In this document: piece by piece, positions 1-38,672 of the stretch
Layout: each line of letters starts with the position of its first letter
Position numbering within the stretch: the first letter of the stretch is position 1
DNA from: Streptomyces niveiscabiei
GTDB lineage: Bacteria > Actinomycetota > Actinomycetes > Streptomycetales > Streptomycetaceae
Direction of reading: 5' to 3'
Assembly: GCF_001419795.1 (NCBI RefSeq)
Contig: NZ_LIRL01000207.1
Location: forward strand, 1-38,672
Length of the DNA: 38,672 nt
Translations under genes and position numbers: made by a program
Notes under the pieces: model-generated
Told to the model about the DNA's origin: nothing
Database searches by the model: none
Seen by the model: the letters and a program-made list of their open reading frames with translations, nothing else

Positions 1-51
1 GATCGACCCCCACCTCACGCGCGCCCCAACCGGCCCGGCCCCGCCCTGCGT

Positions 52-1521
52 TCACCCCGCCCTGCGGGCAGCCGTCACATCAGCAGCCGTCTCGGCGGCC
101 GTCCCTGTCGGTGCCGCGCCGGACAGGACCGTCGGCGGGGTCCGGGGGATCAGGAGGGCGGCGCACGCCGTGAGTGCGCCGGCTGTCGCGGAGAGGGCGA
201 AGACCCAGGTGAAGCCGGACTCGGCGGGCAGTCCCGTGGTGCGCCGGGTGGTGGCCACCAGGAGCGCCGCGACCACCGCGCCGGCGGCGGACGCGCCGAC
301 GGAGCGGCCGATGGAGTTGATGCTGTTGGCAATGCCGGTCCTGGCCGCCGGCACGGACTGCACGACCAGCGCCGGCATCGCGGCGTAGGCGAGGCTCAGG
401 GAGCCGCCCGCCACCAGCGCGCCGGCGATCACGGCGCCCGTCGAGCCGTGCCACAGCGTGAGCGAGCCGAAGCCGGCGAGTCCCGCGAGGCCCGAGACGG
501 CGAGCACCGCGCGCCCGGAGTACCGCTTGACCAGGATGCCGCCGACGGGAGCCGCGACGAGGCTGACCAGCGCGGCGGGCAGCAGGTACACGGTGGCCGC
601 CGACAGCACGGAGGCGGTGAACCCGTACCCCGCCTCGGCGCTGGGCATCTGGACGAAGTCGGAGACGCCGAGGTAGAGGCCGAACATCGCGAAGCCCATG
701 AGGACCGCGGTGACGTTGGTCAGCAGGAAGGTGCGCCGGGTGAGCATCCGGACGTCCACGAGCGGGGCGTCGACCCGGCGCTCCAGCAGGACCCAGCAGG
801 CGAGGGCGACCGGCGCGGCGGCGAAGAGCGTGAGCGTGACCGGGGAGCTCCAGCCCCAGGCGCCGCCCTGGGACAGCGGCAGCAGGACGAGGACGAGGGC
901 GCCGCCGAGCAGCAGCGCGCCGGCCCAGTCGAGGCCGCCTTCGGACCGCCGGGTGTCGGCCGGCACCCAGGCGGCCACGGCGCCGAGCGCGAGGACGCCG
1001 ACCGCCGAGGCCAGCCAGAACACGTTGCGGTAGTCGGCGCCGTCGGAGGCGAGCAGCCCCGCGGCGACGAGGCCGATACTGCCGCCTATCGAGAGGGTGG
1101 CGCTGATCAGGGCCATCGCCCCGGTCAGCCGCTCCCGGGGCACGGTGTCCCGGGCGACGCTCAGGGCGAGCGGGAAGACGCCGGTGACCGCGCCCTGGAG
1201 GACCCGGGCGAGGACGAGCAGCGGCAGGGAGGTCGTGATCGCGGCGAGGACGCTGCCCGCGAGCATCAGCAGCAGGCACAGCATCATCGCGCCGCGCTTG
1301 CCGCGCAGGTCGCCGAGGCGGCCGAAGAGCGGGGTGGTCACCGCCGAGGACAGCAGGTTGGCCGTGACGATCCAGCTGAGGGCGCCCGGGCTCGCGCCGG
1401 TCTGGTCGCCGATGTTCCCGAGGATCGGGACGACGGCGGTCTGCATGGTCGCGGCGAGCATGCCGGCCGCGCACAGCGCGGTCAGCAGCAGGCCGGGGGA
1501 ACGGGGGGACGTCTCGGGCAT
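52..1521 (-). CDS. MFS transporter, DHA2-type drug/siderophore exporter
   Basis: A 489-residue integral membrane protein. Alternating hydrophobic segments run through its whole length, and the conserved loop around GRLGDLRGKR (the MFS motif A between helices 2 and 3) and the PLALSVARD segment mark it as a major facilitator; the length fits the 14-helix proton antiporters of the QacA/EmrB group. I chose the ATG at 1521 (start MPETSPRSPG) because the minus strand carries GAGGT seven bases before it; an in-frame extension upstream would run into the regulatory region and is proline-rich rather than membrane-like. It is divergent from the MetE-like gene. Its place at the edge of a siderophore cluster suggests export of the product (inference). 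It is similar in type to the MFS gene at 27644 but has a different operator region. Confidence 0.85.
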   Translation of the reverse strand: MPETSPRSPGLLLTALCAAGMLAATMQTAVVPILGNIGDQTGASPGALSWIVTANLLSSAVTTPLFGRLGDLRGKRGAMMLCLLLMLAGSVLAAITTSLPLLVLARVLQGAVTGVFPLALSVARDTVPRERLTGAMALISATLSIGGSIGLVAAGLLASDGADYRNVFWLASAVGVLALGAVAAWVPADTRRSEGGLDWAGALLLGGALVLVLLPLSQGGAWGWSSPVTLTLFAAAPVALACWVLLERRVDAPLVDVRMLTRRTFLLTNVTAVLMGFAMFGLYLGVSDFVQMPSAEAGYGFTASVLSAATVYLLPAALVSLVAAPVGGILVKRYSGRAVLAVSGLAGLAGFGSLTLWHGSTGAVIAGALVAGGSLSLAYAAMPALVVQSVPAARTGIANSINSIGRSVGASAAGAVVAALLVATTRRTTGLPAESGFTWVFALSATAGALTACAALLIPRTPPTVLSGAAPTGTAAETAADVTAARRAG

Positions 1522-1593
1522 GGCAGGCACCTCAAGGCCGTGAACAGGGAAGTGCCGACCCGGATACGGGGGAGGAACCGGGTCGGCACCACC

Positions 1594-1634
1594 AGTTTGC
1601 AACACCCTGTCATTAATAGGCAAGGGTTACCTTC
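1594..1634 (-). promoter_or_regulatory. Shared promoter/operator element, copy A, with iron-box-like end
   Basis: On the plus strand the element reads AGTTTGCAACA, four variable bases, GTCATTAATA, then a GCAAGG...TACC end. The same order and spacing occur at 26407 (plus) and 3975-4011 (minus). Its right part, 1616-1634, matches the DmdR/IdeR iron-box consensus at 12 of 19 positions (my hand count). In the direction of the MFS gene the same DNA contains TTGCCT and CAAACT 18 bases apart, a weak promoter-like pair about 75 bases before the start codon. Iron control is an inference; a TetR operator within the conserved left half is also possible. Confidence 0.5.
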
Positions 1635-1651
1635 CCAGCTTTGCCCGATCC

Positions 1652-1692
1652 TTAATGACAGGTTGACACTAATGAGTAAGGTGCGACTTACT
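1652..1692 (+). promoter_or_regulatory. Promoter/operator region of the MetE-like gene
   Basis: TTAATGACAG at 1652-1661 is the exact reverse complement of CTGTCATTAA at 1607-1616, so the two divergent genes share mirror-image sites. Next come a good -35-like TTGACA at 1663-1668 and a separate perfect inverted repeat, AGTAAG and CTTACT around six bases, at 1675-1692. Such an arm pair is typical of a repressor operator. The regulator is unknown; the cluster's own TetR proteins are candidates. Confidence 0.45.
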
Positions 1693-1765
1693 TTGACTCG
1701 TGTGCCGGTACGGGCAGAGCCGCGAGCGCGGCCACCGGCACGCGTTCGTTCCGAGGGGGACAGAC

Positions 1766-2860
1766 ATGAGCGACACACCCGCAGTCAGAGGCCAGGCCAT
1801 CGGATCACTCCTGCGCCCGGCCTATCTCACCGCCGCCCGCGCCGACTTCCGGGCCGGCCGGTCGACGGCGGCGGACCTCAAGGCCGTCGAGGACCGGGCC
1901 GCCCTGGAGGCGCTGCGGCTCCAGGAGGCGGCCGGGCTCGACGTCGTCAACGACGGGGAGATGCGGCGCACCTCGTTCATGGACCACCTGCTGGCCACGG
2001 TGCCCGGCGCCCTCGACCACGAGGCCCCGATCGCCGCCGACTCCGAGTCGGGCGGCACCTACGAGGTCGACAACCCGATCGCCGTGGTCGAACGGATCAC
2101 CCCGGGCCGCAACATCGGGGTCGAGGAGTACGTCTACCTGCGCGGCCGGACCGACCGCCCGGTCAAGATCACCGTACCGAGCCCGCTGATGCTGTACGGC
2201 TTCTGGTCGGCCGAGCGCACGGCGGGGGTGTACCCCGACCCGTTCGACCTGTTCGCCGACTGGACCGCGCTGCTGCGTGCCCAGATCGAGGAGCTGGCCG
2301 CTCTGGGGTGTACGCGCGTGCAGATCGACGCGCCGGACATGGCGGTCCTCGTGGACGAGGAGCAGCGGCGCGCGCGGGAGGAACTGGGCATCTCGGTGGA
2401 GCGCACGCTGTCGGAAGGGTGCGCGCTGATCGACTCGCTGGCGGCCGTCCCCGGCGTCTCGGTCTCGCTGCACCTGTGCAAGGGCAACTTCCGTGGCATG
2501 TGGGCCGCTTCGGGCGGCTACGGGTGGCTCGCCGAGCGCGTCTTCGCCCGGACGCCGCACGTCGACACGTATCTCCTGGAGTACGACGACGAGCGGTCCG
2601 GCGACTTCTCGCCGCTGGCCGCGCTCCCCGAGGACAAGCGGGTCGTCCTCGGTCTCGTCTCCACCAAGCGGGACGAGGTGGAGCCGCTGGAGGGGCTGCT
2701 GGCCCGGGTCGGCGAGGCGTCCCGGTACGTGGACCGCGAGCGGGTCTCCGTCTCCCCGCAGTGCGGCTTCGCCTCGGTGGCGGCGGGCGCCAACCTCATC
2801 AGCGCCGCGACCCAGGCCGCCAAGCTGTACCGGGTGGCGGAGCTGGCGGCGGCCCTGTAG
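1766..2860 (+). CDS. MetE-like (cobalamin-independent methionine synthase family) protein
   Basis: A 364-residue stand-alone barrel related to the C-terminal catalytic half of MetE and to epoxyalkane:CoM transferases, which use zinc to activate a thiol. The zinc ligands of the family can be placed: His236 and Cys238 (HLCKGN), Glu272 (LLEYDDE) and Cys333 (SPQCGF). Full-length MetE is about twice as long, so the N-terminal half is missing as in other short members. The ATG at 1766 has GAGGGGGA six bases upstream; a longer reading frame before it lacks homology. It sits between the exporter and the type II thioesterase and has its own operator region. The substrate is unknown: it could methylate or alkylate a thiol, or supply methionine for the cluster. 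Family is certain enough; role is not. Confidence 0.8.
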   Translation: MSDTPAVRGQAIGSLLRPAYLTAARADFRAGRSTAADLKAVEDRAALEALRLQEAAGLDVVNDGEMRRTSFMDHLLATVPGALDHEAPIAADSESGGTYEVDNPIAVVERITPGRNIGVEEYVYLRGRTDRPVKITVPSPLMLYGFWSAERTAGVYPDPFDLFADWTALLRAQIEELAALGCTRVQIDAPDMAVLVDEEQRRAREELGISVERTLSEGCALIDSLAAVPGVSVSLHLCKGNFRGMWAASGGYGWLAERVFARTPHVDTYLLEYDDERSGDFSPLAALPEDKRVVLGLVSTKRDEVEPLEGLLARVGEASRYVDRERVSVSPQCGFASVAAGANLISAATQAAKLYRVAELAAAL

Positions 2861-2873
2861 CGGCGGGGCGCGG

Positions 2874-2898
2874 GGGGCCGGTGCCGGACGCCGGCCCC
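2874..2898. terminator. GC-rich hairpin between convergent genes
   Basis: GGGGCCGG and CCGGCCCC pair perfectly around a nine-base loop, 13 bases after the stop of the MetE-like gene and 86 bases past the stop of the convergent thioesterase gene. No T-run follows, as is usual in Streptomyces. Confidence 0.5.
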
Positions 2899-2966
2899 TC
2901 GGAGCCGGTGTCACCTTTCCGGCCGGGCGCCGGCCCCGCAGAGCCTGTGCCACCTTCCCGACCGGG
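2889..2966. repeat. Two tandem 39-bp imperfect repeats
   Basis: Units 2889-2927 and 2928-2966 are directly adjacent, both 39 bp, and differ at six positions (33 of 39 identical). They fill the convergent intergenic space between the MetE-like gene and the thioesterase gene. No function is visible. Confidence 0.6.
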
Positions 2967-2983
2967 CGTCCGCCGCCCTGCCC

Positions 2984-3808
2984 TCACGCCGGGCAGCGCC
3001 GCGCCGCGGAGTCCCGCAGCGCGCGGACCACCACCCCGGCGACCTCGGCGAGGCGCGGGACGAGGTAGAAGTGGCCGCCGGGCAGGCGGTGGTGGGTGAA
3101 GCGGGCGCGGCTCGCGTCGGACCAGCGGGCCGCCTCGGCGGGGTCGACGGAGGGGTCGTCGTCGCCGGTCAGCACGGTGATGTCGACGTCCAGCGGGGGC
3201 GCGACCGGGGTGGGCCGGTGGGTCTCGGCCATGCGGTAGTCGCCCCGCAGGAGCGGCAGGAACAGCTCGCGCAGCTCCGGGTTGGCGAGCACCTCGTCGT
3301 GGGTGCCGCCGTGGCCGCGCACCACGGCGGCGAAATCGTCGTCGGGGAGTTGGTGCACCTGTTCGCGGCGGGGGCGGTGCGGGGCCTGGCGGGCCGACAC
3401 GAAGAGGTGCGCCACCCGCTCGGACCGGTCCGGGGAGGAGCGCTCCAGCAGGCGGAGCAGTTCGTAGCCGACGGTCGCCCCCATGCTGTGCCCGAAGACC
3501 GCGGTGGGCCGGTCCAGCAGCGGGAGGAGTTCCCCGGCGGCGCCTTCGGCCAGGTCGGACAGGGCGGTGGGCGGGGGTTCCGCGGCCCGGCGTTCACGGC
3601 CCGGGTACTGCACGACCCACGGTTCGACGTCGGGTGGCAGCGCGGCGGGCCAGTCCCGGAAGAAGCCGGAGGCGCCGCCGGCGTGCGGCAGGAGGATCAG
3701 GCGGGTGGCCGCGTCGGCCCGGGCGGGGCGCAGGCAGCGCAGCCAGCGTCCCGGTGCGGCGGGTGGTGCGGATGGTGCGGGTGGTCCGGTGGAGCCGGCA
3801 CGTTCCAT
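2984..3808 (-). CDS. Type II thioesterase
   Basis: A 274-residue alpha/beta hydrolase of the stand-alone editing thioesterases of NRPS/PKS clusters, which clear misloaded or stalled acyl groups from carrier proteins. Diagnostic parts are LLPHAGGASGFF near residues 39-50, YPGRERR near 68-74, the nucleophile motif GHSMG with Ser108, and a C-terminal GGHFYL with the catalytic His. I chose the ATG at 3808 because the minus strand has AAGGGGGA directly upstream at a proper distance; the first possible codon, 18 residues earlier, lacks this. No thioesterase domain is fused to the assembly line, so this is the only thioesterase in the cluster. It might edit, or less probably release, the product. 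Confidence 0.9.
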   Translation of the reverse strand: MERAGSTGPPAPSAPPAAPGRWLRCLRPARADAATRLILLPHAGGASGFFRDWPAALPPDVEPWVVQYPGRERRAAEPPPTALSDLAEGAAGELLPLLDRPTAVFGHSMGATVGYELLRLLERSSPDRSERVAHLFVSARQAPHRPRREQVHQLPDDDFAAVVRGHGGTHDEVLANPELRELFLPLLRGDYRMAETHRPTPVAPPLDVDITVLTGDDDPSVDPAEAARWSDASRARFTHHRLPGGHFYLVPRLAEVAGVVVRALRDSAARRCPA

Positions 3809-3974
3809 GAAGTTCCCCCTTGGATGCGGGCCCGCGAGGCCGCCCCGGCCGTACGGACACACTCGGTTTCCGCTCGCTCAGAACATCCGGATGAACACGG
3901 GTCTCGGCAGGACGCGCCGCGGCAGGTGCGGACACGCCTTCGAGTTCGAGCCACCTCGGTAAAAAACTAGCATG

Positions 3975-4011
3975 GGTACCCTAATTTTTTAATGACCACC
4001 TGTCGCAAACT
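3975..4011 (+). promoter_or_regulatory. Shared promoter/operator element, copy C
   Basis: On the minus strand it reads AGTTTGCGACA, four variable bases, GTCATTAA, an A/T-rich stretch and TTAGGGTACC, the same 37-base layout as the copy at 26407. It lies in the 406-bp gap between the divergent thioesterase and TetR genes, 204 bases before the TetR start. In each of the three cases the element faces away from the gene it most likely serves. Its end resembles an iron box at 10 of 19 positions, weaker than the other copies. The rest of the gap holds no open frame I can support. Confidence 0.5.
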
Positions 4012-4214
4012 GGCGTGATCTCGCCGCTCGACCGACCCTCACCCGCCCCGCGCGAACGCCGGAAACCCCACCGTCACTGGCGTACGGCGCACCTCACCGG
4101 CACCTCGGCCCCCGTCCGTCGATGACGTGATTGCGGCGTTCGTTTCCCGCCGCGCGCCCTCTTCCGCGCGGCCCCGGTCCACGCGGCGCGGGCGGCCTCG
4201 GCGACAATGGCCGT

Positions 4215-4940
4215 ATGCACGAGGCAACTCCCAGCGACCCGAACCGTCCGCACGCGGAACTCAGCGCCCGGCTGCGGGTGCCCAAGATCGGCCGGCCGCC
4301 CCAGATCGGGCACGACGCCATCGTCGCGGCGGCGGTCGCCGTGGGGTTCGAGGAGCTCAGCATGAGTGCGGTGGCCCGGCACCTGGGGGTGAAGCACTCC
4401 ACGCTCTACCGCTACTTCCCGCACAAGGGCGCGCTGCTGGCCGCCGCCGCCGACCACGTGGTGGCCGCCATGGACTGGCCGGCCCCCTGTCCGAGCTGGC
4501 GGCCGTATCTGCGGGCGCTGGCCAGGACCACGTTCCGGATGTTCGAGGCCCATCCGGGTCTCGCCCTGCACGTGGCGGCGCTGCGCGGGGGCCTCGTGGA
4601 GTACGCCCGCCAGGGCGCCCGGACCGCCGCCGTCCTGGTCGACACCGGTCTCGACCCGGAGTTCGCCGTCCTGGCCCAGGACCTGGTCAACGAGCAGGTC
4701 CTGCTGTTCTTCCTGGCGGGCCAGCAGGAGGGGCAGCCCGCCACGAACACCGAGGAGACCGCGCAGCTGCGGCGCGTGATGCTGGACGACGTGCGCGACG
4801 CGGTGCCGGGACCGGTGGCCGACGCCTTCGAGCGGGTGGTCGGCGGCCGGCCCGAGGACTGGCTGAACCGGAAGATCGAGGTCATTCTCGACGGCATCGC
4901 GGCCACGGTCCCGGCGGCCGGGAAAAACCCGCGGGAATAG
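4215..4940 (+). CDS. TetR-family transcriptional regulator
   Basis: 241 residues. The N-terminal DNA-binding domain is clear: ELSMSAVARHLGVKHSTLYRYFPHKG is the helix-turn-helix with the family's YRYF ending, followed by a helical ligand domain of normal length. I chose the ATG at 4215 (MHEATPSDPN); no good ribosome site precedes it. It stands alone between the thioesterase gene and the biosynthetic operon and could repress either, or sense the siderophore or an intermediate. The candidate operators are the shared element at 3975-4011 and its relatives; this is inference. It resembles the second TetR of the cluster (22094-22792) in the HTH region (both have S-TLYRYF). Confidence 0.9.
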   Translation: MHEATPSDPNRPHAELSARLRVPKIGRPPQIGHDAIVAAAVAVGFEELSMSAVARHLGVKHSTLYRYFPHKGALLAAAADHVVAAMDWPAPCPSWRPYLRALARTTFRMFEAHPGLALHVAALRGGLVEYARQGARTAAVLVDTGLDPEFAVLAQDLVNEQVLLFFLAGQQEGQPATNTEETAQLRRVMLDDVRDAVPGPVADAFERVVGGRPEDWLNRKIEVILDGIAATVPAAGKNPRE

Positions 4941-4988
4941 CGGAATATCTCCTTCCTCTCAGAACCTGGGACATCAGCGGGTCCAGGC

Positions 4989-5020
4989 TTGCGCCGCCGG
5001 ATTAGGTATGCCTACGCTAC
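4989..5020 (+). promoter_or_regulatory. Iron-box-like operator overlapping a candidate promoter
   Basis: TTAGGTATGCCTACGCTAC at 5002-5020 matches the actinobacterial DmdR/IdeR consensus TTAGGTTAGGCTAACCTAA at 13 of 19 positions, with an intact TTAGGT left arm. TTGCGC at 4989 and TACGCT at 5013, 18 bases apart, could be a promoter whose -10 lies inside the box, as expected for iron repression. The first gene starts at 5352, which would give a leader of roughly 330 bases. The remaining part of the 411-bp gap (4941-5351) shows no further gene. Confidence 0.6.
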
Positions 5021-5351
5021 CGACGCTCGCCTGTTCGACCGATCAATCACCACAGGCGTTCTCTTTCCGCCGCTGAGCTTGCGCAATTCACCGGCCCCGC
5101 CCCGGCCGACGTATTCAGGCTCCATTTTTCGCTCACCGCCACGGCAGGTGCGGCAGAGCGGCGTCCTGTCCGTCATGCGGTTTCTCCGGCCGTGCCCACG
5201 CGGCCGTTCCTCACTCCACCGCCCTCACCGGCGGCTCCGCCCGCGCGCCCTCGGCGTGCCGGTGCGTCCGCCTGCCCGAGGACGCCGTCTCCGCACCTGA
5301 GTCGCACACGCACGTCCCCTTCACACGTACGTCGCGAAAGGTCCAGATCCC

Positions 5352-6791
5352 GTGTCCACACAGCCCACCCCCCGCACCGTCACGGACCTCGTCGGCGAGC
5401 TGACCGCCGACCCCAACGCCCTCCTCAAGGCGTACGCCGCGAACACCGCCTTCCGCGCGGCCACGGCGGAGGAGCTCACCAACCCGCGCAACCCCTTCCG
5501 CCGCCCGGTCCGGCCGGACGACCTGGCCTGGCTGGACTACTCCCCCGTGCTGCCGGACGAGCGCCAGCTCCTGCTCAGCGGCCTCCTCGGCCACCGCATG
5601 CTGCGCAACGTCTACGACGCGGAGACGGCCGTCCTGCCGCCGCAGGCCGACCCGGCCGCCGCCGCGGACGGCGCGCACTTCCACTCCGCCGCGAACCGGC
5701 TGCTGGGCACGCTGGTGCGGCCGGTCCTGGAGAACCACCTCCTCGGCCATCTCGACGAGGGCCGCGAGGAGTTGCCCGCGCCCACCGCCGACGCGCTGAA
5801 GGCCGTGGTCCGGGAGTACGCCGAGCGCCGGGCCGCCGAGCCGTACAGCGCGTTCGCGACCGCCGCCGGGCGCAAGGACGCGAACAGCGCGGCCACCTTC
5901 CTGCTGATCCAGGCCGGCGTGTTCCTGCCTGCCGCGTACACCGCCATCGGCCGGGGCGCGCTCGCCGAGACCTCGCTCGCCCACCCCGGGCTGCGCGCCG
6001 AGCTCCAGGAGATCCGGCGGGGCTGGGTGGAGGCCGCCGAGCTCTACCGCAGCCTGTTCAGCGGCGCCGGACTGACCTGTTCGCCCGCCGCCTACTGGCA
6101 GTTCTCGCTCGGCACCTCGCTGGCGCGCGGCAACCACCTGCTGGGGCTGTCCCTGGCCGGTGACCGGCTGCCCGAACTCCTGGGCGCCGTCGCGCACTTC
6201 CTGATCGACCAGGCGGCGTGCGCACCGCACGCGCGCGACACCCTGCGCGGCGCGCTGAACCTGCGTGCCGCCTACTTCGACTCGGTCGCGCCGGTCGGCC
6301 CGCAGGGCACGGACGCTCTGGTGGACCGGCTCCTGGGGCCGCTGCCCGAGGTGTTCGGCGCGGACCAGGTCACCGCCTTCCACCGGGGGTTCGCCGACGC
6401 CGCCCGGTTCGCCGAGCGGTGGAACGCCGACCTCACGGCGCAGCTGGTGTGGGCCGACCGCATCGAGGACTACAAGACCGCCGCCGAGCGCATCCAGCAC
6501 AAGCTGGTCAGCGAGCGCATCGAGGTCGACCTCGACACGTTCGTGGAGAGCCACGAGGAGACCTCCACCACGCACGTCCACGACGAACACCGCCTGGTCA
6601 TGATCGAGAGCGGCCAGATGCACTTCTGGAACAACGTGACGCACCGGATCGCGCTCTCCGAGGGCGACAAGCTCCTCATCCCGACCTCCCGGCTGCACGG
6701 GTCCGTGGTCCTGTCCGGCACCTGCGTCTACCACCAGCCGATCATCCCCGAGGAAATGTTCCGGGAATTCGTCAGCGGAACGACCGAGTGA
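5352..6791 (+). CDS. SznF/GrbD-like N-N bond-forming cupin enzyme (diazeniumdiolate biosynthesis candidate)
   Basis: 479 residues, starting at GTG 5352 with GAAAGG ten bases upstream. Residues 1 to about 380 are mostly helical; the C-terminus is a cupin. Its putative metal ligands, His408 and His410 (THVHDEH) and His449 (RLHGS), have the spacing of the iron-binding cupin triad of SznF, the 471-residue N-nitroso-forming enzyme of streptozotocin biosynthesis. The length matches too. In SznF a central diiron domain hydroxylates the guanidine first; here I cannot find its HxxxDxxH motif (only His282/Asp286 fit), so this half may be degenerate. It is followed at 64 bases by a YqcI/YcgG-family gene, the same pair of families as GrbD/GrbE, which make graminine for gramibactin. 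Predicted role: N-N bond formation on a hydroxylated arginine-derived residue. Assignment is by motif and context, not alignment. Confidence 0.7.
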   Translation: MSTQPTPRTVTDLVGELTADPNALLKAYAANTAFRAATAEELTNPRNPFRRPVRPDDLAWLDYSPVLPDERQLLLSGLLGHRMLRNVYDAETAVLPPQADPAAAADGAHFHSAANRLLGTLVRPVLENHLLGHLDEGREELPAPTADALKAVVREYAERRAAEPYSAFATAAGRKDANSAATFLLIQAGVFLPAAYTAIGRGALAETSLAHPGLRAELQEIRRGWVEAAELYRSLFSGAGLTCSPAAYWQFSLGTSLARGNHLLGLSLAGDRLPELLGAVAHFLIDQAACAPHARDTLRGALNLRAAYFDSVAPVGPQGTDALVDRLLGPLPEVFGADQVTAFHRGFADAARFAERWNADLTAQLVWADRIEDYKTAAERIQHKLVSERIEVDLDTFVESHEETSTTHVHDEHRLVMIESGQMHFWNNVTHRIALSEGDKLLIPTSRLHGSVVLSGTCVYHQPIIPEEMFREFVSGTTE

Positions 6792-6855
6792 CCTGACCTT
6801 TTCTCCAGGCCCGATTCCCGGAACTTTTTTCACCAGAGCGGAGCCAGGCATCAGC

Positions 6856-7800
6856 ATGCCCGAAAACAGTGGACATACGAAAAGGAATCCGAGAAGAACC
6901 TCCCCTGCGGCCGTCACGATCGGCGAGACCCCGGAGTGGGGAGCGGCGAGCGCCGAGCGGTTCTTCGACTCCGTCCTGTCGGGGACCGACCTGTTCCCGT
7001 GCACCTTCGCCGTGGCCGCCGCCCGGAAGGGGACGCTGCGCCTCGGCTACGTCGACGGCACGGACCGCCCCGACGACTGGTCGAGCCTGCCTGACCTGCT
7101 GCGCCGGTACCTCGACGAGTACCGCTCGCTGGACCGGGAGACCTCCCTCGTGGTGCTGTTCCGGCCCGAGGACGAGCCGGCCTCCATGGACGTCTACCGG
7201 GAGCGGTTCTGGTCGGTCCTGCGCTACCTGGTGGCCAAGGACACCCAGCCCTGGCCCGCCGAGCTGCCCGCCGACCCCGACGACCTGATGTGGGAGTTCG
7301 CCTTCGGCGGCACGCCGATCTTCGTGGTCTGCAACACCCCGGTGCACAGCAGGCGGCGCAGCCGGCACGCCGACCAGTTCATGATCACCTTCCAGCCGCG
7401 CTGGGTCTTCGAGGGCCTGGAGGCCGACACCCCGCGCGGCGCCGCCGCCCGCCGCACGATCCGGGCCCGCCTGCGCCGGTACGACGCGGTCGCCCCCTCC
7501 CCGCACCTGGGGTCCTACGGCGACGAGGACAACCGGGAGTGGCGCCAGTACTTCCTGGACGACGACAACACGCCCTCGGCCCCCGACGAGCGCTGCCCCT
7601 TCCACGCGGGCCGCTCCGTCACCCGGGCCGCCCCGGCGCCGGCCCCCGGCTCCTGGAGCGTCGTCGTCAACGAGGCCGGCCGGTACTCGGTGTGGGAGAC
7701 GGGCCGTGACCTGCCGGCCGGCTGGCGGGCCACCGGCACCACCGGCACCCGGGACGGCTGCCTCGACCACATCGCCCAGGCCGGGCAGGGCCCCGCATGA
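6856..7800 (+). CDS. YqcI/YcgG-family (GrbE/DcsA-like) N-hydroxylase candidate fused to MbtH-like domain
   Basis: 314 residues. Residues about 30-250 show the YqcI/YcgG pattern: FPCTFA (47-52), YRERFW (114-119), WEFAFGGTP (146-154), FQPRWVFE (179-186), IRARLRRYD (202-210), YGDED and WRQYFLDDDN (229-238), and CPFH (247-250). Members include the arginine N-hydroxylase DcsA and GrbE of gramibactin biosynthesis. Residues about 266-310 look like an MbtH protein, the small partner of adenylation domains: VNEAGRYSVW (271-280), DLPAGW (285-290) and CLDHI (302-306). The last conserved Trp of MbtH is missing. The TGA overlaps the ATG of NRPS 1 by four bases, so the fused chaperone would be made next to its likely client. 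Predicted job: N-hydroxylation of arginine plus support of A domains. Fusion is seen; activity is inferred. Confidence 0.75.
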   Translation: MPENSGHTKRNPRRTSPAAVTIGETPEWGAASAERFFDSVLSGTDLFPCTFAVAAARKGTLRLGYVDGTDRPDDWSSLPDLLRRYLDEYRSLDRETSLVVLFRPEDEPASMDVYRERFWSVLRYLVAKDTQPWPAELPADPDDLMWEFAFGGTPIFVVCNTPVHSRRRSRHADQFMITFQPRWVFEGLEADTPRGAAARRTIRARLRRYDAVAPSPHLGSYGDEDNREWRQYFLDDDNTPSAPDERCPFHAGRSVTRAAPAPAPGSWSVVVNEAGRYSVWETGRDLPAGWRATGTTGTRDGCLDHIAQAGQGPA

Positions 7801-10800
7801 CCGCCGCCGACCCCCGCCACGAGCCCTTCCCCCTCACCGACACCCAGCGCGCCTACCTGCTGGGCCGGGGCAACGTCTTCGAACTCGGCAACGTGTCCAC
7901 GCACGCCTACTTCGAGTTCGAGGGCGACCTCGACACCGACCGGTTCGCGACCGCCTGGCGGCTGCTGGTCGAACGGCACGCCATGCTGCGCGCCGTCATC
8001 GACCCGCAGACCCTCACCCAGCGGGTGCTGCCGGACCTGCCGCCGTTCGTCCCCGACCTCGTCGACCTGCGCGACGCGGACCCCGCGCGCCAGGAACAGA
8101 CGCTGGCCGACCTGCGCGAGCGGCTCTCCCACGCGGTACGGCCGCCGGACCGCTGGCCGCTGTTCGGGGTGACGGTCGTGCGGCTGCGGCCGGACCTGGT
8201 GCGGGTGTTCATCGGCTTCGACGGCCTCGTCTGCGACTTCGCCAGCTGGCATGTGCTCTCCGGCGAGCTGTCGCGGCTCTACGAGGACCCGGACGCGCGG
8301 CTGCCCGAACTCACCACGGGCTTCCGCGAGTACGTCCTCGCGGCGGCGGCTGTGGAGGAGGGCGAGGAGTACCGCAAGGCGCAGGCGTACTGGCGGGAGC
8401 GGGTCGCCGCGCTGCCGCCCGCGCCGCGCCTGCCGATGGTCGCCGACCTCGCCTCCGTCGCCGTACCCCGGTTCACGCGCCACGAGGCGGTGCTGGAGGC
8501 CGGGGACTGGGCGGCGCTCAAGGAGCGGGCGGCGCGCGCCGGGCTGACCCCGTCCGCGCTGCTGCTCGCCGTGTTCGCGGAGATTCTCGCCGCGTGGAGC
8601 GAGCAGGCCCACTTCACGGTGAACGTGCCCCGGATGAACCGGCTGCCGCTGCACCAGCAGGTCGACCGGCTGGTGGGCGAGTTCGCCTCGTTCAGCCTGG
8701 TCGAGGTCGACCAGCGGGAAGCGGGCACGACCTTCACCGAGCGGGCCGCGCGCATCCAGCACCGGCTGTGGGAGGACCTCAGCCACCCCGAGGTGAGCGG
8801 CGCGTGGATGCTGCGCGAACTCGCCCGGGTGCGCGGCGGGATGGAGCACGCCCGGATGCCGGTGGTGCTCACCTCCACCCTCGCCTGGGCCGACCCCGAG
8901 GGCACCGCCCTGGACCGGACGTGGCGTCAGGTGTACGGCGTCTCGCAGACCCCGCAGGTCTGTCTCGACGTCCAGCTCGACGAACGGCAGGGGCGGCTCG
9001 TCCACAACTGGGACGTCGTCGAGGAACTGTTCCCGCCGGGCATGCCGGCCGCCATGTACGAGGCGTTCGGCGGGCTGCTGGAGCGGCTGCGGCACGACGA
9101 GACGGCCTGGACGGCGGTCGACCTCGACGTGCTGCCGCCCGCGCAGCGCGCCCGGCGCCTGGCCGTACGGGGGCGCGCCCGTCCGCTGCCGGAGGTGCCC
9201 GCGCACGCCGCGTTCGTCGAGCGGGCACGGCGCGAGCCCGGCGCGGTGGCCGTCGTCACCTCCTCGGCCACGCTGACGTACGGCGAACTGCTCGACGCGT
9301 CCAGCCGGCTGGGTGCCGCCCTCGCCGCGCGGGGCGCCGGGCGCGGCGACGTCGTCGCCGTCCTGATCGACAAGGGGTGGCAGCAGGCGGTCGCCGTGTA
9401 CGGGACACTGCTCGGCGGCGCCGCCTACCTGCCCCTCGACCCGGCCCAACCCCCCGCGCGGATACGGGAGTTGCTGGCGCGGACCGGGGTGCGCACGATC
9501 CTGGTCCGGGCCGGCGGCGAGGTGCCGGAGCTGCCGGAGGGGGTGACGGCCCTCGCCGTCGACGCCGAGTGGCCCGAGGCCGCGCCGCCCGCGCCCGACG
9601 AGCTGCTCCAGACGCCGGACGACCTGCTGTACGTCCTGTTCACGTCGGGGTCGACCGGGGTGCCCAAGGGGGTGATGACCGAGCACCGCGGCATGGTCAA
9701 CGCGCTGCGCGAGACCGTGGAGACGTTCGGCGTCGGCGAGCGGGACGTGGTCCTCGGGCTGACCGCGCTCCACCACGACATGGCCGCCTTCGACCTGCTC
9801 GGGGTGCTCGGCGCGGGCGGCACACTCGTCCTGCCGGACGCGGACGCGGTGCGCGACCCGGACCACTGGACGCGGCTGATGCGCGAGCACGGGGTCACCT
9901 TGTGGAACTCGGTGCCCGCGATGCTGGAGATGCTCCTCGACCACCCGGCGGCGCGGGAGGCGCTGGCCGGGCTGCGGCTCGCCTTCAGCGGCGGGGACTG
10001 GATACCGCCGGAGACGGCCCGCGCGCTGGCCGAACTCGCCCCGCACGCCCGACTGGTGAGCGTCGGCGGCCCCACCGAGACCACGCTGTGGAACATCTGG
10101 CACCCGGTGACCGGAGCCGACCTCGACCGGACGAGCATCCCGTACGGCAGGCCGATCGCGAACACCGTCTACCACCTGCTCGACGAGCGGCTCCGGGAGC
10201 GGCCGGACGGGGTGACCGGCGAGATGTACTGCGCGGGGCCCGGTCTCGCGCGCGGCTACTGGCAGGACCCCGAGCGCACGGCGGCCGTGTTCGTCCGCCA
10301 CCCGGTGACCGGCGAGCGCCTCTACCGCACCGGCGACCTGGGCCGCTATCTGCCCGACGGCACCCTGGAGTTCGCCGGCCGCGCCGACCTCCAGGTGAAG
10401 GTGCGCGGGCAGCGCGTCGAGCCGGGTGAGACGGAGGCGGCGCTCGCCGCGCACCCGGACGTGGACCGGGCGGTCGTGACCGGGGTTCCGATGCCCGGCC
10501 GCAACGGGGTGCGGGCGCTCGCCGCGCACGTACGGCTCAGGGCCGGTGCCGTGGCGGACGCCGAGGGCCTGCGGGGCTTCCTCGCCGCGCGGCTGCCCGG
10601 GCACCTGGTCCCGGCGGCGGTCGTCTTCGTGGACGACTTCCCGCTCACCCCGAACGGCAAGGTCGACCGGCCGCTGCTCGCGGCGTCCGTCCCCGAGCCG
10701 GGCGGCGCCCCCGCACCGGCGCGGCGCGACACGGCGGACTCGCCGCTGGAGCGGCTGCTCGCCGAGGAGTGGGCCCGGGTCCTCGGGGTCGACCGCGTCG

Positions 10801-11096
10801 GTCCCGACGAGGACTTCTTCGCCCTCGGCGGCGACTCGCTGCTGGGCGCCCGGCTGCTGACCCGGCTGCGCGGCGTCTTCGAGGGCGAACGCCTCACCGC
10901 CCGCGCCCTGTTCGGCACGCTCACCGTCACCGGCATGGCCGCCGCCCTGCGCGCGGAGGAGAGCGCGCCGGGCCGTCTCGACCTGGTGGCACGGCTGTTC
11001 ACGGACGTGGCGGCCCTGACGGACGACCAGGTGAACGCGGCCCTGGCCGACGGCCGGGACACCACCGTCCCCGTACCTCCGAAGGACAGGTCATGA
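7797..11096 (+). CDS. NRPS 1: heterocyclization-adenylation-PCP, predicted cysteine
   Basis: 1099 residues. The Cy domain (about 10-440) opens with FPLTDTQRAYLLGRG and carries DxxxxDxxS as Asp142, Asp147 and Ser150, plus PVVLTSTL and SQTPQVCLD, all typical of thiazoline/oxazoline-forming domains. The A domain (about 460-960) has FTSGSTGVPKG, GGPTETT and YRTGDLGRY. My hand-read ten-residue code is D-M-F-N-A-S-V-L-W-K, close to the known cysteine codes (D-L-Y/F-N-L-S-L-I-W-K). The carrier domain has GGDSL with Ser1014. No aryl carrier precedes the Cy domain; that missing part is fused to the salicylate synthase at 20333. Predicted reaction: condense salicyl-S-ArCP with Cys and cyclise to hydroxyphenyl-thiazoline. 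There is no epimerase or thiazoline reductase. Start ATG overlaps the upstream stop; the stop overlaps NRPS 2. Confidence 0.88.
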   Translation: MTAADPRHEPFPLTDTQRAYLLGRGNVFELGNVSTHAYFEFEGDLDTDRFATAWRLLVERHAMLRAVIDPQTLTQRVLPDLPPFVPDLVDLRDADPARQEQTLADLRERLSHAVRPPDRWPLFGVTVVRLRPDLVRVFIGFDGLVCDFASWHVLSGELSRLYEDPDARLPELTTGFREYVLAAAAVEEGEEYRKAQAYWRERVAALPPAPRLPMVADLASVAVPRFTRHEAVLEAGDWAALKERAARAGLTPSALLLAVFAEILAAWSEQAHFTVNVPRMNRLPLHQQVDRLVGEFASFSLVEVDQREAGTTFTERAARIQHRLWEDLSHPEVSGAWMLRELARVRGGMEHARMPVVLTSTLAWADPEGTALDRTWRQVYGVSQTPQVCLDVQLDERQGRLVHNWDVVEELFPPGMPAAMYEAFGGLLERLRHDETAWTAVDLDVLPPAQRARRLAVRGRARPLPEVPAHAAFVERARREPGAVAVVTSSATLTYGELLDASSRLGAALAARGAGRGDVVAVLIDKGWQQAVAVYGTLLGGAAYLPLDPAQPPARIRELLARTGVRTILVRAGGEVPELPEGVTALAVDAEWPEAAPPAPDELLQTPDDLLYVLFTSGSTGVPKGVMTEHRGMVNALRETVETFGVGERDVVLGLTALHHDMAAFDLLGVLGAGGTLVLPDADAVRDPDHWTRLMREHGVTLWNSVPAMLEMLLDHPAAREALAGLRLAFSGGDWIPPETARALAELAPHARLVSVGGPTETTLWNIWHPVTGADLDRTSIPYGRPIANTVYHLLDERLRERPDGVTGEMYCAGPGLARGYWQDPERTAAVFVRHPVTGERLYRTGDLGRYLPDGTLEFAGRADLQVKVRGQRVEPGETEAALAAHPDVDRAVVTGVPMPGRNGVRALAAHVRLRAGAVADAEGLRGFLAARLPGHLVPAAVVFVDDFPLTPNGKVDRPLLAASVPEPGGAPAPARRDTADSPLERLLAEEWARVLGVDRVGPDEDFFALGGDSLLGARLLTRLRGVFEGERLTARALFGTLTVTGMAAALRAEESAPGRLDLVARLFTDVAALTDDQVNAALADGRDTTVPVPPKDRS

Positions 11097-14000
11097 CCCC
11101 CGACCCGTACCACGACACCGCCCCGGCGGACCCCGACGAGGCCCGCCGACGGCTGCTGCGGGCGCTCCTCGCCCAGGAGAGCGCGGCGCCCGCCGAGAGC
11201 GCCGAGAGTGCGGCGGAGCGGACCGGCGTGCTGTCGGCCGCCCAGTACCGCATGTGGTTCCACCAGCACGCGCGCCCGGACAGCGCCGCCTACAACCTGG
11301 CGGTCGCCGCCCGCCTCGACGGCCCGCTGTCCGCCGAGGCCCTGCGGACGGCGTTCGCCGGGGTCGTCGAGCGGCACGAGATCCTGCGCACGGTCTACCG
11401 GACGGGCCCCGACGGCCTGCCGTCCCAGCACGTGCTCCCGGCCGCCGAACCGGTCATCGACATCGAGGACGTCGCGAACGCAGAGAACGCCGAGGCCGCC
11501 GCAGACACTCATGGCACCGGGGACGCCGCGGGCCTCGCTGACGCGGTGCGCTGGGCCGCCGAGGCCGCCGCCCTCCCCTTCGACCTCGCGGCGCAGACCC
11601 CGCTGCGGCTGCGCCTGTACCGCACGGGGCCCGACCGCCACCTCCTGCTCGTCGTCCTGCACCACATCGCCTGCGACGACCTCAGCTGGGACCCCCTGTT
11701 CGGCGACGTGAGCGCCGGCTACCGGAACGCGACCTGTACCCCGGCGATCCCGCCCGCGCCGCTGCCGCTCCAGTACGGCGAGCACGCGGCCCGGGAGCGT
11801 CCCGCGCCGGAGGCCGACCTCGCCTACTGGCGGGAGCGCCTCACCCCACCCCCGCCGCCGGCCGCGCCGCTGCCGGACCTGCCCCGGCCCGCGACGGCGG
11901 GCGAGGCCGGCGCCCGGGTGGCGCACCCGCTCGCGCCGGGTGTCCACGAGCGGCTCACGGCGCTCGCCCGCACCGCCTCGGTGACCCCCTTCATGGCGCT
12001 GCTGGCCGGGTATCTGACGCTGCTGCACCGGTACACGGGACAGAGCGACCTCTGCGTCGCCACCCCGGTCGTGCACCGGGAGGCCCCCGGTGTGCGCGAC
12101 CTGGTCGGGAACTTCGGCAACAGCGTGGTGCTGCGCGTCGACCTGTCCGGGAACCCGAGCTTCCGGGACCTGCTGGGCCGGGTGCGCGCCGAGTGCCTGG
12201 CCACCTACGCGCACCAGGGCGTGCCGTTCGACCGGGTCGTGGAGGCCGTGCGGCCGTACCGGGGGGCGGGGCGCAGTCCGCTGGCCGACACCATGTTCTC
12301 CGCGCGCACCGGCCCCCTCGACGGCCTCGACCTGCCCGGTGTCTCGGTCACGGAGGTCGCGGTGCCGGGCGGCACGGCGCGCTTCGACCTCGCCGTCGAG
12401 GCCGTCGCGACCGGCGCGGGGACCGAACTCGGCGCCACCTACCGCACCGAGCTGTACACCGAGGCCACGGTGGCCCGGCTCCTGGAGCACCTCGGGCGGC
12501 TGCTGGGCGGCGCCGTGGACGCGCCCGACACCCCGGTGGCCGACCTGCCGATGCTCTCCGAGGCGCAGTGGCGGCAGATCGTGCGGGACTGGAACGCCAC
12601 CGACCGGCCCGGCCTGCTGACCCCGGACACCTTGCACGGCCTGTTCGAGGCGCGGGTGCGCAGCGCGCCGGACGACGAGGCCCTCGTCGACGGCGACGAC
12701 CGGTGGACGTACCGGCGGCTGGACGCGGCGGCCGGTCGGCTGGCCCGGCGGCTGGCGGGCGCCGGCGCGGGTCCCGGCCGGCTCGTCGGGGTGCATCTGG
12801 AGCGTTCGGCGGGGCTGGTGGTGGGGATGCTGGCGGCCCTGAAGACGGGTGCGGCGTTCGTCCCGCTGGAGCCGGCCTGGCCGGCGCGCCGGGTCGAGGA
12901 GGTCGTCGCCGACGCGTCCCCGGCCGCCGTGCTCTCCCGGGACGCGGACCGCTGGGGCGACGTCCCGGTGTTCGACCCGGACGAGCCGGACGGGGAAGCC
13001 GGGCCGGACGAGGACGGGTTCGCGTCCGTGCACCGGCCCGGCGGCCTCGCGTACGTCATCTACACCTCGGGGTCCACGGGCCGCCCCAAGGGCGCCATGA
13101 TCACCCACGCGGGCATCCGCAACCGGCTGCCCTGGCAGTCGGAGCTGCTCGGCCTCGCGCCCGGCGACGGCGTGCTGCACAAGGCGCCGCTCGGCTTCGA
13201 CATCTCCGTCAACGAGATCTTCCTGCCGCTGAGCTGCGGGGCGCGTCTGGTGCTCGCGCCGCCCGGCGCCGACAAGGACCCGGACGCCCTGATCGCGGTG
13301 ACGGCGAAGGAGCGGGTGGCCTTCGTGTACGTCACCTCCACCATGCTCGACGCGATGCTGGAGCGCCCCGGCATCGCGGCCGTCGCGCCGGGCCTGCGCC
13401 ATGTGTGGTGCGGCGGGGAGGTCCTCACCCCGGAGCTGTTCGCCCGGTTCCGTGAGCGGCTGCCGCACAGCACGATGTACCACGGCTACGGACCGGCCGA
13501 GGCGACCATCGGCGTCAGCTGCGAGGTCTACCGGGGGGAGAGCCGGCGCACCGGGGTCACGATCGGCCGCCCGAACCCCAACACCCGGCTGTACGTGCTC
13601 GGTCCGGGCCTGCGTCCGGTGCCGCCCGGGGTGCCCGGGGAGATCCACGTCGGCGGCGTCCAGGTGGCCGACGGCTACCTCGGCGACCTGCGGCGCACCG
13701 CGGACCGGTTCGTACCGGACCCGTTCGGCGACGTGCCCGGTGCCCGGCTGTACGCCACCGGGGACCTGGGACGGCTGCGGCCCGACGGCGTGATCGAGTT
13801 CCTGGGGCGTGCCGACCGGCAGATCAAGATCCGGGGCCACCGGGTCGAGCTGGAGGAGGTCGAGTCGGTTCTCGCCCGCCATCCCGAGGTGCGCCAGGCG
13901 GTGGTGCTGCTGCGGGAGGACACGCCGGGCACGGGGCATCTGGCCGCGTACTGCCTGGCCCGCTCGGACGCTGCGGCGCCCGCCGAGGACGCGGTGCGCG

Positions 14001-14518
14001 CCTTCGCCGCCGAGCGGCTCCCCGAGTACGCGGTGCCGCAGTCCGTGCAGGTGCTGCCGGAGCTGCCGCTGATGCCGTCGGGCAAGGTGGACCGGGCGGC
14101 GCTGGCCGCGCTGCCGGCCCGGGTCCCGGTCAGCGCGCCCTACCTCGACCCCCGGGACGGTCTGGAGCGTGCCGTGGCCCGGGTGTGGGCCGAGGTGCTG
14201 GGCGTGCCGCAGGTCGGCGCCCGCGACAACTTCTTCGACCTGGGCGGCCATTCGCTGCTCACCCTGCGCGTCCAGGCCGCCCTGGAGCGCGAGCTCGGCC
14301 GCCGGGTCAGCGTCGTCGACCTGTTCGCCCATCCGACCGTGGCGGACCTGGCCCGGCTCCTCGACGACCGGGAGCGGGCCGCCTCGGCGGACGGCGCCCC
14401 GGCCCCGGACGAGGCGGGGGCGCGGGTCGAGCGGCGGCGGGCGGTGCGGGACCGGGCCGCCGCCCGCAGGACCACCACCACCGGTACCGGCCCACAGCGA
14501 GGAGCGCCGCGCACATGA
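11093..14518 (+). CDS. NRPS 2: condensation-adenylation-PCP, predicted N5-oxygenated ornithine-like residue
   Basis: 1141 residues from the ATG that overlaps the NRPS 1 stop. The C domain (about 40-470) has SAAQYRMW and LHHIACDD, with His190-His191 and Asp195 in the HHxxxD active site (the usual Gly after Asp is Asp). The A domain (about 500-1010) has YTSGSTGRPKG, YGPAEAT and YATGDLGR. My hand-read code is D-I-N-Y-W-G-G-I-G-K, which I recall as the N5-formyl-N5-hydroxyornithine code of coelichelin and pyoverdine synthetases. No ornithine hydroxylase or formyltransferase is in the window, while the GrbD/GrbE-like pair is, so graminine or a related N-oxygenated residue is the likelier substrate (inference). 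The PCP has GGHSL with Ser1054. The tail is charged, and the stop overlaps the PKS start by four bases. Confidence 0.88.
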   Translation: MTPDPYHDTAPADPDEARRRLLRALLAQESAAPAESAESAAERTGVLSAAQYRMWFHQHARPDSAAYNLAVAARLDGPLSAEALRTAFAGVVERHEILRTVYRTGPDGLPSQHVLPAAEPVIDIEDVANAENAEAAADTHGTGDAAGLADAVRWAAEAAALPFDLAAQTPLRLRLYRTGPDRHLLLVVLHHIACDDLSWDPLFGDVSAGYRNATCTPAIPPAPLPLQYGEHAARERPAPEADLAYWRERLTPPPPPAAPLPDLPRPATAGEAGARVAHPLAPGVHERLTALARTASVTPFMALLAGYLTLLHRYTGQSDLCVATPVVHREAPGVRDLVGNFGNSVVLRVDLSGNPSFRDLLGRVRAECLATYAHQGVPFDRVVEAVRPYRGAGRSPLADTMFSARTGPLDGLDLPGVSVTEVAVPGGTARFDLAVEAVATGAGTELGATYRTELYTEATVARLLEHLGRLLGGAVDAPDTPVADLPMLSEAQWRQIVRDWNATDRPGLLTPDTLHGLFEARVRSAPDDEALVDGDDRWTYRRLDAAAGRLARRLAGAGAGPGRLVGVHLERSAGLVVGMLAALKTGAAFVPLEPAWPARRVEEVVADASPAAVLSRDADRWGDVPVFDPDEPDGEAGPDEDGFASVHRPGGLAYVIYTSGSTGRPKGAMITHAGIRNRLPWQSELLGLAPGDGVLHKAPLGFDISVNEIFLPLSCGARLVLAPPGADKDPDALIAVTAKERVAFVYVTSTMLDAMLERPGIAAVAPGLRHVWCGGEVLTPELFARFRERLPHSTMYHGYGPAEATIGVSCEVYRGESRRTGVTIGRPNPNTRLYVLGPGLRPVPPGVPGEIHVGGVQVADGYLGDLRRTADRFVPDPFGDVPGARLYATGDLGRLRPDGVIEFLGRADRQIKIRGHRVELEEVESVLARHPEVRQAVVLLREDTPGTGHLAAYCLARSDAAAPAEDAVRAFAAERLPEYAVPQSVQVLPELPLMPSGKVDRAALAALPARVPVSAPYLDPRDGLERAVARVWAEVLGVPQVGARDNFFDLGGHSLLTLRVQAALERELGRRVSVVDLFAHPTVADLARLLDDRERAASADGAPAPDEAGARVERRRAVRDRAAARRTTTTGTGPQRGAPRT

Positions 14519-17500
14519 GTGATCCGTATGCGTCCGACCCGCAGCACGACCCCGAGTTCAGTGTCGCGGTCGTCGGTCTCGCCGCCCGGTTCCCGGGGGC
14601 TCCGACGGCGGAGGCGTTCTGGGCGAACCTGGTGGCCGGCCGGGACAGTCTGACCGTCCTCGACGACGCGGACTACCTCGCCGCCGGCGGGGACGCCGCG
14701 CTCCTCGACGATCCGTACCACGTCCGGGTGGTGCGCGAGATCGAGGGCGCCGACCGGTTCGACGCCGCGTACTTCGGCTACGGGCCGACCGAGGCCGCGC
14801 TCCTGGACCCGCAGCAGCGGGTGTTCCTGGAGGTCGCCCACCACGCCTTCGAGGACAGCGGGTACGTGCCCGCGCGGTGCCCGGGCCCGGTCGGTGTGTA
14901 CGCGGGGGCGGGGGTGAGCCGCTACTACGCGCAGAACCTGGCGCCCTGGTACGCGGGCGTGCCGGGCTCCCTGGACCAGATGGCGGCGCTGTCCGGGAAC
15001 TCGCCGGGCACCCTGCCCACCCGCGTCTCCTACCTGCTGGGGCTGACCGGGCCCAGCGTCAGCGTGCAGACCGCCTGCTCGACCTCGCTCGTCGCGGTCC
15101 ACCTGGCCTGCCAGGACCTGCTGGCCCACCGCTGCGACCTGGCGCTGGCCGGGGGCGTGGCGCTCAACCCGCAGGCCCGGCTGGGCTACCGGTACGTGCA
15201 GGACGGGCCGTACTCGCCCGACGGCCGGGTGCGGGCGTTCGACGCGGGCGCCGCCGGGATGAGCGCGGGGGACGGCGCCGGGGCCGTCGTCCTCAAGCGC
15301 CTCCCGGACGCGCTGGCCGACGGCGACACGATCCGGGCGGTGATCCGGGGCACCGCCGTCAACAACGACGGCGACCGCAAGGTCGGCTTCAGCGCGCCCA
15401 GCGCGGCGGGCCAGACCGAGGTGATCGTGGCCGCGCTGGCGGAGGCCGGCCTGGACGCCGGGAGCATCGGGTACGTCGAGGCGCACGGCACCGGCACCCC
15501 GGTCGGCGACCCCGTCGAACTGACGGCGCTGCGCGACGCGTTCGAGCGGGCCGGCGGGCATCCCGGCGGGTGCCTCGTCGGCTCGGTGAAGACCAACGTC
15601 GGCCATCTGGACGCCGCCGCCGGTGTCGCGGGGCTGATCAAGGCCGTCCTCGCGCTGGAGCACGGGGTGGTCCCGGCGAGCCTGCACCACGACACGCCGA
15701 GCCCGCTCTTCGACTGGTCCGGCGCGCCCTTCGTGCCGGCCGCCGAGGCGGGGCCCTGGCGGGTGCCGGGCATCCGGCGGGCCGCCGTCAGCTCCTTCGG
15801 CATCGGCGGCACGAACGCGCACGCCGTCCTCGAACAGGCCCCGGCACCCGAGGCGCGACCGACCGGCGCAGACGCCGATGCCGACACCGACGCGGCGACC
15901 CTGTGGGTGCTGTCCGCGCGCACCCCGGCCGCCCTCGACGCGGTGGCCCACCGCCTCGCCGACCACCTCGACGCGCACCCGGACCTCGACCCGCAGGACG
16001 TCGCCCACACCCTCGCCGCCGGACGCGCGGCGCACCCGCTGCGCCGGGCCGTCGTCGTACGGGAGCCGGGGCGGGCCGCCGAGGAGCTGCGGACCCCGCC
16101 GCGTACGGCGCCGCGTCCGGCGCAGGAGCGGCCGGTGGCGCTGCTGCTGCCGGGCGGGGGTGTCCACTACGACGGCATGGGCGCCGGCCTGTACGCGCGG
16201 GAGCCGGTCTTCCGGGACGTCGTCGACGAGTGCGCCCGCATCCTGCGGCCCGTGCTCGGCCACGACCTGCGGACCGCGCTGTACGGCACGGGCGAGCGGC
16301 GGGCCGCCGCCGCGCCCGGGGAGCACACCGCCCGTCTCGACGGGGTCTCCACGGGCCTGCGGCCTGCGGCGTTCCCGGCGCTGGTGGCCACCGAGTACGC
16401 GCTGGCGCGGCTGCTGGAGAGCCACGGCCTGCCGCCGGTGGCGCTGCTCGGGCACAGCCTCGGCGAGTACACGGCGGCCTGTCTCGCCGGGGTCCTCGAC
16501 CTGGCGGACGTCCTGCCGCTGGTCGCGGAGCGGGAGCGGCTGTTCGGTGCCGTCGGCGGTGTCGCGCTCAGCGTCCGGCTGTCGCGGGACGCCCTCGCCC
16601 CGCTGCTCGGCCCGGACACGGCGATCGCGGCCGTCAACTCGGGCGAGGCGTGCACGGTGTCCGGCACCACGGAGGCGATCGTCGCGCTGGAGAGCCGGCT
16701 CGCCGAGGCGGGCGCCGACCACCACCGGCTGCGCGTCCCGTCGGCGGTGCACACCCCGCTGCTGGACCCGGTGCTCGACGAGTACCGGGCGCTGGTCGCG
16801 GGGCTGTCGCTGAAGCCGCCGTCCGTGCCGTACGTCTCCAACGTGACGGGCACCTGGATCACCGCCGAGCAGGCCACCGACCCCGGCTACTGGGTCCGGC
16901 ACAGCCGCGAGACCGTGCGGTTCGCCGACGCGCTGGAGACCCTCGGCGCGGCCGATCCGGCCCCCCTGCTGGTGGAAGCGGGTCCGGGCGGCGGCCTCGG
17001 CAAGCTGGCCCGGCAGGTGCTGGGCCCGGACGCGCCCGTGGTGCCGGCGCTGCGGCACGCGTACGCGGAGCAGAGCGACGAGGTGTTCCTGCTGGAGGCG
17101 CTGGGCGCGCTGTGGTGCCACGGCGCCGACGCCGCCGCCGGGGCCTGGCGGCTCACCGGGCGCCGTACCCGCCGTCCCCGGCCGGTGCCGCTGCCCGGGT
17201 ACCCCTTCGAGCGGGCCCGGCACTGGATCGACCCGCCGCCGCGCGGCGAGGCCCCGGCGGGCGGGCCGGTGCCGGCCGCCGACCCGGACCGTGCCGTACC
17301 CGCCGAAGGGACCTCGGCCGGTCGCGTCCCGCAGAGCGACGGGCCGCTCGGGGAGGTCGTCGCGCTGTGGGAACGCGCCCTCGGTGTCCAGGGCATCGCC
17401 CCCGACGACAACTTCTTCGACCTGGGCGGCGACTCGCTGCTCCTGATGCGCCTCACCGCCCAGGTCCGGGACCTGCTGGGGGCCGAGCTGTCGGTGCGGC

Positions 17501-17574
17501 AGCTCTATCTCGCCCAGCGGCTGACCCCGGCCGGTTTCCTCGCCCAGGCCGCCTCGGCTAACTCCCCCTCCTGA
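14515..17574 (+). CDS. Type I PKS: ketosynthase-acyltransferase-ACP
   Basis: 1019 residues from the ATG overlapping the NRPS 2 stop. The KS (about 14-445) has the full triad: Cys188 (TACSTS), His324 (EAHGTGT) and His364 (NVGHLD); its sequence is of the kind found in NRPS/PKS hybrids. The AT (about 540-830) has GHSLGEY with Ser648, the malonyl-type form, but SAVH (743-746) where malonyl domains normally have HAFH. The C-terminal carrier has LGGDSL with Ser974. No reductive domains, methyltransferase or thioesterase are present. It should add a malonyl unit to the NRPS 2 product and leave a beta-keto thioester. It is the last assembly-line gene in the operon, so the way the chain leaves is open: spontaneous cyclisation to a tetramate-like ring, the type II thioesterase, or another enzyme. 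Confidence 0.92.
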   Translation: MSDPYASDPQHDPEFSVAVVGLAARFPGAPTAEAFWANLVAGRDSLTVLDDADYLAAGGDAALLDDPYHVRVVREIEGADRFDAAYFGYGPTEAALLDPQQRVFLEVAHHAFEDSGYVPARCPGPVGVYAGAGVSRYYAQNLAPWYAGVPGSLDQMAALSGNSPGTLPTRVSYLLGLTGPSVSVQTACSTSLVAVHLACQDLLAHRCDLALAGGVALNPQARLGYRYVQDGPYSPDGRVRAFDAGAAGMSAGDGAGAVVLKRLPDALADGDTIRAVIRGTAVNNDGDRKVGFSAPSAAGQTEVIVAALAEAGLDAGSIGYVEAHGTGTPVGDPVELTALRDAFERAGGHPGGCLVGSVKTNVGHLDAAAGVAGLIKAVLALEHGVVPASLHHDTPSPLFDWSGAPFVPAAEAGPWRVPGIRRAAVSSFGIGGTNAHAVLEQAPAPEARPTGADADADTDAATLWVLSARTPAALDAVAHRLADHLDAHPDLDPQDVAHTLAAGRAAHPLRRAVVVREPGRAAEELRTPPRTAPRPAQERPVALLLPGGGVHYDGMGAGLYAREPVFRDVVDECARILRPVLGHDLRTALYGTGERRAAAAPGEHTARLDGVSTGLRPAAFPALVATEYALARLLESHGLPPVALLGHSLGEYTAACLAGVLDLADVLPLVAERERLFGAVGGVALSVRLSRDALAPLLGPDTAIAAVNSGEACTVSGTTEAIVALESRLAEAGADHHRLRVPSAVHTPLLDPVLDEYRALVAGLSLKPPSVPYVSNVTGTWITAEQATDPGYWVRHSRETVRFADALETLGAADPAPLLVEAGPGGGLGKLARQVLGPDAPVVPALRHAYAEQSDEVFLLEALGALWCHGADAAAGAWRLTGRRTRRPRPVPLPGYPFERARHWIDPPPRGEAPAGGPVPAADPDRAVPAEGTSAGRVPQSDGPLGEVVALWERALGVQGIAPDDNFFDLGGDSLLLMRLTAQVRDLLGAELSVRQLYLAQRLTPAGFLAQAASANSPS

Positions 17575-17612
17575 CACACCGCGCGGTGTGTCCCGAACGA
17601 ACAGGAACCACG

Positions 17613-18632
17613 ATGTCCGACTCCCGTTCCGCTCTCCCGCCCCGGCTGCGCCTCATCGAGGTCGTCTCGGCCGGCTGGATCTCCGCCGCCGTCTCGGCGC
17701 TCGCCGAACTCGGCATCGCCGACCATCTCGACACCCCGCGCACCGCCGCCGACCTGGCCGCGCGGGCCGGCGCCGACGCGGACGGCCTCAGCCGCTTCCT
17801 GTACGCCGCTGCGGCGGCCGGTGTCCTCGACGCGCACCCGGACGGCACGTTCTCGCTGACCGAGGTGGGCGAGGTGCTGCGCACCGGCCACCCGGAGGGG
17901 ATGCGGGAGATGTGCCGGCTGACCGGCATGGAGGAGTTCGCGCGGGCCTGGGCGAAGGCCGCGCACACCGCGCGCACCGGGGAGCCCGCCTTCGACGCCG
18001 CGTACGGCAGGCCGCTGTTCGCGCACATGTCGGACCCCGACCACGCCGACTTCTCCGGGGTGTTCCACCGCGCGATGGCCGAGTCCGCCGCCGGGCGCTC
18101 GGTCGGGTCGCGGTACGCGTTCCCCGAGGGCGCGCGGGTCGTCGACATCGGCGGCGGCCGGGGCGCCATGATCGCGGGCCTGCTGACCGCGCACCCGCAT
18201 CTGACGGGCACGGTGTTCGACCTGCCCAACGCGGTGCGGGGCGCGGACAAGCTGCTCGCGGACGCCGGGGTCGCGGGCCGGGCCACGGTGGTGGCGGGCA
18301 GCTTCTTCGACGAGGTCCCGGCCGGCGGCGACGTGTACCTGCTGTCGCGGGTCATCGGGAACTGGAACGACGAGGACTCCGTGCGCATCCTGCGGCGGGT
18401 GCGGGCGGCCATGCACCCCGGGTCCCGGCTCGTCGTCGTCGGCCACATGCCGACCGACGAGGACCGCACCCACTACGTGCGCGCCCTGGACCTGTACATG
18501 TTCGTGCTGCTCCAGGCGCGGCTGCGGACCCCCGAGCAGTACCGGGAGCTGTTCGCGCGGGCCGATCTCGAACTGTCCTCCAGCGATCTGCGGCCCGACG
18601 AGGAGTGCGTGATCGAGGCCCGCCCGGTCTGA
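17613..18632 (+). CDS. O-methyltransferase-fold protein lacking the usual catalytic histidine
   Basis: 339 residues of the plant-COMT-like family (N-terminal winged-helix dimerisation domain, C-terminal Rossmann fold). The SAM-binding loop VVDIGGGRG is at about 176-184, and FDLPNAV (202-208) and VAGSFFDEVPAG (about 227-238) follow as usual. At the family's LHDWxDE site, which supplies the general-base His, the sequence is VIGNWNDED: Gly249 stands in for His. It may therefore use another base, methylate an acidic group that needs none, or do a non-methyl reaction as some relatives do. The ATG at 17613 has an AGGA upstream; a GTG nine codons earlier is less likely. It lies 38 bases after the PKS in the same operon. 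A methylated enol or phenol on the product is one possibility. Confidence 0.8.
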   Translation: MSDSRSALPPRLRLIEVVSAGWISAAVSALAELGIADHLDTPRTAADLAARAGADADGLSRFLYAAAAAGVLDAHPDGTFSLTEVGEVLRTGHPEGMREMCRLTGMEEFARAWAKAAHTARTGEPAFDAAYGRPLFAHMSDPDHADFSGVFHRAMAESAAGRSVGSRYAFPEGARVVDIGGGRGAMIAGLLTAHPHLTGTVFDLPNAVRGADKLLADAGVAGRATVVAGSFFDEVPAGGDVYLLSRVIGNWNDEDSVRILRRVRAAMHPGSRLVVVGHMPTDEDRTHYVRALDLYMFVLLQARLRTPEQYRELFARADLELSSSDLRPDEECVIEARPV

Positions 18633-18678
18633 TCCACCGCCCCCTCGCCCCTCCCTCGCCACCCCGGAAAGGACTCCC

Positions 18679-20295
18679 ATGCAGGACGGCTTCGTTCCCT
18701 GGCCCGGCCCGTCGGCCGAGCGGTACCGGAAGGAGGGTTACTGGCGGGGCGAGCCCCTGGGACGGCTGCTGCGGGTGGCGGCCGGGCGGCACGGGCCGCG
18801 CACCGCGCTGGCCGACTCCCGTACCCGGCTCACCTTCGCCGGTCTCGACACGGGCGCCGACCGGATCGCGTCCGGCCTGGCCCTGGCGGGTGTGCGGCCC
18901 GGCGACCGGGTGCTCGTGCAACTGCCCAACCGGACCGAGTTCGGGGTGCTGCTGTTCGCGCTGCTGCGGCTCGGCGCGCTGCCGGTGCTCGCGCTGCCCG
19001 GGCACCGGATCAGCGAGCTGCGGCACCTGTGCGACCTGGCGGAGGCGGTCGCGTACGTCACCGCCGCCGAACTGGAGGGCGAGGACCACCGGCCCACCGC
19101 GCGCGCCCTCCTGGAGCAGTGCCGGTCGCTGCGGCACGCGGTGATCGTCGGTGAGGCCGACGACAGCGGGCTGACCACGCCGTACGCGGCCCTGGACCGG
19201 GAGCCGGTGGAGCTGGCCGAGCCCGATCCGGCGGGGCCCGCGCTGCTGCTGCTGTCCGGGGGGTCCACCGGGCTGCCCAAGCTGATCCCGCGCACGCACG
19301 ACGACTACGCCTACAACGCGCGCACCATGGCCGCCGTCTGTGAACTCACCGCCGACGACGTCCACTTGGTGGTCCTGCCCATCGGGCACAACTTCCCGCT
19401 GGCGTGCCCGGGGCTGCTGGGCGCGATCGGGGCGGGTGCGGCGACGGTGCTCGCCGAGAACGCCAGCCCGCCCGAGGTGTTCCCGCTGATCGAACGGGAG
19501 CGGGTGACGGTCACCGCGCTGGTGCCGCCGCTGGCCGCGCTGTGGTCGCGGGCCGTGGAGTGGGACGCCTCCGACCTCTCCAGCCTGCGGCTGGTACAGG
19601 TGGGCGGCGCCCGGCTCCCGGAGGAGACCGCGCGGCTGCTGCCGAAGGCGCTGGACTGCCGGCTCCAGCAGGTGTTCGGCATGGCGGAGGGGCTGCTGTG
19701 CGCGACCCGGCTCGACGACCCCGAGGAGGTCGTGGCGACCACCCAGGGCCGTCCCGTCTCCCCCGCCGACGAGATCCGCGTCCTCGCCGAGGACGGCACC
19801 GACGCCGGGGACGCGCCGGGCGAACTCCTCACCCGCGGCCCCTACACGCTGCGCGGCTACTACCGGGCCCCGGAGCACAACGCCCGCGCTTTCACCCCCG
19901 ACGGCTTCTACCGCTCCGGTGACCTGGTCCGGCGCACCCCGGACGGCGGCCTCACCGTCGTGGGCCGGGTGAAGGAGCAGATCAACCGGGCCGGCGAGAA
20001 GGTCTCCCCCGAGGAGGTGGAGCAGCATCTGCTGGCCCATCCGGCGATCGCCCAGGCGGTGGTCGTCGGCGTGCCCGACGCCGTGCTCGGCGAGCGTGTC
20101 TGCGCCTGCCTGCTGCTCGCCCCGGACGCCGCCGCGCCCGGCCCCGACGTCGCGTCGCTCGGCGCGTTCCTGCGGGAGCGCGGGCTCGCCGCCTTCAAGT
20201 GGCCGCAGCAGGTGGAGACGGTCGCGTCGTGGCCGCTCACCGGCGTCGGGAAGATCGACCGCCGGGCGCTGACCGCGCTCGCGGCGGACCGCTGA
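18679..20295 (+). CDS. Salicyl-AMP ligase (aryl-adenylating enzyme)
   Basis: 538 residues, ATG with GGAAAGGA six bases upstream. It belongs to the DhbE/EntE/YbtE/MbtA family, which activates an aryl acid with ATP and loads it on an aryl carrier. The P-loop is LSGGSTGLPK; GYYRAPEHN, YRSGDLV and the C-terminal TGVGKIDRR with the catalytic Lys are present. The substrate pocket reads salicylate rather than 2,3-dihydroxybenzoate: HNFPLACPG has Phe and Cys where dihydroxybenzoate enzymes have Tyr and Ser, and FGMAEGLLCATRLDD carries the Leu-Cys pair of salicylate enzymes. This agrees with the salicylate synthase directly downstream (37-base gap), whose fused carrier is the probable acceptor. Operon position and pocket both support iron-chelator synthesis. 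Confidence 0.93.
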   Translation: MQDGFVPWPGPSAERYRKEGYWRGEPLGRLLRVAAGRHGPRTALADSRTRLTFAGLDTGADRIASGLALAGVRPGDRVLVQLPNRTEFGVLLFALLRLGALPVLALPGHRISELRHLCDLAEAVAYVTAAELEGEDHRPTARALLEQCRSLRHAVIVGEADDSGLTTPYAALDREPVELAEPDPAGPALLLLSGGSTGLPKLIPRTHDDYAYNARTMAAVCELTADDVHLVVLPIGHNFPLACPGLLGAIGAGAATVLAENASPPEVFPLIERERVTVTALVPPLAALWSRAVEWDASDLSSLRLVQVGGARLPEETARLLPKALDCRLQQVFGMAEGLLCATRLDDPEEVVATTQGRPVSPADEIRVLAEDGTDAGDAPGELLTRGPYTLRGYYRAPEHNARAFTPDGFYRSGDLVRRTPDGGLTVVGRVKEQINRAGEKVSPEEVEQHLLAHPAIAQAVVVGVPDAVLGERVCACLLLAPDAAAPGPDVASLGAFLRERGLAAFKWPQQVETVASWPLTGVGKIDRRALTALAADR

Positions 20296-20332
20296 CCCGT
20301 TCCAACACCCCCCACTGGCAAGGGAGTTCCCG

Positions 20333-21970
20333 TTGTCCTCCGTCACACCCACCCCCTCTGTCCGTTCCGCCTCCTACGACCTGCTGCGTCCGCCCCTGTC
20401 GGGCGACCCGATGGCCGCCGCCGTGCGCGTGGCCCGCCTGGCCCACCACGAGCCGTACGTCCTGTACGAGCGCCGGGGTGTCTGGTCGCTCGCCCTGGGG
20501 GTGGTCGCCGAGGTGACCGTCACCCCCTCGCTCGTGCGTCTGTCGGGGCCGGGCGGTGAGCGCACGGCCGCCTGGCAGGGGCATCCCGGCGACACCGTGC
20601 GGGAGCTGCTGGCGGAGCTGCCCGTCGAGGACTGGCGCGCGTACGGCACGGCGGCCTTCGAGCTGTCCTTCTGCGGCACCCCCGCGCTGGCCGACCTCCC
20701 GCCGGACACCGCGCTGCTGCGCCTGGTGGTGCCGCACACCGAGATCCGCATCGAGGCGGGCTCGGCGACGGTGCGGGCCCTGGACCTCGCGCAGCCGCTG
20801 ACCCGGTCCGCCGTGGCCGCGCTGGCCGCGGCGGACCCGGCGGCCGGGGCGGCACCGGCGCTGGTCGGCGTCGACGTGGAGCGCGACGAGAGCGACCTCT
20901 ACCGCAAGGCGGTCGCGGGCGCCGTGCGGGAGATCCAGGACAGCGCGCTGCGCAAGGTGATCCTCTCCCGGGTGGTGCGGGTGCCGGAGCCGGTCGACCT
21001 GGTCGCGACCTACACGCACGGCCGGGCGCGCAACACCCCGGCGCGCTCCTTCCTGCTGCACCTCGGCGGGGAGCGCGCGGCCGGGTTCAGCCCGGAGATC
21101 GTGCTGTCCGTCGAGGCGGACGGCCGGGTGCGGACCCAGCCGCTGGCCGGCACCCGCGCCCTGACCGGCTCCCCGGGCGAGGACCGCAGACTGCGCGAGG
21201 AACTGCTCCAGGACCCGAAGGAGGTGTACGAGCACGCCGTGAGCGTCCGTACGTCCTTCGACGAACTGGAGGAGATCTGCGTGCCCGGCTCGATCCGGGT
21301 CTCGGAGTACCTGACCGTCAAGGAGCGCGGCACGGCCCAGCACCTGGCCTCCGACCTGTACGGGCGGCTCGCCCCGGGCCGCGACTGCTGGGCGGCGCTG
21401 GCCGCGCTGTTCCCGGCGGTGACGGCCTCCGGCATCCCCAAGCCCGAGGCGTACGACGCGATCCGCCGCCTGGAGTCGGAGCCGCGCGGCCTGTACGGGG
21501 GCGCGGTCCTCACGGTCGGGCAGGACGGCACGCTGGACGCGGCGCTGGTGCTGCGGTCGGTGTACCAGCGCGAGGACCGGACCTGGCTGCGGGCCGGTGC
21601 GGGGATCGTCGGGCAGTCGACGCCGGAGCGGGAGTTCACCGAGACGTGCGAGAAGCTGCGCAGCGTCTCCCTCAGCGTGGTGTCGGCCGGTGCGGTGCCG
21701 GGCGATGCTGTGCCGGATGGTGCGGTGCCGGGCGGGTCCCGGCTCACCGTCGAGGTCATGCGCCGGGACATCGCCGAGACCCTGCGCCGCCCGGGCACCG
21801 AGATCGACCCCGAGGAGAGTCTGCTGGTCCAGGGCCTGGACTCGGTGGGGATGATGACGCTGGTGAGCAAGTGGAGCGCGTACGGCGTACGGCTGCGGCT
21901 CGCCGATCTCGCGCGGGCGCCCCGGCTCGGCGCATGGGCGGAGCTGGTGCGGGACGCCTCGGCGGACTGA
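20333..21970 (+). CDS. Salicylate synthase fused to C-terminal aryl carrier protein
   Basis: 545 residues from a TTG at 20333 (GGGAG six bases upstream). Residues 1 to about 455 are a chorismate-using salicylate synthase of the MbtI/Irp9 type: ALRKVILSR with the general-base Lys, PLAGTRA, DPKEVYEHA, GTAQHLAS with the catalytic His, PAVTASGIPK, GLYGGAV, RAGAGIV, and STPEREFTETCEKL with the magnesium-binding glutamates. After a Gly/Pro/Val linker, residues about 465-545 form a carrier domain: LLVQGLDSVGMM, with Ser504 as the phosphopantetheine site in the GLDSV form of aryl carriers such as EntB and DhbB. In the better-known systems the carrier is on an isochorismatase or on the NRPS itself. 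This fills the gap left by NRPS 1, which has none. It is the last gene of the operon. Confidence 0.9.
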   Translation: MSSVTPTPSVRSASYDLLRPPLSGDPMAAAVRVARLAHHEPYVLYERRGVWSLALGVVAEVTVTPSLVRLSGPGGERTAAWQGHPGDTVRELLAELPVEDWRAYGTAAFELSFCGTPALADLPPDTALLRLVVPHTEIRIEAGSATVRALDLAQPLTRSAVAALAAADPAAGAAPALVGVDVERDESDLYRKAVAGAVREIQDSALRKVILSRVVRVPEPVDLVATYTHGRARNTPARSFLLHLGGERAAGFSPEIVLSVEADGRVRTQPLAGTRALTGSPGEDRRLREELLQDPKEVYEHAVSVRTSFDELEEICVPGSIRVSEYLTVKERGTAQHLASDLYGRLAPGRDCWAALAALFPAVTASGIPKPEAYDAIRRLESEPRGLYGGAVLTVGQDGTLDAALVLRSVYQREDRTWLRAGAGIVGQSTPEREFTETCEKLRSVSLSVVSAGAVPGDAVPDGAVPGGSRLTVEVMRRDIAETLRRPGTEIDPEESLLVQGLDSVGMMTLVSKWSAYGVRLRLADLARAPRLGAWAELVRDASAD

Positions 21971-21984
21971 GCGCCGTCCCCCGT

Positions 21985-22032
21985 AGGGGTGGTGGCGCCG
22001 GGGCCGCCCACGGCTCCGGTGCCACCACCCCT
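21985..22032. terminator. Hairpin after the biosynthetic operon
   Basis: AGGGGTGGTGGC at the left pairs with GCCACCACCCCT at the right, and an inner CCGG pair extends the stem. It starts 15 bases after the stop of the salicylate synthase gene and is followed by a TTT. Confidence 0.75.
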
Positions 22033-22037
22033 TTGCC

Positions 22038-22088
22038 GGGCCGGGAGCGGGGCGGGCGAGGTCCAGGCGCCCGCCCCGCTCCCGGCCC
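22038..22088. terminator. Second hairpin, between convergent genes
   Basis: Perfect 21-base GC-rich arms, 22038-22058 and 22068-22088, flank a nine-base loop. It sits six bases before the stop of the convergent TetR gene and, with the preceding hairpin, separates the two operons in both directions. Confidence 0.75.
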
Positions 22089-22093
22089 TTCCC

Positions 22094-22792
22094 TCACACG
22101 GTGGCCGTGGAGTCCGCGGGCCCGGCCGGCGCCCGGGCCCGCAGACCGTCGAGGACCAGGGCGAGCTTGCGGCCGAACCAGGCGCGCGGCGCCGCCGTCA
22201 CGACCTCCTCGATCAGCCCGCGCAGCCGCGGGTCGAGGAGCGGAGCGGCGGCGGCGACCCGGGTGCGCCGGTCCGGCGCGGGGGTGGCGGACCGGTCGGG
22301 CCTGGTCTGCGCGATGCGCCCCAGCAGGAAGGTGTCCAGGGTGAGTTCGCCGATCACGTCAACGGCGAGGACCGCGTCCTCGGGGGCGAACCCCAGGTCG
22401 AGCAGGTGCACCGCCGCCGCGTCGATCCGCCGGGTCAGGGCGGGCGGGGTCACGGGGAGCGTGGTGACCGCCTGGGCGAGTCCGGGGTTGCGGGCGTACA
22501 CCTCCCACAGGGCCCAGGCGTGCGCCTCCAGGCAGCCGCGCCACTCGGGGGCCCCGGCGGGCTGTTCGGCGCACGCGAACTGGGCGTCCACGGCGTGGGC
22601 GAGCAGGTCGTCGCGGGTGGCGAAGTAGCGGTACAGGGTGGAGGAGCGCACCCCGAGGCGTTCGGCGACCGAGGAGACGGTGATGCCCTGGAACCCCTCC
22701 TCGGCGACCGCGTCCACGACGCGGCCGAGGTCCACCCGGGGGCGGCGCCCGGGACGTTTGCCCAGGCGCCCGCCGTTGTCCGGTGCGGTCAC
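22094..22792 (-). CDS. TetR-family transcriptional regulator
   Basis: 232 residues from a GTG whose last two bases overlap the TGA of the upstream ABC gene (GTGA). The HTH is GITVSSVAERLGVRSSTLYRYFATRDDLL near residues 35-65, followed by a helical domain with an Ala/Arg-rich end. It is the third gene of the ABC transporter operon on the minus strand, so it is made with the transporters and may sense their substrate. Its N-terminus (LGKRPGRRPRVD) is basic. Targets are unknown; the shared element at the ABC promoter (26407) is a natural candidate. Confidence 0.9.
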   Translation of the reverse strand: MTAPDNGGRLGKRPGRRPRVDLGRVVDAVAEEGFQGITVSSVAERLGVRSSTLYRYFATRDDLLAHAVDAQFACAEQPAGAPEWRGCLEAHAWALWEVYARNPGLAQAVTTLPVTPPALTRRIDAAAVHLLDLGFAPEDAVLAVDVIGELTLDTFLLGRIAQTRPDRSATPAPDRRTRVAAAAPLLDPRLRGLIEEVVTAAPRAWFGRKLALVLDGLRARAPAGPADSTATV

Positions 22793-24537
22793 CGGGCGCC
22801 TTCCGTGAGCCGCCAGCCGTGGGTGCGGTCGCGGTCGTGCCAGAAGTCGGCGTACCGGCCGCCGCGCGCGAGGAGTTCGGCGTGCGTGCCGCTCTCCACG
22901 ATCCGCCCGTCGTCCAGGACGACGATCAGGTCGGCGCGTACGACGGTCTGGAGCCGGTGCGCGACGACGACCAGGGTGCGCCGCCCGGCGAGGGACTCCA
23001 GGGTCTGCTGCACGGCGGCCTCGTTGGCCGGGTCGAGGGAGGAGGTGGCCTCGTCGAGCAGCATCACGGGCGCGTCCTTGAGCAGGGCGCGGGCCAGCGA
23101 GACCCGCTGGCGCTCGCCGCCGGACAGGGCGGTGCCGCCCTCGCCGACCCGGGTGTCCCAGCCCTGCGGGAGCCGGGCGACGATCTCGTCGACCCGGGCG
23201 AGCCGGGCGGCCTCCTCGACCTCCTCGTCGCTCGCGTCGGGGCGGCCGAGGCGGATGTTGTCGCGGATGCTCTCGTCGAACAGGTACACGTCCTGGAAGA
23301 CCAGCGAGAAGTGGTCCATGAGGGCGTCGGTGCCCAGGGCGCGGACGTCGGTGCCGCCGAGCAGGACGGCGCCGTCGCCGACGTCCCAGAAGCGGGCCAG
23401 CAGCCGGATCAGGGTGGTCTTGCCGGAGCCGGAGGAACCGACGACGGCGGTCGTGGTGCGCGCGGGCAGCCGCAGCGAGACGCCGTCCAGGACGGCCTTC
23501 GCGTCGGGGGCTCCCTCGTAGGAGAAGCGCACGTCGCGCAGTTCCAGGGAGGAGTCGGCCGGCGGCGGGCCGGGCCGTTCGGGTTCGGGCAGCGGGCGGG
23601 CGGCGAGGAGCGTCTCGATCCGGGCCAGGGCGCCGCGCGCGCCGCGCAGGCTGCCGCCGAGTTCGGCCATGCCGGAGACGGGTTCGGCGAAGCGGACCAC
23701 CAGCACCAGCAGGGCCACCAGTTCGGCGACGTCCACCGAGCCGTCGAGGCCGAGGACCGCGCCGACGACCACGACGGCGGCGACCGCGAGGTGCACGACC
23801 GCGAGGAAGGAGGTGCGGCCCGGCGCCATGGCGGCCGACTGGCGGCGGGCGGCGGCGTCCTGTTCGGCGAGCGCCGACTCCAGCAGGGCCCGGCCGCGCT
23901 CGGTGCTGCCGGTGCTGCGCAGCACGGGCTGGGCGCGGACGTACTCCACGACCCGCTCGTTGGCCTCGGAGGCGGCCTGGTCGGCGGCTTCGTCGGCGCG
24001 CGCGACCGTGCTCATGGCCCAGCGGAAGGTGACGTACATGAAGGGTGCGCACAGGGCGGTGGCCAGGGCGAGGCGCCAGTCGAAGAAGGCCATGGCGGCC
24101 ACCACGGTCAGCGGGGTCACCACCGCCGTGCACAGCGGCTGGAGCAGGTGGGCCACCATCGACCTGACCTGGGGCACGCCCCGGGAGGCGAGCTGGCCGA
24201 GCCCGCCGACCTGTTCGCCGGAGAACCAGCCCAGCGGCAGGGCGGAGACGTGGTCGCCGAGCCGGTGGTAGAGGCGGTGGGAGGCGGCGAGGGCCACCTG
24301 GAAGCTGAGCATCTGCTGGACGTAGTAGGTGACCGCGGTCGCCAGGGCGACGCCGGTCAGGGCCCAGGCCCACGGCCAGGCCGCGTCCGTGTCCCCGGCG
24401 AGCAGCCGGCGCAGCACCGGGACGATCAGGACGAAGGCCACGCCCTGGAGGACGCTGTAGGCGAGGAGCACGGCCAGCTGGAGGGCGAGGCGGCGGCGCA
24501 GGGCGGGGCCGACCACCTGGAAGAGCTGTCTGATCAC
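22789..24537 (-). CDS. ABC transporter, fused membrane-ATPase half (IrtB/YbtQ-like)
   Basis: 582 residues from a GTG that overlaps the stop of the upstream ABC gene. Six hydrophobic segments in the first 300 residues form a type IV (exporter-fold) membrane domain; the ATPase follows with Walker A GSSGSGKTT (367-375), signature LSGGERQRV (471-479), Walker B VMLLDEATSSLD and switch VAHRL. With its partner it makes a heterodimer like IrtAB or YbtPQ, which have an exporter fold but take up the ferric siderophore. A role in export cannot be excluded from sequence. Long open frames extend upstream of this start but lie within the partner gene and are not coding. Confidence 0.9.
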   Translation of the reverse strand: MIRQLFQVVGPALRRRLALQLAVLLAYSVLQGVAFVLIVPVLRRLLAGDTDAAWPWAWALTGVALATAVTYYVQQMLSFQVALAASHRLYHRLGDHVSALPLGWFSGEQVGGLGQLASRGVPQVRSMVAHLLQPLCTAVVTPLTVVAAMAFFDWRLALATALCAPFMYVTFRWAMSTVARADEAADQAASEANERVVEYVRAQPVLRSTGSTERGRALLESALAEQDAAARRQSAAMAPGRTSFLAVVHLAVAAVVVVGAVLGLDGSVDVAELVALLVLVVRFAEPVSGMAELGGSLRGARGALARIETLLAARPLPEPERPGPPPADSSLELRDVRFSYEGAPDAKAVLDGVSLRLPARTTTAVVGSSGSGKTTLIRLLARFWDVGDGAVLLGGTDVRALGTDALMDHFSLVFQDVYLFDESIRDNIRLGRPDASDEEVEEAARLARVDEIVARLPQGWDTRVGEGGTALSGGERQRVSLARALLKDAPVMLLDEATSSLDPANEAAVQQTLESLAGRRTLVVVAHRLQTVVRADLIVVLDDGRIVESGTHAELLARGGRYADFWHDRDRTHGWRLTEGAR

Positions 24538-26363
24538 GGCCTCGCTCCGATCTGCTCCGCGCCGAGGGCGTCGTCGTGGTCCGCGGCGGTGTGCCGGCGG
24601 TAGGTGGCCCACATCGAGGCGTACAGGCCGCCGGCGGTGCGGAGTTGTTCGTGGCGGCCCTGTTCGACGACGCGGCCCTCGTCGAGGACGAGGATGCGGT
24701 CGGCGTCGACGACGCTGCCCAGCCGGTGGGCGATCACCAGCACGGTCCGGCCGACGACCAGGCGGGACAGGGCGCGCTGGACGGCCGCCTCCGACTCCGG
24801 GTCGGCGTAGGCGGTGGCCTCGTCCAGGACGAGGACGGGGGTGTCGGCGAGCAGGGCGCGGGCGATGGACAGGCGCTGGGCCTCGCCGCCGGAGAACAGG
24901 GCGTCCTCGCCGATGACGGAGTCGGTGCCGCGCGGCAGCCGGGCGATGCGTTCGTCGAGGGCGACCGCGGCGAGTACGTCGGCGAGTTCGGCGTCGGTGG
25001 CGTCGGGGCGGGCCAGGCGCAGGTTCTCGGCGACGGAGGCGCGCAGGAACCGGGCGTCCTGGAGGACGAATCCGACGTGCCGGTAGAGCTCGTCGGCGGC
25101 GATGTCGCGGACGTCGACCCCGCCGAGGAGGATCTGTCCGCTGTCCGGGTCGGCGAACCTCGGGAGCAGGCCGGCCAGGGTGGACTTGCCGGATCCCGAG
25201 GGGCCGACCAGCGCGGTGACCGTGCCCTCGGCGAGGGTGGCGCTCACGTCGTGCAGGACGGGGGCACCGGGTTCGTACCCGAAGGTCACACCGCGCAGCT
25301 CCACCCGGTTCCCGGCGGGGATCAGGGGGTGCTCGGGTTCGGGCAGGGGGGCCACGGAGAGGAGTTCGCCGACGCGGTCGGCGGCCTGGCGGGCGGAGCG
25401 CAGCGAGTTGGCGGCGAGGCCCACGACGAGGACGGGGGCGGCGAGGCCGAGGCCGAGGGTGAGGAAGGGGACGACGTCGAGGGGGTCGGCCCAGCCCTGG
25501 CCGACGAAGAGGGTGCCGGCGAGGGCGACGATCAGCAGGGTGGAGGCGGGTGACAGGAGGCCCGTGGAGATCGACTGGATGCGCATGATGGGGCCGTTGG
25601 CGGCGCTGAACGACTCCAGGTAGTCGTCCGCGGCTGCGGCGAAGCGGCTGTGGGCGCGGCGGGTCTGGCCGAACGCCTTCACCACGGAGATGCCCTGCAC
25701 GAACTCCACGACGGCGCTGTTGAGCCGGCCCATCGCGGCGCCGATCGCGGGCATGCGGCTCCCGGCGACCTTCATCATCAGCCGGTGTCCGAGCAGGTAG
25801 CAGGGGATGCCGACGAGGCAGACGAGCATCAGCCGCCAGTCCACGAAGGACAGGTAGACGATGGCGGCGAGCGGGGTGGAAACGGCGACCACGAAGTCGG
25901 GCAGCGCGTGGGCGACGAGGTAGTGCATGTCCTCGACGTCGTCCTGGAGGGTGCTCTTGAGGCGGCCCGCGCCGCGTTCGGAGATCCAGCCGAGGGGGGC
26001 GCGGGAGAGCCGTTCGGCCATGGACCGGCGCAGCCGCAGCTGCATGTCCATGTCGGCCCGGTGGGACAGGGACACGGCGATGCCGTGGCTGAGGAACTGG
26101 ACGACGACGGCGGCGACCGTCACCGCGACGATCGTCCACACCTCGCGCCGGTCCGGATCGCCCCCGGAGAGCGCGACGGCGAGCTGATGGACGGCGGCGA
26201 AGGGGACGAGGGAGGCGATACCGGAGACGGCCGCGAGGACGGCGGCGGTGACGACCCGGGGTCTGACCTCGGCGGTGAGGTCGGCGAGGGCCGCTGCCCG
26301 GCCGGCCGTGCCGGTGCCCGCCGGGGGGGATGCGCCTGGAGCGGCGGTGGACTCGTCGGGCAT
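24534..26363 (-). CDS. ABC transporter, fused membrane-ATPase half (IrtA/YbtP-like, no SIP domain)
   Basis: 609 residues; ATG at 26363 has AAGGAG upstream on the minus strand. The membrane domain spans about 35-330. The ATPase has Walker A GPSGSGKST (387-395), an altered signature FSGGEAQRL (490-498), and Walker B VLVLDEATAYADPE; the DEATA(F/Y)ADPE wording is characteristic of the IrtA/YbtP-YbtQ siderophore group. Mycobacterial IrtA carries an N-terminal siderophore-interacting domain; here that domain is absent and a separate reductase gene is divergently encoded at 26590. First gene of the ABC-ABC-TetR operon. Predicted: uptake of the cluster's ferric product, followed by reduction. Confidence 0.9.
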   Translation of the reverse strand: MPDESTAAPGASPPAGTGTAGRAAALADLTAEVRPRVVTAAVLAAVSGIASLVPFAAVHQLAVALSGGDPDRREVWTIVAVTVAAVVVQFLSHGIAVSLSHRADMDMQLRLRRSMAERLSRAPLGWISERGAGRLKSTLQDDVEDMHYLVAHALPDFVVAVSTPLAAIVYLSFVDWRLMLVCLVGIPCYLLGHRLMMKVAGSRMPAIGAAMGRLNSAVVEFVQGISVVKAFGQTRRAHSRFAAAADDYLESFSAANGPIMRIQSISTGLLSPASTLLIVALAGTLFVGQGWADPLDVVPFLTLGLGLAAPVLVVGLAANSLRSARQAADRVGELLSVAPLPEPEHPLIPAGNRVELRGVTFGYEPGAPVLHDVSATLAEGTVTALVGPSGSGKSTLAGLLPRFADPDSGQILLGGVDVRDIAADELYRHVGFVLQDARFLRASVAENLRLARPDATDAELADVLAAVALDERIARLPRGTDSVIGEDALFSGGEAQRLSIARALLADTPVLVLDEATAYADPESEAAVQRALSRLVVGRTVLVIAHRLGSVVDADRILVLDEGRVVEQGRHEQLRTAGGLYASMWATYRRHTAADHDDALGAEQIGARP

Positions 26364-26406
26364 GCGGAAACTCCTTGGGAGGAACGGGGGTTCAGCGGGC
26401 GGCTAT

Positions 26407-26447
26407 AGTTTGCAACAGGTCGTCATTAATAAGCAAGGCTACCCTTT
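26407..26447 (-). promoter_or_regulatory. Shared promoter/operator element, copy B, with iron-box-like end
   Basis: Plus strand: AGTTTGCAACA, four variable bases, GTCATTAATA, A, GCAAGGCTACC. It is nearly identical to the copy at 1594 outside the four variable bases, and has the same length as the copy at 3975. The segment 26429-26447 matches the iron-box consensus at 12 of 19 positions. It lies 44 bases upstream of the ABC operon start and 143 bases upstream of the divergent reductase start, so it could control both. In the ABC direction TTGCTT and CAAACT are 18 bases apart. Confidence 0.6.
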
Positions 26448-26481
26448 CTCCAAAGGCTCCCGGGGGCTCCTCAGGCGCTCC

Positions 26482-26574
26482 CATCGGCCTCCATCGGCTC
26501 TCCATCGGCCTCTCCATCGGCCTCTCCATCGGCCTCTCCATCGGCCTCTCCATCGGCCTCTCCATCGGTTTCTC
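26482..26574. repeat. 12-bp tandem repeats in the reductase leader
   Basis: About seven copies of CATCGGCCTCTC run without gaps, the first ones shorter or altered and the last with CATCGGTTTCTC. They fill the 5' region of the siderophore-interacting protein gene and end just before its ribosome site. The unit is four codons long and would read HRPL in the reductase frame, but no start codon precedes it. Likely a slippage-prone microsatellite; an effect on expression is possible. Confidence 0.9.
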
Positions 26575-26589
26575 CGGGAGGAACTCCGC

Positions 26590-27432
26590 ATGACCCGACC
26601 GCTCGCGCTGCTCTCCACGACGCTGCACGTCGTCTCGGTACAGGACCTGACCCCGGGCATGCGGCGGGTCACGTTCGGCGGCGACGGCCTCGCCGACTTC
26701 GTCCCGATAGCCCCCGACCAGCAGCTCAAGCTGTTCTTCGCCCGCGACGGCGGCCCCGTGGAACTGCCCGAGCCGCCCCGGGACGGCGCCGACGTGACCC
26801 GCTGGTACCAGGGCTATCTGGCCATCCCGGAGCACCGGCGGCCGTGGATGCGCACGTACACGGTCCGCCGCCACCTGCCCGGGGAGCGCCGGATCGAGGT
26901 CGACTTCGTCCTGCACGGCGCGGAGCGCGACCGCGGCCCCGCCTCCCGCTGGGCGACCGTCGCGGCACCCGGCGACACCGTCGGCATGTACGGCCCGGCC
27001 GCCACGCACCACCGCACGCCCGCCCCGGGCGCCGTACGGCTCCTCGTCGGCGACGAGACGGCGCTGCCGGCCATCGGGGCGCTCGTCGAGGACCTCGCGC
27101 CGGGCGAGCGCGCGCTGGTGTACGCGCAGGTCGCGGGCCCGGCGGAGGAGCAGCGCTGGGAGAGTCCGGGCGAGGTGGAGATCCACTGGCTGCACCGCGA
27201 CCGGGCCCCGCTCCTCCCGGACGCGCTACGCGCCGCCCGCCTCCCCTCGGGCCCGCTCTTCGCCTGGATCGCGGGCGAGGCGTCGGCGGTCCGCGCGATC
27301 CGCCGCCACCTGGTGGACGAACGCGGCCTGGACCGGGCGGCGGTGGCGTTCGCGGGCTACTGGCGGCGGAACCTGACACAGGACGACGCCTTGACGCAGG
27401 ACGACCTGACGGACCGGGCCGACGCCATGTGA
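26590..27432 (+). CDS. Siderophore-interacting protein (ferric-siderophore flavin reductase)
   Basis: 280 residues; ATG with GGGAGG upstream. Family features: an N-terminal FAD-binding barrel with RTYTVR (88-93), the loop VDFVLHG, the substrate-side segment GPASRWA, an NAD(P)H domain with LLVGDETALPAIGAL, and the C-terminal FAWIAGE and GYWRRN motifs. These flavoproteins (ViuB, YqjH, SIP) reduce Fe(III)-siderophores in the cytoplasm with NAD(P)H and release iron. The gene is divergent from the ABC pair and shares a control region with it, matching uptake followed by reduction. Its tail (LTQDDALTQDDLTDRADAM) has a short internal repeat. Confidence 0.93.
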   Translation: MTRPLALLSTTLHVVSVQDLTPGMRRVTFGGDGLADFVPIAPDQQLKLFFARDGGPVELPEPPRDGADVTRWYQGYLAIPEHRRPWMRTYTVRRHLPGERRIEVDFVLHGAERDRGPASRWATVAAPGDTVGMYGPAATHHRTPAPGAVRLLVGDETALPAIGALVEDLAPGERALVYAQVAGPAEEQRWESPGEVEIHWLHRDRAPLLPDALRAARLPSGPLFAWIAGEASAVRAIRRHLVDERGLDRAAVAFAGYWRRNLTQDDALTQDDLTDRADAM

Positions 27433-27479
27433 GGGCTCCCGGTGCCCTTGGGGATCCCCCGGGTCCCCGGAAACGCGTC

Positions 27480-27513
27480 GGAGGCCGTGTCAGATCTCTC
27501 TGACACGGCCTCC
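27480..27513. terminator. Strong bidirectional hairpin at the end of the siderophore cluster
   Basis: Perfect 15-base arms (GGAGGCCGTGTCAGA and its complement) with a TCTC loop. It lies 48 bases after the reductase stop and 12 bases from the 3' end of the tRNA gene on the other strand, so it can end both transcripts. Confidence 0.85.
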
Positions 27514-27524
27514 GGACATCACCG

Positions 27525-27598
<74 letters not shown>

Positions 27599-27643
27599 GT
27601 GCCGTTCGCGCGGCCGGTGACCGCGTGAACACGCAGGTAAACC

Positions 27644-29065
27644 TTACCGCACGGGAGCGGGTGCCCGCGCCGGAGCGGGGCGCGGCGCCGGGCGGCCGGA
27701 GCGGGCGGCGGGGACCAGGAGCGCCGCGAGGGCCGCGGCGAGGCAGAGCAGCGCGAGCAGGGTGAAGCCGTGGGTGTAGCCGCTGTCGTAGGGGAGGCCG
27801 GACGGCTGGAGGTGCCCGGTCACCAGGACGCTCGTGACGGCCGCGCCGATCGAGCCGCCGATCGTGCGGATGTTGGCGTTCATCCCGGTCGCCGCGCCGG
27901 TCTGGGCCGGCGGCACGCTGGCCACGACGATGGTCGCCATGGAGGCGAACGCGAGCCCGATGCCGAGGCCGAACACGCCCGCGACGAGGGCGATCTGCCA
28001 CTGCGCGTCGTGCCACAGCGTCAGGAAGCCGAGGGCGAGGGCGCCGAGCCCGGAGCCGGTGACGAGGAGGGCCTTGGAGCCGAAGCGCGGGGCGAGGCGG
28101 GCGCTGAGCATGCCGGAGACGAACATCGCGAGGAGCATCGGCAGCATCAGGAGCCCGGACGCGGTGACGCTCGCGCCGAAGCCGTACCCGGCACTGGCGG
28201 GCGTCTGGACGAAGCCGGGCAGGAAGGACCAGATCGCGTACATGCCCGCGCCGAACAGGAGGGCGGCGAGGTTGGTCGTCCACACGGCGGGCAGCCGCAT
28301 GATCCCCAGGTCGATGAGGGGGCTCGCGGCGCGGGACTCGGCGTACAGCCAGGCGGCGGCGAGGACGGCGGCGAGGCCGAGGAGCCCGAGGACGCGGGCC
28401 GAGCCCCAGCCCCAGGTGCCGGCCTGGCTGAGCGGCAGCAGGAGCGCGACGAGCCACCCGGACAGGAGCACGGCGCCGAGCCAACTGACCTTGCCGGACG
28501 CCCTGTTGGGCGACTCGGGCACGTAGCGCACGGCGATGGCCGCGGCCCCCGCGACAATCGCGACCGGTATCCAGAACAGCCAGCGGTAGTCGAGCGCGGA
28601 GACGATCGGCCCGGCGGCGACCATGCCGACGCCGCCGCCCGCGGCGATGACGGCGGACAGGGCGCTGATGCGGCCGGGGACGGCTTCCGCGGCGAACTCG
28701 TCGCGGATGATGCCGAAGGAGAGCGGGAAGAGCGCGCCGCCGACGCCCTGGACGACGCGGGCGACGATGAGGACGCCGATGGTGGGGGCGAGCGCGGCGA
28801 GCAGACAGCCCACGAGGACGGCGGCCAGGACGGCGACGAGCGTGCGCTTGCGGCCGATCAGGTCGCCGACGCGGCCGAGGATCGGCGTGAAGACGGACGC
28901 GGAGAGCAGGTACGCGGTCATCACCCACGTCGCCGTGGACTGCGAGGTGTGCAGGGCGTGCTGCACGGTCGGCAGGGCGGGCGCGATGAGCGACTGGAGC
29001 ATGGCGAACACACCCGCGCCTGTCGCGAGGACCGCGAAGGTGAGGCGGGAGGACGTGCGAGGCAT
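27644..29065 (-). CDS. MFS transporter, DHA2-type multidrug exporter
   Basis: 473 residues with hydrophobic segments throughout and MFS motif A as GRVGDLIGRKRT. Length and pattern fit 14-helix drug/proton antiporters. I prefer the ATG at 29065 (MPRTSSRL) because GAGAGG lies about eight bases upstream; a TTG seven codons earlier is possible. It is divergent from a TetR gene, and the gap holds three palindromes, the usual layout of a self-contained drug-efflux switch. It therefore probably serves resistance to an external compound rather than the siderophore. Confidence 0.9.
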   Translation of the reverse strand: MPRTSSRLTFAVLATGAGVFAMLQSLIAPALPTVQHALHTSQSTATWVMTAYLLSASVFTPILGRVGDLIGRKRTLVAVLAAVLVGCLLAALAPTIGVLIVARVVQGVGGALFPLSFGIIRDEFAAEAVPGRISALSAVIAAGGGVGMVAAGPIVSALDYRWLFWIPVAIVAGAAAIAVRYVPESPNRASGKVSWLGAVLLSGWLVALLLPLSQAGTWGWGSARVLGLLGLAAVLAAAWLYAESRAASPLIDLGIMRLPAVWTTNLAALLFGAGMYAIWSFLPGFVQTPASAGYGFGASVTASGLLMLPMLLAMFVSGMLSARLAPRFGSKALLVTGSGLGALALGFLTLWHDAQWQIALVAGVFGLGIGLAFASMATIVVASVPPAQTGAATGMNANIRTIGGSIGAAVTSVLVTGHLQPSGLPYDSGYTHGFTLLALLCLAAALAALLVPAARSGRPAPRPAPARAPAPVR

Positions 29066-29097
29066 GGAGGACCTCTCGGGCGACAAGCACTGATAAA

Positions 29098-29115
29098 GTG
29101 GAGGTACGCCTCCAC
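29098..29115. promoter_or_regulatory. Operator palindrome 1 between MFS and TetR genes
   Basis: GTGGAGG and CCTCCAC pair perfectly around TACG. With two further palindromes of the same GGAGG-CCTCC core it lies in the 130-bp divergent gap; the adjacent TetR protein is the likely binder. Confidence 0.7.
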
Positions 29116-29120
29116 TCTAC

Positions 29121-29136
29121 TGGAGGGAACCCTCCA
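29121..29136. promoter_or_regulatory. Operator palindrome 2 between MFS and TetR genes
   Basis: TGGAGG and CCTCCA around GAAC, centred 22 bases (about two helical turns) from palindrome 1, so two repressor dimers could bind on the same face of the DNA. Confidence 0.7.
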
Positions 29137-29150
29137 CTTCAAGGCGTACC

Positions 29151-29164
29151 GGAGGTGAACCTCC
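29151..29164. promoter_or_regulatory. Operator palindrome 3 between MFS and TetR genes
   Basis: GGAGGT and ACCTCC around GA, 31 bases before the TetR start codon; shorter spacer than the other two. Likely an additional, perhaps weaker, site for the same repressor and for autoregulation. Confidence 0.55.
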
Positions 29165-29195
29165 GCTTTCGTCGAACCGGCCCAGGGAGGCCACC

Positions 29196-29774
29196 GTGAC
29201 CGCCCACTCGTACCCCATCGCCGCGATCGTCGCCGCCCAGCGCCCGCACCGGAAAGACGCGGCCCGCAACTACGACGCCCTGCTCGCCGCCGCGCGCGAG
29301 GCGTTCGCGGAGAACGGCGCCGAGGCGTCCCTCGAGGACATCGCGCGCCGCGCGGGCGTCGGCATCGGCACGCTGTACCGCAATTTCCCCACCCGCCGCG
29401 CCCTGTTCGAGAGCGTGTACGCGGACGAGGTCAACGCCCTGTGCGAGCGGGCCGACGAGGTCGCCGACCTCCCGCCGTGGCCCGCGGTGGTCACCTGGCT
29501 GGAGGCGTTCACCGCGTACATGGTCACCAAGCGCGCGGTGCGCGAGGCGCTGGAGGACGAGTCGGAGATCTTCGACGCCTGCCGCGAGTCGCTGTACGCG
29601 TCGGGCGGCCCGCTGTTCGTCCGCGCCCAGGAGGCCGGCGAGGCACGCGGCGACATGGAGTTCTCGGACCTGCTGCGGCTGGTCGCGGGCGTCACCGCCA
29701 CCTACTTCCCGAGCGACGCGCAGCGCGAGCGCGTCCTGTCGATCGCTCTGGACGGAGTCCGCAAGACCGCCTGA
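29196..29774 (+). CDS. TetR-family repressor of the divergent exporter
   Basis: 192 residues from a GTG with GGGAGG five bases upstream. The HTH is ASLEDIARRAGVGIGTLYRNFPTRRALF (about residues 42-70), a form very common in streptomycete regulators divergent from MFS pumps. The three GGAGG/CCTCC palindromes in the shared gap are its probable operators. No tie to the siderophore genes is visible. Confidence 0.92.
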   Translation: MTAHSYPIAAIVAAQRPHRKDAARNYDALLAAAREAFAENGAEASLEDIARRAGVGIGTLYRNFPTRRALFESVYADEVNALCERADEVADLPPWPAVVTWLEAFTAYMVTKRAVREALEDESEIFDACRESLYASGGPLFVRAQEAGEARGDMEFSDLLRLVAGVTATYFPSDAQRERVLSIALDGVRKTA

Positions 29775-29826
29775 CCCTTTCCTGGTCACACCGGGACCGC
29801 CACGCGGAATTTCCGCTGCGGTCATC

Positions 29827-29852
29827 AACGGCCCCGATTCCAGGGGCCGTTT
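29827..29852 (+). terminator. Hairpin after the TetR gene
   Basis: AACGGCCCC and GGGGCCGTT around GATTCCA, 53 bases after the stop, ending in TTT. The gap 29775-30224 otherwise holds no gene that I can support. Confidence 0.75.
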
Positions 29853-30026
29853 CGGACATGCGCGGCCATCCGAGCGCATTTCCCGCCACCGTCCGTGTTT
29901 CGGCGGCGTGAGCCCGGCGTGAACGGCGTCCGCCCGCACCACGATTGGCCCGTTTTCCGCCCTGCTGCCCCCTGACCTGCGTCTGACCGAATCGGTTCGA
30001 CGGCCGATCAGGGGGCCGCGCGCTTA

Positions 30027-30056
30027 TTGACCCGCGAGTAATAACCGCACTACCTT
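30027..30056 (+). promoter_or_regulatory. Candidate promoter of the PUFA-like synthase operon
   Basis: TTGACC at 30027 and TACCTT at 30051 are separated by 18 bases, about 170 bases before the ATG at 30225. The sequence here is A/T-richer than the surroundings. Suggested by spacing and motif only. Confidence 0.4.
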
Positions 30057-30224
30057 TCCAGCGATTCACGCACGCGCGTCGAAAGACAGACCGGTGTTTC
30101 CCCGGTGAGCCCTGCCCGAATGGCGTGGCCTGGGAAGCCGTTGTCCGGCCCTGCCGTTTTTCCCTGCTGTGCCCCGCACCCCCACCGTGCAGTTTCCTCC
30201 TCGAAGCGTTGATTCTGGAGAGAC

Positions 30225-33200
30225 ATGACGCCCGCTGTGCGCCCCGAGGACCTGATCATCGGCATCACTCCCTTCGGCCGCCCCGACGCCTTACTCGCCC
30301 TCGCCCTCGCCCGGTCCGGCGCCCTCGGCGTCCTGGACCTCGGCGAGGGCGACCGCACGGCGCGCGAGGCCCTGGAGCGGGTGCGGCGGGCGCCGGTCGG
30401 GTTACGGATCGGGCCGCACTGCCGCCTCGCTCCGGCGGACCTCCCGGACCGCGACGTGACGATCGTCCTCGCCCCGGGCCGCAGGTGGGAGGCGTCGCCT
30501 CGCCACCGGGTGCTCGCGGAGGTCACCGACCTCGCGCAGGCGCGAGCGGCGATCGCGAGCGGCGCCCACGGCCTGATCGCGCGCGGCTGCGAATCCGGCG
30601 GCCAGGTGGGCGAGTTGAGCACGTTCGTGCTCCTCCAGCAGCTCCTGTCCGAGGTCGGCGTACCGGTATGGGCCTGCGGCGGAATCGGCCCGCGTACGGC
30701 CGCCGCAGCGGTCGCCGGCGGCGCTGCCGGAGTCGTCCTCGACTCCCAGCTCGCCCTGCTGGCCGAATCGTCGCTCCCCGACCGGCTCGCTTCTCTGGTC
30801 CGCACGCTGGACGGCTCCGAGTCGGCCGTCACGGACGGCGTCCGCGCCGTGGAACGCCGGGGCGTACGGCTCCCGGTGGGCCAGGACGGCTTCCTCGCCG
30901 CCCGGTTCGCCGACCGCTGGGGCGATGTACGGGGCACCGTACGGGAGTTGAGGGGCGCGGTGCGCTCGGCCCTGCGCGACGGCGGGCTCGTGCGGACGCT
31001 CGGCCCGGACTCGGCGATGAGCCGGGCGCTCGGGACACGCCTGCCCGTCGCCCAGGGGCCGATGACGCGGGTGAGCGACCGGGCGGCGTTCGCGGCGGCC
31101 GTGGCCGAGGACGGGGCGCTGCCGTTCCTCGCGCTGGCCCTGGCGAACGGCGAGCGCTCACGGGCGATGCTCGCGCAGGCCCGCGAGGCGGTGGGCGAAC
31201 ACCCTTGGGGCGTGGGCGTGTTGGGCTTCGCGCCGGAGGAGTTGCGCGCCGCCCAGCTGGAGGCGGTACGGCTGTCCCGGCCGACCCACGCGATCATCGC
31301 GGGCGGACGTCCGTCCCAGGCGCGGGCGTTGGAGGAGGCGGGCATCCGGACGTTCCTGCACGTGCCGTCGCCGGAGCTGCTGCGGCAGTTCCTCGACGCG
31401 GGTGCCCGGCGGTTCGTGTTCGAGGGCGCGGAGTGCGGCGGCCACGTCGGCCCGCGCGCCGCATTCCCGCTGTGGGAAGCCCAGTTGGCAGTTCTGGAGG
31501 ACTTCGGGGACGTCTCCGACGTGGAGGTGTTCTTCGCGGGCGGGGTGCACGACGAGCGGTCGGCGGCGATGGTCGCGGCCCTCGCGGGCCCGTTGAGCGC
31601 GCGGGGCGCGGCGGTCGGCGTCCTCATGGGGACGGCGTACCTCTTCACGGAGGAGGCCATCAGCGAGGGGGCCATCCAACCCCTGTTCCAGGAGCGGGTG
31701 TTGGCCGCCGGGTCGACGACGCTGCTGGAGTCGGCGCCGGGTCACGCCACCCGGTGCGTGCCGAGCCCGTTCGCGGACGGCTACCGCGAGGAGGCGGCCC
31801 GGCTGCGTGCGCGGGGTCTGCCCGAGCGGGAGGTGTGGGAGCGGCTGGAGCGGCTCAACGTGGGCCGGCTGCGCATCGCCAGCAAGGGCGTCGAGCGCGA
31901 CGAGGACGGTGCGCTGGCGTCCGTGGACGAGCGACGGCAGCTCGCCGAGGGGATGTTCATGGCCGGCGAGGTGGCCGTGCTGCGGTCCCGGACGACGACG
32001 ATCGCCGCGCTGCACGCCTCGGTGACGACCGGCGCGGCGGCCTTCCTCGCCGAACGGGTCACTCCGCCCCCGGCAGTCGAGCCGCAGGCACCGGCGCCGC
32101 TGGACGTCGCGATCGTCGGCATGGCCTGCATGTTCGCCGGCTCGCCGGACCTGCCCTCCTTCTGGGCGAACGTCGTCGCGGGCGTCGACGCGGTCACCGA
32201 AGTCCCCCCGGAACGCTGGGATCCCGCCGTCCACCACGGCACGTCCACCGACTCCAAGTGGGGCGGCTTCCTGCCGCGCATCCCCTTCGACCCGCTGCGC
32301 TACGGCATCCCGCCGACGTCCCTCGGCAGCGTCGAGCCGGTCCAGCTGCTGTCCCTCGAGGCGGCCCGGCGCGCGCTCGACGACGCCGGATACGGCGACG
32401 GGGGGCGGGAGTTCGACCGCTCGCGCACCTCGGTGGTGTTCGGCGCGGAGGCGGGCAGCGACCTGTCGAACGCGGCGACCGTCCGCTCCGTCCTGCCCTC
32501 GTACTACGGCGAGGTCCCGCAGGCCCTGGACGGCCAACTCCCGCGCCTCACCGAGGACTCGTTCCCCGGGATGCTCGCCAACGTCATCTCGGGCCGCATC
32601 GCCAACCGCCTCGACCTCGGCGGCGCCAACTACACGGTGGACGCGGCCTGCGCGTCCTCGCTCGCGGCGGTGGACGTCGCCTGCAAGGAACTGCTGTCCG
32701 GGACGAGCGACGTCGTGCTGTGCGGCGGCGCCGACCTGCACAACGGCATCAACGACTACGCCCTGTTCTCCTCCGTCCACGCCCTCTCCCCCACCGGCCG
32801 TTCCCGCGCCTTCGACTCCACCGCCGACGGCATCGCGCTCGGCGAGGGCGTCGCCTGCGTCGTCCTCAAGCGGCTGGCCGACGCCGAGCGGGACGGCGAC
32901 CGGATCTACGGCGTCGTCAAGGGACTCGGCTCCTCCAGCGACGGCCGTTCCCTGGGCCTGACCGCGCCCCGCCCCGAGGGGCAGCGGGCCGCGCTGGAGC
33001 GGGCGTACCGGAACGCGGGGGTGTCACCGGCCGAGGTCGGGATCGTGGAGGCGCACGGCACCGGGACGGTCGTCGGGGACCGGACCGAACTGTCCATCCT
33101 CACCGAGGTGTTCGCCAACGCGGGGGCCGCGCCGGGGAGTTGTGTGCTCGGGTCGGTCAAGTCGCAGATCGGGCACACGAAGTGCGCGGCCGGTCTGGCG

Positions 33201-36200
33201 GGGCTGATCAAGACGACGCTGGCCCTGTACACGGGGGTCCGGCCGCCGACCCTGCATGTGAAGGCCCCCAACTCGGCCTGGAAGGAAGGGGAGAGCCCCT
33301 TCGCGCTGTCGACCGGGGCCCGGCCCTGGGACGGTCCCGCGGGTCGGCGGATCGGCGGGGTCAGCGCGTTCGGGTTCGGCGGGACCAACTTCCATGTGGT
33401 GCTCGCCGCTCATGACGAGGGGGTGCGGGGGGCCGAGGAGTGGCCCGCCGAGCTGTTCCTGTTCCGGGGGCGCGATGTGGCGTCCGCCCGGCGGGGCGTG
33501 GAGGATCTGCTGAAGGCCGCCGAGGGGCCGTGGCGGCTCCGGGACCTGGCGCTGAGTGCGGCGCGGCGGGCGGACGCGGGCGAGGAGCCGGTGCGGTTCG
33601 CGGTGGTGGCGTCCGATACCGGGGAGTTGGTGCGGGGGTTGCGGGAGGCGCTGGAGGAGGCGCGCCCGTCAGGAGCGAACGGGTCCCGGGGGGACGGCTC
33701 GGCGGAGGCGGCCGGCGTGTCCCCGATGGGCGGCAAGGTCGCCTTCCTCTTCCCCGGCCAGGGCAGCCAGCGCCCCGGCATGCTCGCCGACCTCTTCATC
33801 GCCTTCCCCGAACTCCGCCACTACCTGGACCTGGGCCGGGCCCACGCCCCGACGATGTACCCGCCCACCGCCTTCGACGACGCCACCCGCGACCGCCAGC
33901 AAGCCGCCCTCACCGACACCCGTGTAGCCCAACCCGCCCTGGGTGTCGCGGGGTTGGCGGCGCACGCGTTCCTCACGGCCGCCGGGGTCCACCCCGACAT
34001 GGCGGCCGGACACAGCTACGGCGAACTGGTCGCCCTCTCGGCCGCCGGGGTCATCTCCCCGGAAACGCTGCTGGAGTTGAGCGGCGCGCGGGCGGCGGCG
34101 ATCCTGGCCGCCGCCGGGGACGACCCGGGCACGATGGCGGCGGTGTCATCGGACGCGGCGACGGTCGCCCAGGTCCTCGGCGAGGCGGGCGAGGTGGTGC
34201 TCGCCAACCTCAACGCGCCGGACCAGACGGTGATCTCGGGCCCCACCGAGGCCGTCACCGAAGCGTTGCGGCTGCTGCGTGAGGCCGGGCTCACCGCACG
34301 GCGCATCCCGGTGGCCTGCGCCTTCCACAGCCCCATCGTCGCCGACGCGGGCCCGCAGTTCGCCACGGTCCTCGCCCAACACGCCTTCCACGACCCGGAG
34401 TTCCCGGTCTGGGCCAACCGCACGGCGGCCCCCTACGGCTCCGCCGACACGGTCCCCGCCGAACTCGCCGCCCAGATCGGCTCCCCCGTCCGTTTCGCCG
34501 ACCAGATCGAGGCCATGTACGAGGCCGGTGCGCGCGTCTTCGTCGAGGCCGGGCCGGGGTCGGTGCTGACGCGGCTGGTCGGGAAGGTGCTCGGGGACCG
34601 CCCGCACCGGACGGTCGCCTGCGAGCCGCGCCCCGGCAGCGGGCTGCGGAGCTGGCTCGACGCGCTCGCCCACCTCGCCCTCGCCGGGGTGCCCGTGCGG
34701 GCCGGGTGGCTGCTGCGCGGGCGCGGCGCGGTCGACGCGGTACGCACCCCGGCGCCGAAACCGCCCGGCTGGACGGTCGACGGGCAGCTCGTGCGGACCG
34801 CCGGCGGCGAGCCGGTGTCCGGCGGGCTGACACCGGCCCGGCGTGTGGCACAGCTGCCGGGCTCCCCGGCTTCCCCCCTGTCCCTGGATGCCTCGGAGGC
34901 GAACGTGACGACCACCCCCCATCAGGGTCAGGACGCCCTCATCGCGGAGTTCCTGCGGACCAGCCGGGAGATGATCGCGGCCCAACGGGACGTGCTGCTC
35001 ACGTACTTCGGATCCGGCGCGGGGCCGGTGGAGAGACCGGCGGCGCCACCCCTGCCGGTCCTCGAAGCAACCCCCGTACCGCAGACGCCCGTCGAGGCGG
35101 CGCCCGTCGACGCGCCGGCCCCGGAGGCCGTGGACGTCGGCCGAGTGGTCCTCGACATCATCAGCGAACGCACCGGCTACCCCGTCGACATGATCGAGCC
35201 CGACCTCGACCTGGAGGCCGACCTCAGCATCGACTCCATCAAACGGGCCGAGATCGCGGGCGAGTTGGCCCGCCGCCTCGGCGGCTCGACCGACCTCGCG
35301 GGCCTGGCGGACGACGAGCTGGAGGAGCTGACGAAGGCGCGTACGGCCGCCGCCGTGACCGACTGGCTCACCTCGCGCCTGTCGGGCCCGGTGGCCGCCG
35401 AGGAACCCGCCCAGGAGCAGGAACCGGTGACCGGCCAGGCACCCAGACGGCTCGTCCTGCGCCCTGTCCTGCTCGACACCGGCAGCCATCCGCCGTCCCA
35501 TCTCGCGGGCACGCGCTGGGTGTTGCTCGGCGAGGAGGGGTCCGGCATCGCCGACCGGCTCGCGGCGCACGGCGCCGAGGTGACCGTACGGGACATGGAG
35601 CACCTGCTGACCGAGGCCGACGGCCCGGTGGACGGGGTGGTCTATCTGGGGGCGGCCGACGGGGTGCCGGTGCTGCCGGACGCCTTCGCGGTGCTCAAGG
35701 CGGCGCTGGCGCGGGAGCCCCGGTGGCTGGTGGCGGTACGGCCGGTGGACGGGGACGCGGTGGGGCTGCGCGGGCTGTTCCGCAGCGTGGCGCGGGAGTA
35801 CCCGGGGACGGTCGCGCGGGTGGTGGACGTCGACGAGGACGTGGCCGACACGGTGATCGGCGAGATCCTGGCCGACGACACGTCACCCGCCGTGGTGTGC
35901 AGGGCAGTTGGGCGGCACGGGTTCGAGCTGGTCGAGGCACCGCTCGGGGCGCTCGGAAGCACCGGGGCCGGTCCCGCCGGGGACGGGGTCGCGGAGGCCG
36001 CAGCGCTCGGGCTCGACCGGGACGCCGTCGCCCTGCTGGCGGGCGGGGCCCGGGGGATCGCCGCGCAGTGCGCTGTCGCGTTGGCGCGGGCCTCGCGGTG
36101 CCGGCTCGAACTGCTGGGCCGTACGCCCGTGCCGGACGGCCCCGAGGAGGAGGCGACGGCCGCCGCGCGGACCCCGGCCGAGCTGCGGGCCGTCCTGGCC

Positions 36201-36857
36201 GCGCGGGGCGGGAGCCTCACGGAGGTCAACCGGGAGGCGGAACTCCTGCTCGCCCAGCGGGAGATCAGGGCGACGCTGGCCGAACTGACCGCGCTGGGCA
36301 GTGCCGTTCGGTACCGGAGCGTCGATTTCCGGGAGTCCGAGGCCGTGTTGCAGGCGGTGAAGGAGATCCACGCCGAGCACGGGCGGCTGGACGGGGTGGT
36401 GTACGCGGCCGGGGTGATCGAGGACCGGCTGATCGCGGAGAAGAGCCCCGAGTCGTTCCGCCGGGTGTACGCGACGAAGGCGCTCGGCGCGCACGCGCTG
36501 CTGACCGCGCTGGAGGAACTGCCCGGCGGGCCGTCGTTCACCGTGCTGTTCGGGAGCATCTCGGCGGTGCTGGGCAACCGGGGGCAGGTCGACTACGCGG
36601 CGGCCAACGACGCGCTGGAGGCGCTGGGTTCGGCATGGGCGGCGCGTACGGGGTCGCGGGCGCTGACCGTGCACTGGGGGCCGTGGGCGCCCGACGCCTC
36701 CCATGGGGGCATGGTGGGGCCGGAGTTGGCGCGGGAGTACGCGCGGCGCGGGGTCGCGCTGATCGACCCGGAGGAGGGAACGGCCGCGCTGCTGCGGGAG
36801 TTGGCGTGGGGCGACCCGTCGCTGACGGCGGTCGTGCACACGGCGTCGGGCTGGTGA
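30225..36857 (+). CDS. PUFA-synthase-like iterative PKS: NMO-NMO-KS-AT-ACP-KR
   Basis: 2210 residues; ATG with GGAGAG upstream. Order: two nitronate-monooxygenase/PfaD-like barrels (about 1-205 and 250-620), each with an E-S/C-GG motif (Glu123, Glu403); KS (about 625-1055) with VDAACASS, Cys809, EAHGTGT and IGHTK; AT (about 1165-1490) with FPGQGSQ, GHSYGE and CAFHSP; one ACP (about 1633-1718) with the PUFA-type DLSIDSIKRAEI, Ser1671; and KR (about 1930-2180) with GGARGIAA and the Ser-Tyr-Asn set in LFGSISAVLGNRGQVDYAAAND. The architecture fits PfaA/HglE-like secondary lipid synthases, among them the SCO0124-0129-type loci of Streptomyces, rather than modular polyketide synthases. PfaD-type enoyl reductase is normally a separate protein; here it is N-terminal. 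Product probably a long-chain lipid; structure cannot be predicted. Confidence 0.88.
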   Translation: MTPAVRPEDLIIGITPFGRPDALLALALARSGALGVLDLGEGDRTAREALERVRRAPVGLRIGPHCRLAPADLPDRDVTIVLAPGRRWEASPRHRVLAEVTDLAQARAAIASGAHGLIARGCESGGQVGELSTFVLLQQLLSEVGVPVWACGGIGPRTAAAAVAGGAAGVVLDSQLALLAESSLPDRLASLVRTLDGSESAVTDGVRAVERRGVRLPVGQDGFLAARFADRWGDVRGTVRELRGAVRSALRDGGLVRTLGPDSAMSRALGTRLPVAQGPMTRVSDRAAFAAAVAEDGALPFLALALANGERSRAMLAQAREAVGEHPWGVGVLGFAPEELRAAQLEAVRLSRPTHAIIAGGRPSQARALEEAGIRTFLHVPSPELLRQFLDAGARRFVFEGAECGGHVGPRAAFPLWEAQLAVLEDFGDVSDVEVFFAGGVHDERSAAMVAALAGPLSARGAAVGVLMGTAYLFTEEAISEGAIQPLFQERVLAAGSTTLLESAPGHATRCVPSPFADGYREEAARLRARGLPEREVWERLERLNVGRLRIASKGVERDEDGALASVDERRQLAEGMFMAGEVAVLRSRTTTIAALHASVTTGAAAFLAERVTPPPAVEPQAPAPLDVAIVGMACMFAGSPDLPSFWANVVAGVDAVTEVPPERWDPAVHHGTSTDSKWGGFLPRIPFDPLRYGIPPTSLGSVEPVQLLSLEAARRALDDAGYGDGGREFDRSRTSVVFGAEAGSDLSNAATVRSVLPSYYGEVPQALDGQLPRLTEDSFPGMLANVISGRIANRLDLGGANYTVDAACASSLAAVDVACKELLSGTSDVVLCGGADLHNGINDYALFSSVHALSPTGRSRAFDSTADGIALGEGVACVVLKRLADAERDGDRIYGVVKGLGSSSDGRSLGLTAPRPEGQRAALERAYRNAGVSPAEVGIVEAHGTGTVVGDRTELSILTEVFANAGAAPGSCVLGSVKSQIGHTKCAAGLAGLIKTTLALYTGVRPPTLHVKAPNSAWKEGESPFALSTGARPWDGPAGRRIGGVSAFGFGGTNFHVVLAAHDEGVRGAEEWPAELFLFRGRDVASARRGVEDLLKAAEGPWRLRDLALSAARRADAGEEPVRFAVVASDTGELVRGLREALEEARPSGANGSRGDGSAEAAGVSPMGGKVAFLFPGQGSQRPGMLADLFIAFPELRHYLDLGRAHAPTMYPPTAFDDATRDRQQAALTDTRVAQPALGVAGLAAHAFLTAAGVHPDMAAGHSYGELVALSAAGVISPETLLELSGARAAAILAAAGDDPGTMAAVSSDAATVAQVLGEAGEVVLANLNAPDQTVISGPTEAVTEALRLLREAGLTARRIPVACAFHSPIVADAGPQFATVLAQHAFHDPEFPVWANRTAAPYGSADTVPAELAAQIGSPVRFADQIEAMYEAGARVFVEAGPGSVLTRLVGKVLGDRPHRTVACEPRPGSGLRSWLDALAHLALAGVPVRAGWLLRGRGAVDAVRTPAPKPPGWTVDGQLVRTAGGEPVSGGLTPARRVAQLPGSPASPLSLDASEANVTTTPHQGQDALIAEFLRTSREMIAAQRDVLLTYFGSGAGPVERPAAPPLPVLEATPVPQTPVEAAPVDAPAPEAVDVGRVVLDIISERTGYPVDMIEPDLDLEADLSIDSIKRAEIAGELARRLGGSTDLAGLADDELEELTKARTAAAVTDWLTSRLSGPVAAEEPAQEQEPVTGQAPRRLVLRPVLLDTGSHPPSHLAGTRWVLLGEEGSGIADRLAAHGAEVTVRDMEHLLTEADGPVDGVVYLGAADGVPVLPDAFAVLKAALAREPRWLVAVRPVDGDAVGLRGLFRSVAREYPGTVARVVDVDEDVADTVIGEILADDTSPAVVCRAVGRHGFELVEAPLGALGSTGAGPAGDGVAEAAALGLDRDAVALLAGGARGIAAQCAVALARASRCRLELLGRTPVPDGPEEEATAAARTPAELRAVLAARGGSLTEVNREAELLLAQREIRATLAELTALGSAVRYRSVDFRESEAVLQAVKEIHAEHGRLDGVVYAAGVIEDRLIAEKSPESFRRVYATKALGAHALLTALEELPGGPSFTVLFGSISAVLGNRGQVDYAAANDALEALGSAWAARTGSRALTVHWGPWAPDASHGGMVGPELAREYARRGVALIDPEEGTAALLRELAWGDPSLTAVVHTASGW

Positions 36858-36861
36858 CGGG

Positions 36862-38672
36862 GTGGATCTCAGAGGCCCCGAGGACGCCGCCGATCTGACT
36901 GACCGTCACGCCGGGACCGGCCGCCAAGCTCAGGCCAGCCGTCTGGCCGAGGGCGCCGTCAATCGTCAAGTCCCGGTCGCCATCGTGGGCATGTCCGTCC
37001 TGTTCCCCGGCGCCCCCGACCTCGACACCTACTGGCGGAACCTGTACGACGGCGTCGACGCGATCGGCGAGGTGCCCGCCGGGCGCTGGGACGCCGACTA
37101 CTACCGTCCCGGCACCGCCGCCGAACCGGCCGTCGCGGACCGGGTGTACTGCCGGCGCGGCGGGTTCGTGGACGGGCTCGCCGAGGTGGAGGTGACCCGG
37201 TTCGGGATCATGCCGGCGTCGGTCGGCGGCACCGAACCGGACCAGTTGATCGCGCTGCACGTGGCCGCCGCCGCGCTGGACGACGCGGGCGGTACCGCCC
37301 GGCTGCCCGACCGGCAACGGGTCGGCGTCGTCCTGGGCCGGGGCGGCTACCTCACTCCCGGGCTGGTCCGGCTCGATCAGCGGGTCCGGACGGCGGGCCA
37401 ACTCGTGCGCACGCTCGGCGAGTTGCTGCCCGACCTGTCCGCCGGCCAACTCGACCGCGTACGTGAGGCGTTCACCGAGCGGCTCGGGCCCGACAGTCCG
37501 GAGGCGGCGATCGGGCTGGTGCCCAACCTCGCCGCGTCACGGGTCGCGAGCCGGCTCGACCTGCGCGGACCGGCGTACACGGTGGACGCGGCGTGCGCGT
37601 CCTCGCTGGTCGCCGTCGACCAGGCGGTGGGCGAACTGGCGTCCGGGCGCTGTGACTTGATGCTCGCCGGGGGTGTCCACCACTGCCACGACATCACGTT
37701 GTGGAGCGTCTTCTCCCAACTCCGCGCCCTCTCCCCCACCGAGCGCATCCGCCCCTTCCACCGCGACGCCGACGGCATCCTCATCGGCGAGGGCACCGGC
37801 GTCGTCGTCCTCAAGCGGCTGGCCGACGCCGAACGCGACGGCGACCGGGTCTACGCCGTGATCCGGGGCACCGGCATCTCCAGCGACGGCCGCGCGTCGG
37901 GCCTCGTCAACCCCGACCCCGGCGGCCAGGCCCGCGCCGTACGCCAAGCCTGGCGGGCCGCCGGCCTCGACCCCTCGGCGCCCGACTCCCTGGGCCTCCT
38001 CGAAGCGCACGGCACAGCGACCCCCGCCGGCGACGGGGCCGAACTCGCCACGCTGGCCGAGGTGTTCGGCGGCCCCTCCGACGCCCCGGACGACCCGGGT
38101 GCCGTCATCGGGTCGGTCAAGTCGATGATCGGGCACGCGATGCCGGCCGCCGGAGTCGCCGGGCTGGTCAAAGCCGCGCTGGCCGTCCATCACGGGGTGC
38201 TGCTGCCGACCCTGCACTGCGACGACCCGCATCCCGCGCTGACACGGACCCGGTTCAGGCCGCTGGAGAAGGCGGAGCCGTGGGAGGGCGAGGTACGGCG
38301 AGCGGCGGTGAACGCGTTCGGGTTCGGGGGGATCAACGGGCATGTGGTGCTGGAGCAGGCGCCGGTGGGCTCGGGGACAACTCGGCGGCGGGGGCACGGA
38401 GTTGCCGGGACGGAGGTGAACAGGCGCGGGAGTGAACGCGCCGGGGCGAACGGGCACGGAGTCGCAGGCACCGGGACGAACGGGCACAGCGAGACTCTCC
38501 GGGCCCCGACCGCACCGACCGCACCGACAAGCATCCCCTCCCCGGCGCATCCAGCCGACCGCGCCCAAGCCGCCCAAGTGGTCGAGCCCGAGCGCATCCT
38601 CCTCCTCGCAGCCCCAACCCCCGCCGCCCTAGCAGCACTTCTGGACGCCGACGACGCCACGCTCCTGGCCGC
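36862..38672 (+). CDS. PUFA-synthase-like second ketosynthase protein (partial, runs off window)
   Basis: Open to the window end: 603 complete codons. The proposed GTG start is four bases after the upstream stop, so the genes look translationally coupled; the first 36 residues are a linker. A complete KS follows (about 37-500): VAIVGMSVLFPG, VDAACASS with Cys245, EAHGTAT with His383 and SMIGHAMPAAG with His425, FGFGGINGHVV. The wording (RVASRLDLRG, HCHDITLWSVFSQL) fits the PfaC/HglC class. After the KS comes a low-complexity linker (about 510-570) with GHGVAGT-like and TAPTAP repeats, then the start of another domain (VEPERILLLAAPTPAALAALL), possibly a chain-length factor or AT. The rest is beyond the window. 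Confidence 0.85.
   Translation, partial: MDLRGPEDAADLTDRHAGTGRQAQASRLAEGAVNRQVPVAIVGMSVLFPGAPDLDTYWRNLYDGVDAIGEVPAGRWDADYYRPGTAAEPAVADRVYCRRGGFVDGLAEVEVTRFGIMPASVGGTEPDQLIALHVAAAALDDAGGTARLPDRQRVGVVLGRGGYLTPGLVRLDQRVRTAGQLVRTLGELLPDLSAGQLDRVREAFTERLGPDSPEAAIGLVPNLAASRVASRLDLRGPAYTVDAACASSLVAVDQAVGELASGRCDLMLAGGVHHCHDITLWSVFSQLRALSPTERIRPFHRDADGILIGEGTGVVVLKRLADAERDGDRVYAVIRGTGISSDGRASGLVNPDPGGQARAVRQAWRAAGLDPSAPDSLGLLEAHGTATPAGDGAELATLAEVFGGPSDAPDDPGAVIGSVKSMIGHAMPAAGVAGLVKAALAVHHGVLLPTLHCDDPHPALTRTRFRPLEKAEPWEGEVRRAAVNAFGFGGINGHVVLEQAPVGSGTTRRRGHGVAGTEVNRRGSERAGANGHGVAGTGTNGHSETLRAPTAPTAPTSIPSPAHPADRAQAAQVVEPERILLLAAPTPAALAALLDADDATLLA

Follow-up and report, generated by a model that had tools for sequence, protein, structure and literature searches.

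Why should a YqcI/YcgG enzyme of Streptomyces niveiscabiei continue, within one polypeptide, into an MbtH-like domain? The original prediction, made from the DNA letters alone, held that tying the chaperone of an adenylation (A) domain to the enzyme that makes an unusual amino acid could couple supply and use. The window (the whole stretch of DNA analysed, 38,672 nucleotides) is an entire contig, C578 (NZ_LIRL01000207.1), of a 9.5-Mb draft genome in 1456 contigs. The fused gene and its parts are arranged as follows:

6856–7800, + strand: fused coding sequence, putative YqcI/YcgG heme N-oxygenase plus MbtH-like domain; ATG at 6856, stop ending at 7800, 314 residues
6967–7605, + strand: YqcI/YcgG core, residues 38–250, with the presumed heme-ligand Cys49 in an FPC motif and its C-terminal end at CPFH
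7606–7644, + strand: linker, residues 251–263, mostly of low model confidence
7648–7776, + strand: MbtH-like domain, residues 265–307, beta-beta-beta-alpha, by Pfam match and predicted fold
7777–7797, + strand: trimmed end, residues 308–314, in place of the W-x-D-x-R-P tail kept by most relatives
7797–7800, + strand: ATGA overlap between the stop of the fusion gene and the start of the NRPS1 gene

This open reading frame is a complete YqcI/YcgG enzyme followed by a real MbtH-like domain. The core had been predicted to end at CPFH, near residue 250, with an MbtH pattern behind it, and profile searches bear this out; the given coordinates of the open reading frame are exact. Pfam YqcI_YcgG (PF08892) matched residues 38–250 (E 8.7e-73; 245 bits against a cut-off of 27; profile positions 2–211 of 211) and Pfam MbtH (PF03621) matched residues 265–307 (E 5e-15; 55.1 bits against a cut-off of 27; profile positions 10–52 of 53); the tail searched alone scored 59 bits against the latter. 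The NCBIfam GntA model matched the fusion protein weakly, below its cut-off (53 against 145 bits), and a defence-system library gave no match to it. When modelled with AlphaFold2 from a 38-row alignment, the fusion gave a mean pLDDT of 88.9, with a well-predicted core, pLDDT below 50 at linker residues 252–258, and a tail made of strands 267–272, 277–281 and 290–297 and a helix at 299–309. Modelled apart, the tail took the same fold, helix included (mean pLDDT 78, core blocks 86–91). A Foldseek search with the whole model paired the core with AglA (9ub3; E 2.4e-20, TM-score 0.85 by target) and, in the same search, the tail with the MbtH proteins 2pst (E 2.5e-4, rmsd 0.9 over 44 columns), 5u89_B and 5ja2_B; a fold unlike MbtH, the outcome that would have spoken against the prediction, did not appear. 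The PDB sequence search agreed, matching the tail to 2lpd, 9up2, PA2412 and others and the core to AglA. Cys49 of the FPC motif was invariant in alignment A1 and at least 90% conserved in A2 and A3, where the partial row L073 lacks that stretch; we equate it with the axial cysteine (C44 of AglA, C47 of ChmN) by position rather than by alignment to ChmN.

Could the tail merely stabilise the oxygenase or its dimer? Nothing speaks for this directly, beyond enzyme and tail forming one chain. The linker is poorly ordered and of free length (6–44 aa across the fusions), and relatives without the tail exist, which together make a structural role of the tail in the core unlikely; we give this explanation very little credence.

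The fused gene stands in a run of genes on the same strand:

5352–6791, + strand: SznF/ChmM-like protein; most metal ligands of the oxygenase (HDO) domain are missing, those histidines of the cupin are present
7797–11096, + strand: NRPS1, C-A-T; A-domain code DMFNFGVLW, C domain judged Cy-like
11093–14518, + strand: NRPS2, C-A-T; A-domain code DINYWGGI, likely graminine module
14515–17574 (start approximate), + strand: PKS, KS-AT-ACP
17586–18632, + strand: O-methyltransferase, in a ChmQ-like position
18679–20295, + strand: aryl-AMP ligase of the DHB/salicylate type
20333–21970, + strand: chorismate-binding enzyme (salicylate/isochorismate synthase type) with a carrier domain

Beyond 21970 lie an ABC exporter, a siderophore-interacting protein and an MFS transporter. 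From 5352 to 21970 the cluster looks like a version of chm whose starter is of the salicylate type, and its product may be a graminine-containing salicylate analogue of the chalkophomycin type. The gene order is the same in S. triticagri, Thermocatellispora and S. uncialis over the DNA compared. At the cluster edge (1700–2860) is a 386-aa protein resembling cobalamin-independent methionine synthase (PF01717); in two other loci, L050 and L051, a PF01717 protein lies ~8 kb upstream of the start of the fusion cluster, on the other strand. A separate, second PKS locus occupies 30225–38672, where one protein of 2210 aa holds nitronate-monooxygenase-like, KS, AT, ACP and KR parts and is followed by a further KS protein cut by the contig end.

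The product of 5352–6791 aligns to SznF (6m9r, E 1.9e-34). Reading this alignment with what we take to be the SznF ligand numbering, five of the six HDO ligands are replaced or gapped (E189, H225, H311, D315, H318) and E215 is kept. Such a dead HDO fits the published account of ChmM, in which ChmM and all but one of its NRPS/PKS-linked homologues share this defect. The N-oxygenation should then come from another enzyme, as has been demonstrated for ChmN (PMC11177257). According to the same account, ChmN is a thiolate-heme enzyme that hydroxylates arginine twice, and no activity has yet been obtained with purified ChmM. Given a chalkophomycin-like cluster in which the fusion stands beside a SznF-like protein with a dead HDO, NRPSs and a hydroxyornithine-type code, the enzyme is probably of the ChmN/GrbE kind, and by analogy with homologues such as ChmN (PMC11177257) the core probably binds heme and acts on arginine. 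That the enzyme helps to make an unusual amino acid probably holds, in the form of a step in the graminine pathway.

Is the arrangement peculiar to this contig? From the 318 relatives that a scan of a genome collection returned, the 80 best were taken forward; with the window this gave 81 loci for comparison, and all counts of loci below refer to this set. Thirty-one are graminine-type loci, namely 29 with a SznF-like gene in the locus plus two on short contigs (L067, L073) with the SznF-like gene elsewhere in the genome. The search for the same two-domain order, which had been proposed as a check, found it in 16 of the 31 (the window, L050–L056, L065, L067, L068, L071–L073, L075 and L095), and both Pfam domains are present in all 16 proteins. 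A separate mbtH lies beside the YqcI or SznF-like gene in six more (L057, L059, L061–L064). In the remaining nine the DNA compared held neither. On follow-up, a stand-alone mbtH was located ~12, 31 and 10 kb from the SznF-like gene in L058, L074 and L077, respectively, and ~29 kb away in L076, while the L060 locus ends at a contig edge. None was found near the cluster in L066, L070 and L080, and none of the 150 of 162 first-look candidates scored in the L069 genome (Amycolatopsis acidicola, with a graminine-type cluster) matched the MbtH family; the A domains of these four clusters suggest that an mbtH may not always be needed nearby. The other 50 loci, not of the graminine type, had no mbtH in the DNA compared. 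Overall, a fusion or mbtH in the DNA compared accompanied 20/29 loci with a SznF-like gene against 2/52 others (Fisher p 4e-10, only indicative as the loci are related), and those two are fusions on short contigs whose genomes carry a SznF-like gene elsewhere. Proteobacterial loci were sampled through plasmids only, with 3 of 48 matching records examined.

The YqcI-MbtH fusion is nevertheless rare overall: matches over most of both domains came from two genomes among 392 of the window's genus group, one of them being its own, and among 396 genomes from the phylum from its own alone. As the genome is a draft in so many contigs, a sequencing or assembly artefact, or a chance resemblance, might be suspected. 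At least 15 other loci, from several actinobacterial families, carry the same fusion; they rule out both, which we regard as next to inconceivable, and with them the notion of a single odd case.

The prediction that the cluster lacks a stand-alone mbtH was borne out, in that a profile search found no other MbtH domain on the window's contig; seven further MbtH domains lie elsewhere in the genome. One of the seven, on contig C917 (L007), is joined N-terminally to an A domain, as in SlgN1; ObiF1 is a similar case. Two Frankiaceae clusters (L071 and L095) contain, besides the fused copy, a stand-alone mbtH at a distance of ~28 kb; simple replacement of the stand-alone gene by the fusion does not fit them and was dropped as a general rule. 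On one contig stretch, of Frankia torreyi (C91, L132–L133), the classical stand-alone mbtH and the fused one stand ~28 kb apart, with NRPS domains between them. In Pseudofrankia sp. BMG5.36 (L076, 9899–11098) the YqcI core runs into an A-domain piece in one open frame at the place where the sister locus L071 has its MbtH domain, as if a deletion had joined them.

Which A domain would the tail serve? A-domain codes were read by alignment, and DINYWGGI of NRPS2 is of a type which we take to be that of N5-hydroxyornithine, chemically close to graminine. A DINYWGGI or DVNYWGGI A domain occurs in the DNA compared of 21/31 graminine-type loci, and one of the DINYWGGI type lies downstream on the same strand in 12 of the 16 fused loci; for L053, L054 and L056 the DNA compared downstream of the fusion matched neither an NRPS A domain nor an NRPS1-type C domain, and the L073 locus ends at a contig edge. 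The A domain of NRPS1 (~9210–10680) has an unusual code, DMFNFGVLW, beside a Cy-like condensation domain, a combination common to L050–L052 and one domain of L055. Both codes of the window differ from the published graminine code, DVHRTGLVAK (PMC10391617). The code of ChmO is also unlike that of the proteobacterial graminine NRPSs (PMC11177257), and DVHRTGLVAK therefore does not define graminine clusters in actinobacteria. The DINYWGGI code and its recurrence make NRPS2 the likeliest graminine module and partner of the MbtH-like domain. When the MbtH-facing regions were compared with solved complexes, NRPS1 and NRPS2 scored alike against FscH (102.6 and 99.3 bits, respectively), so this comparison does not separate them.

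We then take the following to be the function, and hold it with moderate confidence: the fusion would be a bifunctional protein of a graminine-type metallophore cluster, in which an arginine N-oxygenase of the ChmN/GrbE kind is tethered to an A domain through its MbtH-like part. The first 250 residues would act as a thiolate-heme enzyme that converts arginine into N-delta,N-omega-dihydroxyarginine, which the SznF-like cupin enzyme (5352–6791) would rearrange into graminine. The last 50 residues would bind an A domain of the cluster, most likely the DINYWGGI domain of NRPS2, and so do the work that a separate mbtH does in sister clusters; the tether would also bring the oxygenase to the assembly line. 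The two domains, the predicted fold, the gene context, the recurrence and the conservation are observed, whereas A-domain binding, the choice of A domain and any gain from the tether are inferred. Supply and use would be coupled in a weaker sense than was proposed: the step supplied may well be arginine N-hydroxylation, by homology, but it is not adjacent to use, as the SznF-like step comes between them.

A different weighting would put the tether first: the MbtH domain would chiefly dock the N-oxygenase, with its partner, on the NRPS, and unstable hydroxylated or N-nitroso intermediates would be passed on locally, perhaps bound to the NRPS. In Tistrella an enzyme of the same kind leads directly into the beginning of an NRPS in one chain, and mbtH is a separate gene nearby, which would be a second way of attachment (PMC10391617; NC_017966.1); in that record the frame stays open from YqcI through several A-type domains, with the separate mbtH upstream. 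The domain adjoining YqcI there, however, looks like a loading AMP ligase, not a graminine A domain. The two Frankiaceae clusters with both kinds of MbtH agree with docking, and the instability of dihydroxyarginine does so too, as it decomposed within a week at room temperature (figure legend in PMC11177257). Since the ChmO code is unlike those of the proteobacterial graminine NRPSs, the same paper suggests that the N-N bond might form while the substrate is bound to an NRPS. Against this, synthetic free graminine rescued both grb mutants of P. graminis, from which it follows that the NRPS takes the free amino acid there (PMC6771848). Moreover, the SznF-like enzyme that would act in between is itself untethered, and 15/31 loci have a YqcI enzyme that lacks the MbtH fusion. 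We consider docking as the chief role unlikely, though worth keeping in mind. Similarly speculative is a bolder form, that MbtH, once a free chaperone, now works as a docking module by which the oxygenase is seated on the A domain, with the graminine N-N bond formed at or on the assembly line and the trimmed copy of the window kept for docking alone.

How trimmed this copy is can be judged from the motif VxxNxExQxSLWP-x5-PxGW-x12-L-x6-WTDxRPxSL, reported for more than 85% of 133 MbtH-like proteins (PMC7593251). The window keeps 8 of its 19 positions, the other 15 fusions 10–17 and six separate mbtH genes 16–17. It lacks the WTDxRPxSL part and retains the Asn, both core Trp, the Ser, P-x-G-W and the Leu; across the 22 MbtH sequences of such clusters the Asn, both core Trp, an Arg, a Cys and a Leu are invariant. 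The final conserved Trp, the third, had been noted as absent and the domain as perhaps trimmed; indeed it is missing from the window's copy alone among the 22, and by a count on the sequences the gene ends 24 nt earlier, in frame, than in the close relatives L050 and L051. With the final Trp and the RP tail lost, this copy is the most worn of the fusions compared.

Is it then a decaying leftover, with other MbtH proteins of the genome serving the cluster? The low motif count, the missing Trp and the shortened end point that way, and the seven MbtH domains encoded elsewhere could act in trans. Yet the core Trps, the Asn, the Ser and the predicted fold are kept, and the gene has no frameshift or internal stop. 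Its stop/start overlap with the NRPS1 gene is intact, ATGA being found also in L050 and L051 and GTGA in L052. Identity in the MbtH part is 32/45 residues with L051 and 24/45 with L050, against 6/13 and 3/13 in the linker. We find a mere remnant improbable, somewhat more so than a tether-first role, and continue to favour the tethered, A-domain-binding domain.

The family as a whole fits a free linker and a domain under selection: averaged over all pairs of the 16 fusions, sequence identity is 62% for the core and 49% for the MbtH part, against 21% for the linker. In a tree of YqcI cores (42 rows) the group that holds the window also contains S. triticagri, Thermocatellispora and S. uncialis, each with the fusion, while the fused pair L053/L054 groups with L057, L063 and L064, in which mbtH follows directly after the YqcI gene (support 86/92). 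The fused label requires six changes on this tree, at least three of them forced by well-supported branches, numbers to be read with the long branches of L055 and L080 and the ambiguity of gain and loss in mind. A single origin of the fusion is thus unsupported. The MbtH tree, built on few columns, did not settle the origin.

The YqcI-MbtH arrangement is already in print: where Hermenau 2019 (PMC6771848) describes how candidates were selected in genome mining, half a sentence notes GrbE homologues that are joined to MbtH-like proteins or to NRPSs. The relevant sections of that paper give no proteins, boundaries, residues, phylogeny or function for the fusions, and the clusters described are from Burkholderiaceae; we found no test of the fusion's role in the openly accessible main-text literature consulted. 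In its nomenclature GrbD is the SznF-like protein and GrbE the hydroxylase, which a table in PMC11085572 apparently reverses. The fusion gives a concrete way into a published question, by what route and at what place dihydroxyarginine is turned into graminine and loaded (PMC11177257). As nature provides fused, neighbouring but separate, and unlinked forms in a single family, the roles of chaperone and tether could be told apart cleanly, and the fusion can serve as a marker for finding actinobacterial graminine-type clusters.

Among known systems, chalkophomycin is the closest (PMC11177257, PMC11085572). There too a YqcI/YcgG arginine N-oxygenase, ChmN, stands beside a SznF-like enzyme with a dead HDO, and the order of NRPS, PKS and O-methyltransferase is close to that of the window. 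ChmN is listed with 264 aa against 314 aa for the fusion, and "MbtH" is absent from the main text of both papers; the starter is an N-hydroxypyrrole, whereas that of the window would be a salicylate-type acid. AglA (PDB 9ub3 and others; PMC12866846) shares the fold of the first 250 residues and presumably the heme-binding Cys, but has no match to the MbtH part and acts in argolaphos biosynthesis. MobF of tistrellabactin is likewise an arginine hydroxylase joined to the assembly line, although by direct fusion to the NRPS, with MbtH as a separate gene (PMC10391617; NC_017966.1). SlgN1, as tabulated in PMC11253843, also has an MbtH domain in one chain with another activity; there it sits in cis to its A domain, while in the window it rides on what is probably a precursor-making enzyme.
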